Below, one piece after another: positions 1 through 42,942 of a stretch of 42,942 bases of DNA (positions are counted from its first letter, which is position 1; the number at the start of each line of letters is the position of its first letter). A program made the position numbers and the translations under genes. Source of the DNA: a virus; IMG/VR virus record IMGVR_UViG_3300045120_000409, positions 1 to 42,942 of that record, one strand, 5' to 3'. The notes under the pieces are model-generated. The model searched no databases. It had not been told where the DNA came from and saw only the letters and a program-made list of their open reading frames with translations.

Positions 1-127
1 GCCGCCGCGCGCACGAACGGCAAACTCGGCGGCGGGCAGTTCGTCTATCCGCGCGGCACCACCGGCGCGCAGCGCTACCACCTCCGCAACATCGCCGCCC
101 AGGGCGGCAAAGTCATCACCGACGCAC
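1..127. repeat. Terminal direct repeat, left copy (circular overlap)
   Basis: These 127 bases are identical to 42816-42942. The repeat lies inside one small gene that reads correctly across the joint, so it is best read as the overlap of a circular contig. A length of exactly 127 fits a common assembly k-mer size. A real short terminal redundancy is less likely but cannot be excluded from sequence alone. Confidence 0.9.
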
Positions 128-177
128 AGCAGAAGGCCCTCGACGCCGTCGAGCGGCTGAGGAAGAAGTCAGAATAG
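1..177 (+). CDS. Small GGK-motif phage protein, 3' part (5' part at 42747)
   Basis: This is the C-terminal part (58 residues) of an 81-residue protein whose first 23 codons lie at 42747-42815, before the circular joint. The joined protein begins MSKNRHAVALGRLGGKA and carries two short basic glycine motifs (GRLGGKA and NGKLGGG), followed by a helical, charged C-terminus ending in ERLRKKSE. Small proteins with such LGxLGGK motifs are common in phages and plasmids, but I know no function. It is the last gene of the rightward operon and is followed by a hairpin at 194-229. Confidence 0.7.
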   Translation, partial: AAARTNGKLGGGQFVYPRGTTGAQRYHLRNIAAQGGKVITDAQQKALDAVERLRKKSE

Positions 178-193
178 AACCCCACAAAACACC

Positions 194-229
194 AACGGCC
201 CGGTCCCAGGTTCCCCTGGCCGGGCCGTT
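194..229 (-). terminator. Hairpin terminator between convergent genes
   Basis: AACGGCCCGG (194-203) pairs perfectly with CCGGGCCGTT (220-229), and CCAGG/CCTGG extends the stem inside. Reading leftward, the stem is followed by TGGTGTTTTG, a short T-run. It lies between the end of the rightward operon (177) and the end of the leftward integrase gene (252). It probably ends integrase transcription and may act in both directions, although the rightward side lacks a good T-run. Confidence 0.65.
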
Positions 230-251
230 CGTGTGTCTGGGCGGTGTTGCG

Positions 252-1430
252 CTAGGCGGCTCGCTTACGGCGCTGGCGCTTCGCAGGAGCGGGTTTCGGC
301 GTCGCGGGGGCCTCATACTTCGGCCGGGCCCCGAAGGCCTCAGAGAGGGCCGCGCCAGCCGCCTTGAGGTGCGCGGGCACTGCGCCCTGCGCGTAGCGGA
401 ATGTGGTGCTGCTGTCCGCGTGGTCAAGAAGCTGGCCGGTGATGGAGAGGCTGCCAGTCTGCCGGTAGACCATCGCGGCGAAGCTGTGCCGGAGGTCATA
501 CGGCCGCATCGTCGCCGCGCGGGAGAGGTCGAGGTCGGGCCGCGACTTTTTCAGCTCTTTGATCGCCGCGTCCCTGGCGCGGACGAACGTGCGCCGGATC
601 GAAGAATTGGACGGTGTGACGCCCCAGCAGTTGGCCGCGTCGAACGCCTTGAACGCTTCGACCGCGTCCGGCGTGATCGGCTTGCGCCGGGCCCGCGTGC
701 CCTGGCCCTTCTTCCGGCCTGGGCAGCTAATCTCCATCGCGTCCCAATGCACGTCGCCGCGCGACATCCTGGTGAGCTGGGCTCGCGTCACCGGCGCGTA
801 GGCCTCGACCGACAAGAACGCCTTGGTGCGCGACGGCTCGCCGCCCTGGCCGGTGTCGCGGATGTTGGCGAGAATGGCGTCGATCAGCTCATACGGCTGA
901 TCGCGTCGCTGCGGCTCGGCCTTGTCGAAGCGCGTGATCTCGCGGAAGGGGTTCGCGGCGTTCTTGCCGTCGAGCACCGTGAAGACATGCGACAGCGCCG
1001 TGCGGTATTTGTCTTTGGTCGAATCGCTGACAGCCAAACCGTTGAGCGCCTGCTGCAGCTCGACGTGGCCGCCCTTCTGCAGGAAGGACTGGCGGGTGCG
1101 TTTCCCGAATTTCGATACCCACCACCCGAGCTGCTGCTTCCGCTCTTCGCGTCGCCGGTCAGTAAGGGTGGCCGTCTTCAGATATTCCTTCACATCACCG
1201 GCGAGCAGCCCGCGCGTGCCGTTGCTGACGGCGGTGCCGATGGTCGCCTGCTCGTTCTTGAGCTTGCCCTTCTCGTCGTGCCAGCGCGCCTGGAGGACCT
1301 TCAGGTCGGTTCCGAGCGGATACCGTGCCTCAGGCGAGGACAGCTCACGCGCGCCACTGCCGACGCGGGCGATGACGCTGATGCCGTGCGCGTCCTGGTA
1401 GATGCCGGGTGCCAATTTGATGCGTTTCAT
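252..1430 (-). CDS. int: Tyrosine-recombinase integrase
   Basis: The 392-residue product is a site-specific recombinase of the lambda Int family, which joins attP to the host attB. Counting from the chosen start, the catalytic set is visible: Arg216 in APVTRAQL, box II at 311-315 as YDLRH (Arg314, His315), His337 in LLDHADSSTT and the nucleophile Tyr346 in FRYAQ. The first His of the usual HxxR is Tyr here, a change seen in other members. The C-terminus is basic (AKRQRRKRAA). ATG at 1430 was chosen because AAGGAG lies 9 bases upstream (1440-1445). The longer reading to 1511 would translate through the arm-site repeats. The attP core sits about 220 bp upstream. Confidence 0.93.
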   Translation of the reverse strand: MKRIKLAPGIYQDAHGISVIARVGSGARELSSPEARYPLGTDLKVLQARWHDEKGKLKNEQATIGTAVSNGTRGLLAGDVKEYLKTATLTDRRREERKQQLGWWVSKFGKRTRQSFLQKGGHVELQQALNGLAVSDSTKDKYRTALSHVFTVLDGKNAANPFREITRFDKAEPQRRDQPYELIDAILANIRDTGQGGEPSRTKAFLSVEAYAPVTRAQLTRMSRGDVHWDAMEISCPGRKKGQGTRARRKPITPDAVEAFKAFDAANCWGVTPSNSSIRRTFVRARDAAIKELKKSRPDLDLSRAATMRPYDLRHSFAAMVYRQTGSLSITGQLLDHADSSTTFRYAQGAVPAHLKAAGAALSEAFGARPKYEAPATPKPAPAKRQRRKRAA

Positions 1431-1472
1431 TTCGAGTAACTCCTTGCCCTCAAGTCTACCATACAGGCCCCA

Positions 1473-1583
1473 TTTCCACGTATTGAAAAACTTCCACGCA
1501 CTTACTTCCACGCACTCTGCGTGGAAGTCATAGAATCATTGAGTCATTCGTTAAGAGTGTTATAGACGGGTTTTGCGTGGAAG
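1473..1583. promoter_or_regulatory. Integrase arm-type sites, P arm (five copies of CTTCCACGCA)
   Basis: Copies lie at 1473-1482 (TTTCCACGTA, imperfect), 1491-1500 and 1505-1514 (CTTCCACGCA), and 1518-1527 and 1574-1583 (reverse complement TGCGTGGAAG). The pair 1505-1527 is a perfect 10-bp inverted repeat with a 3-bp spacer. Short repeats clustered between the integrase gene and a tRNA-like core are the hallmark of arm-type sites bound by the integrase N-terminal domain. They overlap the integrase upstream region, so the enzyme could also repress its own gene. The role is inferred from position and repetition. Confidence 0.8.
1539..1566 (+). promoter_or_regulatory. Possible rightward promoter
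   Basis: TTGAGT (1539-1544) and TATAGA (1561-1566) are spaced by 16 bp in a locally AT-rich stretch. If active, it would read through the attP core towards the gene at 1826. Each hexamer matches the sigma-70 consensus at only four of six positions, and the spacing is short. Confidence 0.3.
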
Positions 1584-1651
1584 TGAGCCCATGGGCAGCC
1601 CTGGAAGGAGGGGCGCTACGTTGTTTTATTGGGCTTTTTGAGGATTTGGGG

Positions 1652-1698
1652 TGGTGCGCCCGGCAAGAATTGAACTTGCGGCCCCCCGCTTAGGAGAG
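1652..1698 (-). other. attP core: 3' half of tRNA-Arg(CCU)
   Basis: On the minus strand this reads as the 3' half of a tRNA: anticodon loop CTCCTAA (anticodon CCT), then a T-arm GCAAG-TTCAATT-CTTGC, then acceptor strand CGGGCGC, discriminator A and CCA. No 5' half follows, and the sequence beyond 1698 cannot pair with this acceptor strand, so it is not a complete tRNA gene. A tRNA 3' half beside an integrase gene is the classic attP core: insertion rebuilds an intact host tRNA gene. The exact crossover limits cannot be set without the host attB. Confidence 0.88.
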
Positions 1699-1756
1699 CT
1701 AATCGTGAATTTTAAGAGGCGCGTTTGCAGCTAGTTGCGAGGCGGGTATTTTTTCT

Positions 1757-1766
1757 CTCCCACGCA
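1757..1766 (+). promoter_or_regulatory. Arm-type site, P' arm
   Basis: CTCCCACGCA matches the CTTCCACGCA arm repeat at nine of ten positions. It lies on the far side of the tRNA-like core from the main cluster, giving the expected P and P' arms. Apart from this site, the core and the P-arm cluster, 1431-1825 holds no gene that I can support. Confidence 0.55.
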
Positions 1767-1825
1767 CTTTTTGGAGTGTGCGAGACTGCTCTGGAGACTT
1801 TAGGAGATACTACCACGAGGCCCAC

Positions 1826-2218
1826 ATGGCAGACGACAAGATCGGTCCTGACTTCGACCCCGTCGCGCTCGGCCGCATCAAGGGCTGGCGCGTGGAAACC
1901 GGTATCGGGAAAGACGACCGGCTCGATGTGCTCGTGCGCTTCTGGGACGGGGGCTCGCTGGCCCTACGCGGCGAGATGGCCGGGCCGCTGACCTTGGACG
2001 TGCGGCCCGCCACGATGCTCACAGACAGGGTCGTGGACGCGTTCCTGAAGACCGTGGTGCCCGACCAGGAACGCACCGAGCGCATCAAGAAGCTCTACGC
2101 CGGTCGGTTCCCGGAGAACCCCGAGCTATACGTGGCGGCAATGAAGGCGTGTCACGAGCTGGGCCTGCCGTGGACCGACCCGCGCACCGGGGTCACCCAC
2201 GAGCCGCCGAAGCCCTAA
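1826..2218 (+). CDS. Hypothetical protein next to attP
   Basis: The 130-residue soluble protein begins MADDKIGPDFDPVALG. I do not recognise a family. The N-terminal half looks beta-rich (WRVETGIG, DVLVRFWDGGSLALRG) and the C-terminal half helical and charged. ATG at 1826 is preceded by GAGG (1817-1820), while the longer reading from 1778 lacks a ribosome site. It is the only rightward gene between attP and the leftward late operon and converges on the lipoprotein gene with a 4-base overlap. Its place suggests a lysogenic-conversion or integration-related gene, but no excisionase features are visible. Confidence 0.6.
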   Translation: MADDKIGPDFDPVALGRIKGWRVETGIGKDDRLDVLVRFWDGGSLALRGEMAGPLTLDVRPATMLTDRVVDAFLKTVVPDQERTERIKKLYAGRFPENPELYVAAMKACHELGLPWTDPRTGVTHEPPKP

Positions 2219-2436
2219 GGCACGCACAGCTCGGGCGCGACTATCAGCGCCTGCACCGGCTGGCGGCTGCACTTGAACACGACGAAGCAGGCCGTCGTCC
2301 GCGTGTCCCGCACCACGCTGATCCGGCAGTAGGTCGATTGCTGCTCGTAGACGCTGACGAAGCGCGGCACCGGTGGCGCAATCGACGCGCAGCCGCTGAC
2401 CAGCAGCAGCGCGACGACGGCGAGCCCGCGCCTCAT
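2215..2436 (-). CDS. Small lipoprotein
   Basis: The 73-residue protein has a type II signal peptide: MRRG, a hydrophobic run, then the lipobox LLVSGC with the acylated Cys at residue 16. The mature 58-residue part starts CASIAPPVPRF and contains three more Cys. It is the last gene of the late operon, directly after a two-segment membrane protein, where a lysis cassette would be expected. An outer-membrane spanin subunit or a superinfection-exclusion lipoprotein are both possible. It lacks the strongly proline-rich body of typical Rz1 proteins, so I leave the function open. Confidence 0.7.
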   Translation of the reverse strand: MRRGLAVVALLLVSGCASIAPPVPRFVSVYEQQSTYCRISVVRDTRTTACFVVFKCSRQPVQALIVAPELCVP

Positions 2437-2437
2437 C

Positions 2438-2635
2438 TCATCGCAGCCGGAGAATGGGCCCGCTGTTCAGCAGGCCGAGCGCCTCCAACAACCACAGCAC
2501 GAAGATGAGCACGATCACCACCTGCACGACCGTCGCGATGGGGTTGCCGATGCTGAACGCGGCCATGAGCTGCCGCGCGGCCCAGACGATCAGACAGAAC
2601 ACCAGGAGGATGACAAGGAGGCCGATGATCGACAT
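2438..2635 (-). CDS. Two-segment membrane protein, holin candidate
   Basis: The 65-residue protein consists almost entirely of two hydrophobic helices (about residues 2-24 and 33-57) joined by a short turn, with a short basic tail ending LRLR. GGAG lies 5 bases before the ATG. Size, two membrane segments and a late position beside a lipoprotein resemble class II holins, but small inner-membrane proteins of other function look alike. No endolysin gene is adjacent, which weakens the holin reading. Confidence 0.6.
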   Translation of the reverse strand: MSIIGLLVILLVFCLIVWAARQLMAAFSIGNPIATVVQVVIVLIFVLWLLEALGLLNSGPILRLR

Positions 2636-2650
2636 GGTGACTCCAGAAAA

Positions 2651-3985
2651 CTACAAAAGTTCCACGAGGAACACATCCTGCCGACTGCGCCCCGTATCGT
2701 TGGGGTCGCTGCCGAGCGTCTTCTCCCAGTTCGAATGGAACAGCAGCCACTTGCCGTCCGGCGACACGCTCGGAATCGGCTGATACCAGAAGTAGGTGCT
2801 GGCGTCGTCCTGCTCGTCGCGGGCGTCTGAGCGGTGCTGGCAGAAGCGCCAGACGGCCGAGGGCCCATCTGTCGCGATGGCGATGATCTCGTCGTCCCAG
2901 GCCCGCCAGGGGGCTTGCTCGTTGTTGTAGCGATACGTGGCCGTGAACACCGGCAGCAGCGTCTCCGGCCGCGCGTTGTGCCACGAGGTGTGGTCGTCCA
3001 GGTAGGTTTCCTTCGGCCGCAGCACCGGGTCGATCAGGTTCTCGGCGACGTCCACCTCGTTGAGCTTGCGGATGACCCACTGCCCCGCGTCCCAGTCGCC
3101 CGACGCCACGTCGTGGTTGATCTGCCAGCCGTAGCCCTGCGTGTCGTGGCCCCACGGCGCGACGGTGACCGGCGCGTAGGTGCCCTGCTCGGTGTCCCAG
3201 ATGACGTAGTGATACGGCTTCGCTTGCACCGGGTAGAGCACGACGTAGCGGCCGCTGTGGTCAATCGCGATAGAGTGCAGCTTGAACCCGAGGCCCGGCT
3301 CCGTCAGCGTGTCGATCATGTAGGCGAACTGCGTCTCGCCTTCGAGCAGCACCGCCGCGTAGTGGTGATCGTCCTGGCCCTGGCCGCCGAAGAAGACCGC
3401 GAGCGCGCTGTCGGCGCTGACTATGCCGCCGACATACGTGCGCGGCTCCACGAGGTTCAGGCCGAGCTGGTCGAGGTTGAGGATGTCCTGGTAGCCGACG
3501 ACACCGGTGTCGTCCACGGTCGCCGCCATGATCGTGCGCGTCACCGGCCCGCCCACGACGTAGAGGAACGGCACCGCGCTGCGGCTCCAGGTCGGCTCGC
3601 ACTGCGACGACACGTCGCCGACGACGCTGCCGTCGCGCCGGAAGATGCGCTTACCCGTCGGGCCGATCAGGTAAAACTTTGACGCGTCCGCGTTCCAGCT
3701 CGACACATGCGCGTTGCTCGCGATGCGCCAGCTCGACCCGCCCATCGTCGCGTCGGTGATGCGCGTGAGCGTTGCGCCGAGCGCCGGATCGGTGAACGTC
3801 GAGCCCGCCGGGCCGAGCACCGGCAGCGGCGGCTTCTCACGCGGGTCGCGGTCCTGGACGGCGTTGCCGTAGAGCGGCGGCGGCTCGGGCGGTGTCGTGC
3901 CGTCGAGCGCGACGAGCGCGAGGTTGAGCTGCTCCTGCGCGGTATGGATGTGGGCCTTCGCGGCCTCGATGTCGGGTGCGCTCAC
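2651..3985 (-). CDS. Beta-propeller-like virion protein (TolB/WD40-like repeats)
   Basis: The 444-residue protein starts with a short helix (IEAAKAHIHTAQEQLNLAL) and a proline-rich linker. The rest is a run of beta-strand repeats with the Asp-x-Ser/Gly/Ala-turn pattern of TolB-type propellers: SWNADASKFYLIG, IAIDHSGRYVVLYP and SVSPDGKWLLFHSNW are clear examples. GTG at 3985 was chosen for the purine-rich AGGGGG just upstream. An ATG at 4108 would put a poorly coding 41-residue extension into the intergenic region. Lying after the tail fibre and a glycosidase-like protein, it may bind a host-surface ligand; this is inference from fold and place. Confidence 0.65.
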   Translation of the reverse strand: MSAPDIEAAKAHIHTAQEQLNLALVALDGTTPPEPPPLYGNAVQDRDPREKPPLPVLGPAGSTFTDPALGATLTRITDATMGGSSWRIASNAHVSSWNADASKFYLIGPTGKRIFRRDGSVVGDVSSQCEPTWSRSAVPFLYVVGGPVTRTIMAATVDDTGVVGYQDILNLDQLGLNLVEPRTYVGGIVSADSALAVFFGGQGQDDHHYAAVLLEGETQFAYMIDTLTEPGLGFKLHSIAIDHSGRYVVLYPVQAKPYHYVIWDTEQGTYAPVTVAPWGHDTQGYGWQINHDVASGDWDAGQWVIRKLNEVDVAENLIDPVLRPKETYLDDHTSWHNARPETLLPVFTATYRYNNEQAPWRAWDDEIIAIATDGPSAVWRFCQHRSDARDEQDDASTYFWYQPIPSVSPDGKWLLFHSNWEKTLGSDPNDTGRSRQDVFLVELL

Positions 3986-4108
3986 ATGACCCCCTGGCTG
4001 ATCCAAATCTGTTTGCGCTCGACTGTGAGCGGGAGACCGCCGCGCATACGGCACCGACGTTGTGCCCAGCGGGCGCACCAAATGACGCAATACGCGACCA
4101 CGATCCAT

Positions 4109-5584
4109 TCAGATGCGAGTGCCATCCGGCATTCGCCCTCCGTTGCCGAAGCCCCAGATTTTCGCGTCGGTCCACTTCACGTTGTCGAACGTGCAGCAGG
4201 CGAGGTAACCGCGCGCGTTGGCGTCTTCAGGATCAGGCCGGTCGTTGTCCCACATCATCGCGGCCTGATCTTCATCGAACCGAAACTTGTAGTCGTTGCC
4301 GCGCTGGCCGAACTGCCACAGCGTGTCCACGCAGCGCGCCTGCGTCTCGTCCATCGGCCAGCTCGGGTCGCCCTGATAGTCGATGCCGTTCACGTCGTTG
4401 TGGAGATCGTCGTAGAAGCCGAAGCGGCCGCGCGGGTCGCCGTCGGCGAACCAGCTCGTGACGTGCGGGCTGAAGTGCATCCAGGCCGAGACGCCCGCCG
4501 CGTGGCAACGCTGCCCGTGGTGCCGGAACGCGTCAATCGTCACCTGCCCTGGGGTGTTCCACAAATTCCATTCCCAGCCGAGCGAGCTTTCATCGACGGC
4601 CTTCGCCGCGATGAGCGCGTCGAGCACCGGGTCGGCATAATCCGCCCACTGCTGCGCGGTCATGAAGCCCGGCTGGAAATATTTCGAGCCCAGCATCACG
4701 CGCACCCAGAGCCCGTAGGACTGCACCCGTTTGCAGGTCTCGATGAACTGGTCGAGCGTGCGGCCTGCGCCGGGTGGCTTGTTGCTCGGCTGGTCCTTCG
4801 CGGCGACGCTGTCGGGATACGACAGCCGCAGGTGTGTGTAGCCGTAGCCCGCGACCTTCTCCAGATACTGCTTCTGGAAGTCGTCGGTGTAGCGGTCGAT
4901 GAACCACGACAGAATCCGCTCGGGATGTCGCGAGCTGACGCCACGGTCGATCACCGGCGCGCCTTCCATCACGACGCCCCAGGAATCCGCGCGCAGGTAG
5001 TCGCGCTCGTGTGGCGCGAAGCTCGGCGTCGCCGCCAGCGGCTGCACGATCTCCGCTTGACCCGCTTCGAGGCGTCCTGGATGCCGCCAGTGATTCAGCC
5101 GTGTCGAGGGGTTTCGCCGCAGCGCGTCGGGCGCATCGAGCACCGAGACCGATTCCGTCGAGGGCCACGGCAGCACGTCCATGCCAGGGATGTAGGGCGA
5201 CGTGTATGGCGGTGCGAACGGTGGAAGAGGCCCCCGCACAATCGGCTGCACGGGGGCCCGGTTAAAAGACGGTTGCAGGGTCGCGACGACGTTGACGGTC
5301 TGCTCGCTGAACGTCACCTGCGGATTCGCACCCGTGGTCCAGGGCGCGTAGCCGTCGGCGATGACCTCGACGTCGCCGATCCACGGTGGCGTCTTCGCCG
5401 GGCCCGCGTAGAAGTTCGCGGGGTTCGTCGCGCGCACGGTGCCGCTGAGGCCCGCGTCGATGCGAATCACGAGCGGTTTGGTGATCAGCGCGCCGGTCGG
5501 ATCGACGGCGGTGACGTTGAACTGAATTTGTCCGGCGCTCTGTGGCGTCGGCTCGTCGTCGTGGTGATGATGCTTCTGTGCCAT
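4109..5584 (-). CDS. Glycoside-hydrolase-like tail protein with N-terminal Ig/PEGA-like domain
   Basis: The 491-residue protein opens with MAQKHHHHDDE, a natural His/acid cluster. A beta-sandwich segment of about residues 18-105 follows (FNVTAVDPTGALITKPLVI, VEVIADGYAPW), resembling PEGA or Ig-like domains. From about residue 190 a TIM-barrel-like pattern runs: THLRLSYP, VRVMLGSKY, GWEWNLWN, GVSAWMHFSPH, KFRFDEDQAAMMW. Aromatic and acidic residues at the strand ends, notably the Glu in GWEWN and the acids in FDEDQ, suggest a polysaccharide-acting enzyme. ATG at 5584 has GAGG 5 bases upstream. It lies next to the tail fibre, so a depolymerase used during adsorption is a fair inference. Sequence alone does not prove activity. 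Confidence 0.62.
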   Translation of the reverse strand: MAQKHHHHDDEPTPQSAGQIQFNVTAVDPTGALITKPLVIRIDAGLSGTVRATNPANFYAGPAKTPPWIGDVEVIADGYAPWTTGANPQVTFSEQTVNVVATLQPSFNRAPVQPIVRGPLPPFAPPYTSPYIPGMDVLPWPSTESVSVLDAPDALRRNPSTRLNHWRHPGRLEAGQAEIVQPLAATPSFAPHERDYLRADSWGVVMEGAPVIDRGVSSRHPERILSWFIDRYTDDFQKQYLEKVAGYGYTHLRLSYPDSVAAKDQPSNKPPGAGRTLDQFIETCKRVQSYGLWVRVMLGSKYFQPGFMTAQQWADYADPVLDALIAAKAVDESSLGWEWNLWNTPGQVTIDAFRHHGQRCHAAGVSAWMHFSPHVTSWFADGDPRGRFGFYDDLHNDVNGIDYQGDPSWPMDETQARCVDTLWQFGQRGNDYKFRFDEDQAAMMWDNDRPDPEDANARGYLACCTFDNVKWTDAKIWGFGNGGRMPDGTRI

Positions 5585-5597
5585 GTGTGCCTCGTGA

Positions 5598-6626
5598 TTA
5601 CTGAATCTCCACGCAGATCCCACCCGCGATGTTGTTCACGCCGTTGGGGAACGTGCTGACGGCCCCGATGCGAATGAAAGTGAAGTTCGTCCCGCCGCCG
5701 TAGCCGAGACCCGGCTCGATGACACCGGCGATGGAGGTGTAGTTGAGCGTGACGTCCGCGTTCCCGCCGACCGTGGTGAAGCCGCCGGGCACGACAATGA
5801 GCAAGTTCGCCGTTGGGCCGCCCGCATTCGTGCCGCCGACGTTGTAGCTGTAGTGCATCGTGCGGCCGATGACGAAATACGCGTCGCGCGCGGCCGTCGC
5901 GACGGTCCACGTCCCGGTGCTCGCTGAAAAGTTCGCCGCCGCGAAGGGGCGCGTGATCCAGCTCCCCTGGTTGTGCTCGGTGAGAATCCAGCCCGAGCCG
6001 TTATAGACGTAGGTGACCCAGCCCATCGGCCCGATAGGTGTCGGCCCGGTGACGATGGCGTTGAAGAATTGATTCAGCGCGGTCGATCCGGCGTTCTGAT
6101 GCGCGAAGGTAATTTTCCGGTTCACGGTGCTCGCGACGTTCTTGATCGTGATGCGCTGTCCAATCACGCCACCCGAGAGGCCGGTCAGCAGCAGATCCGC
6201 TGCGCCTTGCCACTCCCAGTAGGTCTCTTTCACGCGGCCCACGAGCACGTAGTTGTTCACCGCGCCGGTCGCCGAGCTGTCTTTGATGACGGTGGTGCCG
6301 CCAGGATCGACCGAGGTCAGCTCGGTCAGCGGCGACACGATGTTGTCGCAGGTCTTGATCGTCGCGCCGTGTGCGGGCGGCACAGCGGGCGTCTCGAATA
6401 CCAACTTGAACCCGACGCCGAAGGCCGCGTAAGCCGTCCACCGGCCGGAACCGTCGGCGATGATCGGGTTCGTATTCGGCACCGTCAACTGGTTGTCTGT
6501 GTAGGTCACCAGCGGCGTCGTCGTCCCCGCCGCGTAGGTCCAGACCAACCCGCCCGGCACCGTGGTGCCGTTGGCGTCTTCGAGCGTCTCGTAGCCCGAC
6601 GGAAGCAGTCCCCCGAGAGCGGCCAT
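5598..6626 (-). CDS. Tail fibre / receptor-binding protein
   Basis: The 342-residue protein has the N-terminal signature of podovirus tail fibres and spikes that dock on the tail machine: GLVWTYAAGTTTPLVTYTD, then NPIIADGSGRWTAY. The middle and C-terminal parts are rich in Gly, Thr, Asn and Val with alternating beta patterns, as in trimeric fibres, ending in a possible receptor-binding tip (GVNNIAGGICVEIQ). It overlaps the next upstream gene by one base (TAATG), showing translational coupling. No collagen repeats or chaperone domain were seen. Confidence 0.75.
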   Translation of the reverse strand: MAALGGLLPSGYETLEDANGTTVPGGLVWTYAAGTTTPLVTYTDNQLTVPNTNPIIADGSGRWTAYAAFGVGFKLVFETPAVPPAHGATIKTCDNIVSPLTELTSVDPGGTTVIKDSSATGAVNNYVLVGRVKETYWEWQGAADLLLTGLSGGVIGQRITIKNVASTVNRKITFAHQNAGSTALNQFFNAIVTGPTPIGPMGWVTYVYNGSGWILTEHNQGSWITRPFAAANFSASTGTWTVATAARDAYFVIGRTMHYSYNVGGTNAGGPTANLLIVVPGGFTTVGGNADVTLNYTSIAGVIEPGLGYGGGTNFTFIRIGAVSTFPNGVNNIAGGICVEIQ

Positions 6627-7822
6627 TACTCAGCTCCTCGCTCGCGACGCGCGGCCGCACCGAGCGTGCCGCCCAGGAACGGCAAGATGTAGGCGGCCTT
6701 CGGGTCAGCGAGCATCGCCTTGAAGCGCGCATCGAGACCCGCCACTTCTCCGGCCAGCGGCCGCCGCGACGGGCCGGGTGCCAGTTCCAGCAGCTTTTGC
6801 TGCGCCTCTGGCGAAGACGAGCCGAACAGATCACTCGCCGCTTTTTCTTTCCCGACCATCGCGCGGGCTGTCTGCGCTTGCTCACGCAGCGCCTGCGTCT
6901 CACGCGAATAGTCGAGCGTGCGAATCGCTTCCGCGTGCGAGTCCCCGACCTGCCGCAGCCGGATGTAGAGCTGTCGCTCTTCGACCGGCAGCTTCGAGAC
7001 GGCCTGGAATTGCTCGGTCGTCATGTTGCGGATGACGGGCACAGCGGCCTTCGCAGCGGGGCTCGCGACGTTGTTGTCAGGCACGGGCGCAGCGGCCGGT
7101 GCTTCCACGGGCGCGGGCTCCGGCCATCCTGGCGGCCGTCCCGCAGGCGCATACGCCCCGCCGCGACTCTCGGTGTTGAGCAGCGTCGTCAGCTCGTGCC
7201 CTGAGGCGTTGGGGTTTTGCGCGAGCACGCGTTGACGTGCGGCCTGCTGTTCCGCCGAGAGCGCAAACTTCGGCGCGACTTCTGCAGCAGCGGGTGCGGC
7301 TTCAGCAGCGGCCGCAGGCGCGGGCGTCGCGCCCAGTCGCGCGTTCCGCAGCATCGGATAACCGACGGCGGTCATCGCGATCATGTCGGCGATAGAGGGC
7401 GGGACGCCCGCCTTCTCCAGGCCGCCCTTGTAGATTTTGTATTTCACCAACGGCGTCGCCACCGACGCGGCGGCTTTCACGCCCGCGACCGCGCCTGTCG
7501 CGTTCGCTGCGCGTGCGATCCCCTTGATCGCCATGCCGCCCATCAGCGCATCTTCCGGCGCGATACCGACGCCGTTGTCCGCGCCGATGATGTTCGAGTC
7601 AGCGCGCGGCTGATCGCCGACCATCGTGATCGGCACGCCGAGCACCGAGGTCGTCTTCGACGGGGGCGCGTGGAGCTGCTTTTGATAGTCGTAGAACGCG
7701 CGGCCCTCCTCCGGCGTCAACTTCTTCGCAGCAGCGGCGGCCACAGCGCGCATCGATTCATCAGGCGAGATCGACGCCTGATAGAGCCACTCGTTGAGAT
7801 TGAACGGCTGCTCGTCGGCCAT
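6626..7822 (-). CDS. Virion protein, probable ejection/internal protein
   Basis: The 398-residue protein starts MADEQPFNLNEWLYQASISP. It has Ala-rich central segments (AAEAAPAAAEVAPK), a Pro/Ala linker and helical C-terminal stretches ending GGTLGAAARRERGAE. I recognise no enzymatic motif. It lies between the tail-fibre gene and a long glutamine-rich protein, where P22-like phages keep proteins ejected with the DNA. GTG at 7825 is an alternative start; ATG at 7822 has GGAG 8 bases upstream. Confidence 0.55.
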   Translation of the reverse strand: MADEQPFNLNEWLYQASISPDESMRAVAAAAAKKLTPEEGRAFYDYQKQLHAPPSKTTSVLGVPITMVGDQPRADSNIIGADNGVGIAPEDALMGGMAIKGIARAANATGAVAGVKAAASVATPLVKYKIYKGGLEKAGVPPSIADMIAMTAVGYPMLRNARLGATPAPAAAAEAAPAAAEVAPKFALSAEQQAARQRVLAQNPNASGHELTTLLNTESRGGAYAPAGRPPGWPEPAPVEAPAAAPVPDNNVASPAAKAAVPVIRNMTTEQFQAVSKLPVEERQLYIRLRQVGDSHAEAIRTLDYSRETQALREQAQTARAMVGKEKAASDLFGSSSPEAQQKLLELAPGPSRRPLAGEVAGLDARFKAMLADPKAAYILPFLGGTLGAAARRERGAE

Positions 7823-9372
7823 CACTTCCGCTCCAGCAGCTTTTGGATCTCGGGCGGGACGACACCGGGCTGCACCGCCGCCGGTTTGGTCTCAAAGGTG
7901 CTGCGGTTGAGTGGCACGAGCGTCGCCTTCTCCAACTTGGCGCGGCGTTCGTCTTCCAGCTCGGTCGGCATCAGGCCGCGCAGGAAGTTCAACTCGTCCT
8001 CGCGATTCTGCTCGGCGATCTCGCCCTGGCGCTGAATAGATTCCTTCAGCATCTTGGTGATCGCTTGCGTGTTCGCGCCGACCGGTTGGCCCGTGAGATA
8101 CGTCATTGCGCCTGCGATGTCACCGACGGCGGTGCGCTGCTGAAATTCGTGGAGCATCTGCACCCCGGCCGCGCCCGCCGGAGCCGTGAGCTGCGCGAGG
8201 CCGAGCGCCAGCTCGTTGAGCTGCACGCGCGGGATGTTGTAGCCGCCCTTGCCGTCCGAGAATTGCGTCAGCAGCCCGAGCAGATGGTTCGCCTGCCGGA
8301 CCTTGGTGTCTTCCTGGCCGATGCCACCCGAGCGGTTCGACATCGCGCGCGAGAGCACCGTGCGTGCTTGGTTCTCCAGGACCGACTGGTTCGCGGCCTT
8401 CACCGGCGCGGGATGCGCGTTGTCGTAGGTGCGCTCATCAATGTGCTGTTGCAGCGCGGCCTTGCTCTTCGCAGCGGCCTTCTGCTGGTCGAGCGCCTGG
8501 AGATCCCCGAACGTGAGCTTGCTGCGGTCGGCTCCTTCGCCGTATTTCGACACCGCGTAGGCGTCCAGCTCCTGCTCGGTCGGCGTCACCTTCGGCGCGG
8601 GGGGCTTGGGTTTCGGATTCGACGCCAGCTCCTGCTGGTCGATGCCCGAGAGCACCTTCTCGCCCTCTTTCAGCGTGACCTTCGGCACCAGCTCGTTGCC
8701 CCGGTCGATGTATTGCTGCTTGAGCGCGTCCCAGTCGTCGGTGCTGCTGAAATCCTTCTGGATTTGCGCGATACGCGTCGGCGACAAATCCCCCGTCGCT
8801 TTCGCGGTGCCGATGCGCGCGAGGAAGTCGCCAGGGTCGGCCGCCTTGGCCGCTGCGTTGGCGATGAGCACTTCTTCGGCGTTGCTGTGCGCGGTCTTCG
8901 CGGCCCGCAGTTTGCCGAGGTCGCCCTGCGCGTCGCTGTAGTGTTTGAGCCACTGCTCGCCGACGCCGGGATATTTCGCGCTGACGAAGTTGGCGACCTT
9001 CTCCGCGTCGATCTCGCCGGTGTTGGGGTCCTGGTATTGCTTGATCAGTCCCGCGAGGTATTGCTCGCCCTCGCGCTGCTGCTGCTGTTGCTGCTGCTGC
9101 GCCTGCGCGCCTTTCAACTGCATGTCGCGCACCGCGATCTCGCTGTTGGCGAGCGCGTCGCGTCGCTTCTGCTCACCGAGCTGCGTCGGGATCTGGCTGA
9201 TGTTTTCAATCGCCCGGCCCCACAGGGCTCCGCTCTGCGCCTGGGCTCGCGCGTTGATCTCCGCGAGCGCCTGGGCGTTTTGCCCCTGCAGCAGGCCGCC
9301 GCGCTGGATGATGTCGGCAATGGTGCCGACGAGCGGCGACGTCTCCGGTGTGTCGTAGCGGAACGGAGCCAT
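7822..9372 (-). CDS. Glutamine-rich internal virion / DNA-ejection protein
   Basis: The 516-residue protein is largely helical. Its N-terminal quarter (LLQGQNAQALAEINARAQAQ) leads into an eight-residue glutamine run near residues 92-99, encoded by a CTG/TTG-type repeat on the plus strand around 9080-9105. The remainder carries long amphipathic helices and ends GVVPPEIQKLLERK. P22 gp7, gp16 and gp20 are helical proteins of this kind, ejected to form a DNA conduit. Position and composition support the role; no sequence motif is decisive. Its ATG overlaps the preceding stop (TAATG). Confidence 0.6.
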   Translation of the reverse strand: MAPFRYDTPETSPLVGTIADIIQRGGLLQGQNAQALAEINARAQAQSGALWGRAIENISQIPTQLGEQKRRDALANSEIAVRDMQLKGAQAQQQQQQQQREGEQYLAGLIKQYQDPNTGEIDAEKVANFVSAKYPGVGEQWLKHYSDAQGDLGKLRAAKTAHSNAEEVLIANAAAKAADPGDFLARIGTAKATGDLSPTRIAQIQKDFSSTDDWDALKQQYIDRGNELVPKVTLKEGEKVLSGIDQQELASNPKPKPPAPKVTPTEQELDAYAVSKYGEGADRSKLTFGDLQALDQQKAAAKSKAALQQHIDERTYDNAHPAPVKAANQSVLENQARTVLSRAMSNRSGGIGQEDTKVRQANHLLGLLTQFSDGKGGYNIPRVQLNELALGLAQLTAPAGAAGVQMLHEFQQRTAVGDIAGAMTYLTGQPVGANTQAITKMLKESIQRQGEIAEQNREDELNFLRGLMPTELEDERRAKLEKATLVPLNRSTFETKPAAVQPGVVPPEIQKLLERK

Positions 9373-10229
9373 TACATGTTCACGAGACCCGCGCTGGTGT
9401 TGATGCGGTCAAGCCACGCCTGATAGTTCGTCTGATACTTCTGCAGCGCGCCTTGGTAGGCGTTCTTGTAGGGGTCGAGATACTGCGTCGTGTAGTTCGT
9501 GTTGTATTTCCCGAGCGCGCGGTCGTAGACGTTTCCGTACTGCGTCTGCGCGAGACCCTGATTCCACTTCGCGATGTCCTGCAGCGTGCCGCCGCTGTTC
9601 AGCACGCCGCGCGCGGCTGCGCTACGCTCGACGCCCTGCTGGCCTTGCTCCTGCACAAACTTGAATCCCGGATCGTTGGCGGCCTCTTCCCACGTCGGCG
9701 CAGCAAACGCCGGAGGCGGCGTGTAGCCGGGCGGCGTGAAGTCGCCACCAGGGAATGGATTGATCAGCCCGCCGCCGCCGCCACCACCACCCGTCGCGGG
9801 TGGCGGGGCCGCGCTCGGGCCGCCGCCGCCGCCGGTCAGCCAGTCGGCGGGCGGGGGTCCGCCCAGCGACGCGTAAGTGCCGTCAGGGCTCTTCGTGAAA
9901 TAGCCGCCCTGGCCGTCGGTATAAATCGGCACGCCATCTGGGGCTTGCCCCACTTGCTGATAGCTGCCGCCCGTTTTCGCGACGGGCTCGGTGGTGCTGA
10001 CGCCACCACTCGTCCCTCCAGCCGCTGGCGTGATGCGAATGTTGCCGCGCCCGTTGTCGTTGGGGTCGCCCGGCACGTAGGGATACCACTGGCCCGTGCG
10101 CGGGTCCTGAATCTCGGCCGTCGAGCCGGGGTTGGCGTTCAGATAGTCCTGGCCGCCGTAGTAGGAATAGACCACCGGCTGCTGCGTCTGCGTGCCAGTG
10201 TTCGAGTCGTAGAGTTGTGCTGCGGCCAT
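9372..10229 (-). CDS. Gly-rich ejection-type virion protein
   Basis: The 285-residue protein has a Tyr/Gly/Asn-rich N-terminal half, a Pro/Gly linker with long glycine runs (about residues 133-160) and a conserved-looking helical C-terminal domain. That domain contains GFKFVQEQGQQGVERSAAA, then RGVLNSGGTLQDIAKWNQGL. A pattern of F-x-Q-G, R-SAAA-G and S/G-GGT is common in phage proteins annotated as DNA-transfer or internal virion proteins. The gene lies 3 bases after the next one upstream and shares a TAATG overlap downstream. Confidence 0.6.
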   Translation of the reverse strand: MAAAQLYDSNTGTQTQQPVVYSYYGGQDYLNANPGSTAEIQDPRTGQWYPYVPGDPNDNGRGNIRITPAAGGTSGGVSTTEPVAKTGGSYQQVGQAPDGVPIYTDGQGGYFTKSPDGTYASLGGPPPADWLTGGGGGPSAAPPPATGGGGGGGGLINPFPGGDFTPPGYTPPPAFAAPTWEEAANDPGFKFVQEQGQQGVERSAAARGVLNSGGTLQDIAKWNQGLAQTQYGNVYDRALGKYNTNYTTQYLDPYKNAYQGALQKYQTNYQAWLDRINTSAGLVNM

Positions 10230-10232
10230 GAC

Positions 10233-11660
10233 TCAGCTCCACCAAAAATTTGTTGTGAGCGGCATTCCGAGCGTGCCGACCTTGGTGTTCTGCACCTGGG
10301 TGCGCGACACGGGCTCGGGCGGGACAGCTCCCGCCAGTTCTTTTGCGATGCGACCGTTTGGGCCGAACCAATACGCGCTGTTCTCCGGCGTGAGCCCGCC
10401 GGTCTGCGCGATGCGCTGCGCGAAATACTGGATGTCTGTGGGTCCGCTGCCGGGCCCGGTCGGCGACGCGCCCAGGCTCGCGTAGTTCTTCGCGAGCGCC
10501 TGCATCACCGGGTCGCTGCCGACGTCGGCGGCAGGCACGCCCGGCGTGCCGGTGCCACCCGTGCCGGTGAATCCGCCGGTCTGCTGCGTGCCGTCGGCGG
10601 TGAAGCGCGGATCGACGCCGGGCACGTAGTTGGGAATATCGCGCTGCGACAAACCGAGCGCGGCCCCGAGATTGCTCACGCGGGCTTCGCGTGCGCGCCA
10701 CTGGTTGTAGTTGCCGAGCCGCGACGCTTCGGTGTTCTGAAATTGGTTCTCGGCCTGCTGACGTGAAAACGCTTCAGCGCGCTTGTTCTGCGCGTCCGCG
10801 AGATCGGCGGCATACTTCACCGCTGCGGCCTGCGTCGCGGCGGCCTGCGCGTTGGCGTCGGTCGCCATCTTCGTGCCGAACAAATTGCCGAAGAGGCCGA
10901 TGCCCGCGTTCACCGTGGAATTGCCACCCATCAGCGTGTCCAGCAGACTCATTGACTTGCTCCCGCCAGGAATGCCGTTGGCGAATGTGTTGCCGGGCGC
11001 GAAGCCCTCACTGCCCTGCACGCCTTGTGAAATCGCAGGAGCTGACGCGGCTGGAGCCGCCGCACCGACGACTGCCGGAAGCGCATCAGGAGCCACGAGG
11101 CCGCCCGATGTCACCGCACCAGGAATGCCCATCGTGGTGGGAATAGCTGCGGCAGCCGCCGAGCCGAGCGTGCCTGCGGTGCCGAGGCCTGCGGTCACGG
11201 GCAACCCGAGCGACGTCGCCGACGCGATGCCTTCGGTCGTGGGAATCGCGGCTGCGGCACCGCCGCCCGCACCGGCGAGCGCGGCGAGCGCGGGCGCGGC
11301 AAACATGCCGCCGACGCCGATGGTGCCGAGCAACGTGGGCCAGTCGATGCCGCCCTCGTAGGTGCCCTTCTCGGAATCCCACGACGAGCGCTTCGTGAAC
11401 GGGCCGCCGCCCTGATACATGTCGTGCCAGGGCGACGACGGATCGCTCGCCGGTGTGCTCAACTTCACGCGCAGCGCGAGCGACGTCGGATCGTTCCCGC
11501 TCGCGGGCGGAATCGCTCCGGCCCACGTCCACGGGGGCGCAAAGCCGCCGCCACGATCCGCCGACATCTTCACTTGCCCGTCCGGCTGCACGACGAACGC
11601 GCCCGTCGCGTTGAGGTCGTCCTTGTATTGGAGGGCGAGCTGGCGAGGGTCGAGGCTCAT
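10233..11660 (-). CDS. Membrane-active internal virion protein, ejection candidate
   Basis: The 475-residue protein has a long Ala/Gly/Val-rich hydrophobic region at about residues 110-190 (LLGTIGVGGMFAAPALAAL). It is followed by an amphipathic helical segment, AVKYAADLADAQNKRAEAFS and beyond, that resembles P22 gp20/gp16-type proteins. The C-terminus has Gly-rich turns. A hydrophobic stretch in a packaged protein suits one that inserts into the host membrane during genome delivery. ATG overlaps the upstream stop as ATGA. Confidence 0.6.
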   Translation of the reverse strand: MSLDPRQLALQYKDDLNATGAFVVQPDGQVKMSADRGGGFAPPWTWAGAIPPASGNDPTSLALRVKLSTPASDPSSPWHDMYQGGGPFTKRSSWDSEKGTYEGGIDWPTLLGTIGVGGMFAAPALAALAGAGGGAAAAIPTTEGIASATSLGLPVTAGLGTAGTLGSAAAAAIPTTMGIPGAVTSGGLVAPDALPAVVGAAAPAASAPAISQGVQGSEGFAPGNTFANGIPGGSKSMSLLDTLMGGNSTVNAGIGLFGNLFGTKMATDANAQAAATQAAAVKYAADLADAQNKRAEAFSRQQAENQFQNTEASRLGNYNQWRAREARVSNLGAALGLSQRDIPNYVPGVDPRFTADGTQQTGGFTGTGGTGTPGVPAADVGSDPVMQALAKNYASLGASPTGPGSGPTDIQYFAQRIAQTGGLTPENSAYWFGPNGRIAKELAGAVPPEPVSRTQVQNTKVGTLGMPLTTNFWWS

Positions 11661-12163
11661 GGCGTCGCCAGCATCTGTTCGAGCGTGACGTCGAGGCTGT
11701 AGATCATCTTGGGAGCCCCGCCGGTGCTGCTGTAGCCGACGTTGTAGGTGATCGGCGTGGCTCTATCGATTCGCACCAGATACGTGTTGGTCTGCGCGAT
11801 GTTGATGCTGTTGGCCGTGATGTTCGCGCCCGTGAGACTGCGCGTGGTGCCCCGGTCGGTCCAACTGACGTTGACCTGGAGCTGACTGCCGACGTTGTCG
11901 GCCTGCAGCTCCACGACGTAGTAGCTGATGCGATAGAGCCCGGCGCTGAGAATCTCGCTGGTGATCGGCGTGACGCCGACAGCCGCGCTGCCGCTGGGAA
12001 TTTTGATCGCCGCCGAGAGCGCAAACGTCTGCGCGAGCTGCGTGTCGAGCCCGTTGAAGTAGTCGGACCACGGGATGGGCACGTAGCCGGTGAAGTTGCC
12101 CTTCTTGTCCACGTCGCTGATGGGCGTCGAGATCGGGGCCGGGTCGTGTGACAGGAACGCCAT
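11657..12163 (-). CDS. Small beta-rich virion protein
   Basis: The 168-residue protein begins MAFLSHDPAPISTPISDVD, with a short segment FTGYVPIPWSDYFNGLDTQL and then strong alternating beta strands (GLYRISYYVVEL, LQVNVSWTDRG, TYLVRIDRATPITYNVGY). That is a jelly-roll-like pattern. It stands where P22 encodes its needle and head-completion proteins, between the gp10-like protein and the ejection proteins. I cannot tell whether it is a needle tip, a decoration protein or an adaptor. Confidence 0.55.
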   Translation of the reverse strand: MAFLSHDPAPISTPISDVDKKGNFTGYVPIPWSDYFNGLDTQLAQTFALSAAIKIPSGSAAVGVTPITSEILSAGLYRISYYVVELQADNVGSQLQVNVSWTDRGTTRSLTGANITANSINIAQTNTYLVRIDRATPITYNVGYSSTGGAPKMIYSLDVTLEQMLATP

Positions 12164-12164
12164 G

Positions 12165-13643
12165 TCATGCCGCCGCCTCGTTGCCGCCCTGGCCGCCGCC
12201 GCCCTGCGCGAAGCCCGAGCCGTCCAGGAAGCAGTCGATCACGTTCCACGTCACCGGGTCGGTGCAGGTGAAGCGCGCCTGGGCGGCCCAGCCGGAGCCG
12301 TTGCGGCACCAGACCAGCCGCCGCCCGTATTGCCCGACGAGGCCTGCGCCGACGAAGCGCTCGTTGCTCCACGTCTTGCCGCCGTCGTAGCTCATCGCGA
12401 GCGAGACCTTCGGGTCGGAGTAATACACGCCGGGCTCTGGGCCGAGCCCTGGTTCGAGATACAGCTCCAGACGGTCCACGAACACGCGCTCGCCTTCCCC
12501 GTGCAGCACCGGCGCAGCGCGCACGCGACGGATCACGCTGCCATCGCGCTCGGTGAAGTAGCGCTGGTCCATCTGCGAGATCACACCGCTCGTCGCGTCG
12601 CCGACGAGATGCTTGCCATACGCCTGCATGTGCCGACGCGCCGTCCACTCGGACCATGTGCGGGTCGCTGGATTCCAGTAGGCGCGCTCGTGCCAGAGCT
12701 GCGTCAGGTCGTCGTAGACGCGCGTCTGATGCGCGGTTGGAAAACACAGCGACGTGTAGGTGTGTCCGGCCTCCTGGTAGGTCAGCGCCTCGCAGTCATC
12801 AATGCGCGAGCTGTTCTTCATTTGCGCGATGGCGTATTCGGTCGCGCTGTCGCTGATGCGCTCGGGCCGATAGCCGCGTGCGCTGACGACGATGCCGTCT
12901 CCGTCGCGCGATTGCGAGAGCCAGCGCACCGTGTCGCCGATGGCGATGAGCGACCACGGCGCGACGATGCCGAAGGAAAACACCGACGACTGAATCGGCG
13001 CGAACGGAATGCTGGCCCCGCCCTGGTCCCACCACACCTCGCCGGTGTGCTCGCCGATCAACCAGATGCGGCCCTGGTTGACGCACATGGCCTGCCAGTT
13101 GTCCGGCGCGATGCCACGCTGGAAAAAATCGAGGTTGTTCCACAGCAGCCCGGTGTTGAGCCCCGAGAACCGGACCTTGCCGTTCGTCTTGTTGAACGCG
13201 AGAAAGTAGCCGTCGAGCATCCCGATCATGTCGGCTTCGCCCGTCAGCACTTTCGTGAACGTCTGCGTCGAGAGCACGTAGCAATAGGCGTCGCCACCGG
13301 ACGCTACGAGCAGGTGCCCGCCGACGGTCCCGTTGCTCGCGATCTGCGCGGGCACCGTCAGGTCGCCCGATGCCAGCGTGCCGCGAAAAATCGCCGCGCC
13401 CTGGCCGACGATCTCGTAGAACGACTGACCCATCACGACAAACGTCTGGTTGTTCTCCGAGAACATCGCGCGGCAGTTGGGCACGGGCGGCGTGCCGACG
13501 GTGATGTAAGGCGAGAAGCCCGGCGTCGGATAGAGCACAAGCCGCTCGCCCGACATTTCGGGATACCAGTTGACCGTGCGCTCGTTGTTCGCGAGCGGGC
13601 TGCGCGTCGCCTTGGTGCCGCCGCAGAAGCCGGGGTAGCGCAC
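12165..13643 (-). CDS. P22 gp10-like head-completion (packaged DNA stabilisation) protein
   Basis: The 492-residue protein is close in size to P22 gp10 (472). It carries the family's N-terminal pattern: RTVNWYPEM, then LVLYPTPGFSPY, then a beta-propeller-like body with VNQGRIWLIGEHTGEVWWDQ and VVSARGYRPERIS. In P22, gp10 forms the tail hub below gp4 and closes the packaged head. GTG at 13643 directly follows the stop of the gp4-like gene and gives a family-sized protein. The ATG at 13757 would add 38 unlikely residues overlapping that gene. Confidence 0.8.
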   Translation of the reverse strand: MRYPGFCGGTKATRSPLANNERTVNWYPEMSGERLVLYPTPGFSPYITVGTPPVPNCRAMFSENNQTFVVMGQSFYEIVGQGAAIFRGTLASGDLTVPAQIASNGTVGGHLLVASGGDAYCYVLSTQTFTKVLTGEADMIGMLDGYFLAFNKTNGKVRFSGLNTGLLWNNLDFFQRGIAPDNWQAMCVNQGRIWLIGEHTGEVWWDQGGASIPFAPIQSSVFSFGIVAPWSLIAIGDTVRWLSQSRDGDGIVVSARGYRPERISDSATEYAIAQMKNSSRIDDCEALTYQEAGHTYTSLCFPTAHQTRVYDDLTQLWHERAYWNPATRTWSEWTARRHMQAYGKHLVGDATSGVISQMDQRYFTERDGSVIRRVRAAPVLHGEGERVFVDRLELYLEPGLGPEPGVYYSDPKVSLAMSYDGGKTWSNERFVGAGLVGQYGRRLVWCRNGSGWAAQARFTCTDPVTWNVIDCFLDGSGFAQGGGGQGGNEAAA

Positions 13644-13644
13644 C

Positions 13645-14400
13645 TCAGGTCCCCGTGTAGATGTTGCCGCCGCCGCTGAGTCCGAAATATTCGGGCACCG
13701 CGAGGTCGCGCAGTCGTCGCGACTTGCGCTTGATGTTCCGCATCGACTCTTCCGCACTGAGCTTCAGCGGGCCGAGCACCTCCGGGTCGCTGACGTGAAA
13801 TTCGGGAGCCAGCTCCACGGCGAGACCGTCACGCAGGAAGCGTCGCCACGACGGCGGCAGGTTGGCGTTGCCGTCGAGCACGGTCGCGAGCGTCATGCTG
13901 CTCACGGGCTGCGCGTAGTAGACGATGCCCGTCAGGCCCGACGCGTTGGGAATGGGCCACGGGTAGAGGAACGATTTGTAGCCTTGCGTCACCACACCAG
14001 GGCCGCCGCGCATGTAGAAGTAGCTCGGCTGACGCGCCTGCACCGTCTTATTGGGAATCACCGCCCACGCGTCGTCCGTCAACGGCGGCCCGAGCAGGAT
14101 TTGATTGCCGGTGGCGTCGAGGTAGCCGATGTTGTGGACGTCCGTCGCGTTGACGAACGCCTGCATGGGCGGCGTCGTCACCGGCACCTCGCCAGGAATT
14201 TCGTATGAGACCTTCCCGGCGACGAGCGGCCACGTCAGGCTCGTCTCCCACAGGTCGAGAAAATCCTGGTTGCGGAGATCGTCCAGCCAGTCCTGCAGCC
14301 GCAGCAGCGCGTCCTGCATGTCGTCGCCGCTCGGCGGGTCCGCGCCAGAGGTGACGCGGAGCCGCCGCAGCGCAGCGACGATCAGGTCGTTAACGGTCAT
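13645..14400 (-). CDS. P22 gp4-like head-closure / connector protein
   Basis: The 251-residue protein starts MTVNDLIVAALRRLRVTSG, then DMQDALLRLQDWLDDLRNQ. This helical N-terminus is typical of P22 gp4 and related adaptors that bind under the portal ring. P22 gp4 is 166 residues, so this one has an extended C-terminal part. It directly precedes the gp10-like gene, the expected neighbour. Confidence 0.75.
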   Translation of the reverse strand: MTVNDLIVAALRRLRVTSGADPPSGDDMQDALLRLQDWLDDLRNQDFLDLWETSLTWPLVAGKVSYEIPGEVPVTTPPMQAFVNATDVHNIGYLDATGNQILLGPPLTDDAWAVIPNKTVQARQPSYFYMRGGPGVVTQGYKSFLYPWPIPNASGLTGIVYYAQPVSSMTLATVLDGNANLPPSWRRFLRDGLAVELAPEFHVSDPEVLGPLKLSAEESMRNIKRKSRRLRDLAVPEYFGLSGGGNIYTGT

Positions 14401-14705
14401 CAGTCACCGGTATGGCCGTAGCGGCGGCGATGCTCCGGCTCGGGCTCTTTCGGCTCAGGGACCTTCGGCGTCGGCGGCTCAGGCACGACGGGCCCGGCCG
14501 TGACCGTCGGCGGCACGCGCTCGGTGTAGCCCTCGTCGCGCGCAGCGGCCTCGTCTTCGAGGCTCTTGACCACGCGCGCCTCGCCGGTCGTCGCGCTCCA
14601 GCGCCAGCCGGGATACGGGTCCGGGGTGTAGTCCTTCGGAATCGCGCTCGGCTCGTCGGGGCGCTCACCCTGCGGCGTCACTTCTGGCTCGGTTGTGTGC
14701 TTCAT
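14400..14705 (-). CDS. Small proline- and acid-rich protein
   Basis: The 101-residue protein is low in hydrophobic residues and mostly disordered in appearance. It has a WRWSATTGEARVVKSLEDEA segment in the middle and a Pro/Glu repeat towards the C-terminus (PTPKVPEPKEPEPEHRRR). It overlaps both neighbours by ATGA, so it belongs to the head operon. The function is unknown. Confidence 0.55.
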   Translation of the reverse strand: MKHTTEPEVTPQGERPDEPSAIPKDYTPDPYPGWRWSATTGEARVVKSLEDEAAARDEGYTERVPPTVTAGPVVPEPPTPKVPEPKEPEPEHRRRYGHTGD

Positions 14706-15331
14706 GGCGTCACCTCGACCGGCTCAACGACCGGCACTCCGACCTTGCGCGGCCGTCCGCGTCCACGTTTTTTGTTGTGTGACCGTTTCACCGGCGTGCG
14801 CGGCACCTCGACCAGATGACCGTCGCTCGCCGCGTCAGCGGCGTCGCGCTCGGCTTTGGCCGCCGGGCTCATCAGCCGGTCGTCCCAATTACTCTCCGCA
14901 GCGGCGGCCGCGATGGCGCGGTCGTGCGCTTCCTGCGCCTCGACGGCTTTTTGCGGCGTCTCGCACCACGTCGAGCCGAGCAGCCGCTCTTCGTCGGCGT
15001 TCTGCACCAGCCGCATACACGCGTCGCGGGCGGCTGTCGCGTCGGCGATGATCCGCTCGGTCTCGTCCTGTTCGCGGCCACGTCGGCCGCGCAACGTCAG
15101 CGCGTTGCGCCACTGCTCGTCCGCGCGCAGCCACTGCGCGTTGAACAACCATTTCGGATAGGGCTGATGCACGTAGGCGGGCGCGCGGTAGGAGCTATAC
15201 ATCCCGTTGACCCACGGCGCGTTCTTCTCCGCGTGGAGCACCGCGCCATCGGGCGTGTCGTCGCCGCCGTCGAGGTATTTGACGAGCCGCGCCATCTGCT
15301 GCGGCGTCAGGTTCTTGACCACGTCCTGCAT
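14702..15331 (-). CDS. Hypothetical head-region protein with AT-hook-like tail
   Basis: The 209-residue protein begins MQDVVKNLTPQQMARLVKYL. It is helical in the middle and ends with a basic tail containing KKRGRGRPRKVG, which matches the GRP core of AT-hook DNA-binding motifs. It is read just after the terminator at 15344-15375 and before the gp4-like gene. A role contacting DNA is possible, but the motif is short and may be coincidental. Confidence 0.58.
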   Translation of the reverse strand: MQDVVKNLTPQQMARLVKYLDGGDDTPDGAVLHAEKNAPWVNGMYSSYRAPAYVHQPYPKWLFNAQWLRADEQWRNALTLRGRRGREQDETERIIADATAARDACMRLVQNADEERLLGSTWCETPQKAVEAQEAHDRAIAAAAAESNWDDRLMSPAAKAERDAADAASDGHLVEVPRTPVKRSHNKKRGRGRPRKVGVPVVEPVEVTP

Positions 15332-15343
15332 GAAAGCCTCTGA

Positions 15344-15375
15344 GAAAAACGGCGCATCGTCTGACGGTGCGCCGT
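15344..15375 (-). terminator. Intrinsic terminator after the coat/decoration genes
   Basis: ACGGCGCA (15349-15356) pairs perfectly with TGCGCCGT (15368-15375) around an 11-base loop. Read leftward the stem is followed by TTTTTCTC. It lies in the 51-base gap after the decoration-like gene and before the next leftward gene. It probably reduces transcription of the genes beyond relative to scaffold and coat. Confidence 0.8.
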
Positions 15376-15382
15376 GTGGTGA

Positions 15383-16048
15383 CTAACCGAGGCCGACGCC
15401 GTTGATGGTCGCGCCCGCGCCCGCGACGGCGGTGTTCATGCCGACGCTGACCCAGAAGCCGCCGCACGCCACCAGCTCGATGCCTTGCGCCTGCGCGGCC
15501 GCGAAGGTGATCACGTCAGCGGTGCCGCCGACGTTGCCGAGGCCCGCCGCGTTGGTGACGGTGTGCGCGGCCTTGCCGTTGCCGACGATGAGCAGCCGCG
15601 ACCCGTCCTGCCCGACGGACGGATTCGCGAGGGTCATCGCCAGCGCGACGGTGCCGTTGAGCACGGCGACCATGTCGCCGCCAATACGCGGGAGCGCAAT
15701 CGCGCCCGATGCGCTGTAGCTCTGGACATCACGCGTCGGAGCCGCCGGGAGAATCGCGAAGCTGGGCGCGCCAGGAGACGGCGTGCTCCAATCGGGCACG
15801 CTGCCCGCTGTCGCGGGGCCCGCGATCTTCGCTTGCGCGCCGACCGGGTGGGCTTGGTTGTAGCTGCCTTCTTGGCCGCGCATCACCGGCACCGGAATCG
15901 TCGCGGCAGCGGGCACGGCCGCCACCTTCAGAATTTCCTTGTCGATGCCGATGAGCGCGCCGACCGTGACACCGGTCAGGCTGGCGAGCAGCACGCTGGT
16001 GTCGTTGACACCCATCGCCTGCGCTGTGGTCGTAAGAGTGAATGCCAT
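15383..16048 (-). CDS. Probable head decoration protein
   Basis: The 221-residue protein is Ala/Gly/Val-rich with beta patterns (VNDTSVLLASLTGVTVGALI, VAVLNGTVALAMTLANP). A repeated GxxxAAATIPV-like style suits an exposed capsid protein. AGGAG lies upstream of the ATG at a good distance. It is encoded straight after the coat protein and before a terminator, where head fibre or decoration proteins often lie. No defined family is recognised. Confidence 0.6.
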   Translation of the reverse strand: MAFTLTTTAQAMGVNDTSVLLASLTGVTVGALIGIDKEILKVAAVPAAATIPVPVMRGQEGSYNQAHPVGAQAKIAGPATAGSVPDWSTPSPGAPSFAILPAAPTRDVQSYSASGAIALPRIGGDMVAVLNGTVALAMTLANPSVGQDGSRLLIVGNGKAAHTVTNAAGLGNVGGTADVITFAAAQAQGIELVACGGFWVSVGMNTAVAGAGATINGVGLG

Positions 16049-16059
16049 CTGCTGTCTCC

Positions 16060-17280
16060 TTAGCTCGCGAACCGGACGGCAAATTCCGGTCGGAAAGTTT
16101 TGAAGCCGTAGATGACGTCCAGGCGCGAGGGGTGCTGGTCCGTCATGATGTCGGAGGCCTGCCAGTAGCGCATCGAGATGCCCATCGCGGGCAGTCGCAC
16201 GCGCTTGGCTTCGCCGACACGCGGCAGCACGAGATCCGCCGACGCGCAGACGAACGCTTCGGGATGGAACCCGAGGCCCTGCGGCGTGACGGTGTTCGCC
16301 GGTCCAATCACCGTGATCGGCGCGAGCGAGGCAGGCGAGACGTCCACCGTCGCATACGGGCTGTTGGTCGAGACCGGGATGATCGGCGGATAGATGCCGA
16401 TGGTGGCGTTGCCCGCACCGTCCGAGGCGACCGGCGCGGTCACCACAAACTGCATCAACTGCGTGGTGCTCTGATATGACTGGGGATTGATCGCGAACAC
16501 GCCCGCGATGGTGAACACGTCGCCCTTGTTCAGTCGGGGCGCGGCGGCAGCGGTCCAGCCGCTCGTGATGAGCGACGAGCCGGTCTGATTCGCGCCGAAG
16601 ACCTGCGGCACGCCACCCAGCGGGCCGACGGTGTGCGGGAAGATGTTGACGTCCTCATACCACTCGTCCCACGAGAGCGCCGTGCCCGAGAACATCGCTT
16701 CCTTCCACAGCTCGCCGATGTCCTTCTGCGGGTTGAAGAGGTTGAGGTTCGCGTTGACGATGGTCGCGCGCATGATCGAGTTGATGAACGCGCGACGCGG
16801 CCGGTCGGGCACCGCGAAGTTCGTCAACCGCGCGGCCGCCATGAGATACGTGAGGTTGGTGGCGGGCACGACGCCGGGTGTGCCCTCGATGGAGAAGACG
16901 TCCTGGTAGACGCGCGCCAGACCGTCCTTGTCCATCGTGTTGGCGAGCTGATAGCCCGCCGGATTCACGTAGCGGTCATACATGTCCTGCAGTTCGAGCG
17001 TCTCGGAGAAGCTCGACCAGCCGTAGCCGATGTTGGCTTGGTCGGTGATCGTCACCGGCACGACGACGTCGGTGATCGCCTGGGGCTGGAGCGCTTGCCC
17101 CTTCGTCGTGATGAACCGCTGCGGGAGTCGCAGGCCGACGGTGGCCCCGACCTTCGTGCCGGAGACGATGAAGTCGTCCGACAGCTTGCGTGTGATCGCG
17201 CCGACGAATTTGGTCGCGTTGCTGGCGACCCGCGCAACTTCTCGCGCGTTCCACGTCGGCGTGATGATGGAATTTGCCAT
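16060..17280 (-). CDS. Major capsid protein, P22 coat family
   Basis: The 406-residue protein matches the P22 gp5 coat family in length (430) and in its C-terminal signature: GFHPEAFVCASADLVLP, then MSIRYW-type MGISMRYWQASDIMTDQ, then HPSRLDVIYGFKTFRPEFAV. The N-terminus has the helical TWNAREVARVASNATKFVG segment. It assembles on the scaffold protein encoded just upstream to form the procapsid. GAGG lies 6 bases before the ATG. Confidence 0.9.
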   Translation of the reverse strand: MANSIITPTWNAREVARVASNATKFVGAITRKLSDDFIVSGTKVGATVGLRLPQRFITTKGQALQPQAITDVVVPVTITDQANIGYGWSSFSETLELQDMYDRYVNPAGYQLANTMDKDGLARVYQDVFSIEGTPGVVPATNLTYLMAAARLTNFAVPDRPRRAFINSIMRATIVNANLNLFNPQKDIGELWKEAMFSGTALSWDEWYEDVNIFPHTVGPLGGVPQVFGANQTGSSLITSGWTAAAAPRLNKGDVFTIAGVFAINPQSYQSTTQLMQFVVTAPVASDGAGNATIGIYPPIIPVSTNSPYATVDVSPASLAPITVIGPANTVTPQGLGFHPEAFVCASADLVLPRVGEAKRVRLPAMGISMRYWQASDIMTDQHPSRLDVIYGFKTFRPEFAVRFAS

Positions 17281-17282
17281 CG

Positions 17283-18374
17283 TCAGCCTCGTCCGAAGCG
17301 ACGCGCGATCTCTTTGCGGTTGTAATACGCGACGTGTTCTTCGTCACTCGCGTCATCACCGGGAGGCGCATCGCTCATTTGGGGCACGCTCTCCACCCGC
17401 TGGACTGGAGGACGCGCTTTGGAAACGGGAACGGCCGCTGGCGCGGGGCGGGATGGTGATGGAGCCGCAGCCAGGGAAGCTTCGAGTCTGCCCATAGCCC
17501 GAAAGACCGCAATCGGGTGCAGCGTGAGCAGGCGCTGAAATTCGGTCGGGTGATCTTTGAGATGCCGCATCAACGCCACGGGGTTGTCCGCGTCGCTGAT
17601 GCAGTCGGCGATGACGTTGGCGGCCGACAGCGGCTCGTTGGGCGCGAGCATCGTGTGGACGGCCGACGGGCGCAGGTTCGTGATCGATTCCGGCAGCTCC
17701 TTCAGGAACGCTTCGAGCGCGCCCTTGTCGGGCAGCGCCTGCTGCATCCGCTGCGCGTAGGCCGACAGCCCCTGCTCGACCGTGCGGAGGTGGTGCTCGG
17801 CGGCCTGCTGCTGCTGTTCGGCGGCGCGCTGCTTCTGAAATTCCTGGCGCGCTTCCCACCGGCCGACATCACGCAAGTAGCGCGGGTCGTATTCGCCTGC
17901 GGGATACTTCGCCGCGTCCTTGGCGTCCGGCTCCGGGTCCGGCGGGGGCGCAGCGGCCTGCGGGACGCGCGCCTGCGGCACAGGCTGCGGCGGCATCGGC
18001 GCTGCCGGTGGCGACGGCTTCCGCGCTGCCTCCAGCTCGGCCTTCAGGCGCGCGTTTTCGGCGGTGACGGTGTCGCGCTCACGCTTGGCGGCCGCTTCTT
18101 TCGCGGTCGCGTCTTCCATGCGGGCGACGGCACTGTGACGACGGCTCTGGCTCTTGCTGGTGAATTTCCCGGAGGGGTCGCGCGGCGGCGGCGGCTGTTC
18201 AGCGGTCTCGCTGTGTTTATCGATAGCTGTATCCAGCGCGTCGAGACTTTTCGATAGTTCGTCCGTCGTGCCGGTGTTGCTCTCGACGGTGATGCCGTCG
18301 CGCGTGTCGTAGACGGACCCCGGCTGATTCGGCGTCTGCGGGAGATCGGGTAGCGGGGGTTGCGTCTCGGCCAT
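17283..18374 (-). CDS. Scaffold protein
   Basis: The 363-residue protein is acidic and Pro/Ala/Gln-rich. Long coiled-coil stretches occupy about residues 85-120 (AAAKRERDTVTAENARLKAE) and the QKQRAAEQQQQAAEHHL region, and the C-terminus is basic (YYNRKEIARRFGRG). P22 gp8 scaffold also binds coat through a basic C-terminal helix-turn-helix. Its place directly before the coat gene fits. The ribosome site (CGGAG) is only about 2 bases from the ATG and lies just after a strong hairpin, so expression may be adjusted there. Confidence 0.8.
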   Translation of the reverse strand: MAETQPPLPDLPQTPNQPGSVYDTRDGITVESNTGTTDELSKSLDALDTAIDKHSETAEQPPPPRDPSGKFTSKSQSRRHSAVARMEDATAKEAAAKRERDTVTAENARLKAELEAARKPSPPAAPMPPQPVPQARVPQAAAPPPDPEPDAKDAAKYPAGEYDPRYLRDVGRWEARQEFQKQRAAEQQQQAAEHHLRTVEQGLSAYAQRMQQALPDKGALEAFLKELPESITNLRPSAVHTMLAPNEPLSAANVIADCISDADNPVALMRHLKDHPTEFQRLLTLHPIAVFRAMGRLEASLAAAPSPSRPAPAAVPVSKARPPVQRVESVPQMSDAPPGDDASDEEHVAYYNRKEIARRFGRG

Positions 18375-18397
18375 AACTCCGTTCTGTGACCCACAAA

Positions 18398-18452
18398 AGA
18401 AAAAGCGCCCTGCATCGCCGGTTGGAAACCGGAAATACAGAGCGCCTTTTCT
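18398..18452 (-). terminator. Strong hairpin terminator/attenuator before the scaffold gene
   Basis: Stem strands 18398-18412 and 18438-18452 pair over 15 positions with few mismatches, and the loop holds its own CCGGTT/AACCGG stem. Read leftward it is followed by CTTTTTCTTTTG. Only about 24 bases separate it from the scaffold ATG, too few for a promoter. Transcripts reaching scaffold and coat must therefore read through it. The 210-base gap 18375-18584 also holds the hairpin at 18496-18514 and no gene. Confidence 0.75.
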
Positions 18453-18495
18453 CTGTGTGCCCTTGTCGGCGCGCGACCCTGGCTCGGTCGTGTCA

Positions 18496-18514
18496 GGCGA
18501 GGAGCTACCTCGCC
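18496..18514 (-). promoter_or_regulatory. Perfect hairpin in scaffold leader
   Basis: GGCGAGG (18496-18502) and CCTCGCC (18508-18514) form a perfect 7-bp stem with a 5-base loop. It lies upstream of the terminator-like hairpin in the leader of the scaffold-coat genes. It could modulate formation of that hairpin or pausing; this is inference from position. Confidence 0.45.
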
Positions 18515-18584
18515 TCCAGCGCGCCGTGCAAAATTAAATTACCGCCCTACACTCTCCACGGCGTCGGCACGCGGTGCAAACGCA

Positions 18585-18791
18585 CTACCGTCCCTTGCGC
18601 GGATGCAGATACCCGCCGAGGTTCCGGTGCGGGTGCGGCACATGCGCGGGCTTCCCCTTCATCGAGCCCGACGCGAAGTCATGGAGCTGCTGGTGCGTCA
18701 TGCTCTGGCGCAGCGCCTTCGCCATCGGGAACGACGCGCCGTGCTCGGCGGCCGCCATCAACCGTTGCTGGGCCTTGGATTTGCTCGGCAT
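18585..18791 (-). CDS. Small conserved phage protein (DUF3008-like)
   Basis: The 68-residue protein starts MPSKSKAQQRLMAAAEHG, a start shared by small DUF3008-type proteins of phages and bacteria. It is basic and His-rich at the C-terminus (KPAHVPHPHRNLGGYLHPRK). A good ribosome site (AAGAGGGAAG) precedes the ATG. The function is unknown; its place between portal and scaffold genes suggests a head-related role. Confidence 0.65.
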   Translation of the reverse strand: MPSKSKAQQRLMAAAEHGASFPMAKALRQSMTHQQLHDFASGSMKGKPAHVPHPHRNLGGYLHPRKGR

Positions 18792-18836
18792 GATGCTTCC
18801 CTCTTACCGCTTGGGTCGTGCTAACATAGAGCTGCG

Positions 18837-19097
18837 ATGACTGTCCTCGATGATCGCGACCGTTTCCGTCGCCACGCCGCGCAGATGGCGGGGATGGTGG
18901 CCTACGCCCGCAACCGCTCGCGCAACTACTGGCACGGGCAGGCCTCACTCTGCGCCGCCGCTGGCGACGATGCGGGGGCGGCGTATGCGACGACGCGCGC
19001 GACCACCGAGGTCACATCTCGTTACTCCGAGCCTGCGGCTGTTGTTGCCATAGCTGATAAGCGACCATCCCCACCGGGGTCCCCAGAAGAGCCGTAA
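18837..19097 (+). CDS. Small rightward gene inside the late operon (moron candidate)
   Basis: The 86-residue reading frame runs against the surrounding operon and fills an otherwise empty 220-base gap (18792-19011), overlapping the end of the leftward 704-residue gene by 86 bases. The protein is helical and basic at the start (DRDRFRRHAAQMAGMVAYAR), and its codons show the strong G/C third-position bias of real genes here. A TAACAT box at 18822-18827 would place the transcription start about 3 bases before the ATG; no ribosome site is seen. It could be a self-transcribed cargo gene. The C-terminal 28 residues are antisense to another gene and less certain. Confidence 0.45.
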   Translation: MTVLDDRDRFRRHAAQMAGMVAYARNRSRNYWHGQASLCAAAGDDAGAAYATTRATTEVTSRYSEPAAVVAIADKRPSPPGSPEEP

Positions 19098-21126
19098 GCA
19101 GCTCCGCGTCGCCGTTGCGGAGCCGCTTCTCCATCTCCGCGACGGTGATGCCCCACGCCTTCGCTTTCTCCGCGATCATCGCTTCGAAAATTCCGGCAAA
19201 TCCCTGCGACGCGTCGGGAATCGTGTGCGACGGGTGCTTCATCCCGTAGAGCTGCCCGGTTTTCTTGATCGTGTCGCCGATGCCTTCCCAGACGTAGGCG
19301 CTGAAGCGCCCGAGCGGCATGTTGTGGCGCTTCGCGCCGGTTCGCACCGCGTTCTCGATGAGCGCGTAGGGGCTCACGCTCTTGCTGCCCATCGTGCCCG
19401 GCACTTTGTCCTTCGTGGCGTCCACGTAGATGCCACGCGGCCAGTCCTCAGCGAGCTTCGCGTAGCGCCGGTCATATACGCCGACGTCGTGGCCCGTGAG
19501 CGCGTGGAACATGTCGTTGACTTTGTCTTTTTGCAGCCCGGCGTAATCGCCAGCGGCGGCGCGCTGCAGATTCGGCCCGCGCGTGGTCTCCATCGGCATT
19601 CGCGTGCCGGGCGCGTTGAAATCGCCGGGCGTCATCGCGCCCATCGACGTTTTCAGGTGACCGACGGCCGTCTCGGGAATGCGGAAACCTTCCTGCAGAA
19701 TCGGCTCGTTCTTGATCAGCCGCCGCAAATACTCTGAGGCGGCGCGGAGGTTATGCACGGGCGCGCTGGCGGGCGAGGTCGAGGCGAGCATCGCGGCGAG
19801 CGGCGCGACGCGCTCCTTGCCGTAGACGCGTTCGAGGGGCCCGCCGTAGAGGTTCCACCACTCTTTGCCGTTCATCACCGGCACGCCCTTCTGATACATC
19901 TCATCGAGGCGCTGCTGAAATTCGGGGCTGTTCAAAAATTCCGCGAGGTTGCCGACGGGGACGTTCTCCGCGTCCGCAAGGTTGAACCCCGCGATCTGTG
20001 GCATCTCCCACTTGCCGCCCTTCCGCACCGCGCTGCCCTTCGGCTGCGACTGCTGCACCGCGTTCATCACGGCCTGACGCGGCGTCTCGTGTTTTTGCGC
20101 GACGTCGAGATAGACGATCTTCTTTCCGCTCGCGTCGGTGTCAATCCAGGTGCCGAGCGCCAGATCAGGATGCTGCGCGAACGTGTCGGCGTGTTGTTCG
20201 AGATACGCCTTCACGTCCTTCGGCGTGAAATCGGCCAGCGGAATCGCTTTCGTGTTGCCGCTCTGGTTGCTGTATTTCCCCATCATCACGCCCGTGTTGC
20301 CCTCGAAGGGCAGCTCGACGCGGCCACTGAGCGGATACGTCGTCGTGCCGGGGAGCACGAGCGTGCGGTCGTGGATGTCGGTGGCGAGCTTGTCGAAGGC
20401 CGACGCCATGCTGCGATTCGCGCCGGTCAGCGTGACCTCCGGCGTGTGCGTCGCGAGCGCTTTTGCCATTTCCGGGTAGCGGCCCGCGAGGGTCGCGAGC
20501 GCTTTCTCGACTGTCGGCGCGGCCTTCGCGGCCTCGACAGCGGCCCGCAGTTTGTTCACGCCGCCCGGTATCGCCATCGCGCCCATCACCCCGAGCTTGC
20601 CGAGGTCACTCACTGCGCCCTCGCCGCCGAGGAAGTTGCCGGGGTCGAGCGTGAGATCAGCCATCAGGCCCGAGATCGGATCGACGGTGACTCCGCGCTT
20701 CGCCAGCTCTTTGGTCGGCGAGCTGAAGTCCTGCTGCTCGTGCTTCTGGAAGACCGACCCCGGCACTTTTTTGAGCGCCTCCCACGCGGCGAGACCGGCG
20801 CGTCCGAGCTGCCCAGGCGCATCGAGCAGTGAGCCGAGCGCCGCAGCGGTCGGTGCCATCGTCGCGCCGCCGAGCGTGCCGACGACGCTCCGCAGGCCGG
20901 GAATCACCGGCGGCTGATAGCTCGGTGCGTGCGGATCGGCCTCCAGCCCCGGCGCGGCCTCGCGCAGCGGCAATTGCGCCTGCGCCTGCGCGAGCGAGAT
21001 TTGCGCGGGCTCTGGGCCACCGACCACCTGCGGGCCCGTGATGTTCAGATGAAACGGATCGGCGTCGCCGCCGGGCTCGCCCAGCATGTGCTTCGCGAGC
21101 AGGAGCAGCGGATCACTCGCTGGCAT
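19012..21126 (-). CDS. Large protein of unknown function between portal and scaffold
   Basis: The 704-residue protein has a disordered N-terminus (about residues 1-75), then a Gly/Ala-rich helical part. A large globular C-terminal part includes KEWWNLYGGPLERVYGKERV, then LAAMLASTSPASAPVHNLRA. That last pattern, N-x-A after AxTSP, occurs in uncharacterised phage structural proteins (DUF7178-like, from memory). It takes the place where many phages carry a MuF-type minor head protein, so a packaged protein or effector is plausible. GGAG lies 7 bases before the ATG, which overlaps the portal gene end by 14 bases. Confidence 0.65.
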   Translation of the reverse strand: MPASDPLLLLAKHMLGEPGGDADPFHLNITGPQVVGGPEPAQISLAQAQAQLPLREAAPGLEADPHAPSYQPPVIPGLRSVVGTLGGATMAPTAAALGSLLDAPGQLGRAGLAAWEALKKVPGSVFQKHEQQDFSSPTKELAKRGVTVDPISGLMADLTLDPGNFLGGEGAVSDLGKLGVMGAMAIPGGVNKLRAAVEAAKAAPTVEKALATLAGRYPEMAKALATHTPEVTLTGANRSMASAFDKLATDIHDRTLVLPGTTTYPLSGRVELPFEGNTGVMMGKYSNQSGNTKAIPLADFTPKDVKAYLEQHADTFAQHPDLALGTWIDTDASGKKIVYLDVAQKHETPRQAVMNAVQQSQPKGSAVRKGGKWEMPQIAGFNLADAENVPVGNLAEFLNSPEFQQRLDEMYQKGVPVMNGKEWWNLYGGPLERVYGKERVAPLAAMLASTSPASAPVHNLRAASEYLRRLIKNEPILQEGFRIPETAVGHLKTSMGAMTPGDFNAPGTRMPMETTRGPNLQRAAAGDYAGLQKDKVNDMFHALTGHDVGVYDRRYAKLAEDWPRGIYVDATKDKVPGTMGSKSVSPYALIENAVRTGAKRHNMPLGRFSAYVWEGIGDTIKKTGQLYGMKHPSHTIPDASQGFAGIFEAMIAEKAKAWGITVAEMEKRLRNGDAELLTALLGTPVGMVAYQLWQQQPQARSNEM

Positions 21127-23419
21127 TGCCCGGCTCCGGCCGCGTGGCCGCCGCTGCAGCGGCTTGCGCGGCTTCGTGCGCGCGGTCCATCACACCTTCT
21201 TGCTGCGCGCGAGCGCTCTCCGCTCCGGCCATGCCCACTTCGTGCGCGCGGTCGCCCGCGAGCTGCGCCTGGGCGCTGGCGTCGTTTGCGGCCGCCATCG
21301 ACAGCTCGTGCGCGCGGTCGCCTCCCAGTTGCGTCTGCGCGCTCGCGTCGTCGGCGGCGGCCAGTCCAGTCTCGTGCGCGCGGTCGGCTTCGGCTTGTGC
21401 CTCATCGAACGCGTGCTGCATCCCGAGTGCGATCTGTTCGTTCTGCGCTTCCATCTGCACGACGGCTCCGCGCGCGGCGGCCTGAATTTTCGCGACCGCG
21501 ATCTGCGTCGCGTCTTTCATCGTCTGCAGTTGCAGGTCCTTGTCGGCCGCGATCTTCGCTTTCTGGATATCGCCCTGCACCTTGACCATGTCGGTCTGCA
21601 GCGCCTGCTGCGCTTCCTGCAGTTGCTGCTGCATTTGCTGCATCGCCTGCTGCAGTTGCGCGTTTTTCGCCTGCAGCGTCTGTGGCGACTGCTCGGGCGC
21701 GTCCTGGAGCTGCGGCGGCACCATCTTCTCGGCGCGCTCGATGGCTTCGGGCGGGAAATTGTTCGCGCGCAGGAAAAACGGCAGGAAGGCCGGAATCACC
21801 TGCGGGTCGGCCTTGAACAGCTCGGTGTATTGCGCGCTCTGCGCTTCGTTCTGCGTCGCGAAGCCCTCGCCGACGGTCGCCACCACGCTATACACGCCGC
21901 GCGTCAAGTCGTGATACTGCGCTTGCGGCGGGACCGGCATCCCGTCTGGCACTGGCTGCGGGCGGCCCGTCGCCGGATTCGGGACATACGGGTGATTGAT
22001 CATCACCGGCCGCGTTTTCCCTTCGTGGTTGCGGACACGAATCACGCGGCCGGGCCGGTCATAGACCTTCGGAATGAGGTCGAGCACGACCATCGCTTCA
22101 TACGGCAGCGAGATGTCCACGAAGTTGTAGAGGAAATCGGAGCGCCCGGCTTCGCCCGCCTGGGCAATCGAGCCGATGGTCTGATGCGCGACGCGCTGCT
22201 TCGCGAGCTGCTCGATGCGCGACTGATCGACCGTCGTCGTCGCGTCCTGGATGAAGCCGCCCGCGAGCTGCAGGAGCTGGAGGTCGCCGGAGATGTTCAC
22301 GCCGCTCGTGTTCTTTTGCGGCGGCGGCACCATCTGGCCCTGCATCATCACCGGCTTGTAGGTGAGCATCGGGAAATTTCGCACCGCGCTCATCTGCCAT
22401 TCCAGCTCGTGGCCTTCGTCCTGGCCTTCGGCCGCAATCCACGGCGCTTTCGTGTCGAGGCCCACCTTCTCCACGACGTTGCTCGCCGCGACGTCGAACA
22501 GCCGCTGCCCGTCTTTTGCCGGGCCGATCACGCCTTGCCACCGGCGCGAGCCATCGTACGGAATCAGCTCGCGGCCGATCACCGGCACGAGCGGAATGTA
22601 TTTGCCGTCCCACTCGGTCTCGGCTTCGAGCGTCTCGATGGCGTTGATCACCGAGTAGAACACCTTGCGGATCTGGCCGGTCTCGGTTTTTTCGACCTTC
22701 ACGCACCAGTAGCCCGCGACGAGATACGCGCTGCTCTCGTCGTCGTCGCCGGTGATCCAGTCGGGCATCTGATGCGCGAGCGATTCCAGCTCTTCATCCG
22801 ACATCGTGACGAAATTGCTGTCAGGATATTTTTCGTCGTAGAGCGTTTTCGGAATCCACGCGGCCTCGAACGCGAAGCGCATGTCGCTGAAGTCGGGCTC
22901 GGTCGCGAACGGATCGAAATGCGCGCAGCTTTGGTCGAGCAGGCGCTTGATCACGATCTTCTGGTCGCCGGGGACCGGGCTGTCGAGGTCGTAGACCTTG
23001 TCGATCTTGTAGGCTCCGCGTCCGCACTTGTAGGCCCGTTGATACGCCCAGTTGCGCGCCAGATTCGCGCGGCTCGTCGTCTCGATGTGGCGATACAAAT
23101 CCTGAATGACGCGCGCGGTTTGCTCGTCGGCATCGTCGGTTTCGGCGTGAATTTGAATGCCCAGGTGCGCCGAGCGCATCTGGTTGTCGAGCATCTGAAA
23201 CGTCTGATCGAGTTTGGGAATCGAGAGCATCGGGCGCGGAGGCACGGGGACGTTGTTGATAATTTGTCCCTTGCGCGCGTCCTGCCACTCAGACGGCCAG
23301 TGGTTCTCGGGAATTTGAAACGCGAGGTCGTCGCGCTCGCGGTCCACTTGGGCCTTGAACGCGTCAGCGCAGAGCTGGAAGCGCGCGAGCGCCTGCTTGT
23401 GGACGTCCGTCTCAGCCAT
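21113..23419 (-). CDS. Portal protein, P22 family, with repeat-built C-terminal barrel
   Basis: The 768-residue protein is the dodecameric portal through which DNA is packaged and released. P22-type features include IPENHWPSEWQDARKGQ near the start, YRHIETTSRANLARNWAYQR and FVDISLPYEAMVVLDLIPKV. P22 gp1 is 725 residues. The C-terminal 170 residues form a continuous predicted helix: a Gln-rich coiled coil (LQQAMQQMQQQLQEAQQAL), then four 22-residue units beginning DRAHE. P22 has a long helical barrel here. The stop codon lies inside the next gene. Confidence 0.88.
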   Translation of the reverse strand: MAETDVHKQALARFQLCADAFKAQVDRERDDLAFQIPENHWPSEWQDARKGQIINNVPVPPRPMLSIPKLDQTFQMLDNQMRSAHLGIQIHAETDDADEQTARVIQDLYRHIETTSRANLARNWAYQRAYKCGRGAYKIDKVYDLDSPVPGDQKIVIKRLLDQSCAHFDPFATEPDFSDMRFAFEAAWIPKTLYDEKYPDSNFVTMSDEELESLAHQMPDWITGDDDESSAYLVAGYWCVKVEKTETGQIRKVFYSVINAIETLEAETEWDGKYIPLVPVIGRELIPYDGSRRWQGVIGPAKDGQRLFDVAASNVVEKVGLDTKAPWIAAEGQDEGHELEWQMSAVRNFPMLTYKPVMMQGQMVPPPQKNTSGVNISGDLQLLQLAGGFIQDATTTVDQSRIEQLAKQRVAHQTIGSIAQAGEAGRSDFLYNFVDISLPYEAMVVLDLIPKVYDRPGRVIRVRNHEGKTRPVMINHPYVPNPATGRPQPVPDGMPVPPQAQYHDLTRGVYSVVATVGEGFATQNEAQSAQYTELFKADPQVIPAFLPFFLRANNFPPEAIERAEKMVPPQLQDAPEQSPQTLQAKNAQLQQAMQQMQQQLQEAQQALQTDMVKVQGDIQKAKIAADKDLQLQTMKDATQIAVAKIQAAARGAVVQMEAQNEQIALGMQHAFDEAQAEADRAHETGLAAADDASAQTQLGGDRAHELSMAAANDASAQAQLAGDRAHEVGMAGAESARAQQEGVMDRAHEAAQAAAAAATRPEPGNASE
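21116..21385 (-). repeat. Four 22-residue (66-bp) repeats in the portal C-terminus
   Basis: Three exact-length units (21320-21385, 21254-21319, 21188-21253) and a fourth degenerate unit (21116-21187) each start with the residues DRAHE. The first two units share the pattern DRAHExxxAAAxDASAQxQL. A 22-residue period equals two hendecads, the repeat of nearly straight coiled coils. Confidence 0.85.
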
Positions 23420-23660
23420 AGAGCGCCACGAGGCCGGTCGCGCTGGTGCCCGTCGCGTTCAGGCGTCGCACCGCGAGCGGCAACCACGTTCCGGCGGGCA
23501 CGGCGAGGAAGTTGACGACGACGCCGTTCTGCATCACGGCCGCGACGTTGCCGACGCCGCCCACCCAGATGGCGCTCGTGAGCTGCGGACGCGGGAGATC
23601 GACGCTGTCGGACGGCGTGATCGGGTCGAAGATGTTGTAACTGGTCGTGGGCGATGTCAT
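23412..23660 (-). CDS. Small conserved phage virion-type protein
   Basis: The 82-residue protein (FDPITPSDSVDLPRP, AIWVGGVGNVAAVMQNGVVV, VPAGTWLP, RRLNATGTSATGLVALYG) matches the style of a small beta-sandwich protein found next to head genes in many phages. The pattern F-PITPSDSxDLP and a C-terminal TGTxATGLVALY are typical. Its role is unknown; a decoration or spike protein is possible. It overlaps portal by 8 bases and its upstream neighbour by ATGA. Confidence 0.68.
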   Translation of the reverse strand: MTSPTTSYNIFDPITPSDSVDLPRPQLTSAIWVGGVGNVAAVMQNGVVVNFLAVPAGTWLPLAVRRLNATGTSATGLVALYG

Positions 23661-23998
23661 GGCGCAGTAGTGTGCGGTGCAGCTCGGAACTTCGCCAAAT
23701 ACATGCGGAGGCGTTCACGCGCCTCTTCCACCGCTTCCCCTTCGGTGTCGAAGCGTCCCATGTCAAGTGAGAAAAATTCTCGTCCGCTGGGTGACTGGAG
23801 CACGATGAAGTCTTCGCAGGCGAGCCCGCCGGTGTCGATGGTGATGGGTGAGGCGACCGACTCGATGTAGCCATCGTCGTTGTCGCGCTCTACCGACCAC
23901 GCGACAATCGGCAGATATTCGATGATGTCTTCCCACACCCGCAGCAAGAGGTGGGGGCCCGACGCGTTGGGGATGGTCACTCGGCTCATACGGCTCAT
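23657..23998 (-). CDS. Hypothetical protein in the terminase-portal interval
   Basis: The 113-residue acidic protein begins MSRMSRVTIPNASGPHLLLR. It ends with a helical segment after EGEAVEEARERLRMYLAKF and looks like a small alpha/beta domain (FIVLQSPSGREFFSLDMGRF). ATG at 23998 has GGGAG about 8 bases upstream; the longer frame upstream overlaps terminase and lacks a ribosome site. The function is unknown. Confidence 0.58.
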   Translation of the reverse strand: MSRMSRVTIPNASGPHLLLRVWEDIIEYLPIVAWSVERDNDDGYIESVASPITIDTGGLACEDFIVLQSPSGREFFSLDMGRFDTEGEAVEEARERLRMYLAKFRAAPHTTAP

Positions 23999-24003
23999 AC
24001 GCC

Positions 24004-24087
24004 TCACTCCCACTTCCATCGGCTGTCGATGAAGAAGCAGATGACGAGGCCGACGAGCACGCCGATGCCGAACCAGACCCACGTCAT
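24004..24087 (-). CDS. 27-residue membrane peptide after terminase
   Basis: The peptide has an aromatic N-terminus (MTWVWFG), one hydrophobic helix (IGVLVGLVICFFI) and a charged C-terminus (DSRWKWE). Its ATG overlaps the stop of the large terminase gene as ATGA, and its stop lies 5 bases before the next start, so it sits exactly in the operon reading pattern. One-helix peptides of this size are easily missed. The function is unknown. Confidence 0.55.
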   Translation of the reverse strand: MTWVWFGIGVLVGLVICFFIDSRWKWE

Positions 24088-25577
24088 ACGCCTGCCCACG
24101 ACGCGCCCATCGTGAAGCCCGGCGCACGTTTGCGCGTGTAGACGCCGACCGGCTGCGCGAACGTCAGCGAGAGCGCGTCGGCATCGTCGGGGGACGCGAG
24201 GCCGCGCTTCTGGATGGAATCTTTCGATTCGATCACGAGCTGGTCCTTGTTGTTCAGGTGATAGCCAGGGCCGGTCAAGTCGGCCTCAAGGCGCGCGTCT
24301 TTCGGGATGGCTCCGCGCAAGAGCCAGTCCTTCATCCGCGCCCACTGATACGCGCGCTGGTTGCTCTGGTGGAGATCGGCGCTCGGGCCGCCGAAGTTGA
24401 TCTCGTGGACGTTCTTGTAGCCCATCGTGTTCAGGCGCTCGACCACCGGTGAGCCGAAGGCTGAATCGACAAACATCGTGTGGACCTTGCGCTCGGGCTG
24501 CTCATCGCGCAGCACTTCGGCGAGCATCGTGATGAGCCGTTGCCGGTCGCGCGTCTCCTGGCCGGAGAGTCGGAGGAACGGACGGGCCCGTGCGTCCTGG
24601 CCGCGCCGGAACGCACACACGGTCCACGCGGCCCCGCCGCCGCTGACGTCGACTCCGGCAATCAATGGCTCGTCGTGGAGCGGATCGACGTGGCGCTTCT
24701 GCGCGGCATAGACGCGCGTGGCATCGATGAACTGCGCGTCACTCGCACTGGGCGGCAGGCCTCTGACACGGACGCGCACGAAGTCGGAGTCGGCTCCGTA
24801 TTCGGCAATCCACTCATCGATGAGCACTTTGTTGGTAAAGCGCACATCGCGGGCATCGACCACACGGACCAGATACTTGTCACGGGCCCGACCAAAACAC
24901 GCCTCGTAGAAGCTGCCGCTATTGCGCGTCGGATTCCCAAAGAGAAATTGGAACGGCTCGCCGTCGGTGAGGCCGCCCTCTTCGACTTCGTGGATGACAT
25001 CGGGCACCGCGCTGTCTTCGTCGTTGATGTAGAAGCTGCTGCTGCTGGCCGCGTGCTGTCCGGCGAAGGCCTCTGAGTTTTCTTCCTTGCAGGTTTGCGC
25101 GGTGCAGAACCAGCTCTCTTTGAAGCTCGGGTGATAGAGGCGCTCGCTGTTGATGACAAACCAGTGGCCGGTGAGGCAGCGCTTCGTCCACACCTGGAGC
25201 GACGCCCAGGTTTTCGTCTGGAGCTGCGTGCTGGTGTTCGCGGTGATGGTGCCCTGCGCGTGCGGCCGCGTGCTCATGATCCAGTTCACGAGCCACGCCT
25301 GCAGTGTGGATTTGCCGATGCCGTGGCCGGACGACACCGCGCAGCGCACGGGCCGCACCGCGTTGTGACCGTCGAACGCGTTCTGCTTCACGGCCTCGCC
25401 GATGCTGACGAGCAGCTCGCGCTGCCAGACGTCAGGACCGGGATGGTCTTTCAGCGGGCCGGGCTCGCCCCAGGGATAACAGAGCAGGACGAAGCGCAGC
25501 GGGTCGTGATAGCAGGACGCGACCAGATCCGCCAGTTCGAGATCGGCTTTGCTGAGTTTGGCGGGGACCGGCGGCAT
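24084..25577 (-). CDS. terL: Terminase large subunit
   Basis: The 497-residue protein is the packaging motor. Walker A is at residues 83-91 (SGHGIGKST), and a Walker-B-like FYINDEDSA lies at 182-190 with Asp186 and Glu187. The RNase-H-like nuclease domain begins at LIAGVDVSGGG (Asp310) and continues through TMFVDSAFGSPV to the acidic PDDADALSLTF near the C-terminus. It follows the small subunit gene, with a 131-base gap (25578-25708) in which I see no gene. Confidence 0.93.
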   Translation of the reverse strand: MPPVPAKLSKADLELADLVASCYHDPLRFVLLCYPWGEPGPLKDHPGPDVWQRELLVSIGEAVKQNAFDGHNAVRPVRCAVSSGHGIGKSTLQAWLVNWIMSTRPHAQGTITANTSTQLQTKTWASLQVWTKRCLTGHWFVINSERLYHPSFKESWFCTAQTCKEENSEAFAGQHAASSSSFYINDEDSAVPDVIHEVEEGGLTDGEPFQFLFGNPTRNSGSFYEACFGRARDKYLVRVVDARDVRFTNKVLIDEWIAEYGADSDFVRVRVRGLPPSASDAQFIDATRVYAAQKRHVDPLHDEPLIAGVDVSGGGAAWTVCAFRRGQDARARPFLRLSGQETRDRQRLITMLAEVLRDEQPERKVHTMFVDSAFGSPVVERLNTMGYKNVHEINFGGPSADLHQSNQRAYQWARMKDWLLRGAIPKDARLEADLTGPGYHLNNKDQLVIESKDSIQKRGLASPDDADALSLTFAQPVGVYTRKRAPGFTMGASWAGV

Positions 25578-25708
25578 CTGGTGCGCTCGTGTGGAGCTAG
25601 CCCACGTTGACAGCCGCCGTGCTCGCGGTTATCCACCGCGTCTCCGACGACCACTGCCGGACTGCGACCGGCGAGCGCAGAAATTTTGTCGCCCGCGACA
25701 CAAACAGT

Positions 25709-26245
25709 TCAGCCCTCACTGGGCCTGCCGTCTGCGATCTGCGGTTTGTCGTGCGATTTCCCGACGTCGATGATGCGGTTGCGTGCAGCGGTCAAGCGCG
25801 CCGACAATTCAATCTCGCCGCTGACGTGGATCTCCTGCGCCTGTTCCTTCGGCCGGTCCAGCGCGCGGTCGAGCAGCTCCTTGAACGCGACGGCGCTCGG
25901 GTCCTTCGCGAAGATGAAGTAGTGCTCGCCTTCGGTGCCGTCAGCCAGGAGCCGGTCGATCTCGGCGAGCTTCTCGACGCGGGTAAATTTCCCGTTCTTG
26001 TCGCGCGTGTAACAGTGGCCGATGCCCTGGGCGTGCGCGATCTGGGCGCGTAGCATCGGGCCGAGCGACGCGATGATCGTCTGACGCGCAAACTCGCGGG
26101 CGGCTTCCTTCGTGAAGACCTCCGGCGAGGCCGAGAACCCCGCCAGGGCTGCCCGTTGCTGCGCGCGGAATCCCTTCGGCCGACCCGCTCCCGGCCGCGC
26201 TCCTCCACGAGCCCGACCGTTCCCAGCCTCAACTGTTTCGCCCAT
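25709..26245 (-). CDS. terS: Terminase small subunit (probable)
   Basis: The 178-residue protein starts with a basic segment ARGGARPGAGRPKG, a motif common at the N-terminus of phage small terminases. It is followed by helices (FTKEAAREFARQTIIASL, VAFKELLDRALDRPKEQA) and an acidic C-terminal part. It is first in the leftward late operon, directly before the large subunit. It would bind the packaging site, plausibly in the adjacent gene-free region 26246-26873. The ATG has no clear ribosome site. Confidence 0.75.
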   Translation of the reverse strand: MGETVEAGNGRARGGARPGAGRPKGFRAQQRAALAGFSASPEVFTKEAAREFARQTIIASLGPMLRAQIAHAQGIGHCYTRDKNGKFTRVEKLAEIDRLLADGTEGEHYFIFAKDPSAVAFKELLDRALDRPKEQAQEIHVSGEIELSARLTAARNRIIDVGKSHDKPQIADGRPSEG

Positions 26246-26269
26246 TGAATCTTTTGAATTAAGCCGTCC

Positions 26270-26288
26270 GAATCAAAGGGGAATCAAA
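26270..26288 (-). promoter_or_regulatory. Tandem GAATCAAA sites upstream of terminase
   Basis: Two copies of GAATCAAA lie 11 bp apart, one helical turn. On the minus strand TTGATT could serve as a -35 box, with CTTAAT 18 bp downstream as -10 for the late operon. Same-face half-sites just upstream of the first late gene suggest binding by an activator or by the small terminase. Confidence 0.4.
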
Positions 26289-26834
26289 AGCACGAACAGC
26301 CGGGTTCGCCTTTCGGCCATCTGCCAAAATTTTGACGCCTCGACACCAACAAACGACCTGAGCCGGGCGGGGGACGCTGTGAGGATGGGGCCCCGCGACC
26401 GGGGGGCCTTCGGCGACGGCAAATCGATCCTGGGAGGGCCCTCCAGGGGGTCGATCCGGGGGCCTCGAACCCCCTCAGCCGGTGCCGACCGTGCATAAAG
26501 GTCGATGCATATCGACACTTTCGCTGTGTTCCACGCAACAACTTACGGGGATTTCCACAGGCTAACTGGAGAATCAGTGTCTGATAATGAGCGTTATGGT
26601 AACTCTAGCGAATCGATGCCAAGGGGTGCCGGGGTCATCTAGTAAGTGCCGCCGAGTCAAGCATTTGGGCGCGGCCGAGGCGGCCGGGCCATCCCCCTCC
26701 CCAACCAACCCTCGAATTATGTCAACTGGAGCCTAGTGGGCGTGCCTGGAGCGCCTCGTCAGCTCATCGGCGCACCAGCGCCGACCGTCCGGCCTCTCTC
26801 TTACAGCTCTGTTATCCCTGGCGTGCTAGCTCGG

Positions 26835-26864
26835 TTGGAGGATTTGGGATAGCGGCGTTACACT
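26835..26864 (+). promoter_or_regulatory. Promoter for the 26874 gene
   Basis: TTGGAG (26835-26840), an 18-bp spacer and TACACT (26859-26864) match the sigma-70 pattern at four of six positions each. The predicted transcription start is about 26871, three bases before the ATG, so the mRNA would be nearly leaderless. Confidence 0.45.
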
Positions 26865-26873
26865 GTCCCGGCG

Positions 26874-27137
26874 ATGCCTCAGCTCTCGGCAGCGGGAATC
26901 GACGCGCTCATCGCGCACATGTCGCTGCTCGTGGTCTACAACCGGCCGCGCGACTTCCCCAGGCACGTTGTGGTGCGCGAGCAAGTCGCCGAGCGCGACG
27001 GCACGATCAAGATCGCCTACACCGCGTGTCTCTACGACACGCTCGAAGAGGCGATGTGGGATTGTGACCTTGCAGGCCTGACGTTCCTGGCGCGCCATCC
27101 TGACGACGACGCGACGATTGTCGGCGTGTGGATCTGA
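26874..27137 (+). CDS. Hypothetical protein
   Basis: The 87-residue soluble protein (MPQLSAAGIDALIAHM, then beta strands LLVVYNRP and VVVREQVAERDGTIKIAY, then LEEAMWDCDLAGLTFLARHP) resembles small alpha/beta proteins of phage accessory regions, but no family is recognised. It is first in a rightward cluster. No ribosome site is visible before the ATG, which agrees with the nearly leaderless promoter just upstream. Confidence 0.55.
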   Translation: MPQLSAAGIDALIAHMSLLVVYNRPRDFPRHVVVREQVAERDGTIKIAYTACLYDTLEEAMWDCDLAGLTFLARHPDDDATIVGVWI

Positions 27138-27217
27138 TCTGTCAGTGTGACCGTGCAACCCTGGCAGAGTTGACAGTCGCGCTGTGCTAGCGCTCTCGAT
27201 TACGCTCGACCGCTCTT

Positions 27218-27412
27218 ATGACGACGCAACAACGCGACGACGCCGCGAAACGCCGCGCCATCATGCGCGCCACGCACAACCCGCAGCGGTGCGTGCGGCT
27301 GCTGGTGGACTACTACTCTGACGACGACCGCATCGACCGCACGCCGCGCGAGACGCTGCTGCTGCACCTGGGCGTGCTCACCGGCATCCTGACGTTCCTG
27401 GTGGAAATATGA
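27218..27412 (+). CDS. Small hypothetical protein
   Basis: The 64-residue protein has a basic N-terminal part (QRDDAAKRRAIMRATHN) and a hydrophobic C-terminal helix (LLLHLGVLTGILTFLVEI) that could insert in a membrane. A TTGACA box is present at 27170-27175, but no fitting -10 is found at normal spacing. It is supported mainly by codon bias and lack of overlap. Confidence 0.48.
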   Translation: MTTQQRDDAAKRRAIMRATHNPQRCVRLLVDYYSDDDRIDRTPRETLLLHLGVLTGILTFLVEI

Positions 27413-27449
27413 CCGGCGGGACTCACCCGACCGTGTGTCGGGTGGAATG

Positions 27450-27779
27450 ATGGCGACGTTGATACGTTCCGCCACGCGGCCAGAGTTTGTGAGACCGGCG
27501 AACCGCGAGAGCTTCACGCTCGCCGAGCTGCAGCATCTCGTGGGCGGCTCCATCACCGTGCTCGAATCGAAGTTGCTGCTGGCCGACACGCGCGAGCCGC
27601 TGCTGATGGTCGTGAACGAAGACGGCGAGCTGCTGCAATTACCCATCAATAAATTCGCGTCGCAGCTCGTGGACGCGGGCGTGATTGTCGGCGACGTCGT
27701 GCTCTGCAACCGCGCCGAATTAGGCGAGACCGCGCTCGATGTCTACAACCTGCGTGAGGAACCGAAGCGGGTGAACTGA
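27450..27779 (+). CDS. DUF3846 family protein
   Basis: The 109-residue protein has the DUF3846 pattern: FTLAELQHLVGGSITVLES, then LLMVVNEDGELLQLPINKFA, then AGVIVGDVVLCNRAELG. These small proteins occur in phages and plasmids. The NE-(D/E)G and GxxVL features are typical, but the function is unknown. ATG at 27450 was preferred because GGTGG lies 4 bases upstream. The stop overlaps the next ATG (TGATG). Confidence 0.72.
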   Translation: MATLIRSATRPEFVRPANRESFTLAELQHLVGGSITVLESKLLLADTREPLLMVVNEDGELLQLPINKFASQLVDAGVIVGDVVLCNRAELGETALDVYNLREEPKRVN

Positions 27780-28015
27780 TGGACGACGACGTGGTCATCG
27801 TGCTCTGCACGCTCGCCTCCGAGCCCTCGATGTTCGATGACGACCAGCGCGGCGTGTGCATGAAGTGCGGCGTCGCGGTGAAGTATCGACCGGAACATGC
27901 CGGGCGGAAATACCTGTGCATCGCGTGCGCGTGCGAGGATGAGGACATCGATGAAATCGCGGTGACCCGCCGCACCGTCGAGGAACTACGCGCGCTCGGC
28001 ATCATCAAAGGGTGA
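27779..28015 (+). CDS. Small zinc-binding protein
   Basis: The 78-residue acidic protein has two CxxC pairs, CMKC near residue 28 and CIAC near residue 47, separated by a basic loop (KYRPEHAGRKYL). This is a zinc-ribbon arrangement. Its last 5 bases overlap the 5' end of the tRNA-Ser gene. It is translationally coupled to the DUF3846 gene. Confidence 0.6.
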   Translation: MDDDVVIVLCTLASEPSMFDDDQRGVCMKCGVAVKYRPEHAGRKYLCIACACEDEDIDEIAVTRRTVEELRALGIIKG

Positions 28016-28098
28016 GGTGGCCGAGCGGCTGAAGGCAGCGGGTTGCTAACTCGCCAGACGGCAACGTCTCCAGGGTTCGAATCCCTGTCTCACCGCCA
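28011..28098 (+). tRNA. tRNA-Ser(GCU)
   Basis: A complete 88-base tRNA with acceptor GGTGAGG/TCTCACC (one G-T pair), discriminator G and encoded CCA. The anticodon stem GCGGG/CTCGC surrounds loop TTGCTAA with anticodon GCT (28045-28047). A long class II variable arm follows (CAGACGGCAACGTCTC), and the T-arm is CAGGG-TTCGAAT-CCCTG. It reads AGC/AGU serine codons. Its 5' end overlaps a coding gene by 5 bases. Confidence 0.96.
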
Positions 28099-28112
28099 CG
28101 TTCGAGGACACG

Positions 28113-28346
28113 ATGGTGAACTGGTTTGGTCCCTCCTGGTTCTCGCCGATGAACAAGCGCTGTCCGCGCGTGGACACGCCCGTTGGTGATACGTGCAGTC
28201 ACTGCAACATGAAATTCCACGAGGGAGATCGCGGCATCACCATGCCCTCGCTCGAAGCTGAGGGCGTCGAGGGCGTCGCCGCGTTTCACCTCGCCTGCTT
28301 CCTGCTGATGATCGGCATTGACGTGATGCCAGGACCGCCAGAATGA
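28113..28346 (+). CDS. Small zinc-binding phage protein
   Basis: The 77-residue protein has CPRVDTPVGDTCSHCNMKF, then GDRGITMPS and AFHLACF. This Cys/His arrangement is typical of small treble-clef or RING-like phage proteins that carry the TPVGxxC pattern. The C-terminal part is hydrophobic (CFLLMIGIDVMPG). It follows the tRNA by 14 bases and couples to the next gene by ATGA. Confidence 0.62.
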   Translation: MVNWFGPSWFSPMNKRCPRVDTPVGDTCSHCNMKFHEGDRGITMPSLEAEGVEGVAAFHLACFLLMIGIDVMPGPPE

Positions 28347-28534
28347 CCGCGCACGACTACGACAAAGCGCTCGCGCTGGTCAAGTCGCTGGCCGCACCGT
28401 GCGACGGCGGCCCCACGGTGCATGCGTGGCGACGCTGTCGGCACTGTCTGGCCGTGAACGAGCTGGATGATAAAGGCGTGCGCGAATTACTGCGCGCGTT
28501 CATCGAGACGCTGCCGCCGCGTCTCCCGAAATGA
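28343..28534 (+). CDS. Small hypothetical protein with Cys pairs
   Basis: The 63-residue protein carries Cys residues in LAAPCDGG and WRRCRHCLAVNE, which could bind a metal, followed by a helix (VRELLRAFIETL). It is coupled by ATGA to both neighbours. No family is recognised. Confidence 0.55.
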   Translation: MTAHDYDKALALVKSLAAPCDGGPTVHAWRRCRHCLAVNELDDKGVRELLRAFIETLPPRLPK

Positions 28535-28620
28535 CGCGCGCCGAGCGCTCGGGCCTCATCGCGCTCATCGCCTTCACCGTCGGCTGCCTCGCGCGCATCG
28601 TCTGGCTATGGCTTCAGTAG
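28531..28620 (+). CDS. 29-residue membrane peptide
   Basis: The peptide MTRAERSG is followed by one hydrophobic helix (LIALIAFTVGCLARIVWLWL) and Gln. Its ATG overlaps the stop of the preceding gene (ATGA), so it is the last gene of this rightward cluster. Its end overlaps the end of the leftward nuclease gene by 15 bases. Confidence 0.5.
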   Translation: MTRAERSGLIALIAFTVGCLARIVWLWLQ

Positions 28621-28926
28621 CGGCCGCAGATCACTGAGCGCCTCACCGCTGTCCAACTGGTCCGGCGTGTAGCGCAGGTAGCGATAACCCATGAGCTGCG
28701 CGGCGTTCGATTTTTCCATGTCGCGTAGGATGTGCACCGGCGCGGCGTGTGCGCGTTGGAGATTTTTATCGGGGCTGAACAGCCCGCCCTCGCGCTCGAC
28801 AATCAGGTGCTGCGTTTCCCACAAATAGTCCGCACGCCAGCGACGCGGCCGCGCGAACACGACCTCGACCTCCGGCAGCGGCAGGCCGTGCGAGCGCAGC
28901 AACAGCATGAACGGATCAAGCTTCAT
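28606..28926 (-). CDS. PD-(D/E)XK-like endonuclease (VSR/DUF559-like)
   Basis: The 106-residue protein has the small-endonuclease pattern of RRWRADYLWETQHLIVEREGG (Asp33 then Glu44), later DMEKSNAAQLMGYRYLRYTP. This resembles phage and DUF559/VSR-type nucleases with the motif R-x-D-x-x-W...VE-x-x-GG...E-K-x-N-A. The usual Lys of the catalytic site is not obvious beside the Glu, so activity is uncertain. It could resolve recombination intermediates or cut foreign DNA. Confidence 0.68.
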   Translation of the reverse strand: MKLDPFMLLLRSHGLPLPEVEVVFARPRRWRADYLWETQHLIVEREGGLFSPDKNLQRAHAAPVHILRDMEKSNAAQLMGYRYLRYTPDQLDSGEALSDLRPLLKP

Positions 28927-29233
28927 GCACGGCGCGGAACAAGCGCGCGACCTTCACGTAATTTTTCCAACTGATGCGACGCGCTCCGTAGAACTGCACA
29001 TGCGGGTCGGCGAACCGCAGCTCGCGCGCGACCGCAGCAAACGATCCGTATTCGGCGACGAGCGCCAGGACACGTCGCCACGTCTCCCCGGCAGGCACGC
29101 GACTGAACGCGCTGCGCTGGCCGCGTGCGTGTTTGCGTCGCAACGTGGCCCGCGCGGCGGCTGAGGCGCGCCGACAGCCCGGACAGCGACACCCCGAGCG
29201 ATACGTTTGGCGACTGGGTTGGGGGCAATCCAT
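28916..29233 (-). CDS. DNA-binding regulator with zinc motif and HTH
   Basis: The 105-residue protein has an N-terminal Cys-rich motif, YRSGCRCPGCRRASAAAR, known from phage proteins with a YxxGCRCxxC signature. It then has a basic linker and a helix-turn-helix segment (LVAEYGSFAAVARELRF). The C-terminus is basic (RISWKNYVKVARLFRAV). The start is uncertain: ATG at 29233 gives a protein beginning just before the zinc motif, while a GTG at 29341 would add 36 residues through the rightward promoter region. Confidence 0.58.
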   Translation of the reverse strand: MDCPQPSRQTYRSGCRCPGCRRASAAARATLRRKHARGQRSAFSRVPAGETWRRVLALVAEYGSFAAVARELRFADPHVQFYGARRISWKNYVKVARLFRAVHEA

Positions 29234-29334
29234 GCCTGGGAAGCATCGATAACTCTGCCCTTGACAGCAACCGCAGAACCCTGTACGGGCCAAGACCCTT
29301 CGAGACCCTCTCAGGCCCCGTCCCTGGTTAGTGA

Positions 29335-29364
29335 TTGACACAGCCCAAGCGCTTAGGCGACAAT
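29335..29364 (+). promoter_or_regulatory. Consensus promoter with AAGCGCTT operator-like core
   Basis: TTGACA (29335-29340), an 18-bp spacer and GACAAT (29359-29364). The spacer carries the palindrome AAGCGCTT (29347-29354). The first 20 bases match the promoter at 41544 at 19 positions. The predicted start of transcription is 29371, the A of the next ATG. Confidence 0.75.
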
Positions 29365-29370
29365 AAGGGT

Positions 29371-29466
29371 ATGCAGAAGACGGTTGTGCTCACCCCGAAT
29401 CCGACGACGGTCATTGTCGTCCGCGCCGATGGCCGCTTCGCCATCATCACGAGGACCCGCGCATGA
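29371..29466 (+). CDS. 31-residue peptide, probable leaderless gene
   Basis: The ATG coincides with the predicted +1 of the promoter, and its stop overlaps the next ATG (ATGA). The peptide (MQKTVVLTPNPTTVIVVR, then DGRFAIITRTRA) looks like a beta hairpin with a basic end. It may act as a leader that couples translation of the following gene. The function is otherwise unknown. Confidence 0.5.
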   Translation: MQKTVVLTPNPTTVIVVRADGRFAIITRTRA

Positions 29467-29948
29467 GTGCCTATCAAGTTCACCCCGACACCATCGACCT
29501 ACTCGTCGCCGCTGCCGACCGGTGGCGGCTCACCTTCCCGTCGCGCTCGGATGTCCCGCACCAGGGCAGCGACCTCCACGTCTGCAGCCACCGCGACGAG
29601 GCCGGGCAGCTCCTGACGGACGAGAACGCGCGCAGCGTCGCCTACCGCTACGACGACGAGGACCGCACGCCGGAGATTCCCTACAGCTACACCTACCTCG
29701 ACCTCGACCGCGCGGCCGTCGGCATCCCGGTGCCGGTGCTCGTGCTCGGCTCGGTGCGCTGCCTGCGCTACCAGAGCTGCGAGACGCCTGACTACGCCAC
29801 GACGCGCGCGGCCATCCTGCTCGACCGCATCGAGGCCGAGGCCTGCCGTCGGCTCATCGACACCCACGAGTCACCGTGGGGTTACACGCGCGCCTGGACG
29901 ACCGACAAGCTCCAGGCCGCCAAGAAGCTCACCCTCGTCGTTCGTTAA
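29463..29948 (+). CDS. Hypothetical protein, DNA-metabolism accessory type
   Basis: The 161-residue protein begins MSAYQVHPDTIDLLVAAADR and contains a run of acidic residues and Tyr (YRYDDEDRTPEIPYSYTYLD). A segment VRCLRYQSCETPDYATTRAA and a C-terminal helix follow. Proteins opening MSAY-V-x-x-TI occur in plasmids and phages without known function; this similarity is from memory. It shares a transcription unit with the SpoVG-like gene. Confidence 0.58.
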   Translation: MSAYQVHPDTIDLLVAAADRWRLTFPSRSDVPHQGSDLHVCSHRDEAGQLLTDENARSVAYRYDDEDRTPEIPYSYTYLDLDRAAVGIPVPVLVLGSVRCLRYQSCETPDYATTRAAILLDRIEAEACRRLIDTHESPWGYTRAWTTDKLQAAKKLTLVVR

Positions 29949-29973
29949 CTCGGATTGTTCAGGAGTCACGCAC

Positions 29974-30321
29974 ATGTTCACCGTTCACATCACGCCCAAC
30001 GACAAAGGCAACCCTCCCGGCAAACTCGCCGACGCCGCGCTGCACTTCAGCGACGGCCCGCTCGGTGGGCTCAAGCTCATCGGCTTCTCGGTGTGGGAAC
30101 GTCGCGGCGGCGGCGGCCGCAACGTCACCTTCCCGGCGCGGCAGTATTCCGTCAACGGCGAGCGCCGGTCGTTCGCCCTGCTCCGGCCGGTCGTGGACCA
30201 CGACGCGCAGCTCAAGGTCAAGGACGCCATCCTGGAGGCCTACGCGGCCTTCGAGGCGCACATCGCCGACGCGGCGGCCAACGGCGCTGCCGCGCCCCTC
30301 GACTTCGCCTACGCGGTCTAA
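29974..30321 (+). CDS. SpoVG-like regulator
   Basis: The 115-residue protein has the order of strands and helix seen in SpoVG: a first part ADAALHFSDGPLGGLKLIGFS, then NVTFPARQYSVNGERRSFAL with the FPxR-like element, then LRPVVDHDAQLKVKDAILEAY. SpoVG proteins bind DNA or RNA and regulate cell-surface and sporulation genes in Firmicutes; phage versions are uncommon in my knowledge. AGGAG lies 8 bases before the ATG. It is the last gene of its unit, ending at the terminator at 30346. The assignment rests on pattern only. Confidence 0.6.
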   Translation: MFTVHITPNDKGNPPGKLADAALHFSDGPLGGLKLIGFSVWERRGGGGRNVTFPARQYSVNGERRSFALLRPVVDHDAQLKVKDAILEAYAAFEAHIADAAANGAAAPLDFAYAV

Positions 30322-30815
30322 TCGCGTCGTTCGTCCCGTCCAGGCACGGCCCGGCCCTCAGCAGCCGGGCCGTTTTCTTTTGTGTCACCAAAAATCTTGA
30401 CGCGCGCGAACCACAGCGCGCTGCCGGGCTCGCCGAGCGGCACACGCAACGGTGGCGCGTTCACCTCCGGCCGGAGCTTTCGCACGGGCCCCTGGCGCTT
30501 CACGCGCACCGGCCGGGCGCGCAGCCCGAGCAGGTAGTGCAGCAGCGGCACGTCGCCGCGTTTGTGGTTGCAGGTCCAGCACGCGCCCACGAGGTTCTGC
30601 CAGCCACGCGGCCGCAGATGGTCCGGCGTGCTCTTCGGGATGACGTGCTCGACGGTCATCAGCGTCGCGTCGCCGCGCTGAAACTTCTGGCCGGTGCCGC
30701 CGGGTAGTTCATCAGGACGACGCCCGCAGTAGACACACGGGTCGCGTCGCACGATGTCCACCCACGCGGGCTTCTGGAGCGCCTTAACGAGCGTCAGGAA
30801 CCGGTCGAGAGTCAT
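30318..30815 (-). CDS. HNH endonuclease
   Basis: The 165-residue protein has the HNH fold with a zinc knuckle: CVYCGRRP, then MTVEHVIPKSTPDHLRPRG, then NLVGACWTCNHKRG. The catalytic His is in VEHV, and the last Asn/His-type element is in CNHKRG. The C-terminal part is basic and disordered. Such nucleases in phages are homing enzymes or packaging aids; this one is in the early operon. It converges on the SpoVG-like gene with a 4-base overlap. Confidence 0.85.
   Translation of the reverse strand: MTLDRFLTLVKALQKPAWVDIVRRDPCVYCGRRPDELPGGTGQKFQRGDATLMTVEHVIPKSTPDHLRPRGWQNLVGACWTCNHKRGDVPLLHYLLGLRARPVRVKRQGPVRKLRPEVNAPPLRVPLGEPGSALWFARVKIFGDTKENGPAAEGRAVPGRDERRD
30346..30380 (+). terminator. Intrinsic terminator after the SpoVG-like gene
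   Basis: ACGGCCCGG (30346-30354) pairs perfectly with CCGGGCCGT (30365-30373), followed by TTTCTTTT. The hairpin ends the rightward unit begun at 29335. It lies inside the last codons of the leftward HNH gene, so that protein's C-terminus is coded by the terminator. Confidence 0.88.
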
Positions 30816-30969
30816 CCGGCACGTCGAGCGCCTCGCGCAGCGCGTCGAGCGCGTTCAGCCAGCCCAGGTGATACGCCACCTGCACGGCGCGCTGCTCGGG
30901 AAATTGCATCTCGCGCAGACGCTGCATCGCGAGATCGACGGCGGCCGCGTAGAGCACCTTCGGCAACAT
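30784..30969 (-). CDS. Small helical protein
   Basis: The 61-residue protein (MLPKVLYAAAVDLAMQRLRE, then YHLGWLNALDALREALDV) is almost all helix. The start is fixed by the perfect AGGAGG 6 bases before the ATG at 30969. The end overlaps the start of the HNH gene by 32 bases. The function is unknown. Confidence 0.65.
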   Translation of the reverse strand: MLPKVLYAAAVDLAMQRLREMQFPEQRAVQVAYHLGWLNALDALREALDVPDDSRPVPDAR

Positions 30970-30979
30970 CACAGCCCTC

Positions 30980-31186
30980 CTAGATATCCCACAGCAGCGG
31001 CTCCGCGCGCTCCGGCAAACGCGCAGGCAGCGCGAAGTGCGGCGGCGGGTCCCGATGCGCCCACGACAAGCGATACGCCCAGCCGCACGGGCAGACCACA
31101 TCAAATTCCCACGGCGTCGCGCCCGGCATCACCGGCGCGTCCTGACCGCAGTCGCAGCGAAACGTCGCGTCCTGGACGCGCGTCAC
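30980..31186 (-). CDS. Zinc-ribbon protein
   Basis: The 68-residue protein has two Cys pairs, CDCGQ at residues 11-15 and CPCGW near residue 32, as in zinc ribbons that bind nucleic acid or protein partners. It is coupled to its upstream neighbour by an ATGA overlap. The function is unknown. Confidence 0.6.
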   Translation of the reverse strand: MTRVQDATFRCDCGQDAPVMPGATPWEFDVVCPCGWAYRLSWAHRDPPPHFALPARLPERAEPLLWDI

Positions 31187-31701
31187 CAGCGCAGCTCCTG
31201 CGCCGTCAACATCGACGGCGCGGCGACCTTCACCAGCGGCGTCAGCGCCTCGTCGGGCACAAAATACGCAGGCCTCCCGCCCTTCGGGTCAGCCCACCAT
31301 TCGTGCCGCTTGGCGTCGCGTCCCCAAATCCACCCGACGACGGCATACCGAGGACAGCGGCCACGCACGAGCACGAAGCGCCGGTCATCAGGGTCTGACT
31401 GGTGAACAATCAACTGATAGTCGTCGCGCGTCCGCGTTCGCACCTGCCACGGGCCAACATCGTCGGCGGTGAGATTGCCGACCGCGCCACTCCAGAACAG
31501 CCCGGCAAACTTCGCGAAGGCACACTCGCCGCATGCGCCTTCGATGTGGTGCTGCCAGCCCAGGTCGTCGCTGCGAAGGCCGTGAGCATCGCGCCGCCGG
31601 TCGCGCAGGTTCGTGACGTTTCGCATCACGCCGACGCTCGCTGCCAAGATCACCTCCGGCCACGAGAGCACGATAGGAAAGTCACCCGAGGCAACCGGCA
31701 C
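31183..31701 (-). CDS. PD-(D/E)XK-type phage nuclease
   Basis: The 172-residue protein follows the layout of a known phage nuclease type: helix (PEVILAASVGVMRNVTNL), HHIEGACGECAFAKFAGLFW with its Glu, then NLTADDVGPWQVRTR with the DV and R, then YQLIVHQSDPDDRRFVLVRG. The layout is E-GE-x-A...D-V...Y/D-x-x-L-I-V, with P-x-Y-x-V-x-GWI-x-G following. GTG at 31701 has GGAG just upstream. It is part of the recombination operon; the natural substrate is unknown. Confidence 0.68.
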   Translation of the reverse strand: MPVASGDFPIVLSWPEVILAASVGVMRNVTNLRDRRRDAHGLRSDDLGWQHHIEGACGECAFAKFAGLFWSGAVGNLTADDVGPWQVRTRTRDDYQLIVHQSDPDDRRFVLVRGRCPRYAVVGWIWGRDAKRHEWWADPKGGRPAYFVPDEALTPLVKVAAPSMLTAQELRW

Positions 31702-31721
31702 GACTCCACCTCACATCGATC

Positions 31722-31967
31722 TCACTTCTGCTGTTTGGCAATGCAGACAAATTCCGCGTGCACCGGACCCGCCGGGGTGTTCTTCTTCAACGTGCCAGGG
31801 AAAATTTCCTCCTGACACCGCACGCACAGCACCGGCGGCTTCGTGCCGCGCTTGCTCACGCGCTCCAGGAACGGGTGGTCGCGATGCACGGGACAGAACA
31901 CGCTGTCGTCGGCCGCGAGCGCCGGGCACGGAATGCGGTCGGCGCTGACGTGCGTGCAGAGCTTCAT
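31722..31967 (-). CDS. Small Cys-rich protein
   Basis: The 81-residue protein holds paired Cys in MKLCTHVSADRIPCP, VFCPVHRDH and VLCVRCQEEI, with a final Cys near the end. This pattern is consistent with binding two zinc ions. It has no recognised family. The ATG overlaps the previous stop by ATGA. Confidence 0.58.
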   Translation of the reverse strand: MKLCTHVSADRIPCPALAADDSVFCPVHRDHPFLERVSKRGTKPPVLCVRCQEEIFPGTLKKNTPAGPVHAEFVCIAKQQK

Positions 31968-32143
31968 CGATGGCCGCCCGTGGTGCCACCCGTGAGCGAC
32001 GATGCGCTGTAGTTCATCGCCGACGACGGCGCGTTCACGATGGTTGGCTCATACTTCTGGGCCTGCAGCCACTCGTGCTTCAACTGCTTACTGCGAATAA
32101 AATCCTGCGCCTGCTGTATCGGCGTTCCGGGATTTGGTGACAT
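31964..32143 (-). CDS. Small hypothetical protein
   Basis: The 59-residue protein starts MSPNPGTPIQQAQDFIRSKQ and ends with a Ser/Thr/Gly-rich disordered tail (SSLTGGTTGGHR). The upstream part of the frame overlaps another gene and looks non-coding, so ATG at 32143 is preferred despite a weak ribosome site. The function is unknown. Confidence 0.5.
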   Translation of the reverse strand: MSPNPGTPIQQAQDFIRSKQLKHEWLQAQKYEPTIVNAPSSAMNYSASSLTGGTTGGHR

Positions 32144-32178
32144 TGCCGCCGCGCCCTGCGCGGTTCTCGTGGGCTCCG

Positions 32179-32388
32179 TCAGTCGCTGAAAGGGCGGATG
32201 AGCACGTCGATGCGCGTGAGGTCCACGTCGTGCTGATTTAGATCGCCGTTCATCACCGCGCCAATCGCGGCGGCCTGCGCGTCCTTCGCGACGACAGCCT
32301 TCGGTCCATACAGCAGCTTCTCGATGCCGCCCTCTTCGGCTTCTTTCCTGGTCGGCTTCTGCACAATCACGACTTCGAATACAGGCAT
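32179..32388 (-). CDS. Conserved small phage protein
   Basis: The 69-residue protein begins MPVFEVVIVQKPTRKEAEEG and continues EKLLYGPKAVVAKDAQAAAI, then IDVLIRPFSD. This pattern is shared with small proteins in many phages and is probably a ferredoxin-like domain. ATG at 32388 was chosen over 32391 because AGGAGG sits 6 rather than 3 bases away. The function is unknown. Confidence 0.65.
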   Translation of the reverse strand: MPVFEVVIVQKPTRKEAEEGGIEKLLYGPKAVVAKDAQAAAIGAVMNGDLNQHDVDLTRIDVLIRPFSD

Positions 32389-32398
32389 CATCCACCTC

Positions 32399-32605
32399 CT
32401 ACGGCTTCTTCACGAGACGCGGCTCTGTCAGCGGCGGCGGCTGTTGGTGCCGTTTGCGCTGTAAATATCGGTCGAGCAATTGCTGAGACCGCAGCGCGGC
32501 GGAACGCCGCTGTTTCGCCACCGTGACCTTCTTCTTGTAGAAGTCTGTTTTCTTCAACATCCCGGTGGCGATACGGCCGATGTGATTGCGCTCGCTCCTG
32601 GTCAT
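32399..32605 (-). CDS. Small basic protein
   Basis: The 68-residue protein is strongly basic (LKKTDFYKKKVTVAKQRRSA, LQRKRHQQPPP) and probably binds nucleic acid. GGAGG lies 5 bases before the ATG. It is followed by the AGGAGG of the next gene. No family is recognised. Confidence 0.55.
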   Translation of the reverse strand: MTRSERNHIGRIATGMLKKTDFYKKKVTVAKQRRSAALRSQQLLDRYLQRKRHQQPPPLTEPRLVKKP

Positions 32606-32884
32606 CCGCGCCTCCGTTTCTCTCTCCTCTTACGCTGGGGTGCTGCTGCGCCGGGCTGGCAGAGGTTCCCCCGAAGGCTGGAAGCACGAACCTCCGGCTC
32701 GGGAGTCTCTGCCGCTGCCTTATTACTCACGCCGGGTATGCCGAGCGCGGTATTGGCCGCGAGCGTGGCGTGACAGCACCCGCTCGCGCTGGTCAGTGAT
32801 TCGTGCGGCGCTGCACGCCGCCCCCACTCGCGCTTGCTGACCTGAGGTTCGCGCTGCGCGCTCTGAGTCTCCCGGTAGCGCGCT
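32606..32884. other. Gene-free stretch with inverted repeats
   Basis: This 279-base gap in the early operon has no convincing gene in any frame. It holds GAGGTTC (32662-32668) with GAACCTC (32688-32694). It also has an outer stem GGTCAG (32791-32796)/CTGACC (32837-32842) that encloses the hairpin GCGGCG-CTGCA-CGCCGC (32805-32821). GAGGTTC occurs again at 32844-32850, so alternative pairing is possible. It may encode a structured RNA or mark a deleted gene. Confidence 0.45.
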
Positions 32885-33082
32885 CTATTCCCGACTCGCC
32901 CCGGCCGGTTGTCCCTGCACAGCGAGTCGATACCAACACGACAGACACAACTCTGGATATTTGTCGAACGCCACACACGCCCACGCGCCACACTTGAAGC
33001 ACTGCGGCCAATCGAGCGGCTCGATCTCGATGACGCCGTCGCGCAGCAGCAGCTCGCGCGCCACCAGCTCAGGCCACGTCAT
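32885..33082 (-). CDS. Small zinc-ribbon protein
   Basis: The 65-residue protein starts MTWPELVARELLLRDGVIEI and contains CFKCGAWACVAF then CLSCWYRLAV, a zinc-ribbon arrangement. ATG at 33082 overlaps the stop of the HNH gene (ATGA); an ATG at 33100 would add 6 residues. The function is unknown. Confidence 0.58.
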   Translation of the reverse strand: MTWPELVARELLLRDGVIEIEPLDWPQCFKCGAWACVAFDKYPELCLSCWYRLAVQGQPAGASRE

Positions 33083-33363
33083 CGGCCGGTCTCGTGACAT
33101 GCGAGCGCCACGAAATCAAAATCGTTGCCGGTCACCTCGATGGCGTGATCGGCGTTGCCCGCGATCTCCAGGTCGCCGCTATGCACGAGCGCGTGGTGCG
33201 CGCGGCAGAGCGAGATCAGGTTGCTCGTCTCCCACATCAGCTCCGGTGCCTGCGAGCGATACTCAACGTGGTGCAGGTCGCGCGCCATCGCGAAGCAGCC
33301 CGGCACGCGACAGCGGCCACGGTCACGCGACCGACAAAACTCGCGCGCGTCGTGCTCAGTCAC
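33079..33363 (-). CDS. HNH endonuclease (small)
   Basis: The 94-residue protein contains CRVPGCFAMARDLHHVEYRS, then SNLISLCRAHHALVHSGDL, the HNH core with zinc-binding Cys and the LHHVEY catalytic His. GTG at 33363 overlaps the stop of the upstream gene (GTGA) and is preferred; the frame further upstream overlaps that gene and looks non-coding. It belongs to the early recombination operon. Confidence 0.78.
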   Translation of the reverse strand: MTEHDAREFCRSRDRGRCRVPGCFAMARDLHHVEYRSQAPELMWETSNLISLCRAHHALVHSGDLEIAGNADHAIEVTGNDFDFVALACHETGR

Positions 33364-33575
33364 CGGCGCGCCCGTTTCACTGCGGTCTCCTCTGGCTTCG
33401 CCCACTGCCACGCGCCACCGCGAAACACCATGCCGTGGACGTCGTCGCACCATTTACAGTGCAACGTGTCGCCTTCTTTCGGCGGCTCGGTGGCGAGGTT
33501 CATCTCGTCATCGAGCGTTTGCGTGCAGCAGCGCATCAATCCACCAGGACGCACCCGATACGACATCCCCTTCAT
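33360..33575 (-). CDS. Conserved small phage protein with Cys motif
   Basis: The 71-residue protein (MKGMSYRVRPGGLMRCCTQT, then PPKEGDTLHCKWCDDVHGMV, then FRGGAWQWAK) matches a small phage protein with the layout YRVRPGGLMRCC...PPKEGDxLxCxxC...MVFRxGAWxW. It probably binds zinc. The ATG at 33575 overlaps the upstream stop as ATGA, which decides the start. The function is unknown. Confidence 0.68.
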   Translation of the reverse strand: MKGMSYRVRPGGLMRCCTQTLDDEMNLATEPPKEGDTLHCKWCDDVHGMVFRGGAWQWAKPEETAVKRARR

Positions 33576-33985
33576 ACGGCACTTTGCCTGCGGCGCTTCC
33601 ACTCGGTCCAGCGCCGCCACTGACAGTCACGACAAATCGACTGCAAGCCGGTGCTCTTGTTGCCGCGCATTTGGTTGAACTGGTCGAACGGCTTGCAACG
33701 CTCACAGTCGCTGCAATACTTTTCAGCGTTGGGATTCCCGCCCGCTCTAACGACCTTTGCTCTGACGTGCAGCAGCTTGTGGAACGCCTGATCCTCACAA
33801 ATCACGAGGTTGCCGTTCGCCAAGTTATTTGTGTTTTCGTCAACGTGGTGAATCACAGCCTTCGCTGGCAGTGGTCGGCCCAGCGCGTTCACCGCCGCGA
33901 GAACGTGTAGCGCGACGTGGCCCTGAACGTCCGCTCGTGGGTGACCGTGCAGCGTCTGCTTTTTGTAACTAAACTTCTTTCTCAC
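33572..33985 (-). CDS. HNH homing-type endonuclease
   Basis: The 137-residue protein has an HNH homing nuclease core: VALHVLAAVNALGRPLPAKA, VIHHVDENTNNLANGNLVIC with its HH and N, and AFHKLLH. A second part has two CxxC pairs (YCSDCERCKPFDQFNQM, ICRDCQWRRWTEW). The combination of HNH with a zinc domain is typical of free-standing phage HNH enzymes. It may be mobile, as it stands between ninB and a small gene without an evident role. Confidence 0.78.
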   Translation of the reverse strand: MRKKFSYKKQTLHGHPRADVQGHVALHVLAAVNALGRPLPAKAVIHHVDENTNNLANGNLVICEDQAFHKLLHVRAKVVRAGGNPNAEKYCSDCERCKPFDQFNQMRGNKSTGLQSICRDCQWRRWTEWKRRRQSAV

Positions 33986-34395
33986 GCCGCGACCTCGTTG
34001 GGATCTGGGATGTAGATCCCCATCTCGGCACCGAGCCGCTGTGCGCGTTCGATCAGGTCGTTAAATTCCGCGACGTTGAGCTGTGATGTGTGGCCCGGCA
34101 CGATATGAAGCTCGCCGGTCTTGATGTCGATCACTTCGTGTGGAATGAGATGCAGCGCCAGGGCGTCGTGCATCGGCTGCTTGTCGTAGCCACAGTGCTC
34201 CATAAACAGCGGGACCACCACTTTCCACCAGTAGCGGTTCTGTGAGAGCGAGCGCTGGCGCTTGCCGACGGAGATTTTCAACGTCACCGGGCCGTCAGGA
34301 AAACGCGCGAGCGCCTGCTCGAACACTACGCGGCCTTCGAGGCGCAGCTTGCCTTTGATGATCTCGCCGCCGATTTCGAACATTTCCTGGGTCAT
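33982..34395 (-). CDS. ninB: NinB-like recombination protein
   Basis: The 137-residue protein resembles lambda NinB/Orf, which supports phage recombination by acting on single-stranded DNA. The family pattern is seen as SVGKRQRSLSQNRYWWKVVV, then FMEHCGYDKQPMHDALALHL. It lies next to the exonuclease and ERF genes, forming a recombination cluster. Its ATG overlaps the exonuclease stop. Confidence 0.75.
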   Translation of the reverse strand: MTQEMFEIGGEIIKGKLRLEGRVVFEQALARFPDGPVTLKISVGKRQRSLSQNRYWWKVVVPLFMEHCGYDKQPMHDALALHLIPHEVIDIKTGELHIVPGHTSQLNVAEFNDLIERAQRLGAEMGIYIPDPNEVAA

Positions 34396-35030
34396 GCGGC
34401 GGGCACCAGCCCTTCCATCGCTTCGACCTCTGCCTCGACCTCGCGCAAAAACTGCCGCGCCATCAGCTCATACGCGTCGATCTGGGCTTGGTCGCGCTGA
34501 TGACGGATGTGGAAAATCTGCAGGTGCGGCGGGAAGCGGTCGTCATACGACACAAACTCCACCCACTGCGCGCCGGTGATCCAGAGCTGATGGATCACTT
34601 GCCACAGGTATTCGCTCGGGAGCACGCCGCCCTTCCAGTAGGTGAAATGCGTGGCGCTCTTCGGACACTTGATCTCGATGAGGCCCTCGAAGTCGCCGAT
34701 GACGCCGTCGGGTGAACAGCCCGCCAGGAGCGTGTCGTGCTCGACAAAGCCGCACGGGTGAATCGTGCAGTTGAGCAGCAGCTCGGCGGCGGCCAGGGCT
34801 TCGGGCTCCTTGTCGATGCCGCGCTGCATGTCGTCGTTGATGTAGTTGCGCTCGGCGCTCTGCTTCGTCAGGCGCTCGACCGAGAGCTGCGTGCGAAGGT
34901 CGCGACGGCTCGCGGCCTCGTTGCTGCTCTTCAGCCGCGCCATCATGTCGGCCGCGCGGGACGCGGTGAATTTGCCGACGCGGAGCTGCGCCCAGGCCTC
35001 GCCGCGCTGATCGACATCGTGTCGAATCAC
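34392..35030 (-). CDS. YqaJ/lambda-type exonuclease
   Basis: The 212-residue protein has the exonuclease core: RVGKFTASRAADMMARL near the N-terminus, RGIDKEPEALAAAELL with its Glu, and GCSPDGVIGDFEGLIEIKCP with Asp108, Glu119 and Lys121. Lambda Exo degrades one strand from a DNA end; the partner annealing protein, ERF, is encoded next to it. The start codon is GTG, overlapping the ERF stop (GTGA). Confidence 0.88.
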   Translation of the reverse strand: MIRHDVDQRGEAWAQLRVGKFTASRAADMMARLKSSNEAASRRDLRTQLSVERLTKQSAERNYINDDMQRGIDKEPEALAAAELLLNCTIHPCGFVEHDTLLAGCSPDGVIGDFEGLIEIKCPKSATHFTYWKGGVLPSEYLWQVIHQLWITGAQWVEFVSYDDRFPPHLQIFHIRHQRDQAQIDAYELMARQFLREVEAEVEAMEGLVPAA

Positions 35031-35749
35031 TCCGACACCCTGGCCGCGCGTGCTTTGATCGCTTCCCAGGTCTTCCGGTCGGCCTTCGTCAAGTAGGCCT
35101 TGAACGCGCCCTTGCTACTAGTCCAGGCCTTGTCCACGGCGGGCTTGCCGTTGTCGGCGGCCGCGCTGAGGTCGAGCAGCCACTCGTCGTAGCCGTCCGG
35201 CTTTGGCATCGCGGGCTCGCTCGTCGTCGTGCGGCCGTTGTCGTCTTCGTTCCTGGTGGCGATGAGCAAGAGGCTCTGCAGCGTGTAGCGGCGACCGTAG
35301 CTGATCGCGCTGCCGAGCGCCTGGATGGCGTTCTTGTTGCCGGTGGTGTCGGCGCTCGCCACAAACTCACTGGTGATCGCGTGGCCGTCGCGATGGGTCA
35401 GGACGGCAGTGACGCGCACGCGATTCGGCTCGGGATAATCCGAGTGGTGTGTCACTGCGAAGCCGTGCTTGTGCAGCACCGGCCGCGCGATCTCGATGAT
35501 GTCTTCGAGCAGCGGATACGGGCCGTTGAGACTGCGCCCGCGCTCCGGCACCGTCGGCATTTCGTGCTGCATCGCCGAGAAGCTCGCGTTGAACGCGGCC
35601 TCTGCGTTGTGCCGCATCACGCGCTCTTGCAGCTCGATGAGTTTTTCGAGTTTGTCCACCGGCACATTCGGGTCGGCGGCGAGCCGTTCGAACATGGTCA
35701 CGACCGGCGGCGGCTCGGGGGTCGGCAGCGTCTCCAGCAGATCAGGCAT
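35027..35749 (-). CDS. erf: ERF family single-strand annealing protein
   Basis: The 240-residue protein has the ERF core: ELQERVMRHNAEAAFNASFS, then ARPVLHKHGFAVTHHSDY, then NAIQALGSAISYGRRYTLQ. ERF proteins anneal complementary strands and help phage genomes circularise or recombine. The acidic/Ala-rich C-terminus follows the domain. GGAG lies upstream of the ATG. It works with the exonuclease at 34392. Confidence 0.9.
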   Translation of the reverse strand: MPDLLETLPTPEPPPVVTMFERLAADPNVPVDKLEKLIELQERVMRHNAEAAFNASFSAMQHEMPTVPERGRSLNGPYPLLEDIIEIARPVLHKHGFAVTHHSDYPEPNRVRVTAVLTHRDGHAITSEFVASADTTGNKNAIQALGSAISYGRRYTLQSLLLIATRNEDDNGRTTTSEPAMPKPDGYDEWLLDLSAAADNGKPAVDKAWTSSKGAFKAYLTKADRKTWEAIKARAARVSE

Positions 35750-35960
35750 TCACGTCTCCCGGTCGTTCCGCCGCGCAATACCAGCAGCGACGAATCCCGT
35801 CGCGGCCTTTCATCGTGAAGTTGTGCGCGCCACCCAGGCGCGCGGGACACTGCTGACTCAGCGTGATGGTCGGCTGCGGCTCGTCCTGGCGTTCCTGCTG
35901 TTGCTCACGCCATGCGGCCTCGTCCTGCTGCTGACGACGCTCACGCTCCTGGCGGCTCAT
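35742..35960 (-). CDS. Small Gln-rich protein with zinc motif
   Basis: The 72-residue protein has a charged, Gln-rich helical N-terminal half (ERERRQQQDEAAWREQQQER), then CPARLGGAHNFTMKG and CWYCAAER, a single CxxC-type zinc motif. It overlaps both neighbours. GTG at 35963 is an alternative start. The function is unknown. Confidence 0.58.
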   Translation of the reverse strand: MSRQERERRQQQDEAAWREQQQERQDEPQPTITLSQQCPARLGGAHNFTMKGRDGIRRCWYCAAERPGDVNA

Positions 35961-36288
35961 CACTCACCCGCGCTTGTTTCACCGTCGTCCAGGTGCGCTC
36001 GTTCTTCCGGCCGAACGTCGGCGTGAACACCGGGTCGCCGTCGAGCCAGCGACTGACCAGCACGCCAGAATACTTCTTGAGGCCTGCGGCGAATTTCAGC
36101 AGCAGCTTGTCGTAGTGGCCGTGTGACTGGTGGTAGAAGAACGTCGAAGGCTGAATGCCCAGGATCAGCCGCAGCTCCTGGCCCGTCATCGGTGCCCCGC
36201 TGCGCGCGAGCGCAATGGCCGCCTCGCGCGCAGACATCGAGGTCGTCTCCGGCGGCACGGTGTCCACGACAACCTCTCGGGGGCTCAT
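35941..36288 (-). CDS. Helix-turn-helix protein
   Basis: The 115-residue protein has a winged-HTH-like segment: SAREAAIALARSGAPMTGQE, then LRLILGIQPSTFFYHQSHGH. It is followed by a basic part ending KQARVSDEPPGA. It lies directly after the XRE regulator in the leftward early operon, coupled by ATGA, with GGAG upstream. It may regulate early genes or act in replication. Confidence 0.6.
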   Translation of the reverse strand: MSPREVVVDTVPPETTSMSAREAAIALARSGAPMTGQELRLILGIQPSTFFYHQSHGHYDKLLLKFAAGLKKYSGVLVSRWLDGDPVFTPTFGRKNERTWTTVKQARVSDEPPGA

Positions 36289-36551
36289 CTCAACATCTCC
36301 TTGAGCACGGCGGGTGCGGGCAGCTCGGGTGGCGCGTCCTGCGGGAACAGTTCTTCGACGGTGCGGTTCAACACCTTGGCGAGGCGCTTCCGCTCGTCCT
36401 TGGATAGTTCCTTGCGGCCGTTCACAGCGCGCGACAGCGTCTCGGGGGTCATCAGCGCTTCGCGCGCGATGTCCTTCTGGAGGCGGCCCGTGCCGCGCGA
36501 ATGGTCGGCGAGAATCGCGAGCTTGAGAGAGACATTCACAAATCGCGGCAT
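36285..36551 (-). CDS. XRE-family regulator (Cro-like candidate)
   Basis: The 88-residue protein is an XRE-type helix-turn-helix protein. Counting from the ATG at 36551, the HTH is about residues 23-45 (RLQKDIAREALMTPETLSRA), followed by KDERKRLAKVLNRTVEELFP, the usual C-terminal dimer helix. GGAG lies 7 bases before that ATG. Its gene is first in the leftward early operon and opposes the putative repressor, the position of Cro in lambdoid phages. Confidence 0.78.
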   Translation of the reverse strand: MPRFVNVSLKLAILADHSRGTGRLQKDIAREALMTPETLSRAVNGRKELSKDERKRLAKVLNRTVEELFPQDAPPELPAPAVLKEMLR

Positions 36552-36606
36552 GCCCCAGCTCCTTCGAGAAGGCATACCCTAAAACAAGATTCTGTCCGAT
36601 GCAACT

Positions 36607-36625
36607 GTGCTATATGAAATAGCAC
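36607..36625. promoter_or_regulatory. Operator-like inverted repeat in the divergent switch region
   Basis: GTGCTAT-ATGAA-ATAGCAC is a perfect 7-bp inverted repeat with a 5-bp spacer. It lies between the divergent XRE gene (start 36551) and the putative repressor (start 36679). The 19-bp size fits binding by a dimeric HTH repressor. Confidence 0.7.
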
Positions 36626-36661
36626 GAAACGTTGGAGCTACTAGGAGAAGTTAAGAGGCTT

Positions 36662-36670
36662 TGGTATGAT
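36662..36670 (+). promoter_or_regulatory. Extended -10 promoter for the 36679 gene
   Basis: TGGTATGAT is an extended -10 element with TATGAT at 36665-36670. No clear -35 exists, which extended -10 promoters do not need. The predicted start is about 36677, 2 bases before the ATG, so the mRNA would be nearly leaderless. Confidence 0.5.
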
Positions 36671-36678
36671 TCGCACAC

Positions 36679-37239
36679 ATGCGGGGCGTCTCGTGGGTCG
36701 GGCTCATGAAGCTACGCGGCACGGTGGAAAACACCGCGATGGCCCGACGTGCGCTTGGGCCGAGTGCGACGCCGCGCACCGTCGCGTCGCTCTCGAACTA
36801 CTTCTCTCGCGTCATCAACGGCCGCGTGCACAAGGTCTCCGCACAGGTGCTCGGGCAGATCGCGCTCGGCTTAGGCTACCGGTCGATGAGCAGCTTCTAC
36901 GCCGACTGGGAGCGCACGACCGCTGACAAACCCGCCCGTCACCGCCCGCGCCCGGTTCCCGGCGCAGCGGCCCCACCTGAACCGTTCATGCAGGGCTTCA
37001 CAAAAAGTGTAGATACCCTCTCGTCAAATCTCCGAAAATCTGGTATTACAGAGCGCGATGGGAAGCGCCGGAGTAAAGACGAGGTCGAAGCGCTCGCACG
37101 CCAGCTCCATGCCTTCGCCGAGACGTGTGCCGCTCTCGGAGATACGCTTGCTCGTGAGAGCAATGCAGCAGCTCGTCGGCCACGACCGGCAGTGGAAGGT
37201 CGTGATCGCCCGCGACCTCGAACGCGCGCTCGTCGCTGA
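36679..37239 (+). CDS. Putative lysogeny repressor / DNA-binding protein
   Basis: The 186-residue protein starts the rightward operon opposite the XRE gene. The N-terminal part (LMKLRGTVENTAMARRALGP, LSNYFSRVINGRVHKVSAQV, LGQIALGLGYRSMSSFY) is compatible with a helix-turn-helix domain, followed by a Pro-rich hinge. No protease-type C-terminal domain is seen. No ribosome site precedes the ATG. The last 25 or so residues (AARRPRPAVEGRDRPRPRTR) look like read-out of an overlapping gene in another frame, so the C-terminus is doubtful. Confidence 0.58.
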   Translation: MRGVSWVGLMKLRGTVENTAMARRALGPSATPRTVASLSNYFSRVINGRVHKVSAQVLGQIALGLGYRSMSSFYADWERTTADKPARHRPRPVPGAAAPPEPFMQGFTKSVDTLSSNLRKSGITERDGKRRSKDEVEALARQLHAFAETCAALGDTLARESNAAARRPRPAVEGRDRPRPRTRARR

Positions 37240-37306
37240 ACGCCGCGCGTTCGAACAACGCACGCCCCGCCGTCGGAAAACCTACAAATTTTTCAATGGG
37301 AGTTAA
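37058..37306 (+). CDS. Overlapping small gene in another frame
   Basis: The 82-residue frame overlaps the end of the repressor-like gene by 182 bases. Its second half (LLVRAMQQLVGHDRQWKVVI, ARDLERALVAERRAFEQRT) looks like a real helical protein, more so than the repressor frame in the same stretch. The true start may be the ATG at 37163 (47 residues) with GAGAGC just upstream. A programmed or recent frameshift joining the two frames is another explanation. Confidence 0.42.
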   Translation: MGSAGVKTRSKRSHASSMPSPRRVPLSEIRLLVRAMQQLVGHDRQWKVVIARDLERALVAERRAFEQRTPRRRKTYKFFNGS

Positions 37307-37308
37307 GC

Positions 37309-37749
37309 ATGGCGCGATCTGCTTTCGATGCGTCTGACTTCGTCTCCATCCTGGGCCAGCACTTCGTGAAGCACGAACGACAGACGCTGCTCAACATCCC
37401 TGGGTCATCGGTCTCTTACGACCGCGTGACACTCGGCCGCTTGGGCTGTCCGCATCCTGCTGCCGCGTTGCGTCTCAACCGCGTGTTCCAAGAACTTCGC
37501 ATCCGCACGCTCGAAGGGTTAGCACGGGAAATTCACACCATCGGCAATTTCAAAGGCCTGGGCGTCACCGCGTATTTCGTGGTGCTCGCAATTCTGCGCG
37601 AGCACGGCTACGATGCCGAAAAACTCCACGGGGAAGACGTCACGGTTTCGACATTAAAGTCGCGAGCCAATAAGGCCTCGCGCAAGCGCGCGACGAAGCG
37701 GCCGCGTCGCGCGGGTCCACCTTCAGAGGCGGCCGATGCTGGAGCCTGA
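37309..37749 (+). CDS. Hypothetical basic protein
   Basis: The 146-residue protein has an alpha/beta look in the N-terminal two-thirds (FDASDFVSILGQHFVKHERQ, LGVTAYFVVLAILREHGY) and a basic C-terminal tail (RANKASRKRATKRPRRAG) that could bind DNA. GGGAG lies 6 bases before the ATG. It overlaps the next gene by 14 bases. Confidence 0.6.
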   Translation: MARSAFDASDFVSILGQHFVKHERQTLLNIPGSSVSYDRVTLGRLGCPHPAAALRLNRVFQELRIRTLEGLAREIHTIGNFKGLGVTAYFVVLAILREHGYDAEKLHGEDVTVSTLKSRANKASRKRATKRPRRAGPPSEAADAGA

Positions 37750-38431
37750 TATGAAGAAGATCGACTACAAGGAGCAGACGTATCGCATCGGCATCCCGAT
37801 TCGCGTGCGCGAGATCGAAGAGGAAATCTCCGGCTACCATCGTGACTACCCCGAGCTGTTTTTAAGTGAAGCGGTGCCGCAGCTTTTGCGGCCGGAGCTA
37901 CGCAACGGCGCGTCGTCTAACGGCACTGCGCCGAAAGTCGCGAAGGCTGCCGCGTCCGGCTACAGCAAGAACGTCGTCACGCAGCGCACAAAGTCGCTCG
38001 ACATTCTCAACTGGATCGGCTTGGCGAAGTCGCGGACCCTCGACGCGATGCGGAAGCACGGCGTCGATATGCGCGGCATCCATCAGCTCGTGAACAATGG
38101 CTACCTCCGACGCCAGGGCGACGCGTTCATCCGCACCAAAAAAGAATTTCTCGTCGCGAAGTGGTTGTCGCGCGGAGTCGCCGAGCGCATGGAGATCGTC
38201 GGCACGCCGGTGAAAGTGAAGAAGGCGAAGAAGGGGTCCTGGGCGCTGAATCGGCACGAAACTCGCACGAGGAGCGCCGAGTTAATCAACAGCTTCGACA
38301 CCGAGAACCCGAAGCCCGCACCGAAGGAGCATATCCGCTCGATGGGCAGCTACGTCCGGCGCGGCTATCTGAAGCAGCGCGGTCGAGGGCTCTACATCCG
38401 CACGGGCAAGGTGTATCAAGTCGATGCCTAA
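37736..38431 (+). CDS. Protein with two related winged-helix-like modules
   Basis: The 231-residue protein has two similar segments. The first runs from SLDILNWIGLAKSRTLDAM to IHQLVNNGYLRRQGDAFIRT, the second from SAELINSFDTENPKPAP to MGSYVRRGYLKQRGRGLYIR. Each ends in the pattern (V/L)xxGYLxxxGxxxxIRTxK, the wing of many phage DNA-binding proteins. ATG at 37751 (MKKIDYKEQ) is an alternative start. Tandem wings suggest binding to a repeated or long DNA site, such as an origin or operator. Confidence 0.65.
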   Translation: MLEPDMKKIDYKEQTYRIGIPIRVREIEEEISGYHRDYPELFLSEAVPQLLRPELRNGASSNGTAPKVAKAAASGYSKNVVTQRTKSLDILNWIGLAKSRTLDAMRKHGVDMRGIHQLVNNGYLRRQGDAFIRTKKEFLVAKWLSRGVAERMEIVGTPVKVKKAKKGSWALNRHETRTRSAELINSFDTENPKPAPKEHIRSMGSYVRRGYLKQRGRGLYIRTGKVYQVDA

Positions 38432-38444
38432 GTAGGAGGTGCTC

Positions 38445-39299
38445 GTGGGGCACGAGCAAATCACCCAGGCCGAGACCTGGACGTTTTACATCCCGGCGAA
38501 AATTCCGCACGCGGTCCCCGGCGTCATCGAGCTGGGGCGCGTCCTGGCGGAAGCAAAGACCGCGCTGGCCCCGGCTGAATTTGACCGGCTGTTCAACGAA
38601 CGGCTGGTCCCCTTCGGCCGGTCCTCTGCGAATCAACTGATTGCCATCGCGTCGCACGCGGTGCTCGCGAACCCGACCCACGCGGCCGTGCTGCCGACCG
38701 CGTGGACCATCCTGGGCGTGCTGGCGGGCATCCCCGCCGAGCTGCTCGATCCGGCCGTGCGCGAGGGCCGCGTGACGCCGACGTCGTCGCGCGGCGACGC
38801 CAAGACGCTCTATCGCGCGTTGATGCCCAGCCGGAAGGCCGCGCTGGCCGTCGATCAGCCGACCTACCTCCGCGCCGACACTCCTGCCCGGCGCGACGCG
38901 CGGCTCAACCGGATGCGCGAGCTGGCCGCCGAAGGGGCGCGCTCCGACCAAATCGCCGCCGCTGTGAATCTGCACCCGGCGACCTGCCGCGCGTTGATGC
39001 GGAAGCACGGCATCGACTGCGTCGCCGACCGGGTGACCGGCCGCTCGCGGCGGCTGAACGCTGACCGCATTCTCGAAGACCTTGTCCGCAGCGCGCACGG
39101 CATCGCCGAAGACATCAAGCTGATCGCCTTCGAGCAGCTCACGCCCGCTGCCGTCCCCGAGCACGTCGCCTCGCTCAAGACCTCCCTCAAGGCCATCGGC
39201 CAGCTCGTCACCCGCCTGGACGCCAAGGAGCGTTATGCAGCAAAAACGAAACTCGCTCACGCCGAGGAACCCCGGAAAAATCGTGGAGGTGCTCATTAG
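38445..39299 (+). CDS. DUF3102-like DNA-binding protein with HTH
   Basis: The 284-residue protein has an N-terminal segment IELGRVLAEAKTALAPAEFD, then FGRSSANQLIAIASHAVL and LPTAWTILGVLAGIPAELLD, the pattern of DUF3102-type and plasmid/phage replication-associated proteins. A helix-turn-helix follows (MRELAAEGARSDQIAAAVNL), then a helical C-terminus. GTG at 38445 is chosen because AGGAGG lies 5 bases before it. Its end overlaps the ParB-like gene by 65 bases. Confidence 0.65.
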   Translation: MGHEQITQAETWTFYIPAKIPHAVPGVIELGRVLAEAKTALAPAEFDRLFNERLVPFGRSSANQLIAIASHAVLANPTHAAVLPTAWTILGVLAGIPAELLDPAVREGRVTPTSSRGDAKTLYRALMPSRKAALAVDQPTYLRADTPARRDARLNRMRELAAEGARSDQIAAAVNLHPATCRALMRKHGIDCVADRVTGRSRRLNADRILEDLVRSAHGIAEDIKLIAFEQLTPAAVPEHVASLKTSLKAIGQLVTRLDAKERYAAKTKLAHAEEPRKNRGGAH

Positions 39300-40077
39300 T
39301 TTGCTGGAGACACCTCCGGCGCTCGTCATCCAGCGGCCGTTCATCCAGGCGCACGGCGACGCGCTCGCGAAGGACCTCGACCTCTCGCTGCTCGGGTATC
39401 CGGTGGTGAATCATCGCGACGGCAAATGGTGGATCGTGGACGGCCAGCACCGCATCTACGCGCTGCGCGAGAACGACCTGGGCAACGAGAAGCTGTATTG
39501 CGAGGTCCACGAGAACATGACGGACCAGGAGATGGCGCAGCATTTTCTCGGGCGCGACAAGCGTCGCGCGATCTCCCCGTTCGCGAAATTCAAGATCGGC
39601 TGCACGGCGGGCCAGACGCGGGAGAACGCCATCCAGCGCGTCGTGGAGGCCAACGGCCTGACCATCATGCGGACGAAGGGCACGAAGAACGTCGGCGCGG
39701 TGAGCACGCTCATTCGGATTTACGATTCGAACCCGACGAAGGACACGGCCGTCGGGTTCGTGGTGCGCGTCGCCAAACTCGCGTTCCAGGGCGACTCGCT
39801 CGGCTTCGACGCGGCGATGCTCGAAGCGCTCGGGTTGATCAACACCCGCTACAATGGACGCGTCGTGGAGAAGCTGCTCATCGAGCGGCTCTCGCTGCCC
39901 CAGAACAGTGCCCGCAACCTGATGCGCCGTGCGGAGGACATCCGCGCTCGCACCGGCAACTACAAGGCCCCGTGTCTTGCCAGCGTCATCGTGGACGCTT
40001 ACAACCGAGGCGCGTTTGGCAAAGCGCGCCTGCAGTCCTGGTGGAAAACGTCGGAGAGCGACGCGTCCGAAGGGTAG
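39235..40077 (+). CDS. ParB-like nuclease-fold protein (DUF6551-like)
   Basis: The 280-residue protein has the ParB/Srx core: LGYPVVNHRDGKWWIVDGQ then HRIYALRENDLGNEK, the conserved DGQHR element. A helical C-terminal domain follows (VEANGLTIMRTKG, MLEALGLINTRYNGRVVEK). AAGGAG lies 4 bases before the ATG. In phages such proteins range from partition-like regulators to nucleases; no ParA is encoded nearby, so partition is unlikely. It is translated from an unusually long overlap with the preceding gene. Confidence 0.75.
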   Translation: MQQKRNSLTPRNPGKIVEVLISLLETPPALVIQRPFIQAHGDALAKDLDLSLLGYPVVNHRDGKWWIVDGQHRIYALRENDLGNEKLYCEVHENMTDQEMAQHFLGRDKRRAISPFAKFKIGCTAGQTRENAIQRVVEANGLTIMRTKGTKNVGAVSTLIRIYDSNPTKDTAVGFVVRVAKLAFQGDSLGFDAAMLEALGLINTRYNGRVVEKLLIERLSLPQNSARNLMRRAEDIRARTGNYKAPCLASVIVDAYNRGAFGKARLQSWWKTSESDASEG

Positions 40078-40083
40078 GTCCCG

Positions 40084-40419
40084 ATGATCCGTAAAACCGA
40101 TGCGCCCCCGTTCGAGGAAATTCTCAAAGCGATGAGCGACCCCGAAAATCTCCCGAGGAAACTCGGCGGCCGAGGCGAGACCGACACCGAGCGCCTCGAA
40201 GCGAAGGCCGCGCTGCTGCGAATCACGGCCGACCCCGACAAGATCCGCGCGGTCTGCATCGGCTGCAGCGACGACATGCCGATGCGCGAGGCCGCGATGT
40301 GCGAGTGCGGCGGCTTCGTCTGCGCGGCGTGCCAGCGTCTCGAAGAAGAGGGCGTGTGCGACCACCAGAAACCCGCGCTGCTCGACGGCGTGCCGGAGGA
40401 CGAAGATGACGATGACTGA
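40084..40419 (+). CDS. Zinc-binding acidic protein
   Basis: The 111-residue protein has a helical N-terminal half and a Cys-rich centre: CIGC at about residue 59, CECGGFVCAACQRL around 74-87, and CDHQK. These Cys and His could bind two zinc ions. The C-terminus is a run of Asp/Glu. It overlaps the membrane protein gene by 14 bases. Confidence 0.6.
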   Translation: MIRKTDAPPFEEILKAMSDPENLPRKLGGRGETDTERLEAKAALLRITADPDKIRAVCIGCSDDMPMREAAMCECGGFVCAACQRLEEEGVCDHQKPALLDGVPEDEDDDD

Positions 40420-40741
40420 CGCACGCGCGGGCTACATCGCGGCTATCGGCTCGGGGCTCGGCGTCGTGCTGCAGCTCCTGGCCGTCGCCCTCACCGTGTG
40501 GCACACCGGAGACAACGGGCTCATTCTCAGCATCCAGAGCGTGCTGCTCGTCATCACCGTGCTGACGCTGTGGCGCGCCCGCTCGATGATGGCCGAGCAC
40601 ATCGAGAAGATCGGGCGTTACGCGGCCGAGCGCAAGATGTCCGAGATCATGCTGGAGAAAATGCGGGACGCGACGCTCACGACCGCGACGGTGGAAGCAG
40701 ACGTCGAGGACGACGACACGCCACCAGGGCGTCGGCACTGA
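40406..40741 (+). CDS. Two-segment membrane protein
   Basis: The 111-residue protein has two hydrophobic helices, about residues 9-32 (IAAIGSGLGVVLQLLAVALT) and 38-57 (GLILSIQSVLLVITVLTLWR). A charged cytoplasmic tail follows that includes a helix (EHIEKIGRYAAERKMSEIML). It resembles holins and phage exclusion proteins in layout. GGAGG lies 6 bases before the ATG. The function is unknown. Confidence 0.62.
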   Translation: MTMTDARAGYIAAIGSGLGVVLQLLAVALTVWHTGDNGLILSIQSVLLVITVLTLWRARSMMAEHIEKIGRYAAERKMSEIMLEKMRDATLTTATVEADVEDDDTPPGRRH

Positions 40742-40742
40742 C

Positions 40743-40892
40743 ATGCATCACAAACGACGGCGGGCCCCAGATCGTCGCGCGGGCTGCGCGATGTGCAAGC
40801 CGCACAAGCTCTCCGGCTGGCGGAAACGGATCAAGATTCGCGGGCTGCGCGTGCCGCGTCGGCTCGACCGGCTGGAGGACGGGAAACTATGA
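40743..40892 (+). CDS. 49-residue basic CxxC protein
   Basis: The short protein has the element RRAGCAMCKPHKLSGWRKRI, matching a small conserved phage/bacterial protein with a CxxCKPHK motif, and a basic tail. It follows the membrane protein stop by one base and overlaps the next ATG by ATGA, so the whole short stretch is coding. The function is unknown. Confidence 0.6.
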   Translation: MHHKRRRAPDRRAGCAMCKPHKLSGWRKRIKIRGLRVPRRLDRLEDGKL

Positions 40893-41203
40893 ACAAAGTG
40901 ATCGGCGAGAAGACGCGGCCGACCAACGAGCCGCCGCTCTGTGTGACGTGCAGCAACGCGCTCATCGTGAAGGGCACGCGCTTCGGCGACGACCTGACCA
41001 TTTGTCGCAGCGGGCTCGGGCCGGTGCGGTTTCGCGTGACGGAGTGCAGCGCCTACGACGACAGCCGGATCGTCCCGGTCTATCGCCTCGAAGAGACCGC
41101 GTGGCGACGATGGGGCGACCGCTTCGTCTCACCCTCTGAGCTATACGAGCTACGGCGCGCGGCCGCACAAAGTGGAAACGCGGCCGACGACGACGAGAAG
41201 TAA
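40889..41203 (+). CDS. Zinc-ribbon-like protein
   Basis: The 104-residue protein (MNKVIGEKTRPTNEPPLCVT then CSNALIVKGTRFGDDLTICR, then FRVTECSAYDDSRIVPVYRL) has Cys residues suitable for a zinc ribbon and a Tyr-rich C-terminal domain. The ATG at 40889 overlaps the upstream stop as ATGA; a longer frame upstream overlaps the 49-residue gene and is unlikely. Confidence 0.6.
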   Translation: MNKVIGEKTRPTNEPPLCVTCSNALIVKGTRFGDDLTICRSGLGPVRFRVTECSAYDDSRIVPVYRLEETAWRRWGDRFVSPSELYELRRAAAQSGNAADDDEK

Positions 41204-41206
41204 CCG

Positions 41207-41431
41207 ATGGCGATGAGCGACCGGCAGGAGCGTTGGTATCGCGAGAAGGACCTCGTGCGCCTGCGGCAGCAAATCGGCGAGGCCCCGCTCACCGTCCACT
41301 GTCGCCCGCGCGAAGGCGGCGGGACCATCTACGTGGCGACCGACCTGCACGGCGTCACGTTCGAGGGTCGCTTCCAGGTCGTGGCGGCCTGGATTGAAGG
41401 CTACCGCATGGCCCATGCCTGGGCCCGGTGA
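41207..41431 (+). CDS. Small hypothetical protein
   Basis: The 74-residue protein (DRQERWYREKDLVRLRQQIG, LTVHCRPREGGGTIYVATDL, VTFEGRFQVVAAWIEGYRMA) has a helical start and a beta-rich middle. Its stop overlaps the next ATG by one base. A second ATG at 41213 is possible. No family is recognised. Confidence 0.55.
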   Translation: MAMSDRQERWYREKDLVRLRQQIGEAPLTVHCRPREGGGTIYVATDLHGVTFEGRFQVVAAWIEGYRMAHAWAR

Positions 41432-41538
41432 TGTGGACGGTGCTGCTGATCCTGGCGCTCGTGCTGGCGCTGGTGCTGCTGATTGCTATCGGCGTCCTGG
41501 TGGTGCTCTTCGGGCCGCCGACCGGTCTCTGGAAATAG
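41431..41538 (+). CDS. 35-residue membrane peptide
   Basis: One long hydrophobic helix (TVLLILALVLALVLLIAIGV then LVVLFG) is followed by PPTGLWK. The ATG overlaps the preceding stop (TGATG). It ends 5 bases before the promoter at 41544, so it closes its transcription unit. Confidence 0.52.
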   Translation: MWTVLLILALVLALVLLIAIGVLVVLFGPPTGLWK

Positions 41539-41543
41539 CCTGT

Positions 41544-41573
41544 TTGACACAACCCAAGCGCTTGATGTATCAT
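41544..41573 (+). promoter_or_regulatory. Consensus promoter with AAGCGCTT operator-like core
   Basis: TTGACA (41544-41549), an 18-bp spacer and TATCAT (41568-41573) match sigma-70 at six and five positions. The spacer contains AAGCGCTT (41556-41563). The first 20 bases match 29335-29354 at 19 positions, so the two promoters are likely bound by the same factor. Confidence 0.8.
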
Positions 41574-41596
41574 CGTGTGAAGGAGATAGGACCGAT

Positions 41597-41851
41597 ATGC
41601 CCTCATACGAAGACGACCTCATTCGACGCGCCCGTGAACTGCAGCGCCTCGCGACGAAACGCCGCCGCCTGAAGCGCCAGCTCAAACAAGTGGACCTCGA
41701 CATCAAGAAGGCCCGCAAGGACCTCAACGCGGTCAAGCAGGCGAGCGAAGGCCGCCGCCCTGACGCCGCGCCGAGCCGTCTGCACGCGGGCGTGACCAGT
41801 GTCGGCACCCTGCACACCGAACTGCCCGACTCGAAGGAGAAAGCATCGTGA
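41597..41851 (+). CDS. Small coiled-coil protein
   Basis: The 84-residue protein begins MPSYEDDLIRRARELQRLAT and continues with a basic coiled coil (KRRRLKRQLKQVDLDIKKAR) before a disordered C-terminus. AAGGAGATAGG lies well placed before the ATG. The gene is first downstream of the 41544 promoter. The function is unknown. Confidence 0.62.
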   Translation: MPSYEDDLIRRARELQRLATKRRRLKRQLKQVDLDIKKARKDLNAVKQASEGRRPDAAPSRLHAGVTSVGTLHTELPDSKEKAS

Positions 41852-42066
41852 CAAACAAGACCGCCACCACCACCGAGCCCGACTACATCGTGGAAAACCA
41901 CGGCAGCGTGTTCCTGTTCGTCGCGCAGACGAACGAGGCGCACGACAACCTGAAGGAGAACGCGCAGGAGGGCGCGCAGTTTTTCGGCCGCGCGCTCGTG
42001 GTCGAGCACCGCTATGCCGCCGACCTCGCGCAGCGGCTGCAGGAGGAAGGATGGCTGGTCCAATGA
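41848..42066 (+). CDS. Small hypothetical protein
   Basis: The 72-residue protein begins at GTG (GTGA overlap with the preceding stop) with AAGGAG 8 bases before. Its sequence (DYIVENHGSVFLFVAQTNEA, FFGRALVVEHRYAADLAQRL, GWLVQ) is alpha/beta and resembles small host-derived accessory proteins. No function is known. Confidence 0.6.
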   Translation: MTNKTATTTEPDYIVENHGSVFLFVAQTNEAHDNLKENAQEGAQFFGRALVVEHRYAADLAQRLQEEGWLVQ

Positions 42067-42242
42067 CACGCCGCCGCTTCTACTTCAACGTCTGGGCACT
42101 GCTGCTGCTCGTGGTCGCCATCTACGTGCTCGTGGCCTCGCATCACTTCGAACCCGCCCCGTGGACGCGGGTGATTCAGAACACCACGACCGGCGAGCAG
42201 CGCACGCAGGTCTCGACCGATGGCGGCAAGACATGGCACTGA
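42063..42242 (+). CDS. One-segment membrane protein
   Basis: The 59-residue protein has a basic start (MTRRRFYFN), one hydrophobic helix (VWALLLLVVAIYVLVA) and an external tail with WTRVIQNTTTGEQRTQVS and GGKTW. It is coupled by ATGA to both neighbours. The function is unknown. Confidence 0.55.
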   Translation: MTRRRFYFNVWALLLLVVAIYVLVASHHFEPAPWTRVIQNTTTGEQRTQVSTDGGKTWH

Positions 42243-42412
42243 AGGCTTGCCCAACCTGCGGCGGCGTCCTGGAGTTGCTCCCAGGCACGCTCGTCGGCGT
42301 CCTGATGGCCCCCGCGTTCTACGTGCGGGGTCGCGTTGAAAACTACATCGAGCTGCAGCCGCGCACCGTCGTGGCCTGCACCGATTGTGAATACGCCGAG
42401 GTGAAACGATGA
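42233..42412 (+). CDS. Small zinc-ribbon protein
   Basis: The 59-residue protein has CPTCGG at residues 6-11 and CTDC near residue 49, the two knuckles of a zinc ribbon around beta strands. It overlaps the preceding gene by 10 bases and the next by ATGA. Confidence 0.58.
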   Translation: MALKACPTCGGVLELLPGTLVGVLMAPAFYVRGRVENYIELQPRTVVACTDCEYAEVKR

Positions 42413-42750
42413 AGAAGAAAACGAAGCGCCGCATCCCGCGCACGCGCGGGCCGGTGTTCATGAAGTCGCTGACGCGACGCAACCCCGGCGACCCGCCGCC
42501 GGTGGGCATCTACGCCGAGCCGAAGCGCTCGCGGCTGTCGATGCTCGCGCTCTACTCCACGAGCGACGGCCCGAGCGTGCCGACGGCCTGGAGAGTCTCG
42601 GCCGGGCTCTTCCTTCGCGCGCTGCGGCTCGTGCGCGCCCTGGCGGGCTACGAGTGCGCGGGCGTCGATCAGCCGGTGGACGCCACGACGCCGTGCGGCA
42701 AGTGCGGCCCGTGCGAGGCGTCCGCGTTCATCGAGGAGATTTCACGATGA
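42409..42750 (+). CDS. Hypothetical basic protein
   Basis: The 113-residue protein has a basic N-terminus (KKKTKRRIPRTRGPVFMKSL), a central helix (AWRVSAGLFLRALRLVRALA) and a Cys cluster (CGKCGPCEASAF). GAGGTG precedes the ATG. It is translationally coupled on both sides. Confidence 0.58.
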   Translation: MKKKTKRRIPRTRGPVFMKSLTRRNPGDPPPVGIYAEPKRSRLSMLALYSTSDGPSVPTAWRVSAGLFLRALRLVRALAGYECAGVDQPVDATTPCGKCGPCEASAFIEEISR

Positions 42751-42942
42751 GCAAAAATCGACACGCCGTCGCGCTCGGCCGTCTCGGCGGCAAGGCCCGC
42801 ACGCGCGCCAAGGTCGCCGCCGCGCGCACGAACGGCAAACTCGGCGGCGGGCAGTTCGTCTATCCGCGCGGCACCACCGGCGCGCAGCGCTACCACCTCC
42901 GCAACATCGCCGCCCAGGGCGGCAAAGTCATCACCGACGCAC
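42747..42942 (+). CDS. Small GGK-motif phage protein, 5' part (continues at 1)
   Basis: The gene starts here with ATG (ATGA overlap; GAGGAG upstream) and continues across the circular joint to the stop at 177, giving 81 residues. The part from 42816 to 42942 is the second copy of the terminal overlap. Only the first 23 codons (42747-42815) are unique to this end. Confidence 0.72.
   Translation, partial: MSKNRHAVALGRLGGKARTRAKVAAARTNGKLGGGQFVYPRGTTGAQRYHLRNIAAQGGKVITDA
42816..42942. repeat. Terminal direct repeat, right copy (circular overlap)
   Basis: Identical to 1-127, shown by direct comparison of both ends. Removing one copy gives a circle of about 42,815 bp with an intact gene across the joint. 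Confidence 0.9.

Follow-up and report, generated by a model that had tools for sequence, protein, structure and literature searches.

A tRNA-Arg(CCU) 3' half as the predicted attP of a P22-like phage with a probable host in Vicinamibacterales

The window, that is, the whole stretch of DNA that was analysed, represents a viral record, 42,942 bases in length, that closes into a circle of 42,815 bp through a terminal direct repeat (Table 1). Among its products, Pfam recognizes an ERF protein along with a portal of the P22-like type (PF16510), and PHROGs a terminase; the map is circular and P22-like, and the phage is very probably temperate. A tyrosine integrase gene, half of a tRNA-Arg(CCU) and a series of short repeats lie together near the start of the record. 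Elsewhere, the phage encodes a tRNA-Ser(GCT) (28011-28098), and several Vicinamibacterales genomes contain sequences that match it along its length at about 82% identity. For a 115-aa gene at 29974-30321, whose product has no Pfam match, stretches with 68-84% nucleotide identity occur in most members of a set of 162 Vicinamibacterales genomes, sometimes at two places per genome.

Table 1. Coordinates of the features of the predicted attachment region and of the ends of the record; offsets are counted from C32, the first base of the anticodon loop
Feature	Position	Strand	Basis
Terminal direct repeat, 127 bp, identical to 42816-42942	1..127	.	record closes into 42,815-bp circle
Tyrosine integrase, start at ATG 1430 (392 aa), reading frame open as far as GTG 1511	252..1430	-	PF00589 1.1e-07, phrog_1 4.5e-17, A1 alignment
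Putative arm-type site, offset +196	1491..1500	-	repeat search
Putative arm-type site, offset +182	1505..1514	-	repeat search
Putative arm-type site, inverted, offset +169	1518..1527	+	repeat search
Putative arm-type site, inverted, offset +113	1574..1583	+	repeat search
tRNA-Arg(CCU) 3' half from the anticodon loop to CCA, block of identity between attP and attB	1652..1696	-	host and sister identity
Anticodon loop CTCCTAA, predicted 7-bp overlap region for strand exchange	1690..1696	-	predicted cut position
Putative arm-type site, non-integrase side, offset -70	1757..1766	-	repeat search

Read on the minus strand from 1696 down to 1652, the half tRNA comprises 45 bases, the first of which is the first base of the anticodon loop, C32. 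The loop CTCCTAA is followed by the 3' stem strand GCGGG, the variable loop GGGCC, the T-arm GCAAG-TTCAATT-CTTGC, the acceptor strand CGGGCGC, a single A and CCA. This minus-strand reading confirms an earlier one made from the letters alone (the sequence-only reading), which had described the anticodon loop, T-arm, acceptor strand and CCA as intact. The proposal made there that an attP core is formed by the 3' half of tRNA-Arg(CCU), with no 5' half, also stands, but the span given for it, 1652-1698, is two bases too long: 1697-1698 (CT) lie outside the tRNA, the host has GC at the equivalent place, and the identity shared with the host and with the attP sites of 15 other phages starts at 1696. 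Neither ARAGORN nor Rfam calls a tRNA over 1652-1696, the tRNA-Ser(GCT) being the sole call in the window, and the 5' half is therefore absent. A candidate 5' acceptor strand upstream of the half was judged to be a chance match, its spacing being unfit for a tRNA and no tRNA being called there by ARAGORN. Just beyond the CCA, the A-rich stretch at 1607-1652 resembles a CAAAACATTCAATAAATTCG-like stretch conserved in several sister attP sites, and it may be a binding place for a DNA-bending protein.

The half tRNA adjoins the integrase gene, with 221 bp between ATG 1430 and 1652, and is accompanied by repeats on both sides. Five copies of a TGCGTGGAAG unit, with one mismatch allowed, are found at -70, +113, +169, +182 and +196 from C32, and the four exact copies of ACTTCCACGCA that the window (42.9 kb) contains are all within 1490-1584. 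The five copies compare with at most 3 in 25 dinucleotide shuffles, and the arm repeats beat all 25 such shuffles in 14 of 16 attP regions, the window among them; two contigs, L129 and L130, have no significant arm repeats against the 25 shuffles. Most of the other phages bear repeats at similar offsets, with pairs about 13 bp apart near -70/-57 and +170/+183, and the letters of the arm sites vary from phage to phage while the spacing stays. This layout is that expected of arm-type sites, and the repeats are considered here as putative binding sites. As in attP of the lambda type, arm repeats flank the core, one on the side away from the integrase and four toward it, and the placement of the half tRNA between an integrase gene and arm-type repeats supports its assignment as a lambda-type attP.

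The same arrangement recurs in other viral contigs, 15 of which matched the family pattern. Each of the 15 contains the 3' half only, with C32 as its first base. ARAGORN makes tRNA-Arg calls over the halves of L127 (74 bases) and L133 (69 bases), where the upstream sequence does not read as that of the host 5' half, and some of the 15 contigs retain the 5' stem strand CCCGC in part or in full. A homologue of the window integrase is present at the CCA side in 12 of the 15 by phmmer and in 13 with the inclusion of L126, the integrase of which is found in L216 of the same contig, while L129 has no recognizable integrase. A search that used the integrase alignment alone against the viral contigs yielded 23 loci, 11 of them on pattern-found contigs, and 20 of the 23 bear the 3' half of a tRNA truncated at the anticodon loop (18 by computation and two by eye, namely L222 and L223, the latter without CCA). 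By their anticodons, 17 of these 20 halves belong to tRNA-Arg (CCT, CCG or TCG) and the rest to Lys(TTT), Val(CAC) and Asp(GTC). As a single-protein query, the window integrase returned no relatives in the viral contigs, and tblastn of the same protein gave no matches in 50,697 phage records. The assignment of the half tRNA as an attP is supported because of the adjacent integrase, the flanking arm repeats, the 15 contigs with the same cut and the outcome of the integrase-first search.

The exact 45-mer is matched in none of 84,980 genomes nor in the viral contig collection, and the 28-mer of T-arm and acceptor strand is likewise not matched in the latter. A relaxed pattern, in which the anticodon, T-arm and acceptor were fixed and ten positions left free, was run on the 84,980 genomes and gave a single match, L094, a Vicinamibacterales MAG of the Acidobacteriota. 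The tRNA-Arg(CCT) of L094 is intact, 76 bases in length, and the same as the phage half at 44 of 45 positions, an agreement by which a chance origin of the half is excluded. The sole mismatch is a variable-loop base and the identity is bounded by C32 and CCA; at one mismatch, this is the allele nearest to the identity block among host tRNA 3' parts. Among 162 genomes of Vicinamibacterales, a 41-base pattern with up to 3 mismatches matched four, and a looser whole-tRNA pattern found 35 tRNA-Arg(CCT) loci in 34 genomes with 16 distinct 3' halves. The T-loop TTCAATT, described as unusual in the sequence-only reading, is the usual one in this order, occurring at 30 of the 35 loci.

A control across the phylum used an even sample of 396 of its genomes and the family pattern with one mismatch allowed, members of the order being counted by handle. 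Eight of the 396 genomes matched in all, comprised of 7 of 42 Vicinamibacterales, all exact, and 1 of 354 genomes outside the order, with one mismatch; exact matches outside the order numbered none of 354. Phyla beyond Acidobacteriota were covered through the exact 45-mer and the relaxed pattern only. The half tRNA is thus supported as an identifier of the host at the level of the order, Vicinamibacterales, with the host species being something that we infer. The earlier expectation that the half would identify the host and that a genome search would recover an identical tRNA-Arg(CCU) is borne out to that extent, with 44 of 45 positions shared by L094, but no identical host tRNA was found in the 84,980 genomes. 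The host assignment draws on one tRNA half together with weaker signals from the tRNA-Ser and the 115-aa gene, these two having been compared within Vicinamibacterales only. That the attP is correctly read and the host is not of Vicinamibacterales, but, for example, of another order with an unsampled identical tRNA, is unlikely. Such a host would account for the lack of any exact allele, and genome collections cover part of soil diversity; however, the sole relaxed-pattern match is from Vicinamibacterales, 12 of the 15 sister halves are identical to a Vicinamibacterales tRNA-Arg(CCT) allele, and the phylum control agrees. The remaining three sister halves and that of the window are 1 or 2 bases off the nearest Vicinamibacterales allele.

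Taken as a whole, the locus is very probably the attP through which a temperate P22-like phage integrates at tRNA-Arg(CCU) of a Vicinamibacterales bacterium. On this view, the phage attP has a copy of the host gene 3' half, from anticodon loop to CCA, and the tyrosine integrase would bridge the core and the putative arm-type sites at about -70 and +113 to +196. Strand exchange is predicted to occur within the 7-bp anticodon loop, at cut positions that are likewise predicted, and would swap the host 3' half for that of the phage. The tRNA would be restored at attL, beside the integrase gene, and the host's own 3' half would be left at attR. Indeed, when the L094 5' half and the phage 3' half were joined in silico, ARAGORN scored a tRNA-Arg(cct) at the predicted attL and no tRNA at the predicted attP and attR.

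Prophages flanked by the same sequence, also anticipated by the sequence-only reading, did not come to light for this phage: the integrase, an integrase profile and the phage DNA in two 20-kb pieces were searched against the 162 Vicinamibacterales genomes, which are few and incomplete assemblies, and no copy of a prophage of the window phage was found, nor any attL or attR belonging to it. The short DNA matches given by the 20-kb pieces are for the most part probably high-GC words common to phage and bacteria. The surroundings of the 35 host tRNA-Arg(CCT) loci, to a distance of about 5 kb, yielded no related integrase except for one 14.5-bit match; several of these loci are on contigs that end near the tRNA. 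The integrase group as such occurs in the order at 23 places in 14 of the 162 genomes (E 1e-20), and several of these places adjoin halves or genes of other tRNAs, e.g., Arg(TCT), Arg(TCG) and Arg(CCG). One Vicinamibacterales genome, G042, contains a lone 3' half (C118:880; L115 880-924) and an intact tRNA-Arg(CCT) (C92:121522; L122 5523-5592) with a T-stem unlike that of the lone half. Nearly the same sequence follows both, and a C-terminal fragment of an integrase lies beside the intact copy. To judge from these sequences, it seems that another element used the same tRNA-Arg(CCT) in G042, and that traces of stacked elements are present there.

The lone half of G042 illustrates that displaced 3' halves of exactly such a kind exist, and the half in the window might by analogy be a displaced piece of attR bordering an integrated prophage or tandem element, not the attP of a free phage. 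This is very unlikely, given that the record is circular through its 127-bp terminal repeat, from which it follows that the half tRNA is an attP and not a prophage end, and that the arm sites flank the core with spacings like those of the sister phages. It is highly improbable, too, that the half represents a phage tRNA gene in decay that plays no part in integration: although tRNA fragments can be relics and the phage has another tRNA gene, that of tRNA-Ser(GCT), the T-arm is perfectly paired, the CCA is kept, a single mismatch separates the half from the host gene, and the same cut point is found in 15 of 15 other contigs, with the integrase beside 13. A tRNA-dependent lysogeny like that of mycobacteriophage Fionnbharth, where the host tRNA is disrupted on integration and its function is taken over by a tRNA gene of the phage, would share the type of target (a tRNA gene used by a tyrosine integrase) and would suit a phage that encodes a tRNA, but is scarcely credible for a core of 45 bp, not the approximately 10 bp described in PMC10865867, with a gene that is restored in silico and a phage tRNA that is Ser, not Arg.

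Integration at an attP that rebuilds the host tRNA is a mechanism of a known, ordinary kind, for which the evidence here is good, and the value of the locus lies in the host assignment, the set of attP sites and two oddities of the integrases. A search of the literature found no paper on Vicinamibacterales phages using tRNA-Arg(CCU). The argW gene of Escherichia coli encodes a CCU tRNA, tRNA-Arg(CCU), and the phages HK620 and Sf6 are P22-like. The KplE1/HK620/Sf6 module at argW resembles the window in that a tyrosine integrase is accompanied by arm and core sites, the target isoacceptor is the same, the integrase reads away from the tRNA end (the STI shape), and its upstream region overlaps the attachment region. 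However, the duplicated core of that module is described as being 16 nt long and located at the 3' terminus of the gene (PMC2951348), compared to 45 nt from the anticodon loop in the window, and the host phylum differs. Membership of the window in this module was considered and rejected, its core starting at the anticodon loop and tblastn giving no relative among the 50,697 phage records.

A likeness in architecture is presented by mycobacteriophage Boilgate and its site attB-4, for which PMC10865867 describes a 43-bp common core with some mismatches, a tRNA 3' half in attP, restoration of the tRNA at attL and putative arm-type sites that flank the core. The window shares with this class the 3'-half attP, the tRNA that would be rebuilt at attL and the flanking arm sites, and differs from Boilgate, whose target is tRNA-Lys(TTT) in a mycobacterial host. 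In the anticodon-loop class outlined in PMC8371274 (citing Williams 2002 and Campbell), the 7-bp loop is the overlap region and the stem forms an inverted repeat that flanks it. By comparison, the window attP keeps the right stem strand only, whereas several sister phages keep both, as CCCGC-CTCCTAA-GCGGG.

The N-terminal end of the window integrase faces the CCA, and its gene reads away from the half tRNA in the STI shape. The C-terminal end faces the CCA, in what is termed the OC shape, in all 12 pattern-found relatives with an integrase and in all 18 integrase-found relatives with a half, 11 contigs being common to both sets. Both terms are used in PMC2951348, where intS of KplE1 at argW is of the STI shape and STI integrases of its kind are described as self-regulated because the promoter overlaps attL. 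Differing orientations of int in related phages are described for phiRSA1 and phiRSY1 (PMC5694545). In the window, ATG 1430 is immediately preceded by the putative arm sites at +113 to +196, and it is therefore plausible that the integrase gene is repressed by its own product via these upstream sites. A consensus search found no sigma-70-like promoter.

The predicted fold of the integrase (pLDDT 84.5) matches XerA, Tn1549 Int and lambda Int, and its active-site residues were compared through alignment of the integrases to XerA and XerD. The alignment, A1, is comprised of 13 integrases, namely that of the window (252-1430) and those of L128, L137, L133, L134, L131, L132, L127, L130, L124, L136, L123 and L135. 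K241, R314, H337 and Y346, which together with the compared columns we take to be the catalytic residues of the tyrosine integrase family, are invariant in A1, as is an arginine two residues before K241. The column aligned with the first catalytic arginine (box I) contains T, P, A or S in all 13 integrases, and the first histidine is replaced by tyrosine in 12. The A1 integrases, which lack the canonical first arginine, nevertheless adjoin intact attP sites. Among related integrases of host genomes, some keep the first arginine and others lack it. Of the integrases that lack it, 18 of 18 (the 13 of A1 along with L083, L084, L171, L173 and L174) have the arginine that precedes the lysine, as seemingly do about 10 that keep the first arginine. 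As these 10 or so seem to have both, relocation of the first arginine to two residues before the catalytic lysine is offered only as a hypothesis. Two other subgroups, IntDes from Desulfovibrio and IntCTnDOT from Bacteroidetes, are described in PMC8138268 as departing from the RKHRH pentad at its first arginine, which is shifted or absent; there, the relocated arginine of IntCTnDOT is given as shown biochemically, and the first histidine of IntDes as a tyrosine. The window integrase group is like these subgroups by residue description only, in that the box I arginine is absent in 13 of 13 and, as described for IntDes, a tyrosine takes the place of the first histidine in 12 of 13.

Comparisons between pairs of sister phages suggest that the attachment region is subject to exchange. 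For L128 and L134, 144 of 150 bp agree on the left side of the core, against 40% identity on its right, and the halves are equal at 36 of 45 positions and differ at nine, a pattern like that of a recombination event at the core; their integrases are 71% identical. The integrases of L132 and L222 are 92% identical, yet the halves of these two differ at 10 of 45 positions. From these contrasts it follows that the half can change while much else stays, and the phages may trade att modules or acquire the allele of a new host. More tentatively, it is possible that phages of Vicinamibacterales have a common clade of integrases without the canonical first arginine, perhaps with the arginine two before the catalytic lysine in its stead, and that this clade is tied to the anticodon loop of tRNA-Arg genes as its target, with arm sites whose letters diversify and whose spacing is kept. 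The attP half would then record the host allele, making host switches readable, and att/int modules would be swapped at the core.

Through this attP, sequence alone gives an uncultivated phage a host at the level of the order and a predicted integration site that is exact, and the same reasoning extends to a group of further phages whose hosts belong to an order represented here mostly by MAGs. The combination of one conserved core with many arm-site alphabets and integrases should be useful for the study of how integrases choose their arm sites. These integrases should also insert DNA at tRNA-Arg genes of Vicinamibacterales, bacteria for which, to our knowledge, there are few genetic tools.

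Relatives of the terminase were found at 80 viral loci, and terminase relatives are poor guides to the att site because only 2 of the 20 records examined have a related integrase (38% and 31%). The contig of one terminase relative, G017 (L090 5154-5230), ends 3 bases into a core-like CTC sequence and has arm sites at -70 and -57; this is suggestive only, and is perhaps the same attP cut by the end of the contig.

Follow-up and report, generated by a model that had tools for sequence, protein, structure and literature searches.

A conserved 16-bp dyad in the spacers of distant promoters suggests a small repressor–operator regulon in a group of uncultured, probably temperate soil phages

Operators common to several promoters are a known kind of phage control element, and the lambda OL/OR operators, the stoperators of cluster A (L5-type) phages, and the LexA-controlled genes of the Gifsy prophages are used here for comparison. 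The stoperator system of cluster A consists of 20–30 asymmetric sites across the genome (PMC6550527), and the L5-type sites occur within promoters as well as in intergenic positions and follow the direction of transcription (PMC9283540). In the Gifsy prophages LexA controls antirepressor genes which are located outside the immunity region (PMC3121763).

The stretch of DNA analysed here (the window) comprises an entire IMG/VR virus record (42,942 bases, 65.5% G+C), in which two distant promoters, P1 and P2, precede unit 1 and unit 2, respectively. As in lambda OL/OR, one dyad of about 16–18 bp is found at more than one distant promoter of a temperate phage and overlaps promoter elements, whereas the window differs from lambda by a single site per promoter, by mostly a half-site at P2, and by the lack of a site in the divergent helix-turn-helix (HTH) control region. 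With regard to lambda-type immunity the integrase and the probable temperate lifestyle are thus in agreement, but an operator in the divergent repressor/Cro region was not found. The likeness to cluster A consists in sites which lie in promoters and between genes, are oriented with transcription, and are dispersed outside the immunity locus; however, the L5 sites are 13-bp, asymmetric, monomer-bound, and number 20–30 per genome, while the sites of the window group are dyads, two or three per genome, with two clear and one possible site in the 42.9 kb of the window. The Gifsy prophages resemble the window phage in having operator-controlled promoters outside the immunity region, which is an analogy and not a test; they differ from it in that no LexA box was recognised and no antirepressor was identified in the window phage.

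The P22-type portal, head-closure, and coat genes, the leftward recombination operon (HTH, Erf-like, RecE-like exonuclease, and NinB), a ParB-like gene, and the integrase indicate that the window phage is probably a temperate podovirus. Its right arm has no resemblance to named phages at the DNA level, its portal matches those of named phages at about 24–28% only, and a search of 84,980 species genomes yielded no portal relative.

The original prediction was based on two 20-mers, TTGACACAGCCCAAGCGCTT (29335–29354) and TTGACACAACCCAAGCGCTT (41544–41563), which both begin at TTGACA and were described as matching at 19 of 20 bases, with 18-bp spacers in both promoters; this description is accurate, and a −10 hexamer stands at the expected place in each case (Table 1). 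When up to three mismatches were allowed the block was found in the window solely at 29335 and 41544, while shuffled sequences (n = 100) contained it 0.01 times on average and none of them had two. The promoter scan placed P1 and P2 as the top two sigma-70-like promoters in 25000–42942 (11/12 and 10/12), nothing better being found in the whole window, and both possess −35 and −10 hexamers within the 16–18 bp spacing of sigma-70 promoters; P2 begins a few bases past the preceding stop codon. The exact block had no match in viral contigs besides the window, and the search of named phages and plasmids gave no relevant match.

It had also been proposed that the palindrome AAGCGCTT, located between −35 and −10, is the operator, and this proposal was only partly retained: a repressor-type site between the two hexamers, common to both promoters, is supported by the cross-genome tests described below, while AAGCGCTT itself is not. 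Taken alone it is unremarkable in the window, where it was seen 2 times against 0.76 expected (20/100 shuffles reach 2), and the similarity of the two blocks is one-sided around its centre, with 16 bases to the left and only 4 to the right, so that the 8-mer by itself is not the conserved unit. Its place is taken by AAGTGGTT and AACCGTAT at the orthologous sites of G001, a related phage, and AAGCGCTT was rejected as the operator because the core varies (also AAGCGGTT and AACCGCTT) while the ACC-AA / TT-GGT arms persist. The persisting unit is a 16-bp dyad, ACCYAA-NCGN-TTRGGT, inside the spacer and 2 bp past TTGACA. Such a conserved spacer dyad is common to several promoters of one phage group, P2 being partly dyadic: its right arm GATG deviates in the window, and without most of this arm P2 has 5/8 pairs in the window and 4/8 in G001, which is near background.

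Table 1. Promoters, putative operators, and genes of the window considered in this analysis
Feature	Position	Strand	Description
Integrase	252–1511	−	phrog_1 5e-17; PF00589 over cut-off
Possible third site O3 (half-operator)	18801–18830	−	TCTATGTTAGCACGACCCAAGCGGTAAGAG just upstream of 68-aa gene 18585–18791(−)
Promoter P1	29335–29364	+	−35 TTGACA 29335–29340, 18-bp spacer, −10 GACAAT 29359–29364; orthologue in G001
Putative operator O1	29343–29358		Full dyad GCCCAAGC/GCTTAGGC, 7/8 pairs; rank 2/42,927 (L095 B+C matrix)
First small ORF, unit 1	29371–29466	+	31 aa from ATG 29371 or 26 aa from GTG 29386
161-aa protein, unit 1	29463–29948	+	68% identical in G001; no convincing family match
SpoVG-like 115-aa protein, unit 1	29974–30321	+	62 viral relatives; predicted fold matches phage SpoVG
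Intrinsic-terminator-like hairpin, end of unit 1	30346–30383	+	10-bp stem, TTTCTTTTGT
Candidate regulator 1, 96-aa HTH protein	36285–36575	−	First gene of leftward recombination operon; HTH_3 3e-6, LacI HTH 5.9e-5
Candidate regulator 2, 186-aa HTH-like protein	36679–37239	+	Divergent from regulator 1; N-terminal 78 aa 58% identical in G001; weak HTH match
Promoter P2	41544–41573	+	−35 TTGACA 41544–41549, 18-bp spacer, −10 TATCAT 41568–41573; orthologue in G001
Putative operator O2	41552–41567	+	Left half ACCCAAGC + core GCTT, 5/8 pairs; rank 1/42,927 (L095 B+C matrix)
First gene of unit 2, 84 aa	41597–41851	+	82% identical in G001, only relative found
Remaining small genes of unit 2	41848–42942	+	Run off record end; last gene 60% identical to G001 gene directly before integrase

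G001 (IMGVR_UViG_3300036791_000888; 41,647 bp), whose portal is 82% identical to that of the window, was the sole relative obtained when viral contigs were searched with the first protein of unit 2. Gene order is largely common to the two phages, and both promoters are found at orthologous places. P1 of G001 (L086:3417) reads TTGACA-GT-ACCTAAGTGGTTAGG-TATTAT with a 17-bp spacer and lies upstream of the orthologous 161-aa gene, and P2 (L065:2949) reads TTGACA-TA-ACCTAACCGTATGATG-TATCCT with an 18-bp spacer before the unit-2 gene, where conservation extends through the ribosome-binding site. Thus TTGACA, the spacing, and the ACC(C/T)AA arm are retained, while the remaining spacer drifts. The P1 dyad has 7/8 pairs in the window and 6/8 in G001, and its outer pair is G..C in the former and A..T in the latter, a change on both sides that preserves the dyad. 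The P1 and P2 regions of the two phages align strongly (0/500 shuffles as good).

The dyad-promoter pattern TTGACANNRCCYAAGNGNTTAGG was further used to scan 2.9 million viral contigs, which resulted in two matches, G001 and L095 (IMGVR_UViG_3300036785_001134; 11,060 bp), the latter being kin to the window by its terminase (59% identical over 485 aa), exonuclease (53%), and HNH protein (46%). In L095 there are three promoters of this kind: A (TTGACA-CT-ACCCAAGCGGTTAGGT), which precedes the Erf and exonuclease genes, B (TTGACA-T-ACCAAACCGCTTGGGT), and C (TTGACA-CT-AGCCAACCGCTTCGGT); the dyad pairs at 5–7 of 8 positions at P1 of both phages and at A, B, and C. Because site A had been chosen by the scan pattern, which did not select B and C, it is circular as a test, and the decisive ranking was restricted to B and C. 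The 16-bp matrix built from these two, without the −35, gave the two highest ranks of the 42,927 window positions to P2 and P1, in this order, and in G001 it placed P1 first in its stretch and P2 only 67th (19.6-kb stretch). A matrix of the window and G001 P1 sites gave L095 A, B, and C as the top three positions (19.5, 16.2, and 13.4; next 9.2), and in shuffles (n = 200) a third match was never as high as in L095. The matrix scores of P1 and P2 in the window are not extreme for 43 kb, the top score being reached in 33/200 shuffles, and the weight is put on the ranks of pre-specified sites, not on the scores. Related contigs with the motif are three only, and across 50 phage records the dyad was at control level except for G001 and L095. 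Three relatives of the 106-aa gene (L089, L090, and L091) were discarded as P1 comparisons, being too distant to show P1.

These comparisons bear on a simpler account, in which the block was merely copied as a promoter cassette duplicated within the genome and the palindrome is functionless. It would explain why the similarity is one-sided, takes in the −35 box, and exists in two copies only; it is nevertheless very unlikely, since no duplication was seen in the flanks of the two window blocks, TTGACA-NN-ACCTAA is common to the two promoters of G001 as well, each of which differs from the window, and the dyad is found at unrelated positions in L095.

The possible site O3 (match 18801–18816) is the third-best window position with the A+B+C matrix and the tenth with B+C only. 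It is also present in G001 (L067:15093), where TCTATGTTA(G/C)CAC(G/A)ACC(C/T)AA is kept and the DNA further upstream is diverged; the adjacent 68-aa gene is 90% identical in G001. At P1, P2, and O3 alike the window has CCCAA and G001 has CCTAA, which would fit a joint change of the sites, three being few. O3 has the left arm only and lies in a gap between genes, with no convincing promoter in its surroundings. This position, together with P2, which likewise keeps the left arm only in the orientation of transcription, can be read as an asymmetric monomer site of the cluster A stoperator kind, read along transcription and halting elongation as well as initiation. Such a reading is very unlikely, because a dyad (5–7/8 pairs) is present at P1 of the window and of G001 and at each of the L095 sites, and there are 2–3 sites per phage versus 20–30 in cluster A (PMC6550527).

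The preferred explanation is a small repressor–operator regulon, in which one dimeric HTH repressor at the spacer dyad probably controls both P1 and P2. The protein would bind the 16-bp dyad in the −35/−10 spacer of the two promoters and, owing to this position, would prevent RNA polymerase from opening the promoter; the full dyad of P1 would serve as a strong site, and P2, with mainly the left half, as a weaker one. With the repressor removed, unit 1 (the small ORF, the 161-aa gene, and the SpoVG-like gene) would be turned on jointly with unit 2. What the DNA shows directly is a site common to both promoters and its conservation, and from these we infer binding, repression, and co-expression. 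A conventional on/off switch shared by phage genes looks real, because two related phages bear versions of the site in five more promoters. MerR-type activation was also considered, because the dyad sits in the spacer, and was dropped, since the spacers are 16–18 bp rather than the 19–20 bp of MerR-type promoters.

An operator placed between −35 and −10 argues that the promoters are repressed in certain circumstances, the simplest being lysogeny or the absence of an inducing signal. Expression of the regulon in the lysogen, as originally suggested, is not favoured, because site A of L095 heads recombination genes, which are lytic, though the P2 unit of G001 leads toward the integrase. The latter is encoded about 1 kb past this unit on the same strand (L086:15496–16704; phrog_1 8e-9), while the integrase of the window lies at the opposite end and on the other strand relative to the P2 unit.

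The repressor–operator regulon has two variants, which differ in who binds. According to the first, which is possible but doubtful, the binder is the phage's own CI/Cro-like immunity repressor, that is, either of the two candidate regulators (Table 1), and P1 and P2 would simply add further operators to the lysogenic switch, in the manner of lambda or cluster A phages. It is consistent with the presence of both HTH proteins and their recurrence in G001, with the probable temperate lifestyle, and with the control of recombination genes, classic lytic targets, by L095 site A; candidate regulator 1 also matches the LacI-type HTH, and LacI-family operators typically have a AANCGNTT core. However, the dyad site was found neither among the best matrix matches nor by eye in the divergent HTH control regions of the window (36576–36678), G001 (L086:11037–11177), and L095 (L095:8401–8557); the window region holds a different inverted repeat, GTGCTAT-ATGAA-ATAGCAC, and that of L095 has TCATAACC repeats instead. 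In addition, the control regions of the window and G001 barely align (16/500 shuffles as good), in contrast to the P1 and P2 regions. The lack of the site from the immunity regions of the three phages, together with the divergence of these regions, makes the local immunity repressor an improbable binder and speaks for either a host-encoded protein or another regulator of the phage.

According to the second variant, which is somewhat unlikely, a regulator encoded by the host, either an SOS repressor or a protein of the LacI type, binds the dyad and ties phage genes to the host state. The dyad core AANCGNTT, with a mostly CpG centre, resembles LacI-family operators, and the site is nearly constant across phages with differing immunity regions. 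Furthermore, all such sites lie outside the immunity regions, as is the case for the LexA-controlled antirepressor genes (PMC3121763). Against this variant, the search for the block in the genome collection, which had been suggested as a check, gave a single exact match, about the chance expectation, which belongs to a Planctomycete MAG and is not followed by a −10, and the papers searched contained no box of this form for LexA or LacI. A more specific version, in which a host-encoded repressor directly controls, via ACCYAA-NCGN-TTRGGT, several promoters outside the immunity region in the soil-phage group, including the Erf/exonuclease genes of one phage, is considered unlikely; if true, lytic recombination and the SpoVG-like unit would answer to the host state independently of the phage immunity switch. 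A host protein as the repressor would show how these phages read the host state outside the immunity locus. An operator sequence and seven sites are now given for this group of uncultured temperate soil phages, so that DNA sequence by itself is enough to predict the regulon and a defined probe is available for capture of the repressor.

Among the products of the two units the label of the SpoVG-like protein is supported by fold and not by a family model. Its AlphaFold2 model (pLDDT 89) was matched by Foldseek to predictions of annotated phage SpoVG proteins with a probability of 1.00 and TM 0.55–0.61, while no match was obtained with Pfam and NCBIfam models or PDB. The gene has no match in the G001 right-arm stretch searched, and P1 is therefore conserved without it; a general association of the motif with this gene was also rejected, as the block is absent from its 62 relatives. 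Terminator-like matches, of which the hairpin at the end of unit 1 is one, are overall barely above shuffles (17 versus 12.4). The ATG at 29371 of the first small ORF lies approximately at the expected transcription start, and in G001 a comparable ORF of 30 aa lies before the orthologue of the 161-aa gene.

The SpoVG-like protein of the unit driven by P1, one of the two predicted promoters studied here, has 62 relatives in IMG/VR contigs (loci L003-L064), most of them at 55-80% identity, with no match among named phages and none in Pfam, and together these proteins apparently constitute an undescribed viral SpoVG-like family.

Upstream of P1, the 24-base element is kept in the related phage G001 with a one-base gap, hence not as coding sequence, and AACCGCAGAAC is present too in the control region of the kin contig L095, at about 8417-8427. 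One of the two leftward genes encodes a 106-aa protein with 77% identity to its G001 counterpart, while the product of the other, 47% identical in G001, combines a CxCxxC (zinc-ribbon-like) part with an HTH-like part and might be a regulator. On the other side of P1 (window 29365-29373), the first ATG (29371) lies 6 bases beyond the -10 box, approximately at the expected transcription start, and this proximity suggests that the small ORF is leaderless; or else its start is the GTG at 29386.

In phage G015 a dyad is located directly 5' of a TATACT box and within about 2 kb of this phage's own SpoVG-like gene. It is similar to the putative P1-type operator but is not accompanied by TTGACA, and matches of this kind were at control level in the dyad scan of 50 phage records, apart from G001 and L095. 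The inverted repeat between the divergent HTH genes of the window is perhaps the phage's own immunity operator.

Features of the P1 surroundings and other sites
Feature	Coordinates	Strand	Location
tRNA-Ser (GCT) gene	window 28011-28098		rightward region, upstream of P1
Two leftward genes	window 28606-29233	-	divergent from P1
24-base element CTTGACAGCAACCGCAGAACCCTG	window 29260-29283; G001 L086:3364-3386		between divergent gene 28916-29233(-) and P1
SpoVG-like gene	window 29974-30321	+	
Inverted repeat GTGCTAT-ATGAA-ATAGCAC	window 36608-36626		between divergent HTH genes
24-bp dyad GCTAACCTAA-GCAG-TTAGGTTAGC	L097:1497-1520		phage G015 (IMGVR_UViG_3300010362_000039)
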